Source of the DNA: Liquorilactobacillus nagelii DSM 13675
GTDB lineage: Bacteria; Bacillota; Bacilli; Lactobacillales; Lactobacillaceae
NCBI RefSeq assembly: GCF_019444005.1
Contig: NZ_CP049305.1
Span: 1 to 64,000, forward strand
DNA length: 64,000 nt
Direction of reading: 5' to 3'
Shown: positions 1 through 64,000 of the stretch, piece after piece
How the letters are laid out: the number at the start of each line of letters is the position of its first letter
How positions within the stretch are numbered: position 1 is the stretch's first letter
Program-made: the position numbers and the translations under genes
The notes under the pieces: model-generated
Seen by the model: the letters and a program-made list of their open reading frames with translations, nothing else
Database searches by the model: none
Told to the model about the DNA's origin: nothing

Positions 1-663
1 GGCCAGTATGTTCCACCTTTGTTTGTACTAATTGCAATTTTTATTATACGATTCGTCTTTTCAATGATTTCATATGGTTCCGGATTACTGGCGGTATTTT
101 TTGCCGATTCTTTCTTTAGGTGCTGTGATTGGTGCGGTTTATGGCGTCTTAATGAATCAATTAGGATTATTATCGCATGTCTATATCATGAACCTAATCA
201 TTTTTTCCATGGCCGGTTACTTTGCTGGAATTGGAAAAGCTCCCTTCACAGCTATCTTGCTGGTAACAGAAATGGTTGGCAATTTAACACATTTAATGCC
301 ATTAGCAGTCATATCGTTAACTGCTTACCTTGTTGTTGATTTATTAGGCGGTGCACCAATCTATGAAGCATTGCTTAAGCAGATGACAATGCCTAAAACT
401 GTTCAGCAACTTCATCGACCTGATCATTTGGAAATACCGGTTTTTTTGGCAGTCCCTTAAACGGCAAAATGGTCCGAGACATGCCATGGCCTAAAGAAGC
501 ACTGCTCATTGGAATCCGGCGTGGTGAACAAGAAGTGATTCCACATGGTGACACCTTGATTCATGAAGGTGATACGTTAGTACTGTTAACTGATACAACC
601 CAACGAACCCGAGTTAAACAACGGATTGATGCATTATTAGCAACTTTAGAAAAAAAACACTGA
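1..663 (+). pseudogene. clcA: ClC chloride channel, 3' part with frameshifts (copy of 50504-51169)
   Basis: The start is cut by the window edge. Three single-base deletions (near 88, 100 and 440) split the frame, compared with the intact gene at 49607-51169. The last 64 codons, the TrkA_C-like tail, read cleanly to the stop at 661-663. The frameshifts are most likely sequencing errors at the contig end, not real decay. Confidence 0.85.
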
Positions 664-867
664 GACTAAGTTAATAGGCAAATTGGTCTATCATATAATA
701 ATATTAGATTAAGTGGGTCCGTTGCCAGACATAAACATATTGGGAAACTATATACAAATACGGCGAAGTACGAAAAACGCTGAAAAAGAATTAGTTGAAC
801 CTATTTTTGAAAAATACAAAGATAAATAATAAGCTGAAATGCCTTGCTACCCAATTTTTCATAGTCA

Positions 868-1140
868 TGCTATAATGAAAAAGAAAAAGGAAGTCCCACG
901 TGAACAGGACTTCCCGTGTAGAGCCGTTAAAGACGTGGCAGATATTAAAACAACACTAGTTCGCCCCATAAACCGGTCAAAGTTATGTGGGGCGGCTTTT
1001 TCATTTGTGGTGTTGTCGATATAGCTGAGTAGCGCGATTAAAAACGTGCCAAACAGCAACATCAACGAGAGTGTCTGAAAGACGCTCATTGACTGTGAAG
1101 CCTTCCTGAAGATTATTCCATGTTCCCATGAGCCTCACCT
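868..1140. other. Type I toxin-antitoxin locus, error-bearing copy of 51380-51655
   Basis: This carries the same elements as the right copy: the TATAAT of the antisense RNA, the GGAAGTCC hairpin, the shared terminator and the minus-strand toxin ending near 1001 and starting at 1089. A missing T near 1012 and other indels extend the toxin reading frame into nonsense. See the right copy for the annotation. Confidence 0.8.
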
Positions 1141-1550
1141 CGCAAGGGAAAAGACAATCATTGCCATTAAAGCTTCTTGCTTAATCTATTATACAGGGAA
1201 ATGGGGATAGAATAGTGTCTATGCATAATCAGCTTTCTTTAATCTTCGAGCCATAAATAGCCAAGCTATTAACGAAAACAACAGGACTATAAATACCGTG
1301 ATGTAACTCGTGTTTCCGTGATAAGTTAAAGATTCGATCCAAAAAAATTAAGACAACTAGGATATTCACGAGAAACCTTGTTTCCAGATGAAAAAACATT
1401 TGATGGTAAATACAGGGAAACGATAAATTCAATTAATAATTCGCACTAAGCTTAAAGGCCACTAGGGTATACCCTAATGGTCTTTTTTATTTCTGTGCTA
1501 TACTAGGAATTACAAGTGTTCATTAGAACTGTCCAAAAGGAGAATTGGAA

Positions 1551-2135
1551 ATGGCTAAAATCGGTTATGCGCGTGTGAGTTCCAAGGAGCAACATTTAGA
1601 TCGACAGTTAGCGGCTTTAAAAGACGTTGATAAATTATTTACGGATAAATTAAGTGGGGCTAACACTAATCGGCCAGAACTGCAAAAAATGCTGGCCTAT
1701 ATTCGTGAGGGTGATATTGTAATGGTCACTGAATTAGATCGTTTAGGCAGAAACAACCATGATTTGACTAAGATCATGAACTCCATTCAAAATAAGGTGC
1801 CACCCTAGATGTGTTGAATTTACCGTCCATGACAGGGATTGCTGACCCCAATTTACGTCAACTCATGACCAACCTCATTATTGAACTTTTAAATACCAAG
1901 CTGAAAGTGAACGTAAGCGGATCATCGAACGTCAGCAACAAGGCATTGCCCTGGCTAAACAACAAGGCAAATATCATGGGCGCAAACCCCAATACACCCA
2001 AGGCGATCCCCGCTTGCAACATGCTTTTAAGCTTTATCGAGCAGGCATGAGTGACATTGATGTGTCCCAAAATACAGGTATTAAACGGACGACCTTTATT
2101 CGATACCGTGTGAAATACGGTATTAAAAGAAAATA
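1551..2135 (+). pseudogene. Serine resolvase, frameshifted copy of 52062-52649
   Basis: The start and N-terminal catalytic region match the intact gene at 52062. A missing G near 1796 and a changed base run near 1889 break the frame. These are probably sequencing errors. Confidence 0.85.
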
Positions 2136-2163
2136 GGGCCCCCTTTTGGTTGGCGCTGGTCCG

Positions 2164-3842
2164 TGTCAAGTAGACAGGTCAAATAATTAAAGTTCCTATG
2201 CAATTTCTTTTACGGCATGATCCGATATTCCATCGGCGTCATGCCGTTTTGGTTTCTTGGCGTCGTTCATAGTTATACCAGTGAATGGTGTCTTCAATCT
2301 GTTTCATCATCTCAACTTCAGATAAAGCTTGTTCAAATGCAAAGCGTTCGGTTTTCAGATGACTCCAGAAGCTTTCCATCGGGCTGTTATCCCCTGGAGT
2401 GCCTGGGCGAGACATACTATGAATAATGCCTTCTCCAGCCAAAAATGTATTGTACTCGCCACCTGTGTACGCCGATCCTTGATCACTATGCATCGTCTTG
2501 GGCTTAATGCCATTATTGTTCTTAAGGGCCAATTTGATGGTATCTGTCACTAGTTGTGCAGTCTCAGTTGGCGCGACGCGCCAGGCAATAATGCTATGAT
2601 CATACAGATCTTTTACGGCACTGAGTCGAAGCTTCTTCTCGTTCTTGATTCCATAGGTTAACTCTGAACAATCGTGACCATGACTAAATTAGGCCTGACT
2701 GGATGGAACGCATGTCCAGCGTCCACAGTGTACAGCTTGTTGGCAAGGAGATACTCTTTCTTCTCGGCTCTGCGATCATGCTTCGCGACGCGAAGAAGAG
2801 GCCCGTATGTGACCTTTGCGCATAATTCGACGAACACGGCCGTGACTGACATGATACGGCGTTTCGACGTTGATGTAGGTCACGAGTCGCTTAACGCCGA
2901 AGATGTAATGATTATTTTCTTCAAGCTCAATAATATATTCGAGAATCGCCTGATTCTCTAATTGATGTATCGTTGGTTTACGATTCAACCACTTGTAATA
3001 TGCGGCACGCGAAATATCAAGAGCACGGCACGCAGTGCTAATGCCATAAGGCTTGGCCGAATCTGGATTCATTTCTTGTGCGAGTTGTTGAATGGTCTGA
3101 TATTGCTCGTCTGAGCGGCATTCCTTCTTTCTATTTCCTGAAGTTTTTTTAGAACGGCGGCCTCCGTTGAGACGTATTCAAGTCGCGCCTTAAGGCGTTT
3201 GATCTCAAGATCCTTCTTCTCAAGTTCGGTCAGTTGATCATTATTTCCTTGGATTTACCACGCCGATCGGCAAGTGACGATTCACCACTTCGCTTGAATT
3301 TCTTGACCCAGGCATAGACTTGTCCATACGAAACGTCGAAGTGCTTTGTCGCTTCAACGTAATTCAATTCATTGGCGATAGTCCATTGTGCAATCTCGAT
3401 ACGTTCAGCTTGCGTCGTCTTAAGGCCATCCTTCATGGGTGCAGCCCTCCTAGCGGATTTAAGTAATTTACCACCATTATACAGGGAAACCCATTGAACT
3501 ATGACCACTATTGGGAATACCGAATTCTCTGGCTAACTTGGGATATGAGGTACTACCTCCAAGATACTTCTGAACGACCTCAAGTTTGAATTCTTGAGAG
3601 TAGACTCGATTGGTTCGTTTTCGCTTAAGCCCGTCCACACCATCTGACTCGTAACGTTCTAACCATTGCTGGATTTGTGAATCATGAACACCATACTGTC
3701 TATGAATTGAATTAGCAGACTGGCCCTTTTGGACCAGACCAATATAAAAGAGCTTCTCATCTAACGTATATCTAGAACCTTTTCGGCCCATACAAAAACT
3801 CCTTTCTAGGAAGACAAGCTTTAATTATTTGCTGTCTACCCA
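2164..3842 (-). mobile_element. IS3-family element, error-bearing copy of 52679-54362
   Basis: Both transposase genes lie on the minus strand. orfA covers 3791 to about 3069 and is split by indels near 3241 and 3503. orfB is broken by the frameshift seen in both copies plus extra ones near 2250 and 2670. Ends are inferred from the shared 'CAAATAATTAAAG' terminal motif in opposite orientations. Confidence 0.75.
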
Positions 3843-3907
3843 AGAAGGAGTATAGCCTTAACTGAAAGGGTCCCTATTTTCTTTACTTAATAAGTCTAAT
3901 TAAATTA

Positions 3908-4498
3908 GGTAGATTGCAAATTTAATCCGAATTTTGGACAAATTTGTCAGCATAACCTGATACGGTGTTTGCCAGTCGAGTATTTTAAGCGGTCGCTGGT
4001 TAATTTGGAGTAACGTCGTCGTTTAAATCTTGAGCACTAATGTGCTCAAAACGAGTCCCTTTAGGATAAAAATAACGTAAATTCCGATTAAAGCGTTCAT
4101 TACTACCACGTTCAGCTGGAGTATAAGCATGGCAGTAATAGGTCTTAATCCATATTGTGATTCGAGTGATACTAGCCCACTAAACTCAGTGCCACGGTCC
4201 ACAGTAAAGCTGTGCACCGGACCATTAAAGTGGTTAGGAACTTAGTTAGTGCTTCATTAACAGTCGCTGTCGTCCGATCTTTTAACCGGTATGCCCAAAG
4301 GAACCGTGATTTGCGATCGATTAAAGTTAATAAAACTGCCTTACTATGCCCACGAGGACCAACGACTGTATCTAGTTCAAAATCGCCGATGCGCTTACGT
4401 TGATTAATCATCATGGGACGCTGTTCAATTGATCGCCCCAAAGATTGATTATATTTGGATCGTTGGTCAACGTTACGCCGTTGGCGCACGCCATGTTC
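3908..4498 (-). mobile_element. Truncated IS30-family element (copy of 54429-55021)
   Basis: The left inverted repeat begins with GGTAGATTGCAAATTTAATC. The transposase catalytic part lies on the minus strand and carries extra indels (near 3935, 4020, 4150, 4227) absent from the right copy. It stops abruptly where the IS5-family element starts at 4499. Confidence 0.85.
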
Positions 4499-5353
4499 AG
4501 AAGCTGTCCAAGATCTATGATTTTTGATATACTTCTATGTAAAAAGCGAGTTTAAGCTATGAAAAATTATCCCAGCAATATTACTCGGCAACAATTTGAA
4601 TTAATTCGACCAGCTTTAGAAAATTTTCGTAAGCGAACTAAGCCTCGAAAATATGACCTCTACGAGGTCTTCTGTGCGGTCCTATATGTCTTGAAAACCG
4701 GTTGCCAACGGCGTCAAGTCCCCGGTGATTTCCCAGAATGGCGGTCAGTTTACAACTATTACAAAATTTGGTCAACTAAAGCTGAGCCTACGGCTGATTC
4801 TTTATTGGAACAAGTTTTAAAAAATTGTCATTGCTCGGCGAACTTACCAAGGACGTTCAGCTTTAACTTCCTTTATTATCGTTGACGCTCAGAGCGTCAA
4901 AAACACCGCTACTGCTGAAAACAAAGGTTACGACGCTGGTAAGAAAATCTCGGGGATTAAGCGCCATCTGGCAGTTGATATCAATGGCTTTCCGCAGGCA
5001 TTCACATGACGCGAGCGAACGTCTCTGATCGAGACGGGGCCAGTGCAATGATCGCTTTACATGCCATGCATTTACGCCAGGTTCAAAATGTCTTAGTTGA
5101 TGGTGGTTATTCAGGCGTTAATTTTCAGCTCGATGTAGCCAGTAATTTAAACGCAACCGTGCAGGTTGCGAAGCGCAATGAGTTGCATCGATTCGAAGTC
5201 ATGCCCCAACGTTGGGTAGTCGAACGATCTTTTAGTTGGCTAGAGAATTGTCGGCGACTTTGGAAAAATTGTGAGCGTCAATTAACCACCAGTCTGCAAA
5301 TGGTCGTTTTAGCGTTTTTAGCACTATTACTTAAGAGATTTTAGACAGCTTCT
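4499..5353 (+). mobile_element. IS5-family element (copy of 55022-55878)
   Basis: The ends are AGAAGCTGTC and GACAGCTTCT. One A is missing from the A7 slippery run near 4825 and one C near 5000, so the frame is less clean than in the right copy. Confidence 0.8.
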
Positions 5354-5355
5354 TA

Positions 5356-5657
5356 CAACTTTTAGTTAATAATATTAGAGAAAAAATTAGGGTAGCTGTC
5401 CCACCGAAGGGAGATCATGTTGTCACTCTATGTACTCAACAAAATCTTCAAATTTATTATGTAAAATCGAATGGTATAACTGATAATCGTGTTCGACATG
5501 TTACGAAAATTATTACCATCCATTTTTTATTAATAGCTATAATAATTCTAGGCTTTTTCCTTTTAGCCTTGTTTATTCTTAAGTTAAGAATAAATTACTT
5601 ACAAAGAACACAAGAATTGACAGATATACATGCAAAAATGCTAGTCGGGGAAAATAA
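5356..5657 (+). pseudogene. C-terminal membrane-protein fragment (copy of 55881-56183)
   Basis: This has the same orphan fragment with one hydrophobic segment as the right copy, with a missing A near 5636. It directly follows the right end of the IS5-family element. Confidence 0.55.
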
Positions 5658-5722
5658 CAGATTCCGTTCTTTTCCGTGTTATTATTGAGTCAAATCAATA
5701 TATAAGGTAGTGATTTTAATGC

Positions 5723-6283
5723 CCTCTCTTTTCCTGGTTTTCACAAAATCAAAGTCATAAATATGAATTTCAGCACAAATTACTTTGGTCTCCTAAATTA
5801 AATCGGAAACATGGTAGAAATCCCGGGTATGTAAACATGTCTCATGTCAGAAGAGGAGATATTATTTTTCATGTTTTTAACCAAAAGATTCATGCTGTAA
5901 GTGTTGCTAAATATGACGTTTATAGCTCCCCCAAGCCATTAGCATATGATGGAAATATTTGGGACGATGATGGTTGGAGGGTTGATTGTGATATGTATAA
6001 ACTTGAAATTCCCTTATCTGATCATCGAGAATGGTTAAATGCACATAAGGGTGAAGTCTTTGATAAGAATGGGCGATTAAAGCAACAATATCTTTTTGAA
6101 CTAAACCAAGAACAAAAAAATTATTTTTGGCATTTGATTCCAAGTAAACTAATGGAATCACTTTTGATTGATAGTACTACATCAACTACAAAAGTTCCAA
6201 ATTTAAGAGAAGTAGGTAAAAGTTTATCAAAAAAAAGAGTTATCGGTAATAACCAGATATGGATTCATGATCTCATTCAATGA
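5723..6283 (+). pseudogene. EVE-type domain protein with an N-terminal frameshift (copy of 56245-56808)
   Basis: An extra T near 5743 separates the first residues from the rest. From about 5760 to 6283 the frame matches the intact right copy. A sequencing error is the likely cause. Confidence 0.7.
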
Positions 6284-6302
6284 TCCTCGGAGGTGATTTT
6301 CA

Positions 6303-7319
6303 ATGTTATCCAACCAGCACTTTCAATCGACACCCGCGGTAAACTTCGACTTGCTCGCCTATACGATTGGTAGTTACCACTACAATTGGCATCCGCAAAT
6401 CGAATTATTTTGGCTCCTGCAAGGCCACGTGGAAGTCAACGTTGACGGCCGCCGGTATGATTTAAAAGCCAACGACTTAATTTTAATCAACACCAACTGC
6501 GGTCACGCCACGTTTGCCCTGGATCCAGAATGTCTGGCGCTGCGCTTACATATCGCCCCTGCATTCTACACCAGCCAAGGACTCGACTTGTCACACGGAG
6601 CTTTTCACCTAAACAGCGTGACAGCACCGCAACATCGCGACTACCAGACCATCCGGCAAATTCTGGCACAGCTCTATACGGGACTGCATCAATCAAGTTG
6701 GTCCGCATTCGAGCTAAACGCGGCCTATTTCCAGCTGACCAACTTGTTACATCATGACTTTTTTGACACTCAGGCAACGATTGCCTATCCACAGCCGAAA
6801 AAACAAAGCTCGCTCAGCCGGGTCATCGACAATCTCAATCAGCACTACGATCAGCCCGTCACGCTCGAATCGGCAGCCGCCATCAGTCACTACTCCACGG
6901 CCTATTTGTCCCGTATTTTTAAAGCTGAGCTCGGCATCAATTTTTACGAATACCTGACCCGCTGCCGCCTTCAACACGCGATTGCCGACTTGGAGGACCC
7001 TAATCTAAAAATTGCAGACGTTGCACCCAAAAATGGGTTCCAGGAGGTCAAGTCATTTAATTTGATGTTCAAACGGCATTTCGGTCAGACGCCTTCGAAC
7101 TACCGCGAGCACCTCTCAAATGGGCCGCGTTCAGCATTCAAACAACCACTGACGCCCACGCAAACCGCCTGGGTCCAAGCACAAATGACGCACTGGGCGC
7201 AACTGGCGACGGTCGATCAACTGAGTGCCTGTGAGAGTTGTGCTTACAAATTACACTTTGAAGAATACCAAGCACTCAAAACTAAGGTCACACAATTAAA
7301 AAATCTGCTCAATCAATAA
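6303..7319 (+). CDS. AraC-family transcriptional regulator, probable regulator of the tartrate genes
   Basis: This is a 338-residue cytoplasmic DNA-binding protein. The N-terminal ~130 residues look like the cupin sensor domain of AraC regulators, with the pattern NWHPQIELFWLLQGHVEVNV followed by a KANDLILIN strand. Residues ~175-275 hold the double helix-turn-helix (TLESAAAISHYSTAYLSRIF, then KIADVAPKNGFQEVKSFNLMFKRHFGQTPSNYR). A ~60-residue tail with two Cys (CESC) follows, which is unusual for the family and could bind metal. The GGAGGTGATTTTCA ribosome site precedes ATG 6303. The gene points toward ttdAB and ends in a strong terminator before it, so it is a separate unit. Control of ttdAB by tartrate is inferred from position only. 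The sequence is identical at 56828-57844. Confidence 0.9.
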   Translation: MLSNQHFQSTPAVNFDLLAYTIGSYHYNWHPQIELFWLLQGHVEVNVDGRRYDLKANDLILINTNCGHATFALDPECLALRLHIAPAFYTSQGLDLSHGAFHLNSVTAPQHRDYQTIRQILAQLYTGLHQSSWSAFELNAAYFQLTNLLHHDFFDTQATIAYPQPKKQSSLSRVIDNLNQHYDQPVTLESAAAISHYSTAYLSRIFKAELGINFYEYLTRCRLQHAIADLEDPNLKIADVAPKNGFQEVKSFNLMFKRHFGQTPSNYREHLSNGPRSAFKQPLTPTQTAWVQAQMTHWAQLATVDQLSACESCAYKLHFEEYQALKTKVTQLKNLLNQ

Positions 7320-7389
7320 TTAATGGCATAACAATTTTTGTGATAATGATTAGTCACACTTGTCGGTCCGAAATATGGATTTATCGCTC

Positions 7390-7440
7390 AGTACCAGTCT
7401 AATTCAGCATTTGCAACTGAATTAGACTGGTACTTTTTTG
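7390..7440 (+). terminator. Rho-independent terminator after araC
   Basis: A perfect 18-bp stem (AGTACCAGTCTAATTCAG and its complement) with a 9-base loop is followed by six T. It separates the regulator from ttdA. The copy is at 57915-57964. Confidence 0.9.
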
Positions 7441-7577
7441 TCATATCACATACCAGATTTGGTTGATTGCGTGGTTTTTCACAACGCCTCGTGCCGTCGA
7501 AGTCATCATCTAGCGGTTAGTCTGCGTGCCCAGGGTTGCCTAAAATGAAGCTGTAAATTGATAGGAGGAAATCAATC

Positions 7578-8510
7578 ATGGATACAATGACTTACGACTA
7601 TACCGAACCCACACTATCGACCAAGGGGCAGCGAATGCGTGACATCTTGGCCGACTACATTGCCCTCATCAGTCACCGCTTACCCGATGACGTGACGGCC
7701 AAACTCGAAGAACTCAGCAAAATTGAAGTCGATCCCTTACAAAAGCTCGTTTACGATACGATGATGGAAAATCAGTTACTCGCCAACAAGCTGCAGCGGC
7801 CGAGCTGTCAAGATACTGGGGCCTTACAATTCTTCATCAAATGTGGCGCCCAGTTTCCGTTACTCGGAGAATTGAACCAGATTTTAAAGGATGCCGTTTA
7901 TCGTGGCACGAAGAAGGCCCCGTTGCGGCACAACGCCGTTCAAACGTTCGACGAATACAATACTGGCATGAACATTGGTGACGGCATCCCGTCGATTTTC
8001 TTACGAGTCGACGGCAACGGTACGGACATTTCAATGTACGTTTACATGGCTGGTGGCGGTTGTACCTTGCCTGGCGCTGCCAAAGTGCTGATGCCCGGTG
8101 AAGGCTACGAAGGCGTCGTGCGGTTTGTCATGGATCGCATGACAAGCTATGGTATCAACGCTTGTCCACCATTACTCGTCGGCGTCGGCGTGGCAACCTC
8201 CGTTGAGACCGCCGCGTTGAATTCCAAACTCGCTTTGATGCGCCGCGTCGATAGTGAGAATCCAAATGCGAACGCCGCTAAGTTGGAACACCTCTTGGAA
8301 GACGGCATCAACCACATTGGGCTCGGGCCACAAGGCTTTGGTGGTCAAAAATCGGTCATGGGCGTCAACGTTGAAAATACGGCCCGGCATCCATCAACGA
8401 TTGGCGTCGCCGTCAGCACTGGTTGCTGGTCCCATCGACGCGGTCTCATTAACTTTGACCAAGATTTGAATTACGAATTACCACTGAACAAAGGAGTCGA
8501 ATTATCATGA
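7578..8510 (+). CDS. ttdA: L(+)-tartrate dehydratase, alpha (Fe-S) subunit
   Basis: This is the catalytic Fe-S subunit of a class I fumarase-type hydro-lyase. With TtdB it dehydrates L-tartrate to oxaloacetate in the cytoplasm. The 310 residues match the family length. Three conserved cysteines expected to hold the oxygen-sensitive 4Fe-4S cluster are visible: C77 (RPSCQDTG), C162 (GGGCTLPGAAK) and C283 (STGCWSHRR). A fumarase alpha subunit is the main alternative. The separate small beta subunit and the DASS transporter downstream favour tartrate. AGGAGG precedes ATG 7578, and the stop overlaps the ttdB start (ATGA), so translation is probably coupled. GC is visibly higher than in the AT-rich 16-24 kb part. 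The copy is at 58103-59035. Confidence 0.9.
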   Translation: MDTMTYDYTEPTLSTKGQRMRDILADYIALISHRLPDDVTAKLEELSKIEVDPLQKLVYDTMMENQLLANKLQRPSCQDTGALQFFIKCGAQFPLLGELNQILKDAVYRGTKKAPLRHNAVQTFDEYNTGMNIGDGIPSIFLRVDGNGTDISMYVYMAGGGCTLPGAAKVLMPGEGYEGVVRFVMDRMTSYGINACPPLLVGVGVATSVETAALNSKLALMRRVDSENPNANAAKLEHLLEDGINHIGLGPQGFGGQKSVMGVNVENTARHPSTIGVAVSTGCWSHRRGLINFDQDLNYELPLNKGVELS

Positions 8511-9118
8511 AAACTTATCATTTAACCACGCCCATCTCAGATGACGACATCAAAGACATTCGAATCGGCGACATCGTGTACCTGACCGGCTCACTCACGA
8601 CCTGCCGGGACGTCGCGCATCGTCGGTTAGTCGAAGAACACCGGCCGTTACCCGTCAACGTTACCGACCGTGCCATTTTACACGCTGGTCCAATCATCAA
8701 AGATCTCGGCGACGGCCACTATCAGATGGTTGCGGTCGGCCCAACCACGAGTATGCGAATGGAAAAATTCGAAGAAGCCTTTGTCAAGGAAACTCACGTT
8801 AAGTTGATCGTTGGTAAGGGTGGGATGGGCTCGGGGACAGAACGCGCCTGCAAAAAATATCACGCTCTCCATCTGGTTTATCCCGCAGGTAACGCGGTAT
8901 ACGCTGCGCTGCACGTTGAAAAAATCGTTGATGCACAGTGGAAGGACCTCGGCATGCCCGAAACACTCTGGGCGTGTGAAGTCAAAGACTTTGGCCCGCT
9001 GATCGTCTCGATCGATACGAACGGTGACAACTTGTTTGAGAAGAACAAAGTCATTTTTAATGAACGCAAGGAAGCCGAAATCAAGAAAATCAACGAACAA
9101 GTCAAATTTATCAAATAA
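8507..9118 (+). CDS. ttdB: L(+)-tartrate dehydratase, beta subunit
   Basis: A 203-residue protein of the Fumerase_C family, the partner of TtdA in the dehydratase heterotetramer. The signature stretch GKGGMGSGTERACKKYHALH lies at residues ~105-125, followed by the PAGNAVYAA segment typical of the swivelling domain. It overlaps ttdA by 4 bp with AAAGGAG just upstream. A short GC-rich hairpin (GCGCCCCC with its near-complement around 9123-9165) follows the stop. The copy is at 59032-59643. Confidence 0.9.
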   Translation: MKTYHLTTPISDDDIKDIRIGDIVYLTGSLTTCRDVAHRRLVEEHRPLPVNVTDRAILHAGPIIKDLGDGHYQMVAVGPTTSMRMEKFEEAFVKETHVKLIVGKGGMGSGTERACKKYHALHLVYPAGNAVYAALHVEKIVDAQWKDLGMPETLWACEVKDFGPLIVSIDTNGDNLFEKNKVIFNERKEAEIKKINEQVKFIK

Positions 9119-9187
9119 GGATTGCGCCCCCGTCACAGTGGCTGTCATCGCCGTGCCGGGGGCGTCACTCAAAGGAGGTTATTTTTC

Positions 9188-9509
9188 ATGATTAAGACAA
9201 GACCACCATTTAAGGAAGCAGCGTTAACCGCCTTACGAACCGTCATCGACCCCCGAACTTGGCGTTAACATCGTCGACCTGGGGTTAATTTACGACATTG
9301 CTTATGACGCCGACCTTCAACTGTGCACCGTCACGATGACGCTCACCATTATGGGCTGCCCATTGACGGGCTATCTGGACGACCACATCAAGGCAGCACT
9401 AAGCGCGTTGAATGATGTTGACCAGGTGCTCATTAATCTTGTCTGGGAACCCGCATGGTCAGTCGCTAAGATGTCACAGGCTGCCAAGCTAGAACTCGGT
9501 TTACAATGA
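9188..9509 (+). pseudogene. DUF59 / MIP18-type Fe-S assembly protein, frameshifted
   Basis: ATG 9188 follows AAAGGAGG. The first 23 codons read to ...VIDP, then a run of five C (near 9250) shifts the frame into a stop. Removing one C restores a complete ~107-residue DUF59 protein with ...DPELGVNIVDLGLIYDI and TMTLTIMGCPLT, ending at TGA 9507-9509. DUF59 proteins (SufT/MIP18/PaaD relatives) help assemble or insert Fe-S clusters. Placed after an Fe-S dehydratase, it may serve TtdA. Both copies of the repeat have the same C5, so it may be real, a slipped-strand switch, or a systematic homopolymer error. The copy is at 59713-60034. Confidence 0.75.
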
Positions 9510-9663
9510 CATGTCTACTCTGAGGACCGATTGGCTAGTCGAACATTCAGATATGACCAAACTACTGGTAAGTATCTCAATTGTGATTGATATCGCACAG
9601 CTTGACCGAGCCAGTTCAGACTAGCGTGCCTCAGCTGAAGTTAATTGAAAGGCGGTTTTACGT

Positions 9664-10425
9664 ATGTCACATTTGAATCCAGTCAACTATCGAAAACTCA
9701 TTTGGCCGCTCAGTTGTGGCCTGATACTTTGGCTGGCTGCCCCTCTGCGTCCAAGTGATTTGAGTTTGCTCGGATGGCAAATGTTGGCAATCTTTGTCAG
9801 TACGATCATCGGGTGTATTACCCAGCCGTTGCCCATCGCTGGGGTGGCAATCATCGGCTTGACCTGTTGTGTGCTATTAGGCGTCACGCCGATTGATACC
9901 GCGATTGCAGGATTTGGTGATAGTACGGTCTGGATGATCGCGATGGCCTACTTTTTATCTTGCGGTTTTGTCAAAACGGGTCTGGGTCGGCGAGTCGCGT
10001 TAGTGTTCGTCAAATGCTTCGGCAAACGAACACTCGGACTGGCCTACGCACTAATTGGTGTGGACTTAGTCACGAGTCCCGCGACACCGAGTAACACGGC
10101 GCGTGCTGGTGGCATCGTCTTTCCGATTATCGAATCGCTAGCCAAAGCGTACGGTTCCGACCCGCAAGAAGGGACCCAGCGCAAAATCGGCGCGTTTCTC
10201 ATGATGACCGCCTTTCATGGCAACATCGCAACCAGCGGTCTATTCATGACAGCCATGGCGCCCAACCTAGTCGCAGTTGCTTTAGCGGCCGCTCTGCACG
10301 TTCATATTACTTGGACTGGCTGGCTGCTGGCCGCCCTGCTGCCCGGTCTCATCAGTCTGATTTGTGTGCCTGCTATCATTTACAAACTTTATCCACCTGA
10401 AATCAAAGATACGCCGAACGCCTAA
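9664..10425 (+). CDS. DASS-family anion transporter, N-terminal half (probable tartrate/succinate antiporter)
   Basis: A 253-residue integral membrane protein. It has hydrophobic segments throughout and family motifs such as ITQPLPIAGVAIIGL and the first substrate loop ATPSNTARAGGIVFPI (SNT motif). Family members have ~450-500 residues with two inverted halves; this one stops after YPPEIKDTP, so the second half, including its matching SNT-type motif, is missing. It is probably non-functional unless halves pair, and may be a recent deletion. It would have imported tartrate or exchanged it for a dicarboxylate. GAAAGGCGG precedes ATG 9664. The copy is at 60189-60950. Confidence 0.8.
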   Translation: MSHLNPVNYRKLIWPLSCGLILWLAAPLRPSDLSLLGWQMLAIFVSTIIGCITQPLPIAGVAIIGLTCCVLLGVTPIDTAIAGFGDSTVWMIAMAYFLSCGFVKTGLGRRVALVFVKCFGKRTLGLAYALIGVDLVTSPATPSNTARAGGIVFPIIESLAKAYGSDPQEGTQRKIGAFLMMTAFHGNIATSGLFMTAMAPNLVAVALAAALHVHITWTGWLLAALLPGLISLICVPAIIYKLYPPEIKDTPNA

Positions 10426-10515
10426 TCCTGATCCACCTGGAACTCCCATGAGCCCTTTCGTCTGTGTGCTTTATCGGCACTGGCTAACTTACTATTGCAA
10501 TTTGCGTAAGCCTAA

Positions 10516-10557
10516 AAAATAAGGAAGTTGGCCTGATTGGTCAACTTCCTTATTTTT
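10516..10557. terminator. Bidirectional terminator between transporter and DUF305 gene
   Basis: A 13-bp perfect stem (AATAAGGAAGTTG / CAACTTCCTTATT) is flanked by A-run on the left and T-run on the right, so it can serve the two convergent genes. The copy is at 61041-61082. Confidence 0.85.
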
Positions 10558-10563
10558 TATCAG

Positions 10564-11013
10564 CTATTGATCGGCAACTTTTTTCAATAATCGTTTCATC
10601 TCCGTGATCTCTTCACGTTGCGTTTTAGCGATCTTCTGTGCGAGGGCTTTGACTTCCGGATCGCTGAGTTGCGCGCGTTCACTGGTTAGAATCGCGGTCG
10701 AGTGATGGGGGATCATTTCTTGCAACCAAGCTGCATCGTGCACGGTCGCTTGGCTACGAACTAGATAAAGCGAGCCAGCAAATATCACCGCACTACCAAG
10801 TAGGATCAGGCGGTTCAAACGTTTATTCTGGTACATTGACCACATGAATAACAGCATTACAATGGCCATGGTGGCGCCCATAATTAGCGCCATATACAGT
10901 CGCGTTTGGCTTAGAAAAATATCATCTAATTGGAACACATTAAGGTACATTAACCCATACATAATAACTGTAGAGACAAGAATCATCAGTAAAAATTTCG
11001 TGTATTGTTTCAT
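10564..11013 (-). CDS. DUF305-type membrane protein
   Basis: About 149 residues from ATG 11013, chosen because GAGGAGGACGTC sits directly in front; a longer open frame upstream lacks a ribosome site. Three membrane segments cover residues ~7-85. They are followed by an external or cytoplasmic helical domain with WLQEMIPHHSTAILTSERA, the DUF305 hallmark (MIPHHxxAI). DUF305 proteins are often near metal or copper genes and the His pair could bind metal, but function is not established. It ends convergent with the truncated transporter. The copy is at 61089-61538. Confidence 0.8.
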   Translation of the reverse strand: MKQYTKFLLMILVSTVIMYGLMYLNVFQLDDIFLSQTRLYMALIMGATMAIVMLLFMWSMYQNKRLNRLILLGSAVIFAGSLYLVRSQATVHDAAWLQEMIPHHSTAILTSERAQLSDPEVKALAQKIAKTQREEITEMKRLLKKVADQ

Positions 11014-11124
11014 GACGTCCTCCTCGCTTTCGCTGGCTTTATTTTGACTATAACAAAAAAAATAGGGTAGCGTCAAGAATCTTGTGTAAATGAAATGCCT
11101 TCGTACATATAATATGTATCTAAC

Positions 11125-11373
11125 TTAAATAAATGATGCTTCCAAGGTGTCCTGGAGTCCTTTGAACCCTCGGTGGATCCGCTTCAGAGACTTCTCGTTA
11201 TAAGCATTAAACTGAGAAACCAGGAAGCGATCCAGTGAATCTTCCGTTGGAAATTGTTCTTTGTGGTGGGTGGTGCGCTTGAGATGCTTGTTAAAGTTCT
11301 CAATCAAGTTAGTGGAGTAGAGTGATTGCCGAACGGCTGGTGGAAAGTCCATGAAAGTGAGCAGATTCGGCAT
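11125..11373 (-). pseudogene. IS256-family transposase, C-terminal fragment
   Basis: 82 codons. They carry the third part of the IS256 transposase with the STNLIENFNK..RT motif and probably the final catalytic Glu. It is separated from the main part by one frameshift. Confidence 0.85.
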
Positions 11374-11438
11374 TTTAAGCAGATCTTTGATTAACTTGGG
11401 ATAGGTACGATGCCAGTTGTTGGCGAACTCATTCAGTT

Positions 11439-12299
11439 TCAGTTCGGCTGCTTCACGATTGGCAGCTCGATGAACTTGTTTAAGTCATTGATCACGGCCT
11501 TACGGTCTTTCACACGAACTTTGTTCATCAAATTACGCCCAACATGAACCAGGCAACGTTGTCGTTTGGCTTTAGGGAAATGCCGATTCAAGCCTTCATC
11601 CAAACCAACTAACCCATCGGCCACAAACAACAGCACATCTTTAACGCCCTGCTTGATCAAGGTTCCCAGCAGTTCAGTCCAGATTCCAGTCGATTCCGTT
11701 GGCGCCACTTGGTAGTTCAGCACTTCTTTCGTACCATCTGGACGAATGCCAATCGCAATATGAACGGCTTCTTTTTGAACGGTATCCCGCTTTAACGGCA
11801 AGTAAGTGGCATCTAAGAAGATGGCCGCATATTGTGAAGCCAGTCGACGTTGCTGGAAAGCTTGAACCTGTTCATTGACGGCTTTAGTCATGTTGGAAAC
11901 CGTGGCTTTGGAGTAGTGAGCACCGTACATTTTCTCAATGAGTTCGGCAATTTCAGCAGTGGTAATTCCCTTGGTATACAACTGAATGACCGTTGTTTCT
12001 AAATTATCACTGTGCCGACCGTAGGCTGGCAAGGTATGATTTTCAAACCGGCCATTGCGATCTCGAGGAATGGTTAAGTTAAGTTGGCCGTACTTCGTAT
12101 CAAACGAGCGCTCATAACTGCCGTTGCGGTTATTACCAGTGTTAATCCCAGCGTATGAGTAGCGTTCGTAACCCAAAAACTCTGCCAATTCGGTTTGAAG
12201 CAGCTGGTTAATCGCAATTTCGAGGTGGTGACGAAAAACTTCGTCCAAATCTTGCTTTTGGGCTAGTGCAGCGATAATTTCTGTGGTAAGTTCATTCAT
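11439..12299 (-). pseudogene. IS256-family transposase, N-terminal two thirds
   Basis: Residues 1-280 match Mutator/IS256 transposases, including two of the acidic catalytic positions expected in LDATY and VADGL. The frame is lost after DLNKFIELPIV, and the correct sequence (ANREAAELKLNEFANNWH) is found in another frame. The gene starts just inside the IS end, with GGAGGCATTCCCC before ATG. Confidence 0.85.
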
Positions 12300-12404
12300 G
12301 GGGAATGCCTCCTGTGATGTTTTCTGTGGTTACTAAATATCATAAGGGAAGGCATTCCCTATTTCTATACAATTCAGAAATCTTTTATGCATTTACACAA
12401 GATA

Positions 12405-12883
12405 TTTTACGCTCTCTTTTGTTTACAAAATTCAACTATTTGAGTTTTTATGTTGATTAGATCTATAATAAAGTTTAGATGGGGGTAAGTATAATATAGA
12501 TTCTTTAGTTTCTGTATTGTCATATCAGTTCAACAACCATTTGGATAAGGTTATTGTACCTTTATTTTTTTTATTATTTAAATAATGCCATTCTTATGTA
12601 TCCAACTAGCCATAAGTAAACTATTTTCTTTGTTGATAAAATGAAAGCCGGGTGAATTTTAAAATCGAGTTCTGCATTTGTTTGAAACAAAATCACATAC
12701 CTTAGCTGTCTGTACTTTTGTTACAACTGCATTATTGTGTTTTAAATTTTTTATAATTAACAAATGCGGTGTAACTATTTTTAGAATTTTTAAGTTAATT
12801 AACAATTACTGACTCACTAATACAACTTATTTAAGATTACATCAGATTAATGTTGGCTTCATAAAATGAAAGGATGAATTATC
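12405..12883. other. AT-rich intergenic stretch
   Basis: No convincing gene was seen between the IS256 end and the glycosyltransferase. It is AT-rich with many T runs. AAAGGATGAATTATC directly before GTG 12884 is the ribosome site. A promoter could lie near 12820-12850, but no clear -35/-10 pair stands out. Confidence 0.6.
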
Positions 12884-13978
12884 GTGAAAATAACATTAAT
12901 AACACAGTATTTAGAGGGACATGGCGGTACCGAAAGAGTCATTTCGAACTTGGTCAACGAAGATTTAAAAAATGAATATCAGGTTTTGATCCCTAAAAGC
13001 GGAAAACCTGAATGGCTCCAATGGATTACACGTACTACCGGCTACCAACTTAAAATTTGCCATGCACAAGATACACAAGCACAAAAAGAGTTTATTGAAA
13101 AAAATGTTTTAGCAGCAGAACCAGATATCGTTTTGGGACTCGAAGGCAGAGCTTGTGTAACTGCCTATCAGATCAGGAAAAAATATGACCTTCATTATAA
13201 AATTGTTTCTTGGGGACATACCTCCATTGCTGAATCAAACATTTTTGCTCGTCAAGAACTTGCTTTCTCAGAATATCATCTTGCAATTAGTACAGGGATA
13301 AAAAAACAGTTGATCAAACTCGGGGTCCCAGCCCAAAAAATCTTTCTGATCTATAATCCTATCCGCACTGTAAATAAGAAAACAATCAGCACACCTAAAG
13401 CTAACGCTCCTTTCCATGCAATTTTTATTGGAAGAATATTGTTGGATGATCAAAAAAATGTACGTATGCTTCTTGAATCAATGGCACAGCTTAATATTCC
13501 TTGGAAACTGGACATCTTTGGCAAGGGAGCTGATCTTCCAAAAGCAAAAACATTAGCAAATGATTTGCATATTTCACAAAACATTAACTGGCAAGGTTGG
13601 ATGCCTAATCCTTGGGAAGCAATTAATGAAGCTGATTGCCTGCTGCTCTGTTCAAAATATGAGGGATTCCCAATGGTTGTTATTGAAGCTGCTTCTTATG
13701 GCTTGCCAATTGTTTCAACAAACTGTCCTACTGGACCGGCAGACATCATTAATTCCCACAATGGAATTTTAACTCCAATGAACGACCAAAAAGCTTTTAT
13801 AGCTGCATGCCGGCAAATCTATCGTTTGCGTGGTAAATATAATCATACAGATATCAAAAAAACAGTTTTGAAATTTGATATTTCTCGCTATATTAAGCAC
13901 ATAGAAAACATCTATAACTTAATTGCTGCTGATAATAAAAACACAGATAAATCAGCCATTAAACTTTCTTCTTTATAA
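12884..13978 (+). CDS. GT4-family glycosyltransferase
   Basis: A 364-residue GT-B fold retaining glycosyltransferase. The N-terminal Rossmann half starts MKITLITQYLEGHGGTERVISNL with the Gly-rich GGTER loop. The C-terminal half has the group 1 glycosyltransferase signature: AIFIGRILLDDQKNVRMLLES, then the EX7E region YEGFPMVVIEAASYGLPIVST, where two Glu contact the donor sugar nucleotide. It starts at GTG. Such enzymes build poly- or exo-polysaccharide or glycolipid; the acceptor cannot be told. It stands alone between two insertion sequences, so it looks like the survivor of a broken polysaccharide cluster. The copy at 63409 is cut by the window end. Confidence 0.85.
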   Translation: MKITLITQYLEGHGGTERVISNLVNEDLKNEYQVLIPKSGKPEWLQWITRTTGYQLKICHAQDTQAQKEFIEKNVLAAEPDIVLGLEGRACVTAYQIRKKYDLHYKIVSWGHTSIAESNIFARQELAFSEYHLAISTGIKKQLIKLGVPAQKIFLIYNPIRTVNKKTISTPKANAPFHAIFIGRILLDDQKNVRMLLESMAQLNIPWKLDIFGKGADLPKAKTLANDLHISQNINWQGWMPNPWEAINEADCLLLCSKYEGFPMVVIEAASYGLPIVSTNCPTGPADIINSHNGILTPMNDQKAFIAACRQIYRLRGKYNHTDIKKTVLKFDISRYIKHIENIYNLIAADNKNTDKSAIKLSSL

Positions 13979-13980
13979 TA

Positions 13981-15516
13981 GGTTCTTTATCAAGTGGTAC
14001 TGATGAAATGAATTATTAAAAATAATAAGCAATTGGTCTACTTGGTCAAGCTGCTTGTTCCTGAATGGAATGAGCAGCTTTTTTAATGTGACTATGAAAA
14101 TTCAAACTGACATAACTATTCTTTAATTCGATGAGAAGACGTAAACGGAAGTTTTCAAAGTTCCGGAAACCGTAAGCAGTCTTTTTAATGGCTTTGATCT
14201 TGTTGTTTGTTCCTTCCACGGGTCCATTAGAAAAGGTCGTCTGAAAGCTGTTCTTGATTTCTTGTAGATGTTTACGCAAGGTACGATTAGTTTTTTTGAT
14301 GGGCTCAGGCATGCCTGCAGCTGAACGTGTTAGACTTTCTAAGAGCCTTGGATCTCGCTGCTGGACAGCTTGTAAAAGTGTTTGATAATAAACGTAAGCT
14401 TGTCGCAAAGCGGAGGACATATTTAATAAACGCTCCACAATATCCTGTTCACATAACTGCATATTACGAAAGTTTCTGCTTTTACGATAGGTTTTAAAAT
14501 CAAGTTTGGTCGAGTCTTTAGTTAACAATTTCCAATAATGTTTCAAAGCACGTGCGTTGTGCGAACCCTGTCCCGCCTGTTTCATGGTTTGTGTCCGAAC
14601 TAAGTTTAAGGCCCGATAAGCTTGGGTTACGACATGGAAGCGGTCGGCAATGATCAGCGCTTGCGGAAAGATCTCATGGATCAAGGATCGATAAGGCGAG
14701 TACAGATCAACTGTGACCGTTTGGACTGCCCAGCGAGCTTGACGGTCATATTGTAAAAAGTAACTTCGTAAGTATGTATTATGCCGAGAACGCACGATAT
14801 CTAACGTGCGGCGTGTCGCAATGTCCATGACAATGATACTCATGCCGCTACTAGAAAAGTTGCCCGCTTTAAAGTCGTCAAAAGCGATATTTTGCGGTAA
14901 GAAATGATGATTGGGCCTTAAGTAAGTTGAGAGCTCTTGCGCAAAGCGCATCACTGTCATTCCAGAGATCCCAAAATCAGCGGCAATATCTTTTTGTGAG
15001 ATATTCTGGTCTAATTTAGAAATAGCCTGATATTTAACGGCTTGTGAGATTTGGTCGTTAGCCTTGACGTCCTTGATCTCCGCAAGTTTTGTAATAGTTT
15101 TAGGGCAGGCAGCTGAAGCCGGGCAGAGATATTTTTGTTTGCGGATCGAAAAAACATTTGTGATCCCACCCGAAGGCAAACCGAGCATCTCAACGGTTTT
15201 AAAACCGTTGTAGCGCATTTTTTGACCACAAACTGGGCAAGCACAAGGATAAGATTGCCGCAAATGGATCTTGCGGACTTTTTTATGTTGGTAAAATCCT
15301 GCAGCTATCACTTTATTCTTATATTTTGGATCAAATTCCAGGTGTGAGTCTTTAATTCCCAATAGATCCAGTGTACAATTCTTCATGTAGGACATTCCTT
15401 TCAGTGTAGGGATTGTTTCTTTGAGATGAAGTGTGTCTTCATCTCTATTTTTTTATCATAAAACAAAATTGGTACTGAGAGAAGATTTTTCTATCAGTAC
15501 CAAATATTATAGAACC
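13981..15516 (-). mobile_element. ISL3-family insertion sequence
   Basis: Imperfect inverted repeats start GGTTCTTTATCAAGTGGTAC (left) and GGTTCTATAATATTTGGTAC (right, reverse strand). They enclose one full transposase. No target duplication of 8 bp is visible at the flanks. The right side cuts into an AP2-type gene. Confidence 0.85.
14046..15386 (-). CDS. ISL3-family transposase
   Basis: 446 residues from ATG 15386. It has an N-terminal zinc-ribbon-like CxxC pairs region (CACPVCGQKM and YLCPASAACPK), a helix-turn-helix (KDIAADFGISGMTVMRF), then the DDE domain. There are acidic residues in IAFDDFKAG, VDLYSPYRSLIHEIFPQALIIADRFHV and the final GPVEGTNNKIKAIKKTAYGFRN. The length is normal and the frame is intact, so the element may be active. 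Confidence 0.9.
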   Translation of the reverse strand: MKNCTLDLLGIKDSHLEFDPKYKNKVIAAGFYQHKKVRKIHLRQSYPCACPVCGQKMRYNGFKTVEMLGLPSGGITNVFSIRKQKYLCPASAACPKTITKLAEIKDVKANDQISQAVKYQAISKLDQNISQKDIAADFGISGMTVMRFAQELSTYLRPNHHFLPQNIAFDDFKAGNFSSSGMSIIVMDIATRRTLDIVRSRHNTYLRSYFLQYDRQARWAVQTVTVDLYSPYRSLIHEIFPQALIIADRFHVVTQAYRALNLVRTQTMKQAGQGSHNARALKHYWKLLTKDSTKLDFKTYRKSRNFRNMQLCEQDIVERLLNMSSALRQAYVYYQTLLQAVQQRDPRLLESLTRSAAGMPEPIKKTNRTLRKHLQEIKNSFQTTFSNGPVEGTNNKIKAIKKTAYGFRNFENFRLRLLIELKNSYVSLNFHSHIKKAAHSIQEQAA

Positions 15517-15989
15517 CAGTTTTAAGACAATCCGTTGGTGTTAAGAAGGGATCGGGTACTACATGGTTTTGTAAATGTGATTGTGGTAATTATACCGACG
15601 TGGCAAGCACAAAACTTATTCAAGGAACTACCAAGAGTTGTGGTTGTCAATTAAAGAAGGCACGAGAAAAATGGAAAAATATTTACAAAGATGAAAAGAT
15701 ACAAGAGAAGATAAAAAAAACTTTTAGAAAAAATGACGGTCGTGAAAAAAATACTAAACTATCTATATTGGAACTAGCAACAAGCGACAAATTAAAGGCA
15801 AATAATTCTAGTGGTGTAACAGGGGTTTCTTATAGTAAACGTGATAAGAGGTGGCGTAGCTATATCACAGTAAAACATATACGCTACGAGCTAGGATATT
15901 TTAAAGATAAGGAAAGTGCAATCCAAGCTCGAAAAAAAGCTGAAAAAGAATTAGTTGAACCCATTTTAAAAAAATACAAAAATAAATAA
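15517..15989 (+). pseudogene. AP2-domain protein, 5' end removed by ISL3
   Basis: The open frame runs from the ISL3 border. It carries WFCKCDCGNYTDVAST...SCGCQLKK, a Cys-rich segment typical of AP2/HNH-type phage proteins. An AP2 DNA-binding domain follows (NNSSGVTGVSYSKRDKRWRS...YELGYFKDKESAIQARKKAE). The expected N-terminus is missing. The same C-terminal residues (AEKELVEP..KYK) occur as a relic at 51284-51338, also next to a type I toxin locus. Confidence 0.75.
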
Positions 15990-16091
15990 AAAATTCATAG
16001 CCTTTATAAGACACGAAATAGATTTGTTATAAAAAATAAGCTGAAAAATACCTTACTACCCAATTTTTTACAGACATGATATAATAGAAGC

Positions 16092-16208
16092 AGAAAAAGA
16101 AGCCTTGCTTGAACAAGACTTCCCATGTAGAACCGTTTAAGACGGTGGCATAACTTAATACGATTAAATAACCGCTAGCTTGCCAGAGCTAAGGCGGTTA
16201 TTTTTTTT
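16092..16208 (+). ncRNA. Antisense RNA (antitoxin) of type I TA locus B
   Basis: A TATAAT at 16080-16085 would start a short RNA at about 16092. It contains a GAAGCCTTG..-type hairpin, a CCGTTTAAGACGG stem, and a terminator (stem around 16169-16200 followed by eight T). It converges on the minus-strand toxin gene and shares the terminator region with it, as in Fst/par-type loci. Ends are inferred. Confidence 0.6.
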
Positions 16209-16302
16209 GCTGATTTTTAATCAACTCAACAACTAATGCGATTAAGGCCACGATAAAAGTACCGAAAGCCAGCATTAATTGTAAAGCGTCCGAAACGGAC
16301 AC
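16198..16302 (-). CDS. Hol_Tox-like small hydrophobic type I toxin (locus B)
   Basis: A 34-residue peptide starting at GTG 16302 with AAAGGAG eight bases before it. It begins MSVSDALQLMLAFGTFIVAL, followed by one membrane helix and a basic tail (KNQQKK). This fits the 'putative holin-like toxin' group of type I toxins, which insert into the membrane and depolarise it when their antisense RNA is lost. The gene ends in the terminator hairpin shared with the convergent RNA. The GTG start is unusual among the three loci here. Confidence 0.75.
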   Translation of the reverse strand: MSVSDALQLMLAFGTFIVALIALVVELIKNQQKK

Positions 16303-16534
16303 TTGGGCTACTCCTTTCCTAGAATGTGAGTTTATAGTTTTTACACCATAAGCACCACCCCCTTTAAGGAAATAGTCACCGCCTTAACTTCTCTACTTGA
16401 ACTATTATACAGGATAACTAGTAATTTACCTATTGATGATTAATGTTATATTACCTTAATAGGCATTGAAACATTGCATTTAAGTTTTATTGTGTATAAC
16501 GATGTTACACAAATTAAATCGGTGGTGGTTTAAA

Positions 16535-16951
16535 ATGAAAAAAATTTATTTTTTATGTACAGGAAATTCTTGTCGCAGTCAAATGGCTGAAGGATATGCC
16601 AAAAGTATACTATCGCCCGATATTTTTGAGATAGAAAGCGCGGGTATTGAAACGCATGGACTAAATCCAAATGCTGTTAAAGTTATGGCTGAAGACGGAG
16701 TAGATATTAGTAGCCACTACTCTAAATTAATTGATCTAAGGTATTTTAATACTTCAGATTTAGTTATTACTTTATGTGGTGATGCAAAGGATAAATGTCC
16801 TATGCTTCCCCCGCAAACAAAAAGTTTACACTGGCCTTTATCTGACCCAGCGCAAGCAACAGGAACATTAGAAGAGCAACTAGAAGTATTCCGTAAGGTT
16901 CGTGACGAGATTAAAAAATTAATTATAGATTTAAATGACCACTTTCATTGA
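16535..16951 (+). CDS. arsC: Arsenate reductase / low-molecular-weight phosphatase family
   Basis: 139 residues from ATG 16535. The P-loop CTGNSCRSQ at residues 8-16 (CX5R-type) and the [12 protein letters not shown] region with a second Cys fit thioredoxin-coupled arsenate reductases, which use three Cys to turn arsenate into arsenite. DPAQATGT is also family-typical. A third Cys in the usual spacing after the second is not visible, so it may act through another partner or be a phosphatase. There is no arsB/acr3 or arsR next to it, so it is an orphan resistance gene. A hairpin (AAGCGACATAACTCAACG.. with T-run near 16960-16993) follows as terminator. Confidence 0.75.
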
Positions 16952-16993
16952 TTACAGAAAAGCGACATAACTCAACGATTGTGTCGCTTTTTT

Positions 16994-17326
16994 AATACCA
17001 TGTAATTAATGGTCTTAGCATATGTTATAATTTATCGCCCTAATTATGATAGGAAAACTTATGCAAAATCTAATAAACTTGATGTCAAAATACAGTATAG
17101 TAACAAAAAAGATACTCTGAAAATTAAGCAGAGTACCTTTCTGTTGATATTAGTGGATGTTTTTCGGATGATGAGGATTAATCATATTTTGAATGTAGTT
17201 AGTTACCTAATATTTTTTTCTTCACGATTCAAAACTTTAACCTGATTTGCTTGATTTGGGTGTTTCTTGAGATAACTTATTATTTATAACTGAATGCTTA
17301 TTCTCATTGATTTTGTTTGTTGAATT
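16994..17326. other. AT-rich intergenic stretch between arsC and the partition operon
   Basis: No supported gene. The open frame at 17009-17245 has no ribosome site or family likeness. The stretch 17110-17145 has a 'gatactctgaaaatt..cagagtacc' inverted repeat that could end a transcript. Confidence 0.5.
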
Positions 17327-17605
17327 TTATTTTTCATTTTGTTTTAACATAAGCAGGATCGTTTCTTTTTGCCGTTGAGAAACATTATTATCCAAGTAGG
17401 TTTTACACATCTGATTAACTAAATCGTACATCTTAGTATCGGTAACGACAGACATACTTTTAATTAAGTCATATACAGGTGGATCAACCTTAATGGTCTT
17501 TCGTTCGTTAGCCTTATATTCTTTTTTGATTGAAAGATTTCTGCTAACATCGGCAGTATTTTTGATGTTTGGTTGAACATTGTTATCCCTCTTCAGTAAA
17601 GCCAC
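17327..17605 (-). CDS. Small ribbon-helix-helix partition partner (ParB/omega-like)
   Basis: 92 residues. The N-terminus is unstructured and polar; residues ~35-75 (RKTIKVDPPVYDLIKSMSVVTDTK..) look like a ribbon-helix-helix DNA-binding fold. It overlaps parA by 23 bp and lies downstream on the same strand, the usual place for the centromere-binding partner of ParA in type Ib systems. It should bind the repeat array upstream of parA and repress the operon. Confidence 0.7.
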   Translation of the reverse strand: MALLKRDNNVQPNIKNTADVSRNLSIKKEYKANERKTIKVDPPVYDLIKSMSVVTDTKMYDLVNQMCKTYLDNNVSQRQKETILLMLKQNEK

Positions 17606-18488
17606 TAAGCGTCAGCCCCTTTCCTTTTTCAGTGAGCCTATTATTATTAATAAATTCATGTTCATATTTAAAATCTACGACATCACCAGTTTTTTCAAAA
17701 GATTTGATTCTTAATAATAATTCTTTGAATATATCTGCATATAGTGCAAAAATTCTTTTATCATGAAAGTCTTCAAATTGAATTCCTTGTGCTGTGTACC
17801 ATTCCAATCTAGCATGATTGTTAATAATGTTATTAAATACGTTATCACGGCCAAAATATTTTATGGTTTCATCAACTATTTTTTGCTGTAAAGGTCTACG
17901 CGCCTGTAAAAGAACTGGCAAGACACCAGCAACTTGAACATTAATCATATTCCCAAAATCATTTACCAAAGTTTGTAAATATGTAAGAATAAGACGCTTT
18001 GATCCATCGAAAGCAAATTGTTGTGTCTCTTGAATAACAATAACATAGTCGGCACAAACCATAGCATTATCGACTTTAATATCTGTGGAAGGTGGAACAT
18101 CAATGAAAATAAATTCATAGTTATCTTTGATCTGATCTAAAAGTTTTTTTAAATAGAAGGTCTTATCTGTTAATGATTTAAACTTTTTATCCAGGAATTC
18201 GGTATAGTTACGCATGTCATAGTCGCACCCAATTAAATCTATCTTCGGAGCTAAGTGTACAATTCCTTGCGACAGGTCTTCTTTTTCCAAGCAGGCCATT
18301 AAAGTGTTTGGAATTTCAGGATTTCCGAAAGTCTTTGATAAAAACTGAGTTGCATTCCCCTGTAGATCTGTATCTATGACTAACACTTTTTTATTAAATA
18401 CGGTGGCGGCCACTACTGCTTCCATTACTGTGTCTGTTGTTTTACCTACGCCACCCTTTTGTTGAGCGTTAATTATTGTATACGTCAT
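17583..18488 (-). CDS. parA: ParA-family partition ATPase
   Basis: 301 residues. The deviant Walker A KGGVGKTT lies at residues ~11-18, followed by VLVIDTDLQGNATQFL (Walker A') and FIFIDVPPSTDIKVDNAM (Walker B region). Actin-independent ParA proteins bind DNA nonspecifically in the ATP state and pull plasmid copies apart. It has no N-terminal helix-turn-helix, as expected for type Ib. It starts at ATG 18488 and faces away from the repeat array. Confidence 0.9.
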   Translation of the reverse strand: MTYTIINAQQKGGVGKTTDTVMEAVVAATVFNKKVLVIDTDLQGNATQFLSKTFGNPEIPNTLMACLEKEDLSQGIVHLAPKIDLIGCDYDMRNYTEFLDKKFKSLTDKTFYLKKLLDQIKDNYEFIFIDVPPSTDIKVDNAMVCADYVIVIQETQQFAFDGSKRLILTYLQTLVNDFGNMINVQVAGVLPVLLQARRPLQQKIVDETIKYFGRDNVFNNIINNHARLEWYTAQGIQFEDFHDKRIFALYADIFKELLLRIKSFEKTGDVVDFKYEHEFINNNRLTEKGKGLTLSGFTEEG

Positions 18489-18576
18489 TTAGACACCTCC
18501 ATTAAATACATAGTAAGTCAATTTTATTTAAAAGTAAAGTAAAATGTAGTAAATCTCCTTTATACTTGTTTATCAA

Positions 18577-18837
18577 AAAGAGAAAAAGAGATTATGCTCC
18601 TAAGAGAAAAGGAGAAAAAGAGATTAATCTCCTATTCTCTTAGTACCTTAAGAGAAAAGGAGATTAAGAGAATAAACACTATAAAAAGGCCTTCTAATCA
18701 ATAATAATAATTTAAAAAGGAGAAAAAGAGATTAAGAGAAAAAGAGATTAGTGTAAAAAGAGATTAAGAGAAAAGGAGAATAGTGTACTAAGAGAAAAGG
18801 AGAATAGTGTACTAAGAGAAAAGGAGAATAGTGTACT
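18577..18837. repeat. Purine-rich direct-repeat array, candidate centromere (parC) or iterons
   Basis: Three exact 24-bp units stand head to tail at 18766-18837; each starts AAGAGAAAAGG and ends TAGTGTACT. Upstream there are many degenerate copies of the core AAGAGAAAARGAGATT at 18577-18765, some in inverted form. The array lies about 90 bp upstream of parA, where the partner protein of ParA should bind. Iterons for a replication initiator are the alternative, but no initiator gene adjoins it. Confidence 0.8.
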
Positions 18838-18870
18838 AAATTATCAAAAGGTGATTTTTTGCATAATAGC

Positions 18871-18899
18871 TTTACACTAGAGATGAAAAGGAGTAATCT
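18871..18899 (+). promoter_or_regulatory. Possible promoter of the structured RNA
   Basis: TTTACA (18871-18876), a 17-bp spacer and TAATCT (18894-18899). The -10 is poor. It would place the start near 18906, directly before a very stable hairpin. An internal promoter cannot be excluded. Confidence 0.3.
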
Positions 18900-18907
18900 A
18901 TAAATAA

Positions 18908-18943
18908 CAAAAAGAAGCTTATCTATTGATAGATAAGCTTCTA
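18908..18943 (-). terminator. Hairpin with minus-strand T-run (terminator, or 5' cap hairpin of the plus RNA)
   Basis: A perfect 13-bp stem (AGAAGCTTATCTA / TAGATAAGCTTCT) with a 4-base loop. Read on the minus strand it is followed by TTTTTG, as in an intrinsic terminator for leftward transcription. On the plus strand it lacks a T-run and could protect the 5' end of a long RNA. Confidence 0.65.
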
Positions 18944-20117
18944 CATAAAAGAAAAAGCCACCCAATATTGGCGTATTGGAATGACCCGAACTAAGTCTTT
19001 ATTTATGGTCTCATTGTAGCACATTTTACTAGTGTGTTCAATGTGGTGATTTTCAAAACTCAGGAGACAAGCTGAGTAGTAGGTTAGTAGTACATAGGTT
19101 TCATATTTCGATATGCGACAGCTGCTTATGGATGAACGCTAAAAAGTAGACATCTGGTGAACTCAGCCAGAACTTCACAAAAATAATTGAGTAGTCTATG
19201 GATTCTGTAATCTGATCTGTAGGCTGGGTTCAGAGCCGACCTGCAGACATAGAAGCTGCTGACTAATGGCTAGAGTGGTAACATGAATGGAGTCTTAACA
19301 TACAGTAAGGGCATGTTTTTGCTGGTGAGTAAAAAACTTAATTGTTAAGATAGCTGTAAGAAGCTGAAACTAGATTACTTGTGAGTGAAGCGAGGGGAAA
19401 CCTCAAAAACTGAGCTGCACGTTATTTTTTTGTTTTTCTCTGCAAAATTAAGGGAAAAACTTTGCTCATATCGCTTCAGGCTTCCTAAAAACTAAGCCAG
19501 CCAAGAACAGAAGTCAACTAAAGGTATTCATATTTATTGAATAACTTGTTAAGAATGTAAGTGAGGTTTCAAAGTAGGGGATTTGAAATTCACAAGTTCA
19601 GAAAGTTAGGTTAATAAGAATCTTGCGAAGTAAAATAACTATACCAATTTTAGTTAAGAAATTGGTAAAATTAGTAAGTTGATTTTAAGTTGCTGAGTAG
19701 GGTAGTTGCGAGTATACAGCGGTATACTTAGATTAAGATGCATTATGTAAATTAAAAAGTTTTTTAACTAGTAAACATGCATGTTAATATATAAAAACAC
19801 CAGGATAACTAAATCCCAGTATTTTTGTATCTACTTCTTGTTATTTCTAAATATCAAGTATATGATAAATAGTTGAATAACTAGAGAAACAGATAAAGTA
19901 AATGTTACTTGCAAAGCGTAGCATACAGTTTAATTAAAGGCAACCAGCCTTGTGTTGTAGCCATTTACCAGTATAGCATACTGGACTTGATAGCTATGAA
20001 ATGATAATACGTAGGTAAGGTAAATGGAAAACAAGGGGTTTTATCCTTTTAAGTGGACTTAATCAACCCACGTCACTCACGGGCTCTCAGACTTAACTCT
20101 CTGAGGGCCTATTTTTT
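18944..20117 (+). ncRNA. Candidate giant structured non-coding RNA (~1.1-1.2 kb)
   Basis: No open frame of useful length exists, but helices are dense. They include ACTCAG/CTGAGT (19058-19077); TCTGTAGG/CCTGCAGA (19216-19247) stacked on CTATG/CATAG (19196-19252); GAGGGGAAACCTC, a GNRA-like hairpin (~19392-19404); GTGAGGTTTCAAA with TTTGAAATTCAC (19561-19593); TACCAATTT/AAATTGGTA (19642-19667); AGTATAC-AGCG-GTATACT (19711-19728); and CCATTTACC/GGTAAATGG (19961-20027) enclosing CCAGTAT/ATACTGG and itself enclosed by CCTTGT/ACAAGG (19948-20036). Several helices contain G-T pairs that would be A-C mismatches on the other strand, so the RNA should be plus-strand, and it ends at a strong plus-strand terminator. 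Size and plasmid setting resemble ROOL/GOLLD-type giant RNAs and the abundant long RNA of a Ligilactobacillus salivarius megaplasmid; identity is not established. Confidence 0.55.
20081..20117 (+). terminator. Rho-independent terminator of the structured RNA
   Basis: A 10-bp stem GGGCTCTCAG / CTGAGGGCCT (two G-U pairs) with a 10-base loop is followed by ATTTTTT. The wobble pairs and the T-run both fix it to the plus strand, where no protein gene lies upstream. Confidence 0.85.
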
Positions 20118-20148
20118 GTATTAATTTTCTTTTATTTACCTCATGGTT

Positions 20149-21099
20149 TCAAAGGTATTTTATATGCTTTAGTACAATGTAACATGTTAGGGTAGCAATA
20201 ACGGTAATTATGGATACAATAAAGAAACCAGGCATTGAAGATTGGAAGGGAACCTTAGTATTAACACCCCAAAGGCCAACTATGATAGTGGGAATAGTGA
20301 TAATAATTGATAGTTCTGTTAAAATTTTCATAATGATATTTAACTGATATGAAATGATATTGCTGAACATGTCACTTAATTGGGAAATTAAGGTAGTTAG
20401 GGTTTTTGCTAATTTTAGCGTTTGCAATCTTTGGATACGTAGTTGGTATTGCTTGTCCTTATACTTAGCGTTGTTTAAAAAGAGTTTTTCACAGTGTTCT
20501 AAAATATATTGGAAGGTTTTTTCATTACTTTCTAAAGCGCTTTCTAAAAACACGATGCTTTTTTGACAAGCAGCAAGCCTGTCTAACCCAGCGCTGTTAG
20601 TTTGGAGCTTATGAATATTTCTTTCTATTCCTATTATTTCACTTTCTATTTTTAGAAGCTGTTTTTTAAATTCTTCGTAAACTGAACTTATAAGGTGTAT
20701 GGCTAACTCTTCTTTATTATTATTAACTTCGCCTAATTTTTTTGGGGGGGCTATGAAAGGTAAAATAATGTCAGTAACGGTTATTATGGTACTATCAACT
20801 AGCAGTATTAGTAATGGATAGCCCGTAGTAACATTATTTTTCCCAAATGTACCTTCTCCAGCACATAACAATAATATTTCAGTAATTTGCTGCTGTTTTA
20901 GATTAGTAATGTAATTAATGTGAGAGGCTGTATTTAAATTAGAACTTTCGCGAATAATATCTCTAGGTAAAAAATATTTTGACGTAATGTATTTTATTTC
21001 CTCCTCAGTCGGTTTTATTAAACTAACCCAGTCGATCCGTTCTTTTTCTTGTGCCACAAGTATTTTCTTATTTTTAAAAATATAGTTTTTTAAAATCAT
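20149..21099 (-). CDS. CorA-like divalent-cation transporter
   Basis: 316 residues from ATG 21099, set by GGAGGTGAAC directly before it. There is a long N-terminal cytoplasmic domain with coiled-coil helices (residues ~150-230), then two C-terminal membrane segments. The loop motif at the end of TM1 is GVN (GLWGVNTKVPF) in place of the CorA signature GMN. That change is expected to alter selectivity or transport, so Mg2+ uptake is uncertain. The CorA superfamily is pentameric in the cell membrane. The gene stands alone on the minus strand after a small intergenic space. Confidence 0.8.
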   Translation of the reverse strand: MILKNYIFKNKKILVAQEKERIDWVSLIKPTEEEIKYITSKYFLPRDIIRESSNLNTASHINYITNLKQQQITEILLLCAGEGTFGKNNVTTGYPLLILLVDSTIITVTDIILPFIAPPKKLGEVNNNKEELAIHLISSVYEEFKKQLLKIESEIIGIERNIHKLQTNSAGLDRLAACQKSIVFLESALESNEKTFQYILEHCEKLFLNNAKYKDKQYQLRIQRLQTLKLAKTLTTLISQLSDMFSNIISYQLNIIMKILTELSIIITIPTIIVGLWGVNTKVPFQSSMPGFFIVSIITVIATLTCYIVLKHIKYL

Positions 21100-21193
21100 G
21101 TTCACCTCCATAAAGAATAAAAACTCTTCATATTATACCTACTTGGTCCCAAACAAATCCATATTTGGCCATATGAATAGGGAAAATTTAAAT

Positions 21194-22282
21194 TTAATTT
21201 TGCTCATTTAATTGACTAAAAAGTAAATTCCATTTTTCATTAATATAAGGTAGTCGGAAGTCGTGTGACCGTTGTGTTGCAAGGTTTCCAAATTTTTGTC
21301 GCAAGTCAATATTTTTCAATAATGGTAATAGTTTTCTGTAGAGATGCTCTGTATTATGGTCTGCGATTATTATTCCATATTTTCCACTTTGTAAATATTC
21401 TTGTGAACCTGTATTCCACATACTCACAATTGGCAGCCCAAAGTTCATAGCTTCACCGATAACTAATGGAAATCCCTCCCACCTAGAAGTTATTACAAAG
21501 ATTGAGCCATTTCTATAATGTTCTTGTAATTCCTCGTCGGGTAAGGAATCTAAAATAATAAATTGTTTCTCTATTTTTTTGCTATGAACCTCATTTTTTA
21601 ACCATTCTTTGTCAGGCCCATCACCAGCCAACTTTATTTGCCAATTATCGGGCAAGCGTTGCGCCAATTCTAACAAATAGTCAAGTCCTTTATGTTTTAC
21701 ATCTGTTCTGCAAACAGCTACAATAACATTTTTATTCAAGTTACTTTTATGATTAGACACCAGCGTAACTGGGTTATGGATCTTTATTGTATTAACATTA
21801 TGTTTTGAAAATTTTAAAAGGTCGCTTTCTGTTAAAGTTACGACTGTATCCACCGCTTCAAGTCCAGCAATAAATTCAACCCGCATATCCTGATAGTATT
21901 CTTTCATATAAGTCTTATAATTATTGTGCATCCAAGCGATTAATTTAGTGGTAGGATTTGCTTCCTTTATTAACGGACTAAAGCTAGTAAAGAGTCCTGC
22001 ATTCAGAAGAACAATATCGATCTTCTCTTTTTTTATGGTTGTGTTTAAATCTGCAATCTGTAACTTGAATTTTTTTAGTGGGAGATCTTCACGGAAACTT
22101 TTTCCTGAATTTATTGGATGTTTGGCTTTAATCAAAGGAGCTTCTAAATGGAAAAAAGAACCTGCTGAGGACAATGAATAATAAAAGATATTGTGTTGTT
22201 TAGCTAAGCTATTACCAACAACGGTGGCAACTCTTTTAACCCCATCCATTTTTAAGTTTTCTATACAAATTAAAATGTTCAT
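21194..22282 (-). CDS. GT4-family glycosyltransferase
   Basis: 362 residues from ATG 22282, where AAGGAAGG sits eight bases upstream; a longer frame starting at 22306 has no ribosome site. The N-terminus is MNILICIENLKMDGVKRVATVV. The C-terminal donor-binding half has VAVCRTDVKHKGLDYLLELAQ and the EX7E element SRWEGFPLVIGEAMNFGLPIVSM. The family transfers sugars from nucleotide donors; the product is unknown. It is unrelated in detail to the gene at 12884 and is not in an obvious polysaccharide operon. Confidence 0.85.
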   Translation of the reverse strand: MNILICIENLKMDGVKRVATVVGNSLAKQHNIFYYSLSSAGSFFHLEAPLIKAKHPINSGKSFREDLPLKKFKLQIADLNTTIKKEKIDIVLLNAGLFTSFSPLIKEANPTTKLIAWMHNNYKTYMKEYYQDMRVEFIAGLEAVDTVVTLTESDLLKFSKHNVNTIKIHNPVTLVSNHKSNLNKNVIVAVCRTDVKHKGLDYLLELAQRLPDNWQIKLAGDGPDKEWLKNEVHSKKIEKQFIILDSLPDEELQEHYRNGSIFVITSRWEGFPLVIGEAMNFGLPIVSMWNTGSQEYLQSGKYGIIIADHNTEHLYRKLLPLLKNIDLRQKFGNLATQRSHDFRLPYINEKWNLLFSQLNEQN

Positions 22283-22556
22283 ACTATTAACCTTCCTTAG
22301 TGACAAGTTAAGAACTTGCTTTAAATTTTAGAGCTTGGGAAAATTAAATTTAAAAAAGAAGCAGTGCAGCTAAGCTTTCACCGTCTTTACTGCTTTATAT
22401 AGTAGGTTATTGAATATAAGTAGAGCTTAACAATAAATGTTTACCAAAACAAATAATTTGTATTTAAAAAGCTAAACCATTACGCTTGGATTAAGTTTTA
22501 AATACACGTTCCGTTTTTGAAACCAATATTTTTTAACCCTATTAAGGAGGCTGATT

Positions 22557-23417
22557 GTGGTGGTAAAAGACCAAGAACCTAAAAAAGATTATTTGATAAA
22601 CGATACGGAAAAGGAGTTGAAGCATGCACCCTTACTGGAAGATCCAAATTATATTCCAGCTCACAAACTTGAAGGGAAAGTTGCAATAATTACAGGAGGA
22701 GATAGTGGTATCGGAGCTGCAACTGCGATTTTGTTTGCTAAAGAAGGCGCAGATATTGTAATAGTGTATTATGAATCTGATAAAGATGCTAATAATATAG
22801 CTAAAAGAATACGGGAAATAGGCCGCCAAGTTTTAGTTTTATCGGGGGACATTGCTGATGAAGGCTTTATTAAAAAAATAACAGCAGAAACTTCACAGAA
22901 GTTTGGTCATGTTGACATACTTGTCAATAATGCTGGTGAACAACATGTTCACGAACATTTTTTAGATATTCCAATGAGTGAAGTCACAAGAATTTTCAAA
23001 ACAAATGTTATAGGTATGTTTATGTTGACTAAAGCAATATTTCCTCTATTTCGAGAGGGTGGCTCAATAATAAACACTACTTCTATTACGGCATATGCAG
23101 GCTCACCTGTCCTTGTTGATTATTCTGCAAGCAAAGGAGCAATCTTATCTTTTACTCGGTCATTAGCGCAGAATGAAGACATATTAGAAAAAAAGATTAG
23201 GGTAAACGCAGTAGCACCGGGGCCAATCTGGACACCACTAATTCCTGCAACTTTTACTTCTGAACAACTAAAAACATGGGGCAAAAGTAATGCACTTAAA
23301 AGGCCAGGTCAGGCTTTCGAAGTAGCTCCAAGTTATTTATTTTTAGCAGCTGAAGAAAATAAATATATTACTGGACAAACTATCCATGTTAATGGTGGTT
23401 CTGTTGTTAACGGATAA
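22557..23417 (+). CDS. Short-chain dehydrogenase/reductase, general stress type
   Basis: 286 residues with the ~40-residue N-terminal extension of the YhdF/GSP39 branch of SDRs. The nucleotide-binding glycine motif GGDSGIGAA is at ~45-53, followed by NNAG, the catalytic Ser in INTTSITAYAG, and YSASK (Tyr-x3-Lys). It probably reduces an aldehyde or alcohol with NAD(P)H in the cytoplasm; the substrate is unknown. AGGAGG ends six bases before GTG 22557; the next GTG, at 22560, is equally possible. It is convergent with the KGG-repeat stress gene. Confidence 0.85.
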   Translation: MVVKDQEPKKDYLINDTEKELKHAPLLEDPNYIPAHKLEGKVAIITGGDSGIGAATAILFAKEGADIVIVYYESDKDANNIAKRIREIGRQVLVLSGDIADEGFIKKITAETSQKFGHVDILVNNAGEQHVHEHFLDIPMSEVTRIFKTNVIGMFMLTKAIFPLFREGGSIINTTSITAYAGSPVLVDYSASKGAILSFTRSLAQNEDILEKKIRVNAVAPGPIWTPLIPATFTSEQLKTWGKSNALKRPGQAFEVAPSYLFLAAEENKYITGQTIHVNGGSVVNG

Positions 23418-23560
23418 CGCTTAATTAGTTGAATTATAAGCGCTCCTTTTATTCTCACAATTTTGCTTAGTGTTTTAGCTTCACTAGCATAAAAATGCTC
23501 ACTATACTTGTCCAATCTATGTGCACTGTGTACTAGCTATAATAACAACTTGAAATTAAA

Positions 23561-23597
23561 GTAACCCCTTAGTGATCGGTGATCACTAAGGGGTTAC
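23561..23597. terminator. Strong hairpin between convergent stress genes
   Basis: A perfect 17-bp stem beginning GTAACCCCTTAGTGATC with a 3-base loop. There is no T-run of length, so it is either a bidirectional terminator of weak type or an RNA-stabilising hairpin. Confidence 0.6.
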
Positions 23598-23678
23598 TTA
23601 GTTGGCAATTTATTTTAACTAGGTGACCGATATTAATTAATAATTATTTTTTAGGTTTATTTTATATTTGTCTAAAGG

Positions 23679-24050
23679 TTATTTATTTCGTTGTTCTCCG
23701 CCTTTTTTTCCAATCTTTTCATAAAAATCTTTATCATGTGACTTAGCAGTTGTTTTTCCGCCTTTTTTCCCAATTTTTTCGTAATGGTCTTTATCATGTG
23801 ACTTAGCGGTTGCTTCTCCGCCTTTTTCCCCAATTTTTTCGTAATGGTCTTTATCATGTGACTTAGCGGTTGCTTCTCCGCCCTTTTCACCATTTTTTTC
23901 GTAAAAGTCATCACCATGAGAATCGGCAGTTGCTTTTCCGCCTTTTTTCCCAATTTTTTCATAATAATCTTTATCATGTGACTTAGCAGCTGCTTCCCCG
24001 CCCTTTTTTCCGGCTTCTGAACGAGTTAATTTATCATCTTTATTACTCAT
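23679..24050 (-). CDS. KGG-repeat stress protein (GsiB/YciG-like)
   Basis: 123 residues from ATG 24050, where AAGGAGGAACAAGTT gives the ribosome site; the frame extends 13 codons further but without one. It consists almost wholly of a ~20-residue repeat: KKGGEATAKSHDKDHYEKIG in six to seven versions. It is highly charged and without a hydrophobic core, as in LEA-like hydrophilins such as GsiB. Such proteins accumulate in general stress and may protect against drying or aggregation. The repeats are close to identical at DNA level, so unit number may vary between isolates. Confidence 0.85.
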   Translation of the reverse strand: MSNKDDKLTRSEAGKKGGEAAAKSHDKDYYEKIGKKGGKATADSHGDDFYEKNGEKGGEATAKSHDKDHYEKIGEKGGEATAKSHDKDHYEKIGKKGGKTTAKSHDKDFYEKIGKKGGEQRNK

Positions 24051-24089
24051 AACTTGTTCCTCCTTATCATGATATTTTTTATTAAGCAT

Positions 24090-24500
24090 AAGGTATTACT
24101 AATGCATATCATTACCTTTAGGCTTATAGTCATAGTACAGCCTATAGAATTTAAAGTCAAAACATCTGTTTTATTTATTTTGATTGAAATTATTGCCAAA
24201 ATAACATACTTTAAATTCTCTTTACTTAGAAGGCTAATTATTTTATTTTAAAACACTGGCCATAATTTGAGGTTTTTCCCGAATGTATAAATAATTTTAG
24301 AAGAGACTACAATTTGCCGTAAAATTTAAAAAAGAATGTTAACAAGGTGAAAGCGCCATTATTATGTAGTATAATTAAAAACACTTTTATATAGATAATA
24401 AAAAATCTGGATAACCAAAATTTTACAAACTATAATTATCGAAAAAAACAATTTCTTTGGTTTTTAGAATGTTGTTTAGCTTTTAAAGTGTTTCTTTTAA
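24090..24500. other. AT-rich intergenic stretch
   Basis: No gene supported. The open frame at 24054-24251 overlaps the start of the KGG gene and has no ribosome site. The sequence is poor in G+C, with T- and A-runs. Confidence 0.5.
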
Positions 24501-24570
24501 GTGTACCCTAGTGGTACATTTTTTTAGTTGTGTTATACTAAGAAAAACGTCTGTACCATTTAGATGTACC
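24501..24570. promoter_or_regulatory. Candidate resolvase binding (res) sites
   Basis: The palindrome TGTACCCTAGTGGTACA (about 24500-24516) is followed by TGTACC...TGTACC half-sites around 24552-24570. They sit directly upstream of a resolvase gene, where res sites and the resolvase promoter usually overlap. Confidence 0.6.
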
Positions 24571-24585
24571 AAGGAGGATTCAGAA

Positions 24586-25191
24586 GTGAAAGTCGGATAT
24601 GCACGGGTTAGTACCGCTGAACAGAACTTAGATCGTCAATTAGAGGCACTCAAAAAAGCTGGTGTGCAAAAAATCTTTGCCGAAAAAATTTCGGGGAAGA
24701 ATGCAGACCGGCCTCAATTAAAAGTTATGTTGGAATATATTCATGATCAAGATGAGATTGTCGTCTTGAGTTTGGATCGTTTAGGTCGAAGTTCACGTGA
24801 CTTGACGGAAATTATTGAAGAAGTCCGCCATAAGGGAGCTGTGCTAAATATTTTGGACTTACCAAGTTTCGCAGGGGTCGAAGACCAAAATTTGAAGGCT
24901 TTATTATCTAACCTAGTATTGGAGATCTATAAATACACGGCTGAAGAAGAACGGCGCAAAATCCGCGAACGCCAACGGCAGGGAATTGAGCTGGCTAAAC
25001 AACGTGGCGCTTATAAAGGCGCTGTCCGTTTGTATGCACCAGATTCACCTGACCGCCGGAAACGTTATCTGTATCATCAGATAGTGCAAATGCTGCAGCA
25101 AAATCCACCAGTGCCGATTGCACAGATTGCTAGAACAATTGGGACTTCAAGGTCACAGATTTATCGGATTAAGAAGTTTTCCAACCTTTGA
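24586..25191 (+). CDS. Serine recombinase (resolvase/invertase family)
   Basis: 201 residues from GTG 24586 with AAGGAGG eight bases before. The N-terminal catalytic domain is KVGYARVSTAEQNLDRQ with the nucleophile Ser at ~9, then LDRLGRSSRDL and the long E-helix. The C-terminal helix-turn-helix is PIAQIARTIGTSRSQIYRI. It probably resolves plasmid multimers or acts for a lost Tn3-type element. It differs from the second resolvase at 52062. Confidence 0.9.
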   Translation: MKVGYARVSTAEQNLDRQLEALKKAGVQKIFAEKISGKNADRPQLKVMLEYIHDQDEIVVLSLDRLGRSSRDLTEIIEEVRHKGAVLNILDLPSFAGVEDQNLKALLSNLVLEIYKYTAEEERRKIRERQRQGIELAKQRGAYKGAVRLYAPDSPDRRKRYLYHQIVQMLQQNPPVPIAQIARTIGTSRSQIYRIKKFSNL

Positions 25192-25245
25192 TCGAGTAAA
25201 AGTGATGCTACATATATTATGGTGGTTGAAAAGAGTTGTTGATGT

Positions 25246-25559
25246 ACTAAATTGGAGTTAGCATAAGAAAGAGTAAAGAAGAACTAGCTGCAGCTTATTT
25301 TTTAATATTAGAAAGAAAAGATACAAACGACTTCTCACAAGGACAATTTCAAGATGAACGTCAAAAGCTTTTCAATATTCAGCATAATAGTGAACTAACA
25401 GATTAAGAGAAATGGCGTGCAACGGATAAAGTTAAGGGACTACCACTAGGGTCCATTGAAAAACAAGCTTTAGCTGAACAGCAGATTGAACACGATAAAA
25501 AGATCAGAGATCAAGCGAGACAAGAAGCACTTGCTGAACTCCGAAAGGGTTTGGAAATA
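25246..25559 (+). pseudogene. Degraded open frame upstream of the DUF536-like gene
   Basis: A frame reads GVSIRKSKEELAAAYFLILE and on to QHNSELTD, then a TAA at 25404-25406. It continues without break (EKWRATDKVKGLPLGSIEKQ...) into the DUF536-like gene. The charged helical sequence looks like the C-terminus of a plasmid protein whose front is gone, perhaps replaced by the resolvase. No replication-initiator domain can be recognised in it. Confidence 0.45.
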
Positions 25560-26039
25560 ATGCCTAAAACTATTAGAGAACTTGCTAACGAATTTGGTGT
25601 ATCAAAACAAGCCATTAGGAAAAAACTAGATGCAAACTTTAGAGCAAACTATGTGCAAACAGTTCCTAGGAACGGAGTACAAACCTTAGTTGTCAGTAAC
25701 TCAGGATATTTGCTGTTAAAACAACATTTTGGTGGTAACAACCAGGAACTTGGAAAGGAAACATTTACTAGTAACACTGGTAACATAAGTATAAATACAA
25801 TAGAATTGCTCAACCAGCAATTATTAACCAAGGATAACCAAATTAAAGAAAAAGATGAACAAATAAAATTAATGCAAAAATTATTGGATCAGTCACAACA
25901 ATTGCAATTGATGGCTGAAAAGAAAATTGAAAAATTTGAGGCTATTCCTTCTGAAAAATATTCGGTTGATAAAAATATTAATGCTAATGATATAGAGAAC
26001 AAAAGTTTGAAGTCTCGCTGGTGGCATTTTTGGAAATAA
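25560..26039 (+). CDS. DUF536-like plasmid replication-associated protein
   Basis: About 159 residues. The N-terminal helix-turn-helix is MPKTIRELANEFGVSKQAIRKKL, followed by a linker, a coiled coil (residues ~85-125, INTIELLNQQLLTKDNQIKEKDEQIK) and a W-rich tail (KSRWWHFWK). Proteins of this build often follow the initiator gene repB on theta-replicating lactobacillus and lactococcal plasmids and affect copy number or host range. Here the initiator itself is missing. Six bases after the stop an IS3-family element begins. Confidence 0.7.
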   Translation: MPKTIRELANEFGVSKQAIRKKLDANFRANYVQTVPRNGVQTLVVSNSGYLLLKQHFGGNNQELGKETFTSNTGNISINTIELLNQQLLTKDNQIKEKDEQIKLMQKLLDQSQQLQLMAEKKIEKFEAIPSEKYSVDKNINANDIENKSLKSRWWHFWK

Positions 26040-26123
26040 TGGAGATGCTCCTATACTGAAATTTGGTACCAAAATCATTAGATTTTGTGTCATAATGATA
26101 AAAATCAGAATAGGAGTTTTTTT

Positions 26124-26387
26124 ATGAAATATTATTCAGATGAATTTAAAAACAACATCGTTAAGCTTTATCACAATGAAAATCGTTCAAAGAAATCCTT
26201 AGCCAATGAATATGGGGTTCATCCAACCACCATCAGTCATTGGATCAAGCGGGCCAAATTAGTTGAACTACCTGACGGTGGCGTAACGAGTGTTGAAGCC
26301 TTCAAGCAACTACAGAAAGAAAACCAGCAGTTAAAAGAAGAAAATGAAATTTTAAAAGCAGCGGCGGTGTTACTGGGAAGGCATTAG
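26124..26387 (+). CDS. IS3-family transposase OrfA
   Basis: 87 residues from ATG 26124 after AGGAG. It has a helix-turn-helix (KSLANEYGVHPTTISHWIKRAK) and a leucine-zipper-like end (FKQLQKENQQLKEENEILK). A T TTA AAA slippery heptamer at 26351-26357 would shift ribosomes to the -1 frame, joining OrfA to OrfB; that frame is open from there to 27193. Confidence 0.9.
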   Translation: MKYYSDEFKNNIVKLYHNENRSKKSLANEYGVHPTTISHWIKRAKLVELPDGGVTSVEAFKQLQKENQQLKEENEILKAAAVLLGRH

Positions 26388-27193
26388 GCAAAGTTAAAGC
26401 CATAGACTTTATCAACGAACAATTATGTAAACACCGCCTCTGGATAATCTTGAAAGCCTTAGGGCTTTCTAAAAGTACGTATTATCATTGGAAACACTAT
26501 CAGACAAGTCGTCATGATAAACAAGATACGATTTTAAAAAGCCAGATCTTTGAAATTTGGAAAAATAATTATAAAGCCTATGGGTACCCTCGGATCACAA
26601 TTGCCATGAGAAGACTTGGTGTAGTCATTGGCCCCAATCGTGTCTACCGATTAATGCAGGAGTTAGGCATTCGATCACTAATGGGGCGGCGTTTTAAGAA
26701 GCCAGGCACTCATGTAGATTATTCTCAACGGCCTAACTTGATTAAGAACCATCCAATCGGAACTATTTGGCGTGCTGACATAACCTACCTAGAACTAAGA
26801 CCAGGCACTTGGGTTTATCTAAGTACCATCTTTGACCAAGCTAGTAAGCAAATCATCGCTTTCAACATTGGCAAGGAGATGGCATCGAAACTGATTATTA
26901 AGACATTGTTGCAAGCCTTGAGCAGGGCTTCTAAGCCAACCTTTTTGCACTCTGATATGGGTTCACAATACACCAGTATTGCTTATGAAGGCCTGTTAAA
27001 GCGGCACCTGATTAGGCATTCATATTCCAAACAAGGTTATCCATATGATAACGGTCCGCTCGAAGCTTTCCATTCGCTACTTAAACGAGAATTTATTTTT
27101 CAAACACGTTTTACTAGTTTTGAGGACTTAGTCCTCAGAGTTGAAAATTACATTAACTGGTATAACACCGAAAGAATTAGGATAAACGGCTAA
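26351..27193 (+). CDS. IS3-family transposase OrfB (via -1 frameshift)
   Basis: The -1 frame is open from the slippery site. It reads GKVKAIDFINEQLCKHRLWI, then the integrase core with DDE residues: TIWRADITYLEL, FLHSDMGSQYT and GPLEAFHSLLKRE. An ATG at 26450 is internal and unlikely to be the main start. The catalytic triad is intact, so the element may be active. Confidence 0.85.
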   Translation, partial: FKSSGGVTGKALGKVKAIDFINEQLCKHRLWIILKALGLSKSTYYHWKHYQTSRHDKQDTILKSQIFEIWKNNYKAYGYPRITIAMRRLGVVIGPNRVYRLMQELGIRSLMGRRFKKPGTHVDYSQRPNLIKNHPIGTIWRADITYLELRPGTWVYLSTIFDQASKQIIAFNIGKEMASKLIIKTLLQALSRASKPTFLHSDMGSQYTSIAYEGLLKRHLIRHSYSKQGYPYDNGPLEAFHSLLKREFIFQTRFTSFEDLVLRVENYINWYNTERIRING

Positions 27194-27225
27194 TTTTTTT
27201 AGTACCAAAACTTGACGTAGGAGCA

Positions 27226-27602
27226 AACGAAGAAGAGTTAAACGAAGTTTCTCAGTTGAGTTTAAAGTTGATGTGATAAACTACTATCAAACTCATGATG
27301 AAACTTTAGCCGAAGTATCCGCAAAATTTGATGTTAATTCTTGTCAAATCAGTCTTTGGAGGACAGCCTTCAATCAGTATGGTATAGAAGCCTTGAAGCC
27401 TCATCCGAAAGGCAGAAAAACCAAAGTGAAACATAATAAGAAGAAATTACGTAAGTTAGTAAACAAGAACGAAATCGATCAACTTCGTGAAGAATTGACG
27501 AAAAAGAATCAAGAATTATATGATGCAAAATTGGAGAACGAAATCTTAAAAAAATCAATGACCCTGTTCGGAACCTCAAAGGACGAAAGAAAACACAAAT
27601 AG
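27226..27602 (+). pseudogene. OrfA of the second IS3-family element, 5' truncated
   Basis: It reads KRSFSVEFKVDVINYYQTHD with a helix-turn-helix (TLAEVSAKFDVNSCQISLWR) and a coiled-coil end (DQLREELTKKNQELYDAKLENEIL). An A AAA AAA run near 27547-27553 is a typical -1 slippery site for this group. Confidence 0.8.
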
Positions 27603-28498
27603 TTGATCAGATCAGGGTCGAACAAGAGTCTCTTCCGAAATCTAACCGGTATAAAGTCGGCGATATTCTTAAGACCATTGGACTTAAGAAAGCGACTTAT
27701 CATGATGAACGTAAACGTATCAAAAATTATGTAGATAAGTATGAAGATGTAAAAGTAGAGATACTAAAAATTGCCGAAAGCGGAAGATATCGCGGACGTC
27801 TAACCTACGGTTATCGTCGCGTTCAAGAAGAGCTCATTAAATTAGATATCCATCTATCAGACGCCGTAGTGCGTCGTTTGATGGATGAATTAAATGTTCA
27901 AGTAAGCCTTTATAACCGCCACAGAAATGGTAGATATTCATCTTATAAAGGTACAGTTGGAAAAGTGGCCCGTAACGTTCTACATCAGCATTTTAATGAA
28001 ACCGTACCTTTCAAAGTATTACATACCGATGTTACACAAGTACGCTTGGCCGATACTAAGTGGGCTTACGTTTCAGCTATTACTGACGAAGCAAGCAAGG
28101 AAGTTTTAGCATTTCAAGTAAGTAATAGTCCTAACAGTAAACTAATTATGGATACACTCGATGAACTCACAGAAAATATTCCGGAAGGAATAAAACCAAT
28201 AATTCATTCAGATCAAGGTTGGCATTATCAATTGAATTACTATACCGATAAACTCTCTGAAAAAAAATTTATACAAAGCATGTCTCGTAAGGGAAACTGT
28301 CTTGATAATGCGCCAATTGAAAGCTTCTTTCATCTTCTTAAAACAGAATGTCTTAATGGATTTCCACAGTGTAAAGATATTGGAGAATTCAAGGAAATCA
28401 CAAAGAATTACGTCGATTGGTTTAACAATCGACGAATATCACAGAAAACAAAAGTCATGACTCCCTGCGAATACAGGGAACATGCCTTAGCAGTTTAA
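27602..28498 (+). CDS. OrfB of the second IS3-family element
   Basis: The -1 frame is open from the slippery run, through VDQIRVEQESLPKSNRYK, to the integrase core: VLHTDVTQVRLADTKWAYVSAI, IIHSDQGWHYQ and DNAPIESFFHLLKTE, giving a full DDE set. The ATG at 27869 is inside the protein. Confidence 0.85.
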   Translation, partial: VDQIRVEQESLPKSNRYKVGDILKTIGLKKATYHDERKRIKNYVDKYEDVKVEILKIAESGRYRGRLTYGYRRVQEELIKLDIHLSDAVVRRLMDELNVQVSLYNRHRNGRYSSYKGTVGKVARNVLHQHFNETVPFKVLHTDVTQVRLADTKWAYVSAITDEASKEVLAFQVSNSPNSKLIMDTLDELTENIPEGIKPIIHSDQGWHYQLNYYTDKLSEKKFIQSMSRKGNCLDNAPIESFFHLLKTECLNGFPQCKDIGEFKEITKNYVDWFNNRRISQKTKVMTPCEYREHALAV

Positions 28499-28618
28499 AA
28501 ATATTCAATTTTGTCTAACTTTTGTGTTGCACTTTAAACCGCAGAATGTTTGACGACTTTTTTTATATTTTAGAGGAGGATCTGAATTTGTTTGAATGTG
28601 TGAATGTATTTAAATCAA

Positions 28619-29584
28619 TTAAATCAAGTTAGCTACTTGCATTAAGATTGGCACAACAATTACGAACAAGACAGTTGATGTTGTAACAAGGTTAGTAGCG
28701 TAGTCAACATCACCATGTGATTGATCAACTAGAATAGGTAGGACAGCTAAACCAGGAGCAGCTGATTGAATGATGAATGAGTTTGATTCGATAGTTGGTA
28801 ATGAAGTACCCATCATTGAACCACCAATAAGAATAATGCTAATCATGATTGCAGGAGCAACCACAAATCTACCTAATAGAGCTAGGATTGTATCACGGTC
28901 GAATCTGATTGATTTCAAACCTGCATCGGCTAAGATAATACCGATGTAGATCAATGACATTGGTGTAACGATACCACCGACCATGTCCAAAGTCTTGTTG
29001 ATCCAGTCAGGAACTGGGATAGCAAGTAGTAAGAAAACAAGTGATACTAAGAAACCAACAAGTGGAGCAGGAAGTAATTTTTTCCAGTTAAAGTCTTTCT
29101 TAGCACCCTTTTCAACGGTTGGATCATCACTTGAGATGAAGAAGATACCAACAGCCCAAGTTGAAATTGTATTCATAACATAGTAGATAAGGAAGTAAGG
29201 TAAACTCTTAGTTCCAAATAAAGCCATGTTTAGAGGTAAACCGATAAAGATGGTATTAGCATTAACGAATATGTTAATGAAAGTACCACGACGGCCCTTT
29301 CTAATACGGAAGACCTTTGTTAAGATCCATGCAATGATGTAACCAATCGTGAAACTGGCGAAGGTAAAGATCAGTCCGCCGGACAAACTTGCTAATTTAT
29401 CTCTGTTCAAATATTTAAGAACAGAGACGAAGATTGAAGCAGGTAAAGCAATTTTCATAATGATAAATGAAATATTGCCTTTAAATTCGTCGCCTAAACG
29501 TCCTGATCCTCTTAGCCAATACCCCAAAGCAATGACAAGAACGATTTCAGCAACACTTTCAAGTGAAGTGATAAATGCAGCCAT
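28619..29584 (-). CDS. mleP: Malate permease of the auxin efflux carrier family
   Basis: 321 residues with ~10 membrane segments in two halves. The AEC-type N-terminal segment is VIALGYWLRGSGRLGDEFKGNISF. It imports L-malate, perhaps in exchange for lactate, for the malolactic enzyme encoded just upstream. The gap is 34 bp with AAAGGGGA before ATG 29584, so it is the second gene of an mleA-mleP operon as in Oenococcus. No mleR (LysR-type) gene lies next to it. Confidence 0.85.
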   Translation of the reverse strand: MAAFITSLESVAEIVLVIALGYWLRGSGRLGDEFKGNISFIIMKIALPASIFVSVLKYLNRDKLASLSGGLIFTFASFTIGYIIAWILTKVFRIRKGRRGTFINIFVNANTIFIGLPLNMALFGTKSLPYFLIYYVMNTISTWAVGIFFISSDDPTVEKGAKKDFNWKKLLPAPLVGFLVSLVFLLLAIPVPDWINKTLDMVGGIVTPMSLIYIGIILADAGLKSIRFDRDTILALLGRFVVAPAIMISIILIGGSMMGTSLPTIESNSFIIQSAAPGLAVLPILVDQSHGDVDYATNLVTTSTVLFVIVVPILMQVANLI

Positions 29585-29618
29585 GAATAAATTCCCCTTT
29601 ATTTAACAAAAATTTTAA

Positions 29619-31241
29619 TTAATATTTAGGTTCCCACTTAAGATCAGCAACTGCTTTTTTAGCGTCTGTAGCAGTTGTTAATTTTTCGTCAATAGCTTGT
29701 TGAGCAACACCATTGGCAACAGTCATACTGAACTTGTCTAGTTGTGAAACTGGAGGAAGAACAGCAGCACCAGGTTGTGTAGGATCAACGATACCACCCA
29801 ATGAGTGAGCAGCTTTGTTGATCATGCCATCTGAAAGAATCTTAGCATTAACAGCCATAGAACCAAGACCAAGACCTGGGTAAACTAAAGCGTTATTTGC
29901 TTGACCGATATGATATGTAACACCATTGTATTCAACGGGTTCAACAGGAATACCAGTAGCAATAAGAGCCTTGCCATCAGTCCATTTCAAAAGGTCTTCA
30001 GCCTTAGCTTCAGCAAGCTTTGTAGGATTTGACAATGGGAAGATAATTGGACGTTCTGTATGAGCGGCCATTTCCTTGATAACAGCTTCTGTAAAGGTAC
30101 CAGGTTGTGTTGAAGTACCAACAAGAATAGTAGGGTGAACAGCTTTAACAACAGCTTCTAAGTTTGTTAATTTATCAGCATTAGCAAATTCACTACGTTT
30201 TCTTGTAAATGGCTTTTGTTCTGGTGTTAAATCTTCAGTATCATCGAACAAAAGACCTTGTTTGTCGACTAGGTAGAAATGTTTTCTAGCTTCATCTTCA
30301 GAAAGTCCTTCTTCAACCATTGCATCGAAGATTCTCTTAGTAATACCAGCACCGGCAGTACCAGCACCAAATGATAGATAAACTTGATCTGTAAGTTTTT
30401 CCTTGGAAATATTCAAAGCACCAAGAATACCAGCAAGAGTAATAATACCTGTACCTTGAATGTCATCATTGAAGGTAAGAATATTATCTTTGTACTTATT
30501 TAAGATGTTAGCAGCATTGCTACGGCCAAAGTCTTCAAAGTGAAGATACATATCAGGGAATAAGTTTTCAGCAGTTTCAACAAATTTGTCAACGAAGTTG
30601 TAGTACTTGTCGCCAGTAACACGTTCGTGATGATTACCCATGTATAGATCATCAGCTAATAATTCTTTTCTGTTTGTACCTACATCAAGGACAACAGGAA
30701 GAACTGATTTAGGATCAACACCAGCAGCAGCTGTGTAAACCATTAATTTACCAACAGAGATGTCAACACCTTGAACACCCCAGTCACCAATACCAAGGAT
30801 ACCCTCACCATCAGTAACAACGATTAACTTGATATCGCGACCAGCAGATGCATTCTTCAATGATGCTTCAATATCATCTTGATCATCGATTGATAAGAAA
30901 GCGGCATTTTGTGGATCTAAGAAGAGGTGACTGTAGTTTTCAATTGTGTCAGCGATTGTTGGATCATAAACAACTGGCATAAATTCATTAACATGTTGAC
31001 TGAATAACTTGTAGAATAAAGTAACATTTTCATTGAAAAGATCCATCAAATACATTCTCTTAGCCAAGAATGTATCCTTATTAGAATAGTTTTCATAAGC
31101 TTGTTCGACTTGTTGATCCAAAGTTTGCACGAATGGTGGCAACAAACCTTCGATGTGATTTTCTTTTCTTTCTTCCTTAGTAAAGGCAGTACCTTTATTT
31201 AAGAAGTGATTGTTTAATAGATCTAAACCCTCATATTTCAT
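29619..31241 (-). CDS. mleA: Malolactic enzyme
   Basis: 540 residues, the exact size class of malolactic enzymes (540-542) and longer than MaeE-type malic enzymes. It converts L-malate to L-lactate and CO2 with NAD+ and Mn2+ without releasing pyruvate; net proton use raises internal pH and feeds the proton motive force. Visible motifs are [71 protein letters not shown] and the dinucleotide loop GAGTAGAG. The line-up with Oenococcus MleA is strong from memory, so malic enzyme is the less likely reading. TTAGGAGGAATC precedes ATG 31241. Confidence 0.9.
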
Positions 31242-31284
31242 AAAATGATTCCTCCTAATTTAATTTTCTAACCATAATCACATT

Positions 31285-31313
31285 ATAATAAAAAGTATGA
31301 TTTGTTATATCAA
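31285..31313 (-). promoter_or_regulatory. Probable mleAP promoter
   Basis: On the minus strand TTGATA (31313-31308), a 17-bp spacer and TATTAT (31290-31285). The leader to mleA is short, about 40 nt. Confidence 0.55.
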
Positions 31314-31453
31314 TATATATAAACATAATTTTCATATGTTGAATTTATAGAAAATATTAACTTAGCATATTTTTTTTTATATATTGTTTTCTTAACTAAC
31401 TTTTAAGGAGTATCATAGACCATAATAAAAAATATAGTCAAATATATTAACTT

Positions 31454-31482
31454 GGTAGATTGCAAATTTAATCCGAATTTTT
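31454..31482. mobile_element. Solo IS30 end fragment
   Basis: GGTAGATTGCAAATTTAATC and the next nine bases match the left inverted repeat of the IS30 elements at 46089 and 54429. No transposase follows. It lies ~210 bp from mleA and marks the scar of a lost or recombined IS30. Confidence 0.85.
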
Positions 31483-31819
31483 TCAGGATCATCTCACTCC
31501 TTTCGGTATCATTCTACGCCATTTGATACCGAAATCATATAAATGATACTGATAAAGTAAATAATATCTTTAATGGCATTGATTATAATCAAGCTAGTTA
31601 GCTTGCGCTGTTTGCGCAAAACTCGGTCTGAAGGGCTCCTGCTGAAGGCATACTTATGATGCAAAATCATTCGGCCGACAGCCCCCGTCTGGCATGCGGG
31701 TTGCTTGCCAAATTAAAATAACCCCCAACATCTATAATTTAAATGTTGGGGGTTATTTGTATGCTTATATTCTTTATAGTCCTCACTGTGTGTGCCAATC
31801 GCTACTAGATAAAACTGAT
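31483..31819. other. Gene-free stretch with inverted repeats and a bidirectional terminator
   Basis: No gene seen. GGTATCA...TGATACC inverted repeats lie near 31499-31531. A perfect 16-bp stem (AAATAACCCCCAACAT at 31716-31731 with its complement at 31743-31758) has A/T tracts on both sides and can stop transcription both ways. Confidence 0.7.
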
Positions 31820-32133
31820 CTAGTATTTGTGCATACACCAACAAATGATCGCCATTATGGCATCGAAATATAATTCCAGAACTTTAAATTTTACATCTTG
31901 TCGTGGAACACGCTTTTTAAGCTGTTGTATCACTTTCTTAGGCAAATTCAGTGGGTGGCATAGAAATATTCTAGAATGCTCTTATCTGTTAAAAAACAGT
32001 CAATTATGTAATTCCAAGGAGACCGTGCCTCGGTATCGAAAGGTACCTTTCGATTAAAAATTGGCTGCCATCTGGGATTCTTCACAACTTTATATTACCG
32101 TTTAGACTGAGTGGTTGGAGCTATTTTACTCAT
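31820..32133 (-). pseudogene. Decayed toxin-like partner of the RelB antitoxin
   Basis: The start ATG overlaps the end of the relB frame (ATGAGTAA). It reads MSKIAPTTQSKR, a stop, KVVKNPRWQPIFNRKVPFDT..DYIIDCFL-type sequence to YFYATH, then a frameshift, and NLPKKVIQQLKKRVPRQDVK to a stop at 31820. Position and overlap say it was the toxin of a type II pair; I do not recognise the family. It carries at least one stop and one frameshift, so it is dead. Confidence 0.6.
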
Positions 32134-32404
32134 TTAACAACTGCTCCAAGTCTTGCTTATTGGTCGCGCTCTTTAACTCTGTAGTCCCTGCAAGGTCGTC
32201 TGCCACCTCAGTTAATGACCTGGCAACCTGATTGTTTGGGAAACCATAATATTATGGTTTCCCATTGTTAGCCACGGTTGTCACAACTACCCGCATGAAT
32301 TCGGACATAGTTAACCCATGTTGAGCCAGTTGTTCCTGGGCCTTTTTCTTAATTGCTGGGTCGATTCTAGTGTTAATTCTGGAACTAGTTGCTGTGTTAG
32401 TCAT
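32126..32404 (-). pseudogene. RelB/DinJ-family antitoxin with an internal stop
   Basis: ATG 32404 follows AGGA. It starts MTNTATSSRINTRIDPAIKKK with the ribbon-helix-helix HGLTMSEFMRVVVTTVANNGKP, then TAA. The same frame continues (YYGFPNNQVARSLTEVADDL...LEQLLNE) to a normal end. One base change therefore cut the antitoxin in half. With the toxin also broken, the whole pair is inactive. Confidence 0.75.
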
Positions 32405-32469
32405 TATCATCAGTCCTTTTTTTAAAACTGTACGCCATTTGTCACACAAAGTAAAAAAGGAGTGTTCTT

Positions 32470-32577
32470 ATGCAACAAATTGTTCTACCAATCAAAGATT
32501 CGAATGTTCTCAAAGAGGTTCAAGATGCCTTACTAGATAGCTTCAAAGCTGGTTGTCGTAACTATAGATTTTTATAA
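32470..32577 (+). pseudogene. N-terminal remnant of a tyrosine integrase
   Basis: 35 codons, MQQIVLPIKDSNVLKEVQDA.., after AAAAGGAG. This resembles the first residues of the plasmid tyrosine recombinases common in lactobacilli, which go on for ~150-190 residues; here only the SAM-like start is left before a stop. Recognition is from the short opening only. Confidence 0.5.
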
Positions 32578-32952
32578 GTAATCATAATTACCAATAACCC
32601 TTCAAAAACATCACAAAAATGACCTCTAATATCTATAAGTTAGATGTTGTAGGCTATTTTACAAGTATTGTAATTATCAGTCAGTATTTGTAGATGGAAA
32701 ATTAAGATTTAATCATTATCTTTTGATTTATTCACTTTAAGAGAGAATATAAAATAATTCATTTGGCAGTTATAGTTAGTTGTTCTAAGTCGACTTTAAA
32801 ATTCGTCTATGAGTGTTTTAGAGGAGTTACATTCATTGCCATTACTAAAAGGGCAGCAAACTCAAATTCACAGTTTTTAAAGCCTTATTTAATTGAATTG
32901 GTACTCAAAAGTTAGTATAATGTGAGTAGTAAATGAAAGAGGCGAGACAATC
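32578..32952. other. Intergenic stretch
   Basis: No gene supported. GACCTCTAATATCTATAAG..TTAGATGTTGTAGG near 32622-32655 is an imperfect hairpin with a T-run, perhaps a terminator. AAAGAGGCGAGACAATC before 32953 is the next ribosome site. Confidence 0.5.
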
Positions 32953-33234
32953 ATGGCAGTTAAGGAAAAGAAACGGGTACAAGTCCAGATTGACAAAGAC
33001 TTGGCCGATAATACCGAAGCCGTTTTAAGTGAGTTGGGTCTAAACCAAACCACAGCGATTAACATGTTTTACAAGCGGATTGTGGCAGACGGAGCATTAC
33101 CGTTTACACCAGCCTTAAGTGAAGCAGAAAAAGCTAATTTAGGCTTTTTAAAGGCTACCAAAGATACGCCAGTAATAGAGTTCAAAGACACTAAAGAAGT
33201 CACTGATTGGGTCAATGATCCGGAACAGGACTAG
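32953..33234 (+). CDS. RelB/DinJ-family antitoxin
   Basis: 93 residues. The N-terminal ribbon-helix-helix is KRVQVQIDKDLADNTEAVLSELGLNQTTAINMFYKRIV; the acidic C-terminal tail would bind a toxin. It is the first gene of a three-gene run with a small unknown protein and a zeta-type kinase. That pairing of RelB-like antitoxin with a zeta-type protein is seen on lactobacillus plasmids and suggests a mixed toxin-antitoxin operon. Confidence 0.8.
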   Translation: MAVKEKKRVQVQIDKDLADNTEAVLSELGLNQTTAINMFYKRIVADGALPFTPALSEAEKANLGFLKATKDTPVIEFKDTKEVTDWVNDPEQD

Positions 33235-33280
33235 TTGTTTATCAGATTAAATAAATTAATAACTAGGGAGTATGATTAAC

Positions 33281-33466
33281 ATGAAAGATACAATCACAAT
33301 TAACGACTTTTTAGAAACCGCAAAAGAAACGGATTTAAAAGATTTACTCGATAAGTCATTACATGATCCAGACCCGGAAAAGCGCAAGGTATATGACGCT
33401 TTATATACCTACCTTTTAGATAAAAGGCAAGATGAGGTTATTAAGCGAAAGGATTTTGTCCGTTGA
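33281..33466 (+). CDS. Small acidic protein, possible zeta antitoxin
   Basis: About 61 residues from ATG 33281, preferred over ATG 33272, which lies too close to AGGGAG. It is helical, acidic and has no known motif (KDTITINDFLETAKETDLKD...). Its stop overlaps the start of the zeta-type gene (TTGA), so the two are translationally coupled. Position makes it the natural neutraliser of the kinase, but it is shorter than epsilon antitoxins (~90 residues). Confidence 0.65.
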   Translation: MKDTITINDFLETAKETDLKDLLDKSLHDPDPEKRKVYDALYTYLLDKRQDEVIKRKDFVR

Positions 33467-34143
33467 TAAACAAACCCCAATATATTATTGTTGCCGGTAT
33501 TAACGGAGCAGGAAAGAGTACTCTTTACGATACGTTACCCATATTGTTTGATAAAACAAAACGGATTAACGCTGATGAAATTTTAAGACAAATGGGTGGC
33601 GATTGGCATAAAGACAGTGACAACTTAAAAGCCATGCGAGAGGAAATAAAGCAACTACACTATTCCTTAGATAACCGCCAAAGTATTCACGTAGAAACGA
33701 CACTTGCAGGCAGAGGTAAAGCTCAACTAAATTTGATTGATAAAGCTCACGAAAATGGCTTTGAAGTGACTTTATTGTATGTTGCCTTGCGAGATGAAAA
33801 TTTAGCCATCAAGAGAGTAAAAGAACGGGTACAAAAGGGTGGACATGGTGTACCAGCAGAGACTATCAAAAAACGTTATCGGCAATCGAATCATAACTTG
33901 CCAGAAGTGGCTTTTAAAGTTGATAAGGTAATGATCTATGATAACAGTGAAAAATTTACTCCTGTTTATGTAAGAGAAAAAGAACAAATAATTAAGAATA
34001 ATTTGAGCCATTTTCCTTGGATAAATCAAAATATTACTTGTTCAGAAAATGTGCAAAAGCAGTTAAAGAATTTTGCAGATCAGAACCCAGAAGTTAAACC
34101 TAAAAATGATCCAGAAAATAAAAACGATCGGCCTAGTTATTAG
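33463..34143 (+). CDS. Zeta-toxin-family kinase
   Basis: 226 residues starting at TTG. Walker A GINGAGKST is at residues 12-20, followed by KRINADEILRQMGGDW (the conserved Asp region) and ETTLAGRGK (substrate loop). Zeta toxins phosphorylate UDP-N-acetylglucosamine and block wall synthesis; that activity is assumed from the family. The end converges with a minus-strand gene, overlapping by 11 bp. Confidence 0.8.
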   Translation: MINKPQYIIVAGINGAGKSTLYDTLPILFDKTKRINADEILRQMGGDWHKDSDNLKAMREEIKQLHYSLDNRQSIHVETTLAGRGKAQLNLIDKAHENGFEVTLLYVALRDENLAIKRVKERVQKGGHGVPAETIKKRYRQSNHNLPEVAFKVDKVMIYDNSEKFTPVYVREKEQIIKNNLSHFPWINQNITCSENVQKQLKNFADQNPEVKPKNDPENKNDRPSY

Positions 34144-34411
34144 GTTGATCGTTTTTTAGTTTATCCGGTTTATGTTCATTAACATAATCAGCAAATATTT
34201 TTAAAAGTTCCTCGGTTTGTTCAACTGATAAATTATCGGCCTGAAAGTATTTTTCTAATAAAGCGCCCTTTTGAATTAAACGTCGAGAACGGGCTTTACG
34301 AGCTTGACGTTTGTTATAGTATTTTGATTGACGAAGTTGAAAATCTTCTCGCTCTATTTTCTGTTTTAATCTTGCTTGTTGTTCAACTAGCTTTTCATAT
34401 TGATTAGCCAT
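34133..34411 (-). CDS. Hypothetical coiled-coil protein beside the relaxase
   Basis: 92 residues, strongly basic and helical in the first half (LVEQQARLKQKIEREDFQLRQSKYYNKRQARKARSRRLIQ) with an acidic C-terminal part. No family was recognised with confidence. It is placed divergently from the MobQ-type relaxase beyond oriT, together with the next gene. That is where accessory mobilisation proteins are found, so a relaxosome role is possible. Confidence 0.6.
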   Translation of the reverse strand: MANQYEKLVEQQARLKQKIEREDFQLRQSKYYNKRQARKARSRRLIQKGALLEKYFQADNLSVEQTEELLKIFADYVNEHKPDKLKNDQPNN

Positions 34412-34427
34412 AACACAACCCCATTAT

Positions 34428-34643
34428 TTATAACTGATTATGTGCTTGATTTTCTTTTAAAAACTCGGCCACTTTTTTGGATAAAGACTTGATATTATCA
34501 TTAGACAAATCAGCATAATCTAAATTTGCTTGACTGATAATCTGTTTACCCAGCCTTTGTTCAATCTTATTTTTTTCGTCCTTGATTTTCTGATTAAGGG
34601 CTTTTAATTTAGCTTCTTGTTTTTGAATTGATGTTTGAGCCAT
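34428..34643 (-). CDS. Small hypothetical coiled-coil protein, mobilisation-region partner
   Basis: 71 residues: MAQTSIQKQEAKLKALNQKI then a charged helix and YADLSNDNIKSLSKKVAEFL. It precedes the 34133-34411 gene by 16 bp on the same strand with GGAGGTTATCTT before its ATG. It could be the accessory DNA-binding protein at oriT, but no motif proves it. Confidence 0.6.
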   Translation of the reverse strand: MAQTSIQKQEAKLKALNQKIKDEKNKIEQRLGKQIISQANLDYADLSNDNIKSLSKKVAEFLKENQAHNQL

Positions 34644-34769
34644 AAGATAACCTCCAAGTTCAATTAAATATAATTATTGTTTATAATATCATAATTCCAT
34701 TATATGGTCAATAAAAAAAGTTGAAAAAGTAAAGCTACAATAGTACACTAAATGTAATAAAAAGGGATC

Positions 34770-34880
34770 AGCAGACCGAATGAAATGAGGTCAATGTGCA
34801 CTTACACATAGAATGAATTCTATGTTGTACTAACCCCAAAATCCTGTATTAGAAGTCGCCGATGGCGACAACAAAGTCAA
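34770..34880. other. Candidate origin of transfer (oriT) for MobQ-type relaxase
   Basis: On the minus strand TAAGTGCACATTG (34804-34792) resembles the TAAGTGCGCCCT nick region of pC221/pSK41-like MobQ plasmids. A perfect palindrome CATAGAATGAATTCTATG adjoins it (34806-34823), and a second small hairpin (GTCGCCGATGGCGAC) lies near 34856-34870. The site sits between the divergent accessory genes and the relaxase gene. Confidence 0.6.
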
Positions 34881-34912
34881 GCCCATAGAATCAAAGTAAA
34901 GAGGTGACTAAC

Positions 34913-36973
34913 ATGGCAATATTTCATATGAGTTTTAGTAATATTAGTGCTGGTAAAGGACGCAGTGCCATTGCCAGTGCCGCTTATCGAAGTGGTGAAA
35001 AATTATTTGATAATCAAGAAGGTCGCCGATATTTCTATGCCCGATCGGTAATTCCAGAAAGCTTTATTTTGACCCCAAAAAATGCACCAGCATGGGCCAG
35101 TGATCGAGAAAAATTATGGAATGAAGTAGAAAGAAAAGATCGGCGAGCAAATTCTCGGTATGCAAAAGAATTTAACGTGGCTTTGCCAGTTGAATTAAGT
35201 GAATCCGAACAGAAAGAATTACTGACAAAATATGTGCAAGAAAATTTTGTCGATCAAGGTATGGTAGCTGACGTAGCAATTCATCGCGATCACCCAGACA
35301 ATCCGCATGCACATGTGATGTTAACCAATCGCCCATTTAACCCCGATGGTAGTTGGGGATTAAAAGCAAAGACGCAGTACATTAAAGATGAAAATGGCAA
35401 GCAACTTTTAACCAAAAGCGGGTTTCCAAAACAAAGAAAAATTTGGTTGGTTGATTGGGATAAAAAGGAAAAAATTAATGAGTGGCGAAAAAATTGGGCG
35501 TTGAGTGTTAATCAGTTCTTAGCACAAAAAAATATTCCGGATCGGATTAGTGAAAAATCGTTTGTCGATCAAGGGATTCAAGAGACACCTACCCAACACG
35601 AAGGCATTAACAGCCAAAGAAAAAATCGAAAAGCATTTAATCAACAAGTTAGAGCGCAAAGAAACGCTCAAGCTAAATATCATAATCTTGACGAAAAGAT
35701 AAGAAATCATGAACATTTTGACGCGTTAACTGACGAGCTATTGTTCTCTGAAAAACACACAATTAGTCATCTAAGTCAGCAATTGAAAACCTATGTCGAT
35801 TTAGAACATTTAGATGATAAACAGCGCATGCTGTTTAATTGGAAAAACAGCTTATTAATCAAACATGCCATTGGTGAAGATATAACCAAGCAACTGCTGA
35901 CTATTGACCAGCAAACGACATCACTAGAACAAGCTAATCAGTTGTTAAATAAAGTGGTGGAACGAGCAACGAAAAAGCTTTATCCGGAACTTAATTTTGA
36001 ACAGACAACCGCAGCTGAACGACGGGAACTGATTAAAGAAACTAATAGTGAACAAACGATTTTCAAAGGTAGCGAATTGGCAGAACGGTTAGCGGATATT
36101 CGAAACGACTTATTAACCCAGCAATTATTGACGTTTACCAAGCGGCCATATACCAGCTGGCAGTTAGTTAATCAGCAAGCCCAAACAATTGAGAAGCAAT
36201 TAACCACGGTACTAGCCAAACATGGTCACCAGTTAGACGATTTGAAGCATACTGATCGGGGCATGCTAGCCGCTTATCAACCTAACGAACTCGAATTCAT
36301 TTCTAAAGCGGTCAAAGATTTACGGGTCATGCGGGAAGTTAAAGCCGTGGTGCAAACCCAATACGACAGCATTCTAACGACTGCTTTTCCGGACAGTGAC
36401 CTCGATAAGCTAGAGACGATTGACAAGGAGCAAATCTATACCGCTGTGGTTTACTATGATCCAGAATTAAAGCCATTAAGCGCCAATGATCTTAGTCAAT
36501 TGCAACAGCAGCCACCGGTCGTCTTTACTAGTCAGCAACACCAAGCTGGTTTGAATTACCTGTTAGGTAAAATGGAATTAAAAGATATTCAGAACCACCG
36601 ATTACAACGGGTCTTAAAACATGATGGCACTCGGCAACTGTTTATCGGCGAATGTGGCCAAGATCCTAAGTTGGATCACAAACAAATTGAAATGGTGCAA
36701 ACCCGTTTGAAACAACAGACAACGCGGTTTGATCAATATAGGCAGGCTCAAGTTAAAGACTATCGGGCCATTAATTACCACCCAACTAGCCCGAAAAACT
36801 ACCTGACTAATATTTTGGACGAAGCCTTAATAACCATTTTATATGCGAAGAACACGGACTATCTAAGAAAGCAGCAACTACGTGGCTTAAAAGAGACCGA
36901 GTGGGCAATGACGAAAAAGCAGCGGCAACATCAAACTCGAAACCGGCATGAAGATGGGGGCATGCACTTGTAA
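34913..36973 (+). CDS. mobA: MobQ-family relaxase (MobA/MobL)
   Basis: About 686 residues from ATG 34913; GTG 34904 is an alternative. AAAGAGG lies upstream. The N-terminal relaxase domain has the early [27 protein letters not shown] and the metal-binding motif [18 protein letters not shown], in which His residues hold the ion used to nick oriT. The C-terminal ~400 residues are helical, of unknown job, without a clear primase or helicase motif. No type IV secretion genes are present, so the plasmid is mobilisable, not self-transmissible. Confidence 0.85.
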
Positions 36974-37153
36974 TCTAAATGTAAAATTAAAAGCGCCTAT
37001 AAGTATTTAAAAGAAATTACTGAAAATGGGGCTTATTATCAAGTGGCTTGGCAAAAATTAGCCGATGGCTACGTTGCCCTTTATGGCACGACCCCGATTC
37101 AAATAAGATCATTGCCAACATTGAATGATATTTTTGAAGATGAGGAGGGGTAA
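36974..37153 (+). CDS. Small open frame directly after the relaxase, start unclear
   Basis: 59 codons run in the same frame as the relaxase right after its TAA: CKIKSAYKYLKEITENGAYY, QVAWQKLADGYVALYGT.. to EDEEG. The sequence looks like real protein, but there is no ATG, GTG or TTG in frame at the front. It may be a decayed gene, start at ATT, or be reached by read-through of the relaxase stop. Its end overlaps the ribosome site of the next gene. Confidence 0.45.
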   Translation, partial: SKCKIKSAYKYLKEITENGAYYQVAWQKLADGYVALYGTTPIQIRSLPTLNDIFEDEEG

Positions 37154-37156
37154 CTT

Positions 37157-38281
37157 ATGCCAAATAAAGCAGATGTTAAGGCTTGGAAAGCACAATTAGT
37201 CGCCCAAGCCGAACAACAAATCCTAAAATTAACCGATAGTGACCGATTTAAACAGTATCTCAATACCCTGGCTAAATTTCATCATTATAGCGCCAGAAAC
37301 ATTGATTTGATTTATGCGCAAAATCCGCAAGCTACTCAAGTCGCGGGCTTTAAGCAATGGCAGACGGCTTTTAACCGCACCGTCAAACGAGGCGCAAAAG
37401 CGATTCGGATTGCGGCCCCGATTATTAAGAAGTTAACACCAGCCGAGAAAAAGCGTCTTGATACCACCGATGAACGCGCCATTGTCGGTTACCGTTATCT
37501 ACCCGTCTTTGACGTGTCACAAACTAGCGGTGAGCCAGTGTTAAGTGCCAAGGATTTTGTCAAAGAAAATTTAGCCGATCATCAGAATGTGACAAGCTTA
37601 TATAATGCGTTCAAAGATTATTTAAACCAGCAAACCGACCTTAAAGTCAGCGAAGTGCCTTTAGCGACGCTAAATGGGGCTAAGGGGTATTTTCAACCCA
37701 GCACTAATGAAATCGTCATTGGTGGCGATGAGCCCGACAATGCTTTGAAACTAAAGACGTTATATCACGAATATGCGCATAGCCAGCTACACGGATTAAA
37801 ATCAGCCTTTAAAGATCGGCCACGAGCTTATCAGGAAACCCAAGCCGAAGCGGTTGCATATGTTGCCATGCAAAATATTGGGGTTGATACGGGCAATTAC
37901 TCCCTCGGTTATGTAGCTACCTGGGCCAAAGATAAAGCTGTGATCCATAGTGCTTTAAGTGAGATCCAGCAAGTGAGCAACAAAGTGATTGAGCTTAGCG
38001 ACGGGTTAACCAAACAATTAGGCTTACAAGAAGCCCAAAAAGAGCCTGAGCATGATCTAAAAAAGTTATCAGCCCATGATCTTAATAAGTCCTACCAAAG
38101 CTTGCAGCAACAAGTTCAGCAAGCAAGGAACCCACAACAAAAATCAGAACTAAAAAATAAACTAAATGATATACACCATGAAATCAGTAATCGAACACAA
38201 AAACAGCTACAAGCATTTGCTGAAGAAAATCCAGAAATTAAACAACCAGATTCTGAACCCGATCAAAGCCTAAAACGTTAG
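37157..38281 (+). CDS. ArdC-like antirestriction protein
   Basis: 374 residues. The N-terminal ssDNA-binding domain of ArdC type covers ~1-120 (FHHYSARNIDLIYAQNPQAT, GFKQWQTAFNRTVKRGAKAI). A zincin metallopeptidase-like domain follows, with HEYAH at 204-208 and QAEAVAY around 229-235 supplying the third ligand. The tail is charged and helical. ArdC proteins shield incoming single-stranded plasmid DNA from restriction during transfer. AGGAGGGG precedes ATG, and the gene follows the relaxase as expected for an early-transfer protein. Confidence 0.8.
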   Translation: MPNKADVKAWKAQLVAQAEQQILKLTDSDRFKQYLNTLAKFHHYSARNIDLIYAQNPQATQVAGFKQWQTAFNRTVKRGAKAIRIAAPIIKKLTPAEKKRLDTTDERAIVGYRYLPVFDVSQTSGEPVLSAKDFVKENLADHQNVTSLYNAFKDYLNQQTDLKVSEVPLATLNGAKGYFQPSTNEIVIGGDEPDNALKLKTLYHEYAHSQLHGLKSAFKDRPRAYQETQAEAVAYVAMQNIGVDTGNYSLGYVATWAKDKAVIHSALSEIQQVSNKVIELSDGLTKQLGLQEAQKEPEHDLKKLSAHDLNKSYQSLQQQVQQARNPQQKSELKNKLNDIHHEISNRTQKQLQAFAEENPEIKQPDSEPDQSLKR

Positions 38282-38313
38282 CCAGTTTTTAAGGGACATG
38301 CTATAATGTAATA

Positions 38314-38437
38314 AGAAAGGGAAGCCCTGCGCTAACAAGACTTCCCATGCAAGCCGCTTCAAAGGCGGTGGCATTAGTTAACTAAACGATACTGTCGTCC
38401 CGTAACTCGCCAAAGTTATGATCGGGGCGGCTTTTTT
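38314..38437 (+). ncRNA. Antisense RNA (antitoxin) of type I TA locus C
   Basis: TATAAT at 38302-38307 starts an RNA near 38314. It has a GGAAGCCC.. to GACTTCCC hairpin, a GCCGCTTCAAAGGCGGTGGC stem and the shared terminator (GTCCCGTAAC / GTTATGATCGGGGC then seven T). The layout matches loci A and B. Confidence 0.6.
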
Positions 38438-38525
38438 ATTTGTGGTGCTTGTCGATATAGCTGAGTAGCGCAATTAAAAACGTGCCAAACAGCAACATCA
38501 ACGAGAGTGTCTGGAAGACGCTCAT
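38436..38525 (-). CDS. Type I toxin peptide (locus C)
   Basis: 29 residues, starting MSVFQTLSLMLLFGTFLIAL and ending SYIDKHHK. It is identical in protein to locus A although the DNA differs by silent changes. One membrane helix with a charged tail, as in Hol_Tox/Fst-like toxins. AGGAAGG lies 11 bases before ATG 38525. Confidence 0.75.
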   Translation of the reverse strand: MSVFQTLSLMLLFGTFLIALLSYIDKHHK

Positions 38526-38590
38526 TGACTGTGAAACCTTCCTGAAGATTATTCCATGTTCCCATGGGCCTCACCTCGCAAGGGAAAAGA

Positions 38591-38825
38591 CAGCTAATCC
38601 TTGGAGTATCTCAATTAAGTAATAATCTCGAAAATGCAATTAGTAATGTAGTAAAAAAGATAGCAAATTTCGACAATAACCAATCTAACGAAATGGTATT
38701 GGCTAATGACATAGTTGATCGTTCAATTATTTATACACAATTTGGAGAAAGTAAGAGTAAGGCCATTATTAAGTTGATAGCGCCAACAGAAACCGATTTT
38801 GAAGATATTGCTTCATATTGCTTAT
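38591..38825 (+). pseudogene. Unknown gene fragment cut by IS3
   Basis: The frame reads QLILGVSQLSNNLENAISNV, VKKIANFDNNQSNEMVLAND, IVDRSIIYTQFGESKSKAII and KLIAPTETDFEDIASYCLL. At its left end it joins the type I toxin upstream region at exactly the point where locus A and C sequences stop matching. At its right end it meets the IS3 copy. It is an internal piece of a protein I do not recognise. Confidence 0.5.
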
Positions 38826-40005
38826 TGCTCCTACGTCAAGTTTTGGTACTAAAAAAATTAGCCGTTTATCCTAATTCTTTCGGTGTTATACCAGTTAATG
38901 TAATTTTCAACTCTGAGGACTAAGTCCTCAAAACTAGTAAAACGTGTTTGAAAAATAAATTCTCGTTTAAGTAGCGAATGGAAAGCTTCGAGCGGACCGT
39001 TATCATATGGATAACCTTGTTTGGAATATGAATGCCTAATCAGGTGCCGCTTTAACAGGCCTTCATAAGCAATACTGGTGTATTGTGAACCCATATCAGA
39101 GTGCAAAAAGGTTGGCTTAGAAGCCCTGCTCAAGGCTTGCAACAATGTCTTAATAATCAGTTTCGATGCCATCTCCTTGCCAATGTTGAAAGCGATGATT
39201 TGCTTACTAGCTTGGTCAAAGATGGTACTTAGATAAACCCAAGTGCCTGGTCTTAGTTCTAGGTAGGTTATGTCAGCACGCCAAATAGTTCCGATTGGAT
39301 GGTTCTTAATCAAGTTAGGCCGTTGAGAATAATCTACATGAGTGCCTGGCTTCTTAAAACGCCGCCCCATTAGTGATCGAATGCCTAACTCCTGCATTAA
39401 TCGGTAGACACGATTGGGGCCAATGACTACACCAAGTCTTCTCATGGCAATTGTGATCCGAGGGTACCCATAGGCTTTATAATTATTTTTCCAAATTTCA
39501 AAGATCTGGCTTTTTAAAATCGTATCTTGTTTATCATGACGACTTGTCTGATAGTGTTTCCAATGATAATACGTACTTTTAGAAAGCCCTAAGGCTTTCA
39601 AGATTATCCAGAGGCGGTGTTTACATAATTGTTCGTTGATAAAGTCTATGGCTTTAACTTTGCCTAATGCCTTCCCAGTAACACCGCCGCTGCTTTTAAA
39701 ATTTCATTTTCTTCTTTTAACTGCTGGTTTTCTTTCTGTAGTTGCTTGAAGGCTTCAACACTCGTTACGCCACCGTCAGGTAGTTCAACTAATTTGGCCC
39801 GCTTGATCCAATGACTGATGGTGGTTGGATGAACCCCATATTCATTGGCTAAGGATTTCTTTGAACGATTTTCATTGTGATAAAGCTTAACGATGTTGTT
39901 TTTAAATTCATCTGAATAATATTTCATAAAAAAACTCCTATTCTGATTTTTATCATTATGACACAAAATCTAATGATTTTGGTACCAAATTTCAGTATAG
40001 GAGCA
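38826..40005 (-). mobile_element. IS3-family insertion sequence, copy 2
   Basis: 1180 bp with the same translated proteins as copy 1 (26046-27225), in reverse orientation. orfA is at 39927-39664 and orfB at about 39700-38858 with the same TTTAAAA slippery site. Two inverted copies around 27.2-38.8 kb allow inversion of the mleAP-TA-mob segment. Confidence 0.9.
38858..39927 (-). CDS. IS3-family transposase OrfAB (copy 2)
   Basis: OrfA starts at 39927 and stops at 39664. OrfB is reached by -1 frameshifting and ends at 38858. The residues are identical to copy 1, including the DDE set. Confidence 0.85.
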
Positions 40006-40140
40006 ATTTTACGCTAACTCGGACTTTTTCCAGCGGGCCTAAGCTGGCTGCTTTTGGATTTAAAAAATAGCACGTTTTAATCATAATCACTGTCAGCAAT
40101 AATCAGCCCATCCGAAATTAATACTGTTATTTTGCAAAAC

Positions 40141-40182
40141 TTGACGCCTATCAAGTTGCCCTCAAGCTGAACTCACTATACT
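40141..40182 (+). promoter_or_regulatory. FNR-type box and promoter of the P1B ATPase gene
   Basis: TTGACGCCTATCAA (40141-40154) is a near-perfect FNR-type palindrome. TATACT at 40177-40182 is the -10. With a start 7 bases on (~40189) the box centre (40147.5) lies at -41.5, the class II activator position. No good -35 at normal spacing exists, which fits a need for an activator. The Crp/Fnr gene at 45415 is the obvious candidate. Confidence 0.65.
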
Positions 40183-40215
40183 AGGGTCATCAAATCAAAT
40201 AAGGAGTTGCAAATT

Positions 40216-42120
40216 ATGAAATTCCAATTATTTCTCACTAAACATACGAATCAAATTACATTAGTTACGGGGATTCTGATTGTCCTTGGGATGCTCAGTA
40301 AATATCTCTTACAATTTACGCTCGGTTACCAAGTCATTTTAGCAGTTGCTTCAATTATTGCCGTCATTCCGATTGCGGTTCGTGCTTGGAGCGCACTTCG
40401 GAACAAAGTTTTCAGTATTGAACTGTTAGTTAGTATCGCAGTGATTGGGGCATTCATTATTGGTGAATTCAACGAATCCGCAATCGTTACTTTCCTCTTC
40501 TTGTTTGGCTCCTATCTCGAAAGCAAGACCTTGCAGAAGACGCGGACCGCAATCAAAGGCTTGACTGACATGTCACCAACTACCGCAACTTTAGTTACTG
40601 ATGATGGCACCGAAGAAGTCGACGTTGATGATGTGGACGAAGGTGACGTTGTCCTAGTTAAAACTGGGAGTCAGGTTCCCGTTGACGGGATTGTTGTTGA
40701 AGGTAACGGCTACCTTAACGAAGCCTCAATTACGGGTGAAGCACGCCAAATCAACAAGCAACTCAAGGACTCGGTTTACTCCGGAACAATGGTTGAAAAT
40801 GGCTATCTGAAGATCAAAGCGACTCAGGTTGGCGACGACACGACTTTTGCCAAAATTATTGAATTGGTCGAAGAAGCTCAAGATACCAAGTCCAAAGCTG
40901 AAAAGTTCATCGACCGCTTTGCTCAATATTATACGCCTGCCGTCCTCGTTTTAGCAGTCTTAGTCTTCGCCTTCTCCCGTGACTTCCGCTTAGCAATCAC
41001 GGTACTGGTTCTCGGTTGCCCAGGTGCCTTAGTTATCGGCGCCCCAGTGTCAAACGTTGCCGGAATCGGGAATGGTGCCAAGCGTGGTATCCTGATCAAG
41101 GGTGGTGAAGTCGTCGATACTTTTGCCAAAGTCGATACCCTGGTCTTCGATAAGACCGGTACTTTAACGGAAGGTAACACTGCCGTTACAACCATGCACA
41201 CTTACACAAACAATGCGGATAATCAACTAGCTCTCGCTGCCGCTATTGAGGGCTTTTCCGACCATCCGTTAGGCCAAGCAATCGTCAGTTATGCCGACCA
41301 GCAGTCAGTGGGGGTCGCTCCCGTCCTAGATGACACTGGAACCGTTAAGGGTCAAGGAATCTGTGCACAAGTCGGTAAGCAAGAAGTTGTCATTGGTAAT
41401 CAAAAAATGTTGACGGCTCATAATATCAAACTAAATCCTAATCAACTCAAAGATCTCAATGATTTACAAGCTGGTGGTCAATCAACCGTTATCATGGCAG
41501 TCGACGGACAAGTTCAACTCATCTTCGGGATTGCCGATACGATTCGTCCAGGCGTGAAGGACTCCCTCGCCGCATTAAAAGCCCAAGGAATCAAGAAACT
41601 CGTTATGTTAACTGGAGACAATGAACTCACCGCTCAAGCCGTTGCCAACGAATTGAACCTAGATGAAGTTCACGCCAACCTCTTGCCAGAAGAAAAAGTC
41701 GAATACGTTAAGAAACTAAAAGCAGCCGGTAACACGGTCGCCTTTATTGGGGATGGAATCAACGACAGTCCTTCAATCGCTAACGCCGATATCGGAATCG
41801 CAATGGGTAGTGGGACTGACGTTGCCATCGATACATCCGATGTCGTCTTGATGCAATCAAGCTTCCCCGCATTAGTACACGCCCACGGTCTCGCCAAGAA
41901 AACTGTCTCGAACACTCGTGAAAACATCTTCATCGCCATTGCCACCGTGGCCTTCCTACTGATTGGGCTAATCTTCGGTTATATCTACATGGCCAGTGGG
42001 ATGTTTGTCCATGAAGCTAGTATCTTAGTCGTTATCTTCAACGCTATGCGGTTAATCAATTTCCAAACCAAGTTCGACAAACAACAACCAACTAAAACCA
42101 TTCAAGCAGCCACAGCTTAA
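40216..42120 (+). CDS. P1B-type metal-transporting ATPase
   Basis: 634 residues from ATG 40216 (AAGGAG nine bases before). No N-terminal metal-binding domain: the protein starts with membrane helices. All P-type motifs are present: ASITGEA (actuator), DKTGTLTEG (phosphorylated Asp), DHPLGQA, MLTGDN and GDGINDSPSIANADIG. The membrane metal motif is CPG (VLGCPGALVIG), not the usual CPC, CPH or SPC. The last helix carries HEASILVVIFNAMRL, closer to the HEGGT of P1B-4 (Co2+/Fe2+ type) pumps. Export of Fe2+, Co2+ or another divalent ion is inferred, backed by the Dps-like neighbour. A strong terminator follows. Confidence 0.85.
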   Translation: MKFQLFLTKHTNQITLVTGILIVLGMLSKYLLQFTLGYQVILAVASIIAVIPIAVRAWSALRNKVFSIELLVSIAVIGAFIIGEFNESAIVTFLFLFGSYLESKTLQKTRTAIKGLTDMSPTTATLVTDDGTEEVDVDDVDEGDVVLVKTGSQVPVDGIVVEGNGYLNEASITGEARQINKQLKDSVYSGTMVENGYLKIKATQVGDDTTFAKIIELVEEAQDTKSKAEKFIDRFAQYYTPAVLVLAVLVFAFSRDFRLAITVLVLGCPGALVIGAPVSNVAGIGNGAKRGILIKGGEVVDTFAKVDTLVFDKTGTLTEGNTAVTTMHTYTNNADNQLALAAAIEGFSDHPLGQAIVSYADQQSVGVAPVLDDTGTVKGQGICAQVGKQEVVIGNQKMLTAHNIKLNPNQLKDLNDLQAGGQSTVIMAVDGQVQLIFGIADTIRPGVKDSLAALKAQGIKKLVMLTGDNELTAQAVANELNLDEVHANLLPEEKVEYVKKLKAAGNTVAFIGDGINDSPSIANADIGIAMGSGTDVAIDTSDVVLMQSSFPALVHAHGLAKKTVSNTRENIFIAIATVAFLLIGLIFGYIYMASGMFVHEASILVVIFNAMRLINFQTKFDKQQPTKTIQAATA

Positions 42121-42161
42121 TCAAGTCTCCCCAACTTGGTTACAGGCCTAGCAACCAATAA

Positions 42162-42206
42162 CGGTCCGCCGACTAGTCTTCCCCAGCTAGTTGGCGGACC
42201 GTTTTA
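42162..42206 (+). terminator. Terminator of the ATPase gene
   Basis: A 15-bp stem (CGGTCCGCCGACTAG / CTAGTTGGCGGACCG, one G-U pair) with a 10-base loop, then TTTT. Confidence 0.85.
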
Positions 42207-42273
42207 GCATATTGCAATCAAAAATGATAGACCAATAATAATTTCATAAATACGCTCGGTTAATTAATTGCGA

Positions 42274-43026
42274 TTACAAACCAAAAAAGATCTTATAAAT
42301 CCAAATTCCAATAACGGCACCAATAATTGGGGCAACCACGGGAACCCAACTATATTCCCAGTGAGAACTACCCTTGTTCGGTACTGGTAATAACGCGTGT
42401 ACTAGCCGTGGTCCCAAGTCACGGGCCGGATTTAGGGCCGGACCGGTTGGACCGCCTAACGAAATAACCATGGCAGCAATCAAAAGTCCAACGCCAATAT
42501 TGGCGATATCGATATTTTGATGAAAAAACATTCCGCGATATAATCCCATGGCACCAAAAATCAGGACTGCGGTTCCTACCATTTCCGTAACAAAACCGTT
42601 TAACTGACTGTTCGCATGATCACTATTTGCAAACGTCCCTAAGACCGCCTCATTATCAGTCGTTTGCCGATAATGGGGCCAGTACAGTGCCAAAATCAAG
42701 CATTGGCCTGCGATTGCTCCTAGAAATTGCCAGATTAAGTAAGGCGCAACGTGCGCCCAGGGAAAGATTCCAATCACGGCTTGCCCAATCGTAATCGCGG
42801 GGTTTAAATGGTTACCAGAAATCGAGCCAAACATCATGGCTGGGAGCATGACCCCCAGTCCATATCCCGATGCAACCAGGAGCCATCCTCCATTGGCGAG
42901 TCCTGGATCATCGTTACCAGTCGTGTTCTTCAGGAATGCGTTAGCGACAGCACCATTACCTAGTAGTACTAGGATCAGCGTGCCAAAAAATTCAGCGGCG
43001 TAGCGTGCTTCCCATGAACCTGTCAT
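42274..43026 (-). CDS. glpF: Aquaglyceroporin of the MIP family
   Basis: 250 residues with six membrane segments and the two NPA loops: NHLNPAITIG (first) and LNPARDLGPR (second). The Asp after the second NPAR marks the glycerol-facilitator branch, which also passes water, dihydroxyacetone, hydrogen peroxide or arsenite in some members. GAGGAGGATTTACAG precedes ATG 43026. It faces the ATPase convergently and lies between stress genes, so peroxide or small-solute flux is as likely as glycerol uptake. Confidence 0.85.
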   Translation of the reverse strand: MTGSWEARYAAEFFGTLILVLLGNGAVANAFLKNTTGNDDPGLANGGWLLVASGYGLGVMLPAMMFGSISGNHLNPAITIGQAVIGIFPWAHVAPYLIWQFLGAIAGQCLILALYWPHYRQTTDNEAVLGTFANSDHANSQLNGFVTEMVGTAVLIFGAMGLYRGMFFHQNIDIANIGVGLLIAAMVISLGGPTGPALNPARDLGPRLVHALLPVPNKGSSHWEYSWVPVVAPIIGAVIGIWIYKIFFGL

Positions 43027-43344
43027 CTGTAAATCCTCCTCGTATGGTACCGAGCATCTATGATAATTTGAAGATACCAGATAAAACTATTTATGTAAAC
43101 GTTTTATTTTGCTTAAATAAGCGGTTTCTAATAATTCAACATAATTCTACCAAATACCCTGGGTTGTATAATTATGAAGCGCTAGTATAACACGCTCGCG
43201 TCAACATGAGATCTTCAACGTTAATGCTCGCGATCACAACTAGTGGATTCTCAGGAGCCGCTAGCTTCCATAACGAATCGTTATTATCTAATCACCCAAT
43301 ACATCAGTCCTTTTTAAATCCCTCCACGGCCAGAAGCAGAACAC
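43027..43344. other. Intergenic stretch between the divergent glpF and trx-csoR
   Basis: No gene supported. It must hold the glpF promoter on the minus strand, but no FNR-type palindrome is seen there. A GC-richer piece (43190-43340) has no clear coding frame. Confidence 0.55.
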
Positions 43345-43373
43345 TTGCTCGTATATACCTATGGGGGTATATT
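43345..43373 (+). promoter_or_regulatory. CsoR-type operator inside the trx-csoR promoter
   Basis: TTGCTC (43345-43350), 17 bp, TATATT (43368-43373). The spacer and -10 hold the palindrome TATACCTATGGGGGTATA (43354-43371). Its six outer base pairs are perfect and its core is a G-tract, as in CsoR/RcnR-family operators. Binding would block RNA polymerase. The downstream csoR-type gene makes autorepression likely. Confidence 0.75.
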
Positions 43374-43410
43374 ATTTAGTGACAAATACTTACTAAAGGA
43401 GTCAGCTAAA

Positions 43411-43731
43411 ATGATTAAAGAAATACATGATCAAGATTTTGCCAAAGAAACAGATACTGGTATCGCCGTTATTGATTTTCGCGCGGACTGGTGCCCACCA
43501 TGTCGCATGATGGACCCAATTCTTAAGTCCCTTTCTGAAGACCCCGCTTACAAGGACCAGGTCAACTTCGTTTCATTGAACATTGACCATGACCAAGCTA
43601 CGGCCAGTCAATTCCAAGTTCAAGGAATTCCAACCTTCCTGATTAAGAAAGATGGCCAAGTCGTCAGTCACATGGTCGGAGCACGTCCTAAGCCTGATTT
43701 TGAAGTCGAACTCAAAAAAGCACTTGCCTAA
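43411..43731 (+). CDS. Thioredoxin-like protein with WCPPC motif
   Basis: 106 residues from ATG 43411 (AAAGGAG upstream). The thioredoxin fold has the active site ADWCPPCRMMDP around residues 25-36, with the usual Gly between the cysteines replaced by Pro, and the cis-Pro loop QGIPTFLIKKDGQ. It reduces disulfides or persulfides in the cytoplasm. Extra redox balance from the PP motif is an inference. It is co-transcribed with the CsoR-type repressor 24 bp downstream, and so is under its operator. Confidence 0.85.
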   Translation: MIKEIHDQDFAKETDTGIAVIDFRADWCPPCRMMDPILKSLSEDPAYKDQVNFVSLNIDHDQATASQFQVQGIPTFLIKKDGQVVSHMVGARPKPDFEVELKKALA

Positions 43732-43754
43732 TTACGAAGGGGGCATCATGAATC

Positions 43755-44024
43755 ATGGCAACTACTGAAGAATATGTCACTAACAAGCAGATCAAGACCC
43801 GGCTGAAACGCTCGGCTGGTCAACTGGACGGCGTTTTACGTATGATGGACGAAAATCGTCCTTGCGAAGATGTCTTAGTTCAACTTTCAGCAGTGAAATC
43901 AAGTATCGACAAGGCCATGAAACTCGTCATCGCCCGTAATATTAATAATTGTGTAGATGCGATGACCACGGCTGATGTTCAGAATCTTGAACACTCCTTG
44001 GATCTACTGCTAAAAACCAAATAA
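43755..44024 (+). CDS. CsoR/FrmR-family (DUF156) repressor, CstR-like metal site
   Basis: 89 residues, all helical, with the family core IKTRLKRSAGQLDGVLRMMDENRPCEDVLVQLSAVKSSIDKAM. Cys 37 (RPCEDV) and the later Cys (RNINNC) fit the two conserved cysteines. The position four residues before the second Cys, His in copper-sensing CsoR, is Asn here. That change is known from CstR-type persulfide sensors, so the effector may be sulfane sulfur or an electrophile, not copper. A terminator hairpin (AAAAGACGGT / ACCGTCTTTTT) follows at 44029-44073. Confidence 0.85.
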   Translation: MATTEEYVTNKQIKTRLKRSAGQLDGVLRMMDENRPCEDVLVQLSAVKSSIDKAMKLVIARNINNCVDAMTTADVQNLEHSLDLLLKTK

Positions 44025-44028
44025 CGCC

Positions 44029-44075
44029 AAAAAAGACGGTGTCGCCAATCTCAGTTGGTTATACCGTCTTTTTAG
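44029..44075 (+). terminator. Terminator of the trx-csoR operon
   Basis: The stem AAAAGACGGT / ACCGTCTTTT encloses a ~25-base loop and is followed by a T-run. It lies four bases after the csoR stop. Confidence 0.75.
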
Positions 44076-44123
44076 TGCCAGTTGACTCAGTTAAGCACCG
44101 TATCCGTCAGGCAACTTATCGAG

Positions 44124-44297
44124 TCAATCTTTCCAATCGCCCTTTTTCCAGTCATCGTCGTCATCACTGTGGGACTGCTCGGCATCCTTGGGCGCTCGTT
44201 TTGCTCGCTTCAACAGGACCGCCGTTGAAACCACCGTTACGAACCCAGTCGCAATAATAAAGACAAATGTCCACATCACAATGTCGCTAATCGCCAT
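44124..44297 (-). CDS. Small single-span membrane protein with acidic tail
   Basis: 57 residues from ATG 44297 (GGAGGGCCCCGAG before it). One membrane helix (IVMWTFVFIIATGFVTVVSTAVLL) is followed by RAKRAPKD and a DDDDDW-rich cytoplasmic tail. No family recognised. It is placed downstream of the dps terminator with its own space for a promoter. The Asp cluster could bind cations, which fits the metal island. Confidence 0.6.
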   Translation of the reverse strand: MAISDIVMWTFVFIIATGFVTVVSTAVLLKRAKRAPKDAEQSHSDDDDDWKKGDWKD

Positions 44298-44360
44298 CTC
44301 GGGGCCCTCCAATATAATTTAATTGTCGTTAGTATAGCGCAGGCCCGTTGTAATAGCAAA

Positions 44361-44404
44361 AACGCCCTGGATAGTTTGCCCACACAATCGCTATCCAGAG
44401 CGTT
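44361..44404 (-). terminator. Terminator of the hma-dps operon
   Basis: The stem AACGCTCTGGATAG / CTATCCAGGGCGTT (minus strand, one wobble) is followed by TTTTTG on the minus strand. It lies ~20 bases after the dps stop. Confidence 0.8.
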
Positions 44405-44425
44405 TAATTCTTCAGCGAGAACGAC

Positions 44426-44980
44426 CTAATCGTCGTCATCCTCATCTTCTTCCTCCAAACCAGTTCGAGCATCGTTACCAAGATAAGCTTGTAATTCCCG
44501 AATATTGTGATTGTTACTGCCACGATAAGCAACTAACCAAGCCGCCAGTGCCGGCCGGGTTTCTTTTTCAGCAAGCTTGATAGCCCGGTCAACGAATAGG
44601 TTTTCCGTATCAAAATCCTTGATTGTTGCGGCCACGAGTTCATCAGCAGATTGATACTTGAAAGCCCCATTTTCTTCCAACATGGAATACTTGGTTAATT
44701 CAGCCGTTGTGGAAGATGGCTTCTGGTTTTCATCTAGGAGTAATTCGCCTAATTCAGCAAACTGACGGACATTCTGATCTAACAAACGTTGATATGCTGT
44801 CCGCAATGCCAATGATTGTGGTCCTTTAACGTACCACTTCACTTGGGTCAACTTAACGTAAGCAACCATTAAGTTAGATAAAATGTGATTCGTCATTGCG
44901 CCCGCTGTTGGGACATGGTGATCAATGTCACTCTGTTTTAATTCCGCTGCGTATTGTTCGTCGATCGTTAGTTCACTCAT
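44426..44980 (-). CDS. dps: Dps/ferritin-like protein
   Basis: 184 residues. A four-helix ferritin-like pattern with the Dps hallmark VKWYVKGPQSLALRTAYQRL in helix A. The His that normally precedes W in the Dps ferroxidase site (H-W-N/Y-V-K-G) is Lys here, and the expected acidic partners in FAELGELLLDENQ are only partly kept, so iron oxidation may be weak. The C-terminus is a run of Glu/Asp. Dps proteins store iron and shield DNA in oxidative stress. The gene follows the HMA chaperone gene by 12 bp in one operon under an FNR-type box. Confidence 0.75.
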   Translation of the reverse strand: MSELTIDEQYAAELKQSDIDHHVPTAGAMTNHILSNLMVAYVKLTQVKWYVKGPQSLALRTAYQRLLDQNVRQFAELGELLLDENQKPSSTTAELTKYSMLEENGAFKYQSADELVAATIKDFDTENLFVDRAIKLAEKETRPALAAWLVAYRGSNNHNIRELQAYLGNDARTGLEEEDEDDDD

Positions 44981-44992
44981 CGTTTATTCCTC

Positions 44993-45211
44993 CTACTTAA
45001 CCTTGACGTTTTCAACTTCGTAACCAAGTCCGGTAACAACTTGTGCCAAATCATCGGCATTCGTCACTTCAGGATCAAAGTTAGCCTTTACCTTGCTGGC
45101 ATTGAATAGCACCTTAACATTCTCAACGCCGTCATGGTTAGCAACGGCCTTTTCGATCTTGGTCATGCATGATGGGCAAGTCAACGTTCCTAATTGCATA
45201 ATAATTTTCAT
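44993..45211 (-). CDS. HMA-domain metal chaperone (CopZ-like)
   Basis: About 72 residues from ATG 45211 (GGAGGTAATTG upstream; ATG 45217 is an alternative). The single heavy-metal-associated domain has LTCPSCMTKIEKAV holding the CxxC pair, then GVENVKVLFNASKVKANFD and GYEVENV. It binds a soft metal (Cu+ or other) and hands it on. The ATPase of the island lacks its own HMA domain, so this may be its separate carrier. It is the first gene of the operon with dps. Confidence 0.85.
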   Translation of the reverse strand: MKIIMQLGTLTCPSCMTKIEKAVANHDGVENVKVLFNASKVKANFDPEVTNADDLAQVVTGLGYEVENVKVK

Positions 45212-45247
45212 AATCAATTACCTCCGTGTCGTTCATTTGATGGTTCT

Positions 45248-45289
45248 ATCATAACCGGATTTGATTGATCAGAACTTGACGGCCGTCAA
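45248..45289 (-). promoter_or_regulatory. FNR-type box and promoter of the hma-dps operon
   Basis: The perfect palindrome TTGACGGCCGTCAA (45276-45289) lies upstream of TATGAT (minus strand, 45253-45248). A start at ~45241 puts the box centre at -41.5, the same geometry as at the ATPase promoter. This repeated spacing supports one regulator for both. Confidence 0.7.
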
Positions 45290-45414
45290 GAAATTCAAAA
45301 AAGTTTTACGCTACAATATAGTTATTAAAACAGTAGGAAATTTAAAACGTCAAACCCTATCTACCAAGCAAAATCTGTTATAGTTAGGGTGAATTTATTC
45401 AGGAGATGGGCCTT

Positions 45415-46080
45415 ATGGCAGAACATGAATGTGTGCAGTTAGTCCCAATTTTTAGCGAACTCGGTAGTGAACAATTAGACACCATCGAATCGATCGTTCG
45501 TCACCACCACTATCCAGCCGGCAGCACTTTATTTGGTGCTGACGATCCACTGGATTCACTGATGATTGTTGCCAATGGGCAGGTTAAAGTCTATCAGCTA
45601 GCTGCCAATGGTCGCGAGCAGTTACTATACCTATTACAAACTGGTGATATCGATGGCGAAGCTGCCTTATTTGAAAATCAACGGCGAACCTCATTCGGTG
45701 AAGCCTTAGTACCGACGGATGTTTGCAGTATTCGCCGTTCAGACTTTCAAGACTTGATGCAAAAATATCCCAGTATCAGCATCAACGTCTTAAACGTCTT
45801 TGGCAAACGTCTCAGTCAACTGGAACGTCAAACAACCAGCACGGCCACTGAATCCGTCGAAGCCCGTTTAGCGAACTATATCACTGAAACAGCGGCAGCG
45901 CTCAAAACCGACACGTTTAAACTACCATTAAAGAAAAAGGACCTGGCGACGTTCCTCGGCACCACCCCTGAAAGCATCAGCCGTAAGCTCGCCTTATTCG
46001 AGCGTCAAGGCCTAATTACGCAAAAGCCTGGCAAGGTCATCGAAATTAACGATGCCGACCAGCTATTATTAACTGAATAA
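45415..46080 (+). CDS. Crp/Fnr-family transcriptional regulator
   Basis: 221 residues from ATG 45415 (AGGAGATG upstream; ATG 45406 overlaps that site). N-terminal cyclic-nucleotide-type beta-barrel (GSTLFGADDPLDSLMIVANGQVKVYQL), dimer helix, and C-terminal helix-turn-helix KDLATFLGTTPESISRKLALFERQGLI. The recognition helix carries E-S-x-S-R, the FNR pattern that reads TTGAT/TTGAC half-sites. The N-terminal AEHECVQLVPIF has one Cys, not the four of an Fe-S FNR, so redox sensing, if any, is by thiol. It probably activates the ATPase and hma-dps promoters. Confidence 0.85.
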   Translation: MAEHECVQLVPIFSELGSEQLDTIESIVRHHHYPAGSTLFGADDPLDSLMIVANGQVKVYQLAANGREQLLYLLQTGDIDGEAALFENQRRTSFGEALVPTDVCSIRRSDFQDLMQKYPSISINVLNVFGKRLSQLERQTTSTATESVEARLANYITETAAALKTDTFKLPLKKKDLATFLGTTPESISRKLALFERQGLITQKPGKVIEINDADQLLLTE

Positions 46081-46088
46081 TGACTACT

Positions 46089-47130
46089 GGTAGATTGCAA
46101 ATTTAATCCGAATTTTTGGACAAATTTGTCAGCATAACCTGATACGGTGTTTGCCAGTCGAGTATTTTAAGCGGTCGCTGGTTAATTTGGAGTAACGTCG
46201 TCGTTAAATCTTGAGCGCTAATGTGCTCAAAACGAGTCCCTTTAGGATAAAAATAACGTAAATTCCGATTAAAGCGTTCATTACTACCACGTTCAGCTGG
46301 AGTATAAGCATGGCAGTAATAGGTCTTAATACCATATTGTGATTCAAGTGATACTAGCCCACTAAACTCAGTGCCACGGTCCACAGTAAAGCTGTGCACC
46401 GGACCATTAAAAGTGGTTAGGAACTTAGTTAGTGCTTCATTAACAGTCGCTGTCGTCCGATCTTTTAACCGGTATGCCCAAAGGAACCGTGATTTGCGAT
46501 CGATTAAAGTTAATAAAACTGCCTTACTATGCCCACGAGGACTAACGACTGTATCTAGTTCAAAATCGCCGATGCGATTACGTTGATTAATCATCATGGG
46601 ACGCTGTTCAATTGATCGCCCCAAAGATTGATTATATTTGGATCGTTGGTCAACGTTACGCCGTTGGCGTACGCCATGTTCAGGTAGATCATTCAAGGAG
46701 AAACCAATTCTCCCCTGATTTAGCCAATTATAAATAGATTTAGTAGCTAGTTTAAATTCGTGAGCAATCATTCCTGGTGACCAGCTTAGACGTAAATGGT
46801 TGAGAATTTTTTGCTTTAAGTCATCGCTCAGCTTAGTTTTCCGACCACATCGTGATCGCTTGTATTCGGCATCTGTTTGTGCTAATTCAGCCTGATAAGG
46901 TTGACATCGAGATAATTCATAAGAAATTGTTGACGGTGATCGGTTCAGCCGAACGCCCATTTGGATATTGGACAGCCCTAGTTCACAAAAAGTTTCGATT
47001 TTAATTCGTTCAGAAAGGTTATACTAGACAAAAGATCAGCTCCTAAAAGATGGGTTTGTGGTAAACACCATTTTAAAGGAAGCTGATCTTTTTTGTCCGA
47101 ACAGCGTTCGGATTAATTTTACAATCTACC
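46089..47130 (-). mobile_element. IS30-family insertion sequence, near full length
   Basis: 1042 bp between GGTAGATTGCAAATTTAATC (left) and GGTAGATTGTAAAATTAATC (right, reverse strand). The catalytic part is complete. The N-terminal part of the transposase has an in-frame TAG just before YNLSERIKIETFCELG, so the normal start is blocked. Confidence 0.9.
46103..46960 (-). CDS. IS30-family transposase
   Basis: 286 residues if started at ATG 46960; homologous sequence extends ~23 codons upstream to a TAG near 47026. The helix-turn-helix is MGVRLNRSPSTISYELSR. The DDE core has IGDFELDTVVSPRGHSKAVL, FTVDRGTEFSG and YTPAERGSNERFNRNLRYFYPKGTRF. The core is intact, but loss of the N-terminal residues may impair it. 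Confidence 0.85.
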   Translation of the reverse strand: MGVRLNRSPSTISYELSRCQPYQAELAQTDAEYKRSRCGRKTKLSDDLKQKILNHLRLSWSPGMIAHEFKLATKSIYNWLNQGRIGFSLNDLPEHGVRQRRNVDQRSKYNQSLGRSIEQRPMMINQRNRIGDFELDTVVSPRGHSKAVLLTLIDRKSRFLWAYRLKDRTTATVNEALTKFLTTFNGPVHSFTVDRGTEFSGLVSLESQYGIKTYYCHAYTPAERGSNERFNRNLRYFYPKGTRFEHISAQDLTTTLLQINQRPLKILDWQTPYQVMLTNLSKNSD

Positions 47131-47561
47131 ATATATATGATTTTGATGATTTGATCGAAGAAAATGGAAAAATTCAAACAAATGGATTGTTATTATTTTT
47201 AGGAACAATGGCTGGAGTAAATGGATCAGCTTCTTTGTTGCGGGTGTCAAGTTCTAATGCTATAAAGTATGCTTCTAAACAAATATTAGGGAAACCTTTA
47301 ATGAAAACTTTGTGGTACCCATTATTAAAAAAAATAACTAGTATAGTTGCTGGCAAAACACTAACCAAAAAGGGACTAGCCTCTGGAATTGCGAAAATTG
47401 TTCCAGTCGTTGGTGGGGTTACTTCGGGAAGTATAACTATGATTGGAATGGAAATGTCAGGTAAGAAACTAAATTCAGAGTTATTAAGGGGATTTGAACA
47501 GAATTATTCAGAAAGAGATTATGAAAAAGATATAAAAATTATTGAAGCAGAAATAATATAA
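47131..47561 (+). pseudogene. EcsC-like protein fragment after IS30
   Basis: The frame enters from the IS30 end: DFDDLIEENGKIQTNGLLLF, then ASKQILGKPLMKTLWYPLLKKI, LASGIAKIVPVVGGVTSGSI and a charged end. The IVPVVGG..SG segment recalls the C-terminal part of EcsC-family proteins. The front is missing, so it is a remnant. Confidence 0.5.
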
Positions 47562-47604
47562 ATAGGGTTCTTGCCAAGAAACTATAAGGTAGATTGTAAC
47601 GTTT

Positions 47605-47862
47605 ATGGAACAATATCAGTGGCAAGACAAAACAATCTATCCGGTCTATACCCATGAAGGTAGCCGCTTTGGTGACAGTTTGAATGAACTATCAGAGATT
47701 GCCCAAGGAGCCTCGATTGAACGTGGATTGGCAGTTCGTGGGGTATGTGCTTACGACACTGATCAAGCCATCAAAAATTGGTTAAATAATTACGATCAAA
47801 AAGCAGATGACCAACCGCTGGGAACGGTATCATATTGGCATCCACAATATAAAGATGAATAA
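47605..47862 (+). pseudogene. C-terminal fragment of a flavodoxin
   Basis: 85 codons: TIYPVYTHEGSRFGDSLNEL, SEIAQGASIERGLAVRG, then a tail. This is the end of a flavodoxin-fold protein; the FMN-phosphate loop and first half are missing. Directly upstream, GGTAGATTGTAA (47589-47600) equals the first bases of the IS30 right end, so an IS30 event may have removed the front. Confidence 0.65.
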
Positions 47863-48329
47863 GTTAGAAACAGGTAACAATGACAATTCCTGATAGATAA
47901 TCATAGTACGACTATATTTTTAAGGTTCATCATAGAAAAGAAGAATTACACCAGCCTCAAACAAGAAATCAATGATGTTTTGGTCGCTGCTAGTTTGGAT
48001 TCCTTGGACCTGATAATATACCTACGGTGTCTTTTTAGCTCGGTTATGTATCCAGCATGATTTATAGCTGGAGAAAACGATCCAGATATTTAAAATAGAT
48101 AAAGAAAATTCAGAAATCACTTTTAAAGTTGGCGGTGTCTGTGTTTCGAATAAGTAACTAAATGTGACAACTTATCGTTACTTGAATATTTTTGATTAGT
48201 TTGCTAGCATATAAGAAGTATTATTAAAACATGAATAAATAAATCAGTTGACGTAAGCTCAAGGTGTTCTCTTTCAGGGGTGTGTAAGAGGTATCTGGGT
48301 TTACGTTTTTTGTATGAGGAGGTTTTTGT
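47863..48329. other. Intergenic stretch with decayed sequence
   Basis: No gene supported. Short open pieces (around 48060-48160) look like remnants but give no recognisable protein. AGGAGG just before 48330 is the ribosome site of the antiporter. Confidence 0.5.
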
Positions 48330-49484
48330 TTGGAATTTTTAGGTACCTTGGTGATCATCTTGATTACAACTAGTCTATTTGGCCATCTAGCCTCTAGGGT
48401 TGGTATCCCAGCAGTGATCGGTCAATTATTTGTTGGAATTATTCTTGGCCCTGCGTTGTTGAATTGGGTTCACGCCAATGATTTCATCCATATTTTTTCA
48501 GAGATTGGGGTTATCATCTTAATGTTTATCGCCGGACTTGAGAGTGATCTTACATTGCTTAAAAAATATTTGCGTCCTAGCATAATTGTCGCGTTGTTAG
48601 GAGTTTTGATTCCGATGGTACTGATCTATCCAGTTGGTATTGTTTTTGGCTTGACACAATTTGAAAGCTTGTTTTTGAGCGTTATTTTTGCCGCAACGTC
48701 GGTTTCAATTTCAGTTGCTGTCATGAAAGAACTAAATTTACTTGATAGTAAGAGCGGTTCAACAGTCCTCGGTGCCGCGGTGGTTGACGATGTGCTAGCT
48801 GTCGTTTTACTTAGCATTATGGTCAGTTTAATAGGTACAAAGGCTGGTACGGATACCCAGATACCGCTAGCTCTGACTTTTTTAGAGCAGCTAATTTACT
48901 TTGCCGCAATTTATTTCGTGATGCGTTTTATCGCCCCTCTCCTCGCTAGACTAGGCACCAAATTATTGAATCCAGTGGGACCTACTATAATGGCGATGAT
49001 TTTGTGTTTTGGTATGGCATATATTGCAGATCTGATTGGACTGAGTGCAGTGATTGGGGCCTTTTTTGCAGGAATTGCGATTGCACAAACTCATGTAGCT
49101 CATGAAGTTGATCAAAGTATCGAACCAATCGGTTATGCGATTTTCATTCCTGTATTCTTCGTTTCAATTGGTTTAAATATGTCACTAGCTGGCATAGAAC
49201 ACGATTTGTTATTAATTATCGTATTGACGATTGTGGCAACACTGACAAAACTATTAGGAGCGGGAAGTGGGGCTAAATGGGCCGGATTCAGTTCGAATGA
49301 AGCTTACCTCGTTGGTGCGGGGATGGTCTCGCGTGGGGAAATGGCCTTGATTATCGCTCAAATAGGCTACCAATCCAAACTAATCAGTGATGATTACTAT
49401 TCGGCAATTATCACTGCCATTATCCTAACAACGTTATTAGCACCATTACTACTCAAACATGCGGCTCGTCATATAAACTACTAA
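48330..49484 (+). CDS. Cation/proton antiporter of the CPA2 (KefB/NapA-like) family
   Basis: 384 residues, starting at TTG behind GAGGAGG. 12-13 membrane segments. The N-terminal half has GIPAVIGQLFVGIILGPALL and MFIAGLESDLTLL; VLGAAVVDDVLAVVLLSIMV carries the Asp pair (DD) of electrogenic CPA2 exchangers. No C-terminal TrkA_N domain, so it is the NapA-like short form. It exchanges Na+ or K+ for H+ and helps pH and ion balance. The gene is followed at 122 bp by the ClC gene on the same strand. Confidence 0.85.
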   Translation: MEFLGTLVIILITTSLFGHLASRVGIPAVIGQLFVGIILGPALLNWVHANDFIHIFSEIGVIILMFIAGLESDLTLLKKYLRPSIIVALLGVLIPMVLIYPVGIVFGLTQFESLFLSVIFAATSVSISVAVMKELNLLDSKSGSTVLGAAVVDDVLAVVLLSIMVSLIGTKAGTDTQIPLALTFLEQLIYFAAIYFVMRFIAPLLARLGTKLLNPVGPTIMAMILCFGMAYIADLIGLSAVIGAFFAGIAIAQTHVAHEVDQSIEPIGYAIFIPVFFVSIGLNMSLAGIEHDLLLIIVLTIVATLTKLLGAGSGAKWAGFSSNEAYLVGAGMVSRGEMALIIAQIGYQSKLISDDYYSAIITAIILTTLLAPLLLKHAARHINY

Positions 49485-49606
49485 AACATCTTAGCGGTAT
49501 GACACCCCTTCTCTGTGAAAAATAACTACTAGATTTCATCGAGATATTGCCTAGTTTAATTAAGCACTAAATTATATAATATTGGTTATAATGGAGGATT
49601 AGTTAT

Positions 49607-51169
49607 TTGATACAGCTTGTAAAAGAAAAATTTGACGTTACTCGTTTGCGATTTGTTTTACTCGGCCTGCTTGTGGGTTTAATGAGTGGCACCGTTGTTA
49701 GCTTATTTCGCTATTGTATTGAGATAGGGCTGCACTATAGTCGATTGGTATATAGATACTTACGAATCGCGCCATTTGTTTGGTGGGAATGGGCATTGTT
49801 GATTGGCATCAACCTTGGTTTAGCTTTAATTGTGGCTCGACTTCTCAAGAGAGAACCTTATATCTCTGGTTCCGGAATTCCGCAAGTTGAAGGTCAATTG
49901 GCTGGCGAATTGGAAATGCACTGGTGGTCAATTCTTTGGCGAAAATTTATCGGTGGTATTCTGGCATTGGGACCCGGATTATTTCTCGGACGAGAAGGAC
50001 CGTCGATTCAATTAGGTGCGTCAGTTGGTCAAGGTTTCGCTGCTGGGTTTAAGTTATCAGGAACTGATCGCCGACTGCTAATTGCATCAGGCGCCGCTGC
50101 TGGATTAGCAGCGGCGTTTAATGCTCCCATTGCTGGAACTCTATTTGTCTTAGAAGAGATTTACCATAATTTTTCACCGCTGGTTTGGTTAACAGCATTA
50201 GCCGGAGCAATTGGTTCAAATTTTATCTCGCTGAATGTTTTCGGACTTGTTCCCGTGTTACATTTAAATTATTCACGTAGTTTACCAGTATCAAATTATT
50301 GGCACTTAATTTTACTCGGCATTGTTTTGGGATTGTTTGGTTACTTATATCAACGGGTCTTGTTAGTTATGCCTCGGTGGTATCATCAACTGACACATTT
50401 GCCACGCCCAATACAAGGTATCGTACCATTTCTGCTGGTAATCTTAGTTGGTTACTTTTCGCCAAATTTACTCGGTGGTGGTAATGGATTAATTGTTGGA
50501 TTTGGCCAGTATGTTCCACCTTTGTTTGTACTAATTGCAATTTTTATTATACGATTCGTCTTTTCAATGATTTCATATGGTTCCGGATTACCTGGCGGTA
50601 TTTTTTTGCCGATTCTTTCTTTAGGTGCTGTGATTGGTGCGGTTTATGGCGTCTTAATGAATCAATTAGGATTATTATCGCATGTCTATATCATGAACCT
50701 AATCATTTTTTCCATGGCCGGTTACTTTGCTGGAATTGGAAAAGCTCCCTTCACAGCTATCTTGCTGGTAACAGAAATGGTTGGCAATTTAACACATTTA
50801 ATGCCATTAGCAGTCATATCGTTAACTGCTTACCTTGTTGTTGATTTATTAGGCGGTGCACCAATCTATGAAGCATTGCTTAAGCAGATGACAATGCCTA
50901 AAACTGTTCAGCAACTTCATCGACCTGATCATTTGGAAATACCGGTTTTCTTTGGCAGTCCCTTAAACGGCAAAATGGTCCGAGACATGCCATGGCCTAA
51001 AGAAGCACTGCTCATTGGAATCCGGCGTGGTGAACAAGAAGTGATTCCACATGGTGACACCTTGATTCATGAAGGTGATACGTTAGTACTGTTAACTGAT
51101 ACAACCCAACGAACCCGAGTTAAACAACGGATTGATGCATTATTAGCAACTTTAGAAAAAAAACACTGA
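49607..51169 (+). CDS. clcA: ClC-family chloride channel/exchanger with TrkA_C tail
   Basis: 520 residues, starting at TTG with ATGGAGGATTAG upstream. The ClC motifs are GSGIPQ, GREGPS (gating Glu) and GSGLPGGIFLP. A Glu in LFVLEEIYHNF matches the proton-side Glu of Cl-/H+ exchangers. After residue ~440 a TrkA_C-like domain follows (GKMVRDMPWPKEALLIGIRR..GDTLVLLTD). Such exchangers act as an electrical shunt in extreme acid resistance. Its 3' part is repeated at 1-663 with indels. Confidence 0.9.
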   Translation: MIQLVKEKFDVTRLRFVLLGLLVGLMSGTVVSLFRYCIEIGLHYSRLVYRYLRIAPFVWWEWALLIGINLGLALIVARLLKREPYISGSGIPQVEGQLAGELEMHWWSILWRKFIGGILALGPGLFLGREGPSIQLGASVGQGFAAGFKLSGTDRRLLIASGAAAGLAAAFNAPIAGTLFVLEEIYHNFSPLVWLTALAGAIGSNFISLNVFGLVPVLHLNYSRSLPVSNYWHLILLGIVLGLFGYLYQRVLLVMPRWYHQLTHLPRPIQGIVPFLLVILVGYFSPNLLGGGNGLIVGFGQYVPPLFVLIAIFIIRFVFSMISYGSGLPGGIFLPILSLGAVIGAVYGVLMNQLGLLSHVYIMNLIIFSMAGYFAGIGKAPFTAILLVTEMVGNLTHLMPLAVISLTAYLVVDLLGGAPIYEALLKQMTMPKTVQQLHRPDHLEIPVFFGSPLNGKMVRDMPWPKEALLIGIRRGEQEVIPHGDTLIHEGDTLVLLTDTTQRTRVKQRIDALLATLEKKH

Positions 51170-51283
51170 GACTAAGTTAATAGGCAAATTGGTCTATCAT
51201 AATAATAAATATTAGATTAAGTGGGTCCGTTGCCAGACATAAACATATTGGGAAACTATATACAAATACGGCGAAGTACGAAA

Positions 51284-51338
51284 AACGCTGAAAAAGAATT
51301 AGTTGAACCTATTTTTGAAAAATACAAAGATAAATAAT
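51284..51338 (+). pseudogene. Relic of an AP2-protein C-terminus
   Basis: AEKELVEPIFEKYKDK followed by TAA matches the end of the AP2-type remnant at 15942-15989. In both places it is followed directly by the antisense-RNA promoter of a type I toxin locus. The copy is near 780-829. Confidence 0.65.
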
Positions 51339-51391
51339 AAGCTGAAAATGCCTTGCTACCCAATTTTTCATAGTCATGCTATAATGAAAAA

Positions 51392-51510
51392 GAAAAAGGA
51401 AGTCCCACGTGAACAGGACTTCCCGTGTAGAGCCGTTAAAGACGGTGGCAGATATTAAAACAACACTAGTTCGCCCCATAACCGGTCAAAGTTATGTGGG
51501 GCGGCTTTTT
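51392..51510 (+). ncRNA. Antisense RNA (antitoxin) of type I TA locus A
   Basis: TGCTATAAT (TATAAT at 51380-51385, extended -10) starts an RNA near 51392. It contains GGAAGTCC-CACGTGAACA-GGACTTCC, a CCGTTAAAGACGG stem and the terminator CGCCCCATAAC / GTTATGTGGGGCG plus five T. It converges on the toxin gene and would pair with the toxin mRNA end. Confidence 0.65.
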
Positions 51511-51599
51511 CATTTGTGGTGTTTGTCGATATAGCTGAGTAGCGCGATTAAAAACGTGCCAAACAGCAACATCAACGAGAGTGTCTGAAAGACGCTCAT
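51510..51599 (-). CDS. Type I toxin peptide (locus A)
   Basis: 29 residues, MSVFQTLSLMLLFGTFLIAL then LSYIDKHHK, with one membrane helix and charged end. ATG 51599 follows AGGAAGG at 11 bases. The stop overlaps the T-run of the antisense RNA terminator, so the two transcripts share a bidirectional terminator, as in Fst/par systems. It kills daughter cells that lose the plasmid by membrane damage, if it acts like its family. Confidence 0.75.
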   Translation of the reverse strand: MSVFQTLSLMLLFGTFLIALLSYIDKHHK

Positions 51600-51659
51600 T
51601 GACTGTGAAGCCTTCCTGAAGATTATTCCATGTTCCCATGAGCCTCACCTCGCAAGGGA

Positions 51660-52055
51660 AAAGACAATCATTGCCATTAAAGCTTCTTGCTTAATCTATT
51701 ATACAGGGAAATGGGGATAGAATAGTGTCTATGCATAATCAGCTTTCTTTAATCTTCGAGCCATAAATAGCCAAGCTATTAACGAAAACAACAGGACTAT
51801 AAATACCGTGATGTAACTCGTGTTTCCGTGATAAGTTAAAGATTCGATCCAAAAAAAATTAAGACAACTAGGATATTCACGAGAAACCTTGTTTCCAGAT
51901 GAAAAAACATTTGATGGTAAATACAGGGAAACGATAAATTCAATTAATAATTCGCACTAAGCTTAAAGGCCACTAGGGTATACCCTAATGGTCTTTTTTA
52001 TTTCTGTGCTATACTAGGAATTACAAGTGTTCATTAGAACTGTCCAAAAGGAGAA
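51660..52055. other. Gene-relic stretch before the resolvase
   Basis: Two remnants are visible. On the minus strand, a membrane-helix end reading NTSYITVFIVLLFSLIAWLF then ARRLKKADYA (about 51735-51845). On the plus strand, RQLGYSRETLFPDEKTFDGK..NNSH and a stop (51865-51960), resembling the end of an FRG-domain protein. A palindrome TAGGGTATACCCTA (51974-51987) just upstream of the resolvase may be its res site or a terminator. Confidence 0.5.
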
Positions 52056-52061
52056 TTGGAA

Positions 52062-52649
52062 ATGGCTAAAATCGGTTATGCGCGTGTGAGTTCCAAGGAG
52101 CAACATTTAGATCGACAGTTAGCGGCTTTAAAAGACGTTGATAAATTATTTACGGATAAATTAAGTGGGGCTAACACTAATCGGCCAGAACTGCAAAAAA
52201 TGCTGGCCTATATTCGTGAGGGTGATATTGTAATGGTCACTGAATTAGATCGTTTAGGCAGAAACAACCATGATTTGACTAAGATCATGAACTCCATTCA
52301 AAATAAGGGTGCCACCCTAGATGTGTTGAATTTACCGTCCATGACAGGGATTGCTGACCCCAATTTACGTCAACTCATGACCAACCTCATTATTGAACTT
52401 TATAAATACCAAGCTGAAAGTGAACGTAAGCGGATCATCGAACGTCAGCAACAAGGCATTGCCCTGGCTAAACAACAAGGCAAATATCATGGGCGCAAAC
52501 CCCAATACACCCAAGGCGATCCCCGCTTGCAACATGCTTTTAAGCTTTATCGAGCAGGCATGAGTGACATTGATGTGTCCCAAAATACAGGTATTAAACG
52601 GACGACCTTTATTCGATACCGTGTGAAATACGGTATTAAAAGAAAATAG
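52062..52649 (+). CDS. tnpR: Serine resolvase (Tn3-type)
   Basis: 195 residues from ATG 52062 (AAAGGAG eight bases before). The catalytic domain is AKIGYARVSSKEQHLDRQL with Ser ~9, then ELDRLGRNNHDLTKIM, E-helix KYQAESERKRIIERQQQGIALA, and helix-turn-helix MSDIDVSQNTGIKRTTFIRY. No Tn3 transposase is present, so it probably serves plasmid multimer resolution. The copy at 1551 is broken by indels. Confidence 0.9.
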   Translation: MAKIGYARVSSKEQHLDRQLAALKDVDKLFTDKLSGANTNRPELQKMLAYIREGDIVMVTELDRLGRNNHDLTKIMNSIQNKGATLDVLNLPSMTGIADPNLRQLMTNLIIELYKYQAESERKRIIERQQQGIALAKQQGKYHGRKPQYTQGDPRLQHAFKLYRAGMSDIDVSQNTGIKRTTFIRYRVKYGIKRK

Positions 52650-52709
52650 GGCCCCCCTTTTGGTTGGCGCTGGTCCGTGTCAAGTAGACAGGTCAAATAA
52701 TTAAAGTTC

Positions 52710-53589
52710 CTATGCAATTTCTTTTACGGCATGATTCCGATATTCCATCGGCGTCATGCCGTTTGGTGTTTCTTGGCGTCGTTCATAGTTATACCAGTGA
52801 ATGGTGTCTTCAATCTGTTTCATCATCTCAACTTCAGATAAAGCTTGTTCAAATGCAAAGCGTTCGGTTTTCAGATGACTCCAGAAGCTTTCCATCGGGC
52901 TGTTATCCCCTGGAGTGCCTGGGCGAGACATACTATGAATAATGCCTTCTCCAGCCAAAAATGTATTGTACTCGCCACCTGTGTACGCCGATCCTTGATC
53001 ACTATGCATCGTCTTGGGCTTAATGCCATTATTGTTCTTAAGGGCCAATTTGATGGTATCTGTCACTAGTTGTGCAGTCTCAGTTGGCGCGACGCGCCAG
53101 GCAATAATGCTATGATCATACAGATCTTTTACGGCACTGAGTCGAAGCTTCTTCTCGTTCTTGATTCCATAGGTTAACTCTGAACAATCGGTGACCATGA
53201 CTAAATTAGGCCTGACTGGATGGAACGCATGTCCAGCGTCCACAGTGTACAGCTTGTTGGCAAGGAGATACTCTTTCTTCTCGGCTCTGCGATCATGCTT
53301 CGCGACGCGAAGAAGAGGCCCGTATGTGACCTTTGCGCATAATTCGACGAACACGGCCGTGACTGACATGATACGGCGTTTCGACGTTGATGTAGGTCAC
53401 GAGTCGCTTAACGCCGAAGATGTAATGATTATTTTCTTCAAGCTCAATAATATATTCGAGAATCGCCTGATTCTCTAATTGATGTATCGTTGGTTTACGA
53501 TTCAACCACTTGTAATATGCGGCACGCGAAATATCAAGAGCACGGCACGCAGTGCTAATGCCATAAGGCTTGGCCGAATCTGGATTCAT
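52710..53589 (-). pseudogene. IS3-family transposase OrfB with a frameshift
   Basis: The first ~95 residues (STACRALDISRAAYYKWLNRK to VRRIMRKGHIRA) read from 53589. Then the frame is lost near 53300 and the core continues in another frame (RVAKHDRRAEKKEYLLANKL, VTDCSELTYG, TMHSDQGSAYTGG, DNSPMESFWSHLKTE). The DDE residues are present, so one indel disables it. The break is in both repeat copies. Confidence 0.85.
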
Positions 53590-54311
53590 TTCTTGTGCGA
53601 GTTGTTGAATGGTCTGATATTGCTCGTCTGAGCGGCATTCCTTCTTTCTATTTCCTGAAGTTTTTTTAGAACGGCGGCCTCCGTTGAGACGTATTCAAGT
53701 CGCGCCTTAAGGCGTTTGATCTCAAGATCCTTCTTCTCAAGTTCGGTCAGTTGATCATTATTTTCCTTGGATTTACCACGCCGATCGGCAAGTGACGATT
53801 CACCACTTCGCTTGAATTTCTTGACCCAGGCATAGACTTGTCCATACGAAACGTCGAAGTGCTTTGTCGCTTCAACGTAATTCAATTCATTGGCGATAGT
53901 CCATTGTGCAATCTCGATACGTTCAGCTTGCGTCGTCTTAAGGCCATCCTTCATGGGTGCAGCCCTCCTAGCGGATTTAAGTAATTTACCACCATTATAC
54001 AGGGAAACCCATTGAACTATGACACCACTATTGGGAATACCGAATTCTCTGGCTAACTTGGGATATGAGGTACTACCTCCAAGATACTTCTGAACGACCT
54101 CAAGTTTGAATTCTTGAGAGTAGACTCGATTGGTTCGTTTTCGCTTAAGCCCGTCCACACCATCTGACTCGTAACGTTCTAACCATTGCTGGATTTGTGA
54201 ATCATGAACACCATACTGTCTATGAATTGAATTAGCAGACTGGCCCTTTTGGACCAGACCAATATAAAAGAGCTTCTCATCTAACGTATATCTAGAACCT
54301 TTTCGGCCCAT
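53586..54311 (-). CDS. IS3-family transposase OrfA (two helix-turn-helix units)
   Basis: 241 residues, long for an OrfA but normal for the IS150-like branch. First unit YTLDEKLFYIGLVQKGQSAN..IHRQYGVHDSQIQQWLERY, second QAERIEIAQWTIANELNYVEATKHFDVSYGQVYAWVKKF, then a leucine-zipper end. The stop overlaps the orfB start region. Confidence 0.85.
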   Translation of the reverse strand: MGRKGSRYTLDEKLFYIGLVQKGQSANSIHRQYGVHDSQIQQWLERYESDGVDGLKRKRTNRVYSQEFKLEVVQKYLGGSTSYPKLAREFGIPNSGVIVQWVSLYNGGKLLKSARRAAPMKDGLKTTQAERIEIAQWTIANELNYVEATKHFDVSYGQVYAWVKKFKRSGESSLADRRGKSKENNDQLTELEKKDLEIKRLKARLEYVSTEAAVLKKLQEIERRNAAQTSNIRPFNNSHKK

Positions 54312-54428
54312 ACAAAAACTCCTTTCTAGGAAGACAAGCTTTAATTATTTGCTTGTCTACCCAAGAAGGAGTATAGCCTTAACTGAAAGGGTCCCTATTT
54401 TCTTTACTTAATAAGTCTAATTAAATTA

Positions 54429-55021
54429 GGTAGATTGCAAATTTAATCCGAATTTTTGGACAAATTTGTCAGCATAACCTGATACGGTGTTTGCCAGTCG
54501 AGTATTTTAAGCGGTCGCTGGTTAATTTGGAGTAACGTCGTCGTTAAATCTTGAGCACTAATGTGCTCAAAACGAGTCCCTTTAGGATAAAAATAACGTA
54601 AATTCCGATTAAAGCGTTCATTACTACCACGTTCAGCTGGAGTATAAGCATGGCAGTAATAGGTCTTAATACCATATTGTGATTCGAGTGATACTAGCCC
54701 ACTAAACTCAGTGCCACGGTCCACAGTAAAGCTGTGCACCGGACCATTAAAAGTGGTTAGGAACTTAGTTAGTGCTTCATTAACAGTCGCTGTCGTCCGA
54801 TCTTTTAACCGGTATGCCCAAAGGAACCGTGATTTGCGATCGATTAAAGTTAATAAAACTGCCTTACTATGCCCACGAGGACCAACGACTGTATCTAGTT
54901 CAAAATCGCCGATGCGCTTACGTTGATTAATCATCATGGGACGCTGTTCAATTGATCGCCCCAAAGATTGATTATATTTGGATCGTTGGTCAACGTTACG
55001 CCGTTGGCGCACGCCATGTTC
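54429..55021 (-). mobile_element. IS30-family element, truncated by IS5
   Basis: Only the left end and the C-terminal two thirds of the transposase remain (MRQRRNVDQRSKYNQSLGRS to the stop at 54443). Sequence similarity to the 46089 copy ends at CATGTTCAG, where the IS5-family end begins. Confidence 0.9.
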
Positions 55022-55878
55022 AGAAGCTGTCCAAGATCTATGATTTTTGATATACTTCTATGTAAAAAGCGAGTTTAAGCTATGAAAAATTATCCCAGCA
55101 ATATTACTCGGCAACAATTTGAATTAATTCGACCAGCTTTAGAAAATTTTCGTAAGCGAACTAAGCCTCGAAAATATGACCTCTACGAGGTCTTCTGTGC
55201 GGTCCTATATGTCTTGAAAACCGGTTGCCAACGGCGTCAAGTCCCCGGTGATTTCCCAGAATGGCGGTCAGTTTACAACTATTACAAAATTTGGTCAACT
55301 AAAGCTGAGCCTACGGCTGATTCTTTATTGGAACAAGTTTTAAAAAAATTGTCATTGCTCGGCGAACTTACCAAGGACGTTCAGCTTTAACTTCCTTTAT
55401 TATCGTTGACGCTCAGAGCGTCAAAAACACCGCTACTGCTGAAAACAAAGGTTACGACGCTGGTAAGAAAATCTCGGGGATTAAGCGCCATCTGGCAGTT
55501 GATATCAATGGCTTTCCGCAGGCCATTCACATGACGCGAGCGAACGTCTCTGATCGAGACGGGGCCAGTGCAATGATCGCTTTACATGCCATGCATTTAC
55601 GCCAGGTTCAAAATGTCTTAGTTGATGGTGGTTATTCAGGCGTTAATTTTCAGCTCGATGTAGCCAGTAATTTAAACGCAACCGTGCAGGTTGCGAAGCG
55701 CAATGAGTTGCATCGATTCGAAGTCATGCCCCAACGTTGGGTAGTCGAACGATCTTTTAGTTGGCTAGAGAATTGTCGGCGACTTTGGAAAAATTGTGAG
55801 CGTCAATTAACCACCAGTCTGCAAATGGTCGTTTTAGCGTTTTTAGCACTATTACTTAAGAGATTTTAGACAGCTTCT
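55022..55878 (+). mobile_element. IS5-family (IS427-like) insertion sequence
   Basis: 857 bp with ends AGAAGCTGTC / GACAGCTTCT. Two overlapping frames: 55082-55390 and, in the -1 frame, from the A7 run at about 55343-55349 to 55869. Confidence 0.85.
55082..55869 (+). CDS. IS5-family transposase made by -1 frameshifting
   Basis: The first frame is MKNYPSNITRQQFELIRPAL..LKTGCQRRQVPGDFPEWRSVYNYY, the N-terminal domain of IS5 transposases. At the A AAA AAA run the -1 frame is open through FIIVDAQSVKNTATAENKGY and LVDGGYSGVNF to MPQRWVVERSFSWLENCRRL, giving the DDE set (Asp, Asp, Glu). The A7 slip is usual for the IS427 group, so the split is programmed, not damage. Confidence 0.8.
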
Positions 55879-55880
55879 TA

Positions 55881-56183
55881 CAACTTTTAGTTAATAATAT
55901 TAGAGAAAAAATTAGGGTAGCTGTCCCACCGAAGGGAGATCATGTTGTCACTCTATGTACTCAACAAAATCTTCAAATTTATTATGTAAAATCGAATGGT
56001 ATAACTGATAATCGTGTTCGACATGTTACGAAAATTATTACCATCCATTTTTTATTAATAGCTATAATAATTCTAGGCTTTTTCCTTTTAGCCTTGTTTA
56101 TTCTTAAGTTAAGAATAAATTACTTACAAAGAACACAAGAATTGACAGATATACATGCAAAAAATGCTAGTCGGGGAAAATAA
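55881..56183 (+). pseudogene. C-terminal membrane-protein fragment (weakly sortase-like)
   Basis: 101 codons from the IS5 border: VPPKGDHVVTLCTQQNLQIY then KIITIHFLLIAIIILGFFLL and a basic tail. VTLCT followed by a membrane helix faintly recalls the end of class C sortases (TLxTC), but the usual Cys context is missing. Its front was lost to the IS. Low certainty. Confidence 0.4.
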
Positions 56184-56244
56184 CAGATTCCGTTCTTTTC
56201 CGTGTTATTATTGAGTCAAATCAATATATAAGGTAGTGATTTTA

Positions 56245-56808
56245 ATGCCCTCTCTTTTCCTGGTTTCACAAAATCAAAGTCATAAATATGAATTTCAGCA
56301 CAAATTACTTTGGTCTCCTAAATTAAATCGGAAACATGGTAGAAATCCCGGGTATGTAAACATGTCTCATGTCAGAAGAGGAGATATTATTTTTCATGTT
56401 TTTAACCAAAAGATTCATGCTGTAAGTGTTGCTAAATATGACGTTTATAGCTCCCCCAAGCCATTAGCATATGATGGAAATATTTGGGACGATGATGGTT
56501 GGAGGGTTGATTGTGATATGTATAAACTTGAAATTCCCTTATCTGATCATCGAGAATGGTTAAATGCACATAAGGGTGAAGTCTTTGATAAGAATGGGCG
56601 ATTAAAGCAACAATATCTTTTTGAACTAAACCAAGAACAAAAAAATTATTTTTGGCATTTGATTCCAAGTAAACTAATGGAATCACTTTTGATTGATAGT
56701 ACTACATCAACTACAAAAGTTCCAAATTTAAGAGAAGTAGGTAAAAGTTTATCAAAAAAAAGAGTTATCGGTAATAACCAGATATGGATTCATGATCTCA
56801 TTCAATGA
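56245..56808 (+). CDS. EVE/PUA-like domain protein
   Basis: 187 residues from ATG 56245; GTG 56236 is an alternative. It starts MPSLFLVSQNQSHKYEFQHK with VRRGDIIFHVFNQKIHAVSV, the beta-barrel pattern of EVE-type modified-base readers often fused to HNH or McrBC-like nucleases. The rest (WRVDCDMYKLEIPLSDHREW...) extends the domain. No nuclease motif follows, so it is either a stand-alone reader or the front of a lost restriction protein. It precedes araC by 19 bp. Confidence 0.6.
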   Translation: MPSLFLVSQNQSHKYEFQHKLLWSPKLNRKHGRNPGYVNMSHVRRGDIIFHVFNQKIHAVSVAKYDVYSSPKPLAYDGNIWDDDGWRVDCDMYKLEIPLSDHREWLNAHKGEVFDKNGRLKQQYLFELNQEQKNYFWHLIPSKLMESLLIDSTTSTTKVPNLREVGKSLSKKRVIGNNQIWIHDLIQ

Positions 56809-56827
56809 TCCTCGGAGGTGATTTTCA

Positions 56828-57844
56828 ATGTTATCCAACCAGCACTTTCAATCGACACCCGCGGTAAACTTCGACTTGCTCGCCTATACGATTGGTAGTT
56901 ACCACTACAATTGGCATCCGCAAATCGAATTATTTTGGCTCCTGCAAGGCCACGTGGAAGTCAACGTTGACGGCCGCCGGTATGATTTAAAAGCCAACGA
57001 CTTAATTTTAATCAACACCAACTGCGGTCACGCCACGTTTGCCCTGGATCCAGAATGTCTGGCGCTGCGCTTACATATCGCCCCTGCATTCTACACCAGC
57101 CAAGGACTCGACTTGTCACACGGAGCTTTTCACCTAAACAGCGTGACAGCACCGCAACATCGCGACTACCAGACCATCCGGCAAATTCTGGCACAGCTCT
57201 ATACGGGACTGCATCAATCAAGTTGGTCCGCATTCGAGCTAAACGCGGCCTATTTCCAGCTGACCAACTTGTTACATCATGACTTTTTTGACACTCAGGC
57301 AACGATTGCCTATCCACAGCCGAAAAAACAAAGCTCGCTCAGCCGGGTCATCGACAATCTCAATCAGCACTACGATCAGCCCGTCACGCTCGAATCGGCA
57401 GCCGCCATCAGTCACTACTCCACGGCCTATTTGTCCCGTATTTTTAAAGCTGAGCTCGGCATCAATTTTTACGAATACCTGACCCGCTGCCGCCTTCAAC
57501 ACGCGATTGCCGACTTGGAGGACCCTAATCTAAAAATTGCAGACGTTGCACCCAAAAATGGGTTCCAGGAGGTCAAGTCATTTAATTTGATGTTCAAACG
57601 GCATTTCGGTCAGACGCCTTCGAACTACCGCGAGCACCTCTCAAATGGGCCGCGTTCAGCATTCAAACAACCACTGACGCCCACGCAAACCGCCTGGGTC
57701 CAAGCACAAATGACGCACTGGGCGCAACTGGCGACGGTCGATCAACTGAGTGCCTGTGAGAGTTGTGCTTACAAATTACACTTTGAAGAATACCAAGCAC
57801 TCAAAACTAAGGTCACACAATTAAAAAATCTGCTCAATCAATAA
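56828..57844 (+). CDS. AraC-family regulator (right-repeat copy of 6303-7319)
   Basis: Identical in protein to the gene at 6303. See there. Confidence 0.9.
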   Translation: MLSNQHFQSTPAVNFDLLAYTIGSYHYNWHPQIELFWLLQGHVEVNVDGRRYDLKANDLILINTNCGHATFALDPECLALRLHIAPAFYTSQGLDLSHGAFHLNSVTAPQHRDYQTIRQILAQLYTGLHQSSWSAFELNAAYFQLTNLLHHDFFDTQATIAYPQPKKQSSLSRVIDNLNQHYDQPVTLESAAAISHYSTAYLSRIFKAELGINFYEYLTRCRLQHAIADLEDPNLKIADVAPKNGFQEVKSFNLMFKRHFGQTPSNYREHLSNGPRSAFKQPLTPTQTAWVQAQMTHWAQLATVDQLSACESCAYKLHFEEYQALKTKVTQLKNLLNQ

Positions 57845-58102
57845 TTAATGGCATAACAATTTTTGTGATAATGATTAGTCACACTTGTCGGTCCGAAATA
57901 TGGATTTATCGCTCAGTACCAGTCTAATTCAGCATTTGCAACTGAATTAGACTGGTACTTTTTTGTCATATCACATACCAGATTTGGTTGATTGCGTGGT
58001 TTTTCACAACGCCTCGTGCCGTCGAAGTCATCATCTAGCGGTTAGTCTGCGTGCCCAGGGTTGCCTAAAATGAAGCTGTAAATTGATAGGAGGAAATCAA
58101 TC

Positions 58103-59035
58103 ATGGATACAATGACTTACGACTATACCGAACCCACACTATCGACCAAGGGGCAGCGAATGCGTGACATCTTGGCCGACTACATTGCCCTCATCAGTCA
58201 CCGCTTACCCGATGACGTGACGGCCAAACTCGAAGAACTCAGCAAAATTGAAGTCGATCCCTTACAAAAGCTCGTTTACGATACGATGATGGAAAATCAG
58301 TTACTCGCCAACAAGCTGCAGCGGCCGAGCTGTCAAGATACTGGGGCCTTACAATTCTTCATCAAATGTGGCGCCCAGTTTCCGTTACTCGGAGAATTGA
58401 ACCAGATTTTAAAGGATGCCGTTTATCGTGGCACGAAGAAGGCCCCGTTGCGGCACAACGCCGTTCAAACGTTCGACGAATACAATACTGGCATGAACAT
58501 TGGTGACGGCATCCCGTCGATTTTCTTACGAGTCGACGGCAACGGTACGGACATTTCAATGTACGTTTACATGGCTGGTGGCGGTTGTACCTTGCCTGGC
58601 GCTGCCAAAGTGCTGATGCCCGGTGAAGGCTACGAAGGCGTCGTGCGGTTTGTCATGGATCGCATGACAAGCTATGGTATCAACGCTTGTCCACCATTAC
58701 TCGTCGGCGTCGGCGTGGCAACCTCCGTTGAGACCGCCGCGTTGAATTCCAAACTCGCTTTGATGCGCCGCGTCGATAGTGAGAATCCAAATGCGAACGC
58801 CGCTAAGTTGGAACACCTCTTGGAAGACGGCATCAACCACATTGGGCTCGGGCCACAAGGCTTTGGTGGTCAAAAATCGGTCATGGGCGTCAACGTTGAA
58901 AATACGGCCCGGCATCCATCAACGATTGGCGTCGCCGTCAGCACTGGTTGCTGGTCCCATCGACGCGGTCTCATTAACTTTGACCAAGATTTGAATTACG
59001 AATTACCACTGAACAAAGGAGTCGAATTATCATGA
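58103..59035 (+). CDS. ttdA: Tartrate dehydratase alpha subunit (right-repeat copy)
   Basis: Identical to 7578-8510. See there. Confidence 0.9.
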   Translation: MDTMTYDYTEPTLSTKGQRMRDILADYIALISHRLPDDVTAKLEELSKIEVDPLQKLVYDTMMENQLLANKLQRPSCQDTGALQFFIKCGAQFPLLGELNQILKDAVYRGTKKAPLRHNAVQTFDEYNTGMNIGDGIPSIFLRVDGNGTDISMYVYMAGGGCTLPGAAKVLMPGEGYEGVVRFVMDRMTSYGINACPPLLVGVGVATSVETAALNSKLALMRRVDSENPNANAAKLEHLLEDGINHIGLGPQGFGGQKSVMGVNVENTARHPSTIGVAVSTGCWSHRRGLINFDQDLNYELPLNKGVELS

Positions 59036-59643
59036 AAACTTATCATTTAACCACGCCCATCTCAGATGACGACATCAAAGACATTCGAATCGGCGACATC
59101 GTGTACCTGACCGGCTCACTCACGACCTGCCGGGACGTCGCGCATCGTCGGTTAGTCGAAGAACACCGGCCGTTACCCGTCAACGTTACCGACCGTGCCA
59201 TTTTACACGCTGGTCCAATCATCAAAGATCTCGGCGACGGCCACTATCAGATGGTTGCGGTCGGCCCAACCACGAGTATGCGAATGGAAAAATTCGAAGA
59301 AGCCTTTGTCAAGGAAACTCACGTTAAGTTGATCGTTGGTAAGGGTGGGATGGGCTCGGGGACAGAACGCGCCTGCAAAAAATATCACGCTCTCCATCTG
59401 GTTTATCCCGCAGGTAACGCGGTATACGCTGCGCTGCACGTTGAAAAAATCGTTGATGCACAGTGGAAGGACCTCGGCATGCCCGAAACACTCTGGGCGT
59501 GTGAAGTCAAAGACTTTGGCCCGCTGATCGTCTCGATCGATACGAACGGTGACAACTTGTTTGAGAAGAACAAAGTCATTTTTAATGAACGCAAGGAAGC
59601 CGAAATCAAGAAAATCAACGAACAAGTCAAATTTATCAAATAA
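59032..59643 (+). CDS. ttdB: Tartrate dehydratase beta subunit (right-repeat copy)
   Basis: Identical to 8507-9118. See there. Confidence 0.9.
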   Translation: MKTYHLTTPISDDDIKDIRIGDIVYLTGSLTTCRDVAHRRLVEEHRPLPVNVTDRAILHAGPIIKDLGDGHYQMVAVGPTTSMRMEKFEEAFVKETHVKLIVGKGGMGSGTERACKKYHALHLVYPAGNAVYAALHVEKIVDAQWKDLGMPETLWACEVKDFGPLIVSIDTNGDNLFEKNKVIFNERKEAEIKKINEQVKFIK

Positions 59644-59712
59644 GGATTGCGCCCCCGTCACAGTGGCTGTCATCGCCGTGCCGGGGGCGTCACTCAAAGG
59701 AGGTTATTTTTC

Positions 59713-60034
59713 ATGATTAAGACAAGACCACCATTTAAGGAAGCAGCGTTAACCGCCTTACGAACCGTCATCGACCCCCGAACTTGGCGTTAACATCGTC
59801 GACCTGGGGTTAATTTACGACATTGCTTATGACGCCGACCTTCAACTGTGCACCGTCACGATGACGCTCACCATTATGGGCTGCCCATTGACGGGCTATC
59901 TGGACGACCACATCAAGGCAGCACTAAGCGCGTTGAATGATGTTGACCAGGTGCTCATTAATCTTGTCTGGGAACCCGCATGGTCAGTCGCTAAGATGTC
60001 ACAGGCTGCCAAGCTAGAACTCGGTTTACAATGA
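59713..60034 (+). pseudogene. DUF59 protein, frameshifted (right-repeat copy)
   Basis: Same C5 run and same shift as at 9188-9509. Confidence 0.75.
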
Positions 60035-60188
60035 CATGTCTACTCTGAGGACCGATTGGCTAGTCGAACATTCAGATATGACCAAACTACTGGTAAGTAT
60101 CTCAATTGTGATTGATATCGCACAGCTTGACCGAGCCAGTTCAGACTAGCGTGCCTCAGCTGAAGTTAATTGAAAGGCGGTTTTACGT

Positions 60189-60950
60189 ATGTCACATTTG
60201 AATCCAGTCAACTATCGAAAACTCATTTGGCCGCTCAGTTGTGGCCTGATACTTTGGCTGGCTGCCCCTCTGCGTCCAAGTGATTTGAGTTTGCTCGGAT
60301 GGCAAATGTTGGCAATCTTTGTCAGTACGATCATCGGGTGTATTACCCAGCCGTTGCCCATCGCTGGGGTGGCAATCATCGGCTTGACCTGTTGTGTGCT
60401 ATTAGGCGTCACGCCGATTGATACCGCGATTGCAGGATTTGGTGATAGTACGGTCTGGATGATCGCGATGGCCTACTTTTTATCTTGCGGTTTTGTCAAA
60501 ACGGGTCTGGGTCGGCGAGTCGCGTTAGTGTTCGTCAAATGCTTCGGCAAACGAACACTCGGACTGGCCTACGCACTAATTGGTGTGGACTTAGTCACGA
60601 GTCCCGCGACACCGAGTAACACGGCGCGTGCTGGTGGCATCGTCTTTCCGATTATCGAATCGCTAGCCAAAGCGTACGGTTCCGACCCGCAAGAAGGGAC
60701 CCAGCGCAAAATCGGCGCGTTTCTCATGATGACCGCCTTTCATGGCAACATCGCAACCAGCGGTCTATTCATGACAGCCATGGCGCCCAACCTAGTCGCA
60801 GTTGCTTTAGCGGCCGCTCTGCACGTTCATATTACTTGGACTGGCTGGCTGCTGGCCGCCCTGCTGCCCGGTCTCATCAGTCTGATTTGTGTGCCTGCTA
60901 TCATTTACAAACTTTATCCACCTGAAATCAAAGATACGCCGAACGCCTAA
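60189..60950 (+). CDS. DASS transporter N-terminal half (right-repeat copy)
   Basis: Identical to 9664-10425, with the same premature end. Confidence 0.8.
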   Translation: MSHLNPVNYRKLIWPLSCGLILWLAAPLRPSDLSLLGWQMLAIFVSTIIGCITQPLPIAGVAIIGLTCCVLLGVTPIDTAIAGFGDSTVWMIAMAYFLSCGFVKTGLGRRVALVFVKCFGKRTLGLAYALIGVDLVTSPATPSNTARAGGIVFPIIESLAKAYGSDPQEGTQRKIGAFLMMTAFHGNIATSGLFMTAMAPNLVAVALAAALHVHITWTGWLLAALLPGLISLICVPAIIYKLYPPEIKDTPNA

Positions 60951-61088
60951 TCCTGATCCACCTGGAACTCCCATGAGCCCTTTCGTCTGTGTGCTTTATC
61001 GGCACTGGCTAACTTACTATTGCAATTTGCGTAAGCCTAAAAAATAAGGAAGTTGGCCTGATTGGTCAACTTCCTTATTTTTTATCAG

Positions 61089-61538
61089 CTATTGATCGGC
61101 AACTTTTTTCAATAATCGTTTCATCTCCGTGATCTCTTCACGTTGCGTTTTAGCGATCTTCTGTGCGAGGGCTTTGACTTCCGGATCGCTGAGTTGCGCG
61201 CGTTCACTGGTTAGAATCGCGGTCGAGTGATGGGGGATCATTTCTTGCAACCAAGCTGCATCGTGCACGGTCGCTTGGCTACGAACTAGATAAAGCGAGC
61301 CAGCAAATATCACCGCACTACCAAGTAGGATCAGGCGGTTCAAACGTTTATTCTGGTACATTGACCACATGAATAACAGCATTACAATGGCCATGGTGGC
61401 GCCCATAATTAGCGCCATATACAGTCGCGTTTGGCTTAGAAAAATATCATCTAATTGGAACACATTAAGGTACATTAACCCATACATAATAACTGTAGAG
61501 ACAAGAATCATCAGTAAAAATTTCGTGTATTGTTTCAT
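61089..61538 (-). CDS. DUF305-type membrane protein (right-repeat copy)
   Basis: Identical to 10564-11013. Confidence 0.8.
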   Translation of the reverse strand: MKQYTKFLLMILVSTVIMYGLMYLNVFQLDDIFLSQTRLYMALIMGATMAIVMLLFMWSMYQNKRLNRLILLGSAVIFAGSLYLVRSQATVHDAAWLQEMIPHHSTAILTSERAQLSDPEVKALAQKIAKTQREEITEMKRLLKKVADQ

Positions 61539-61602
61539 GACGTCCTCCTCGCTTTCGCTGGCTTTATTTTGACTATAACAAAAAAAATAGGGTAGCGTCA
61601 AG

Positions 61603-62929
61603 AATCTTGTGTAAATGAAATGCCTTCGTACATATAATATGTATCTAACTTAAATAAATGATGCTTCCAAGGTGTCCTGGAGTCCTTTGAACCCTCGGTG
61701 GATCCGCTTCAGAGACTTCTCGTTATAAGCATTAAACTGAGAAACCAGGAAGCGATCCAGTGAATCTTCCGTTGGAAATTGTTCTTTGTGGTGGGTGGTG
61801 CGCTTGAGATGCTTGTTAAAGTTCTCAATCAAGTTAGTGGAGTAGAGTGATTGCCGAACGGCTGGTGGAAAGTCCATGAAAGTGAGCAGATTCGGCATTT
61901 TAAGCAGATCTTTGATTAACTTGGGATAGGTACGATGCCAGTTGTTGGCGAACTCATTCAGTTTCAGTTCGGCTGCTTCACGATTGGCAGCTCGATGAAC
62001 TTGTTTAAGTCATTGATCACGGCCTTACGGTCTTTCACACGAACTTTGTTCATCAAATTACGCCCAACATGAACCAGGCAACGTTGTCGTTTGGCTTTAG
62101 GGAAATGCCGATTCAAGCCTTCATCCAAACCAACTAACCCATCGGCCACAAACAACAGCACATCTTTAACGCCCTGCTTGATCAAGGTTCCCAGCAGTTC
62201 AGTCCAGATTCCAGTCGATTCCGTTGGCGCCACTTGGTAGTTCAGCACTTCTTTCGTACCATCTGGACGAATGCCAATCGCAATATGAACGGCTTCTTTT
62301 TGAACGGTATCCCGCTTTAACGGCAAGTAAGTGGCATCTAAGAAGATGGCCGCATATTGTGAAGCCAGTCGACGTTGCTGGAAAGCTTGAACCTGTTCAT
62401 TGACGGCTTTAGTCATGTTGGAAACCGTGGCTTTGGAGTAGTGAGCACCGTACATTTTCTCAATGAGTTCGGCAATTTCAGCAGTGGTAATTCCCTTGGT
62501 ATACAACTGAATGACCGTTGTTTCTAAATTATCACTGTGCCGACCGTAGGCTGGCAAGGTATGATTTTCAAACCGGCCATTGCGATCTCGAGGAATGGTT
62601 AAGTTAAGTTGGCCGTACTTCGTATCAAACGAGCGCTCATAACTGCCGTTGCGGTTATTACCAGTGTTAATCCCAGCGTATGAGTAGCGTTCGTAACCCA
62701 AAAACTCTGCCAATTCGGTTTGAAGCAGCTGGTTAATCGCAATTTCGAGGTGGTGACGAAAAACTTCGTCCAAATCTTGCTTTTGGGCTAGTGCAGCGAT
62801 AATTTCTGTGGTAAGTTCATTCATGGGGAATGCCTCCTGTGATGTTTTCTGTGGTTACTAAATATCATAAGGGAAGGCATTCCCTATTTCTATACAATTC
62901 AGAAATCTTTTATGCATTTACACAAGATA
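61603..62929 (-). mobile_element. IS256-family element (right-repeat copy)
   Basis: Identical to 11078-12404, including the frameshift between 61964-62824 and 61650-61898. Confidence 0.9.
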
Positions 62930-63408
62930 TTTTACGCTCTCTTTTGTTTACAAAATTCAACTATTTGAGTTTTTATGTTGATTAGATCTATAATAAAGTT
63001 TAGATGGGGGTAAGTATAATATAGATTCTTTAGTTTCTGTATTGTCATATCAGTTCAACAACCATTTGGATAAGGTTATTGTACCTTTATTTTTTTTATT
63101 ATTTAAATAATGCCATTCTTATGTATCCAACTAGCCATAAGTAAACTATTTTCTTTGTTGATAAAATGAAAGCCGGGTGAATTTTAAAATCGAGTTCTGC
63201 ATTTGTTTGAAACAAAATCACATACCTTAGCTGTCTGTACTTTTGTTACAACTGCATTATTGTGTTTTAAATTTTTTATAATTAACAAATGCGGTGTAAC
63301 TATTTTTAGAATTTTTAAGTTAATTAACAATTACTGACTCACTAATACAACTTATTTAAGATTACATCAGATTAATGTTGGCTTCATAAAATGAAAGGAT
63401 GAATTATC

Positions 63409-64000
63409 GTGAAAATAACATTAATAACACAGTATTTAGAGGGACATGGCGGTACCGAAAGAGTCATTTCGAACTTGGTCAACGAAGATTTAAAAAATGA
63501 ATATCAGGTTTTGATCCCTAAAAGCGGAAAACCTGAATGGCTCCAATGGATTACACGTACTACCGGCTACCAACTTAAAATTTGCCATGCACAAGATACA
63601 CAAGCACAAAAAGAGTTTATTGAAAAAAATGTTTTAGCAGCAGAACCAGATATCGTTTTGGGACTCGAAGGCAGAGCTTGTGTAACTGCCTATCAGATCA
63701 GGAAAAAATATGACCTTCATTATAAAATTGTTTCTTGGGGACATACCTCCATTGCTGAATCAAACATTTTTGCTCGTCAAGAACTTGCTTTCTCAGAATA
63801 TCATCTTGCAATTAGTACAGGGATAAAAAAACAGTTGATCAAACTCGGGGTCCCAGCCCAAAAAATCTTTCTGATCTATAATCCTATCCGCACTGTAAAT
63901 AAGAAAACAATCAGCACACCTAAAGCTAACGCTCCTTTCCATGCAATTTTTATTGGAAGAATATTGTTGGATGATCAAAAAAATGTACGTATGCTTCTTG
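63409..64000 (+). CDS. GT4 glycosyltransferase, cut by the window end
   Basis: The first ~197 codons of the gene complete at 12884-13978. Confidence 0.85.
   Translation, partial: MKITLITQYLEGHGGTERVISNLVNEDLKNEYQVLIPKSGKPEWLQWITRTTGYQLKICHAQDTQAQKEFIEKNVLAAEPDIVLGLEGRACVTAYQIRKKYDLHYKIVSWGHTSIAESNIFARQELAFSEYHLAISTGIKKQLIKLGVPAQKIFLIYNPIRTVNKKTISTPKANAPFHAIFIGRILLDDQKNVRMLL

Follow-up and report, generated by a model that had tools for sequence, protein, structure and literature searches.

Gene context and the two elements beside parA

The DNA analysed here (64,000 nucleotides, hereafter the window) is taken from a contig of 76,180 b, one of two that make up the genome. Bases 1–13475 are repeated at 50504–64000 with 99.8% identity, meaning that features there occur twice, and this terminal repeat makes it probable that the plasmid is circular, measures about 50.5 kb and lies wholly inside the window. 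Its close relatives are Liquorilactobacillus plasmids (seven PLSDB records with element A, described below), and the nearest named one, L. mali LM596 NZ_CP045036.1, has 98% identity across the region. The features of the region are:

17327–17605, minus strand: small parB-like gene downstream of parA (ORF list; prgO on NZ_CP045036.1)
17583–18488, minus strand: parA, read away from element A (ORF list; prgP on the sister plasmid NZ_CP045036.1)
18590–18840, strand unassigned: AT-rich direct repeats, AGAGAAAAGGAGA-like, found by reading and self-matches; putative partition site or iterons
18871–18899, plus strand: candidate promoter TTTACA-17-TAATCT, weak (score 8, shuffle p 0.88)
18905–19780, plus strand: element A, located upstream of parA; a structured RNA locus put forward as sense RNA and origin region (5′ end estimated)
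18912–18943, minus strand: hairpin 1, which would come first in the proposed sense RNA and resembles an intrinsic terminator on the minus strand
18948–18990, minus strand: hairpin 2, with a variable loop and a minus-strand T-run (GTCATTCC..GGGTGGCTTTTTC), proposed antisense terminator
19013–19041, minus strand: TG-extended promoter TTGAAC-17-TACAAT, from which the predicted antisense RNA would be read (promoter scan)
19059–19205, plus strand: conserved core, part of model R1 (19050–19205), with a CAGGAGACAAGCTG hairpin, AGTAGACA plus a covarying hairpin, and CTTCACAAAAATAA
19432–19460, plus strand: GTTTTTCTC...GGGAAAAAC hairpin, possibly an origin or primosome hairpin
19790–20120, plus strand: element B, a dispersed structured element of about 330 nt with its own terminator (split from A by BLAST and nhmmer)
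20081–20117, plus strand: intrinsic terminator at the end of B (terminator scan)

The first-pass annotation of this DNA had read the stretch to the right of parA as one giant RNA of 1.1–1.2 kb, without a useful open frame and closed by a strong plus-strand terminator. We found no ORF of at least 50 amino acids on either strand in 18966–20148, as it had said, and a single ORF, 18732–18965 (−), reaches the left edge of the gene-free stretch. The terminator, placed at 20081–20110, is present as well. However, BLAST and nhmmer found A (18941 to about 19780) and B (19790–20120) apart in other genomes, which rules out a single 1.2-kb RNA and makes the terminator part of B. What is retained from that interpretation is a large, structured RNA of the plus strand that falls outside known families, while the 1.2-kb unit turns out to be the junction of two independent elements.

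In the same searches A sits beside parA on plasmids, on its upstream side and divergent from it, with one further fragment on a 294-kb contig. B is present in several copies in some Liquorilactobacillus genomes, on both plasmid-like and chromosomal contigs (L033–L036, L042, L045–L049), and often lies within about 100 nt 3′ of the stop codon of an unrelated ORF. The parA–corA interval of one genome (G003) holds A and one B, followed by a second B before corA. The fold of B has 43 pairs, 8 of them with two-sided changes among 11 sequences, and its window copy has no Rfam match. B is probably a 3′ element or a small RNA, and would be a separate element that landed beside A.

Structure of element A and its antisense unit

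An alignment of eight sequences covering 18930–19800 was folded with RNAalifold, giving a consensus of 154 pairs in 23 helices with 94.6% of cells paired; the predicted helices span 18951–19543, and DNA homology of A extends to about 19755–19780. The strong structure claimed at first pass was far above chance in the fold and shuffle tests on this alignment. Both sides change in 40 of the 154 pairs, a number that none of 500 shuffles reached. Covariation, a check the annotation had proposed for homologues, was 0.271; shuffles gave 0.151 ± 0.008, again with none of the 500 reaching the observed value, and slid controls gave no more than 0.078, a comparison that favours A over the slid controls as structure and test come from the same alignment. 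Among the five measures, that of further pair types was ordinary, 45 of 500 shuffles scoring as high. The plus strand, also proposed earlier, scored better in nine of nine scanning windows, and over 700 columns it reached −228 as opposed to −185 for the minus strand (covariation bonus included); a giant RNA on the minus strand was rejected by these scores. The long-range helices 19145–19151/19513–19519 and 19174–19180/19379–19385 are nearly invariant; they fit the fold and are little tested by variation.

Of 15 loci, 12 have an upstream plus-strand promoter scoring at least 9.5 in about the same position; in the window, L034 and L082b it falls below that score. The weak promoter in the window was counted against reading A as a Rep-less origin. 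In L081 (scan) and in L083 and L109 (both by eye), the sense RNA would stop at a plus-strand terminator after some 400–460 nt, and antisense-modulated attenuation is thus a fair sub-model. Further to the right, the hairpin at 19432–19460 resembles by eye a GTTTTC..AAAACAAGGGGAAAAC hairpin that follows A in Leuconostoc and occurs in pLP9000-type plasmids, though the Leuconostoc motif has no BLAST match in the window. A AAAGTTTTCTTCTTC[CG]CAAAACAAGGGGAAAACT hairpin, likewise downstream of A in Leuconostoc and also on pLP9000-type plasmids, may be an origin or primosome hairpin; pLP9000 (NC_003894.1) has no Rep_3 match even though this A-associated hairpin is present. One R1 match, in G310, was treated as false, being surrounded by phage-like ORFs on inspection by eye.

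Inside A lie a conserved minus-strand promoter and terminator that were absent from the first-pass annotation. Leftward from the promoter, hairpin 2 comes before hairpin 1, and the minus strand of hairpin 2 ends in GGCTTTTTC. The predicted antisense RNA would run from about 19006 to about 18945 or 18905, making it roughly 60–100 nt long and placing it in the 5′ domain of A. The promoter scores at least 9.5 in 59 of 60 aligned modules (the exception is L136) with a spacer of 17, or 18 in L137. It stands 21–24 nt from the module end in 45 of these and 5 nt from it in 14 L109-type copies, which have a deletion of about 16 nt. Single-locus shuffle p values range from 0 to 0.08, and the conservation is partly explained by homology.

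The antisense stretch is also where related copies differ. Within the first 65 nt, 26 of 64 columns differ among the 14 L109-type copies, as opposed to 35 of 434 further on (Fisher p = 2e-10), and columns with at least three letters number 10 and 3, respectively. The 65-nt border was set with the alignment already in view, and the copies are not all distinct (L111, L149 and L152 share their hairpin). In some copies the loop is changed to its reverse complement; two L. brevis SC013 plasmids, for instance, carry CGGGAA and TTCCCG. Identical hairpins occurred in 1 of 20 co-resident pairs and in 40 of 1750 other pairs, which is no clear depletion and no test of incompatibility, the 14 co-residence sets including one made of two elements on one contig.

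Distribution of element A and the search for an initiator

A model of the antisense-bearing module, R2, was built from 14 sequences. It matched 42 of 397 Lactobacillaceae genomes, in 12 of 40 genera, and 11 of 395 Lactobacillales genomes, a sample that overlaps the first. A ParA-like ORF with a Walker motif lies near 34 of the 37 R2 loci opened, a number that includes repeats of one locus (L114 is the locus of the window; L116 and L118 are that of L108). The exceptions are L105, L107 and L115. The last of these lies close to the edge of its contig, and at L107 a ParA-like ORF is present, the motif being absent from the part that was read; L107 is also the only one of the weak matches (about 34–40 bits) without a motif-bearing ParA-like ORF. 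Two contigs carry more than one copy. G514:C1, of 1 Mb, has three modules at 784511, 857634 and 930757 with a period of 73,123 b (a tandem plasmid or an assembly artefact), and G174:C1 (110 kb) has two A elements at 26330 and 31595, two different ParAs and a Rep_3 gene (a cointegrate or multireplicon). A gene for a BRCT-domain protein of 92–93 amino acids recurs downstream of A in several genera (L094 11535–11816, L141 9984–10262 and, by eye, L112 2084–2362).

In PLSDB, besides the seven Liquorilactobacillus records, 366 records carry L109-type A, with coverage of at least 80% in 346 of them. L083-type A matches 243 records, 75 from Leuconostoc and 160 from Lactiplantibacillus, and 70 cover at least 80%; among the matches listed, those in Lactiplantibacillus share only 34–47 nt.

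We looked for a replication initiator on 16 complete A-plasmids, namely that of the window, W01, W02, W04, eight from Leuconostoc and four of L109 type. The profile search across A-plasmids was made with RepA_N and Rep_3 and was joined by gene tables and a shared-protein test. The gene tables of 15 named A-plasmids and parts of those of W03 and W05, which in PLSDB are incomplete, listed no initiator other than 'replication-relaxation' and DUF536 proteins. Neither RepA_N nor Rep_3 rose over the cut-off on any of five Liquorilactobacillus sister plasmids or in the window's own genome, RepA_N was found on none of 12 further A-plasmids, and Rep_3 on none of a further four and a further eight. Ten window proteins gave no Rep by Pfam, the DUF536 match falling below the cut-off. 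This DUF536-like gene (25551–26039) has no Rep_3 gene beside it. Out of 1992 ORFs on the 16 plasmids, only ParA has a homologue on all 16, followed by IS30-type transposases on 15, and the ORFs of at least 60 amino acids on the 16-kb plasmid NZ_CP042398 include no plausible Rep. In the eight Leuconostoc plasmids, A (about 650 nt) is the only stretch longer than 85 nt common to all by BLAST; the four L109-type plasmids have other common stretches too, the longest around mobilisation genes. Cumulative GC skew was equivocal: of 15 complete plasmids, only 5, two of them near-identical, have the minimum at most 700 bp from the centre of A (KS p 0.067 on 12 plasmids).

A proposed antisense-controlled origin

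We consider it likely that A is a Rep-less theta replication region under antisense control with a ColE1-like layout. This draws on the computed structure of the sense strand, the antisense promoter and terminator-like hairpins, the ParA neighbourhood, ParA as the sole shared protein and the variation in the antisense stretch. Both RNAs would be made. The structured sense RNA would start near 18905, upstream of and divergent from parA, and run rightwards through the origin. The short antisense RNA would run leftwards from 19041 and pair with the first 100 nt or so of the sense RNA through the variable-loop hairpins, holding copy number down as RNAI does on RNAII, and the hairpins may set incompatibility. 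Whether the sense transcript or its read-through would also prime replication is close to an even call, since the primer role is assigned by analogy.

ColE1 has no Rep, and its RNAI is a short antisense to the 5′ end of the long RNAII. A resembles this class B theta system in having no plasmid-encoded Rep by the RepA_N and Rep_3 profiles, gene tables and shared-protein test, and in its predicted layout, where a short antisense would face the 5′ end of a long structured RNA; promoter, terminator and hairpin variation suit such a pair. Unlike ColE1, it has no Rfam match and is found on Gram-positive, par-bearing plasmids. For the RNAI family of Rfam, neither the window nor any of 19 further loci gave a row at gathering score. 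No Rfam family reached its gathering score in A, and at E ≤ 10 the interval 18490–20148 had sub-threshold rows only, the best being RefA9 at 18883–18941 (E 0.0042, 34.6 bits, gathering score 49). The pLS20 replicon is presumably flanked by a rap-like gene. The best R2 match on the whole of pLS20 (23.6 bits, E 0.029) lies away from that gene and gives little support for homology of pLS20 to A. This class E theta plasmid of Bacillus is described, in the portions of the sources available, as having a replicon of about 1.1 kb without a typical rep gene (PMC9743546, PMC4490491). No RNA-based replicon of the kind proposed here is described in the available portions of the literature surveyed.

Another comparison is offered by pTE15 of Limosilactobacillus reuteri, for which the accessible text reports a 1311-bp HindIII–BamHI minireplicon without an essential Rep, its 'RepB' resembling an AAA-family ATPase (PMC9743546). 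HindIII at 5410 and BamHI at 6715 on NZ_OP744582.1 fit this minireplicon. Inside it, in the expected orientation and divergent from the AAA ATPase gene at 6602, is a weak R2 match (5973–6103 minus, 21.8 bits, E 0.028), and a sister plasmid 79% identical over the region gives 26.8 bits (E 0.0028). Constructs RRdelta5, lacking HindIII–SacI, and RRdelta6, lacking SacI–PvuI, gave no growth under selection according to the same part of the paper (PMC9743546), and the RRdelta6 deletion (5543–6526) covers the R2 match. Like A, pTE15 has about 1.3 kb of non-coding DNA upstream of an AAA/ParA gene, with inverted repeats and no essential Rep. It is unlike A in that its sequence is very diverged and that the text available describes DnaA boxes, iterons and repeats and speaks of no RNA pair; its module has no antisense promoter at the scan threshold. 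Chloramphenicol lowers the copy number of pTE15, as stated in that text (PMC9743546), unlike ColE1.

Several other explanations have to be weighed against an antisense-controlled origin. RepA_N or pIP501-type plasmids control copy number through antisense RNA against a 5′ leader, and it is possible, if unlikely, that A works in this way in RepA_N plasmids, as the leader or attenuator of a rep gene that follows it, and is a relic or trans-acting element in Rep-less ones. A is like these leaders in its predicted antisense to the 5′ leader and in having a terminator further down (seen by scan in L081, by eye in L083 and L109). In G222, A lies between parA and a RepA_N gene with a plus-strand terminator about 690 nt before the gene, in L117 a RepA_N-like ORF directly follows the module, and on pL11822-3 (NZ_CP018179.1) a weak RepA_N-like remnant after A (36891–36956, E 0.0095, below the cut-off, two stops) is possibly a fossil rep gene. 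As G222, L117 and G174:C1 have Rep genes, the module occurs with Rep as well, which speaks against a Rep-less reading. With that said, a RepA_N-like ORF is near just 2 of the 37 R2 loci (contig G174:C1 also has Rep_3), and the 16 complete plasmids, unlike RepA_N or pIP501-type plasmids, have no RepA_N or Rep_3 gene over the cut-off, yet L109-type A is near-identical in 366 records.

We find it rather improbable that A serves partition, as a parA regulator or centromere at the RNA or DNA level, with replication by an unknown Rep elsewhere. ParA is the one protein on all 16 complete plasmids and is read away from A where checked; however, it differs between loci while L109-type A stays 96–98% identical, the 16-kb plasmid has no candidate Rep among its ORFs, and by restriction sites the pTE15 minireplicon holds only the first 110 bp or so of parA. 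The first-pass annotation had likened the region to the ornate RNAs ROOL and GOLLD, which like A are large structured RNAs on mobile elements, and its size, multi-domain fold and plasmid location would suit a giant ornate or other stable RNA with no role in replication. The sections available also report that deleting a L. salivarius lncRNA lowered megaplasmid copy number (PMC5643018). We think such an RNA highly improbable here. ROOL and GOLLD gave no row in the window at gathering score and none in 18490–20148 at E ≤ 10, and 28 further loci had no Rfam match except one Bacillus-plasmid RNA elsewhere in L082. Their setting is phage or prophage, often near tRNA islands, in the part of the source available (PMC12286853), whereas 18940–20148 has no match at E ≤ 0.01 in 50,697 phage records and adjoins parA. 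The parA neighbourhood, the embedded antisense unit with variable hairpins, the missing Rep and the pTE15 minireplicon all point instead to a replication or copy-control locus.

If A is an antisense-controlled origin, it would name what replicates plasmids without an initiator and offer an explanation of the Rep-less pTE15 minireplicon, and it would provide a non-coding origin of about 500–900 bp with a predicted copy-control RNA. Many plasmids of 16–70 kb from food lactic acid bacteria have no annotated initiator and no RepA_N or Rep_3 match; pWCFS103 and pLEUM1 are two of those inspected. Vectors built on the pWCFS103 replicon were reportedly described by van Kranenburg in 2005. In the available part of its description, pLL441-6 has no recognisable replication protein (PMC9820265). 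We would put it at about an even chance that these plasmids belong to a large unrecognised class of Gram-positive Rep-less plasmids with an RNA-primed origin and a sense/antisense pair, in which the antisense hairpins diversify as incompatibility tags, their loops sometimes swapped for the reverse complement, and the cassette moves between ParA systems.

Elsewhere in the window, RatA-type antitoxin RNA matches lie at 873, 16082, 38304 and 51382 (+) and at 16236–16418 (−). An rli28 match adjoins one of them, and the sister plasmid has an annotated holin-like toxin near the corresponding site, which together suggests type I toxin–antitoxin loci.
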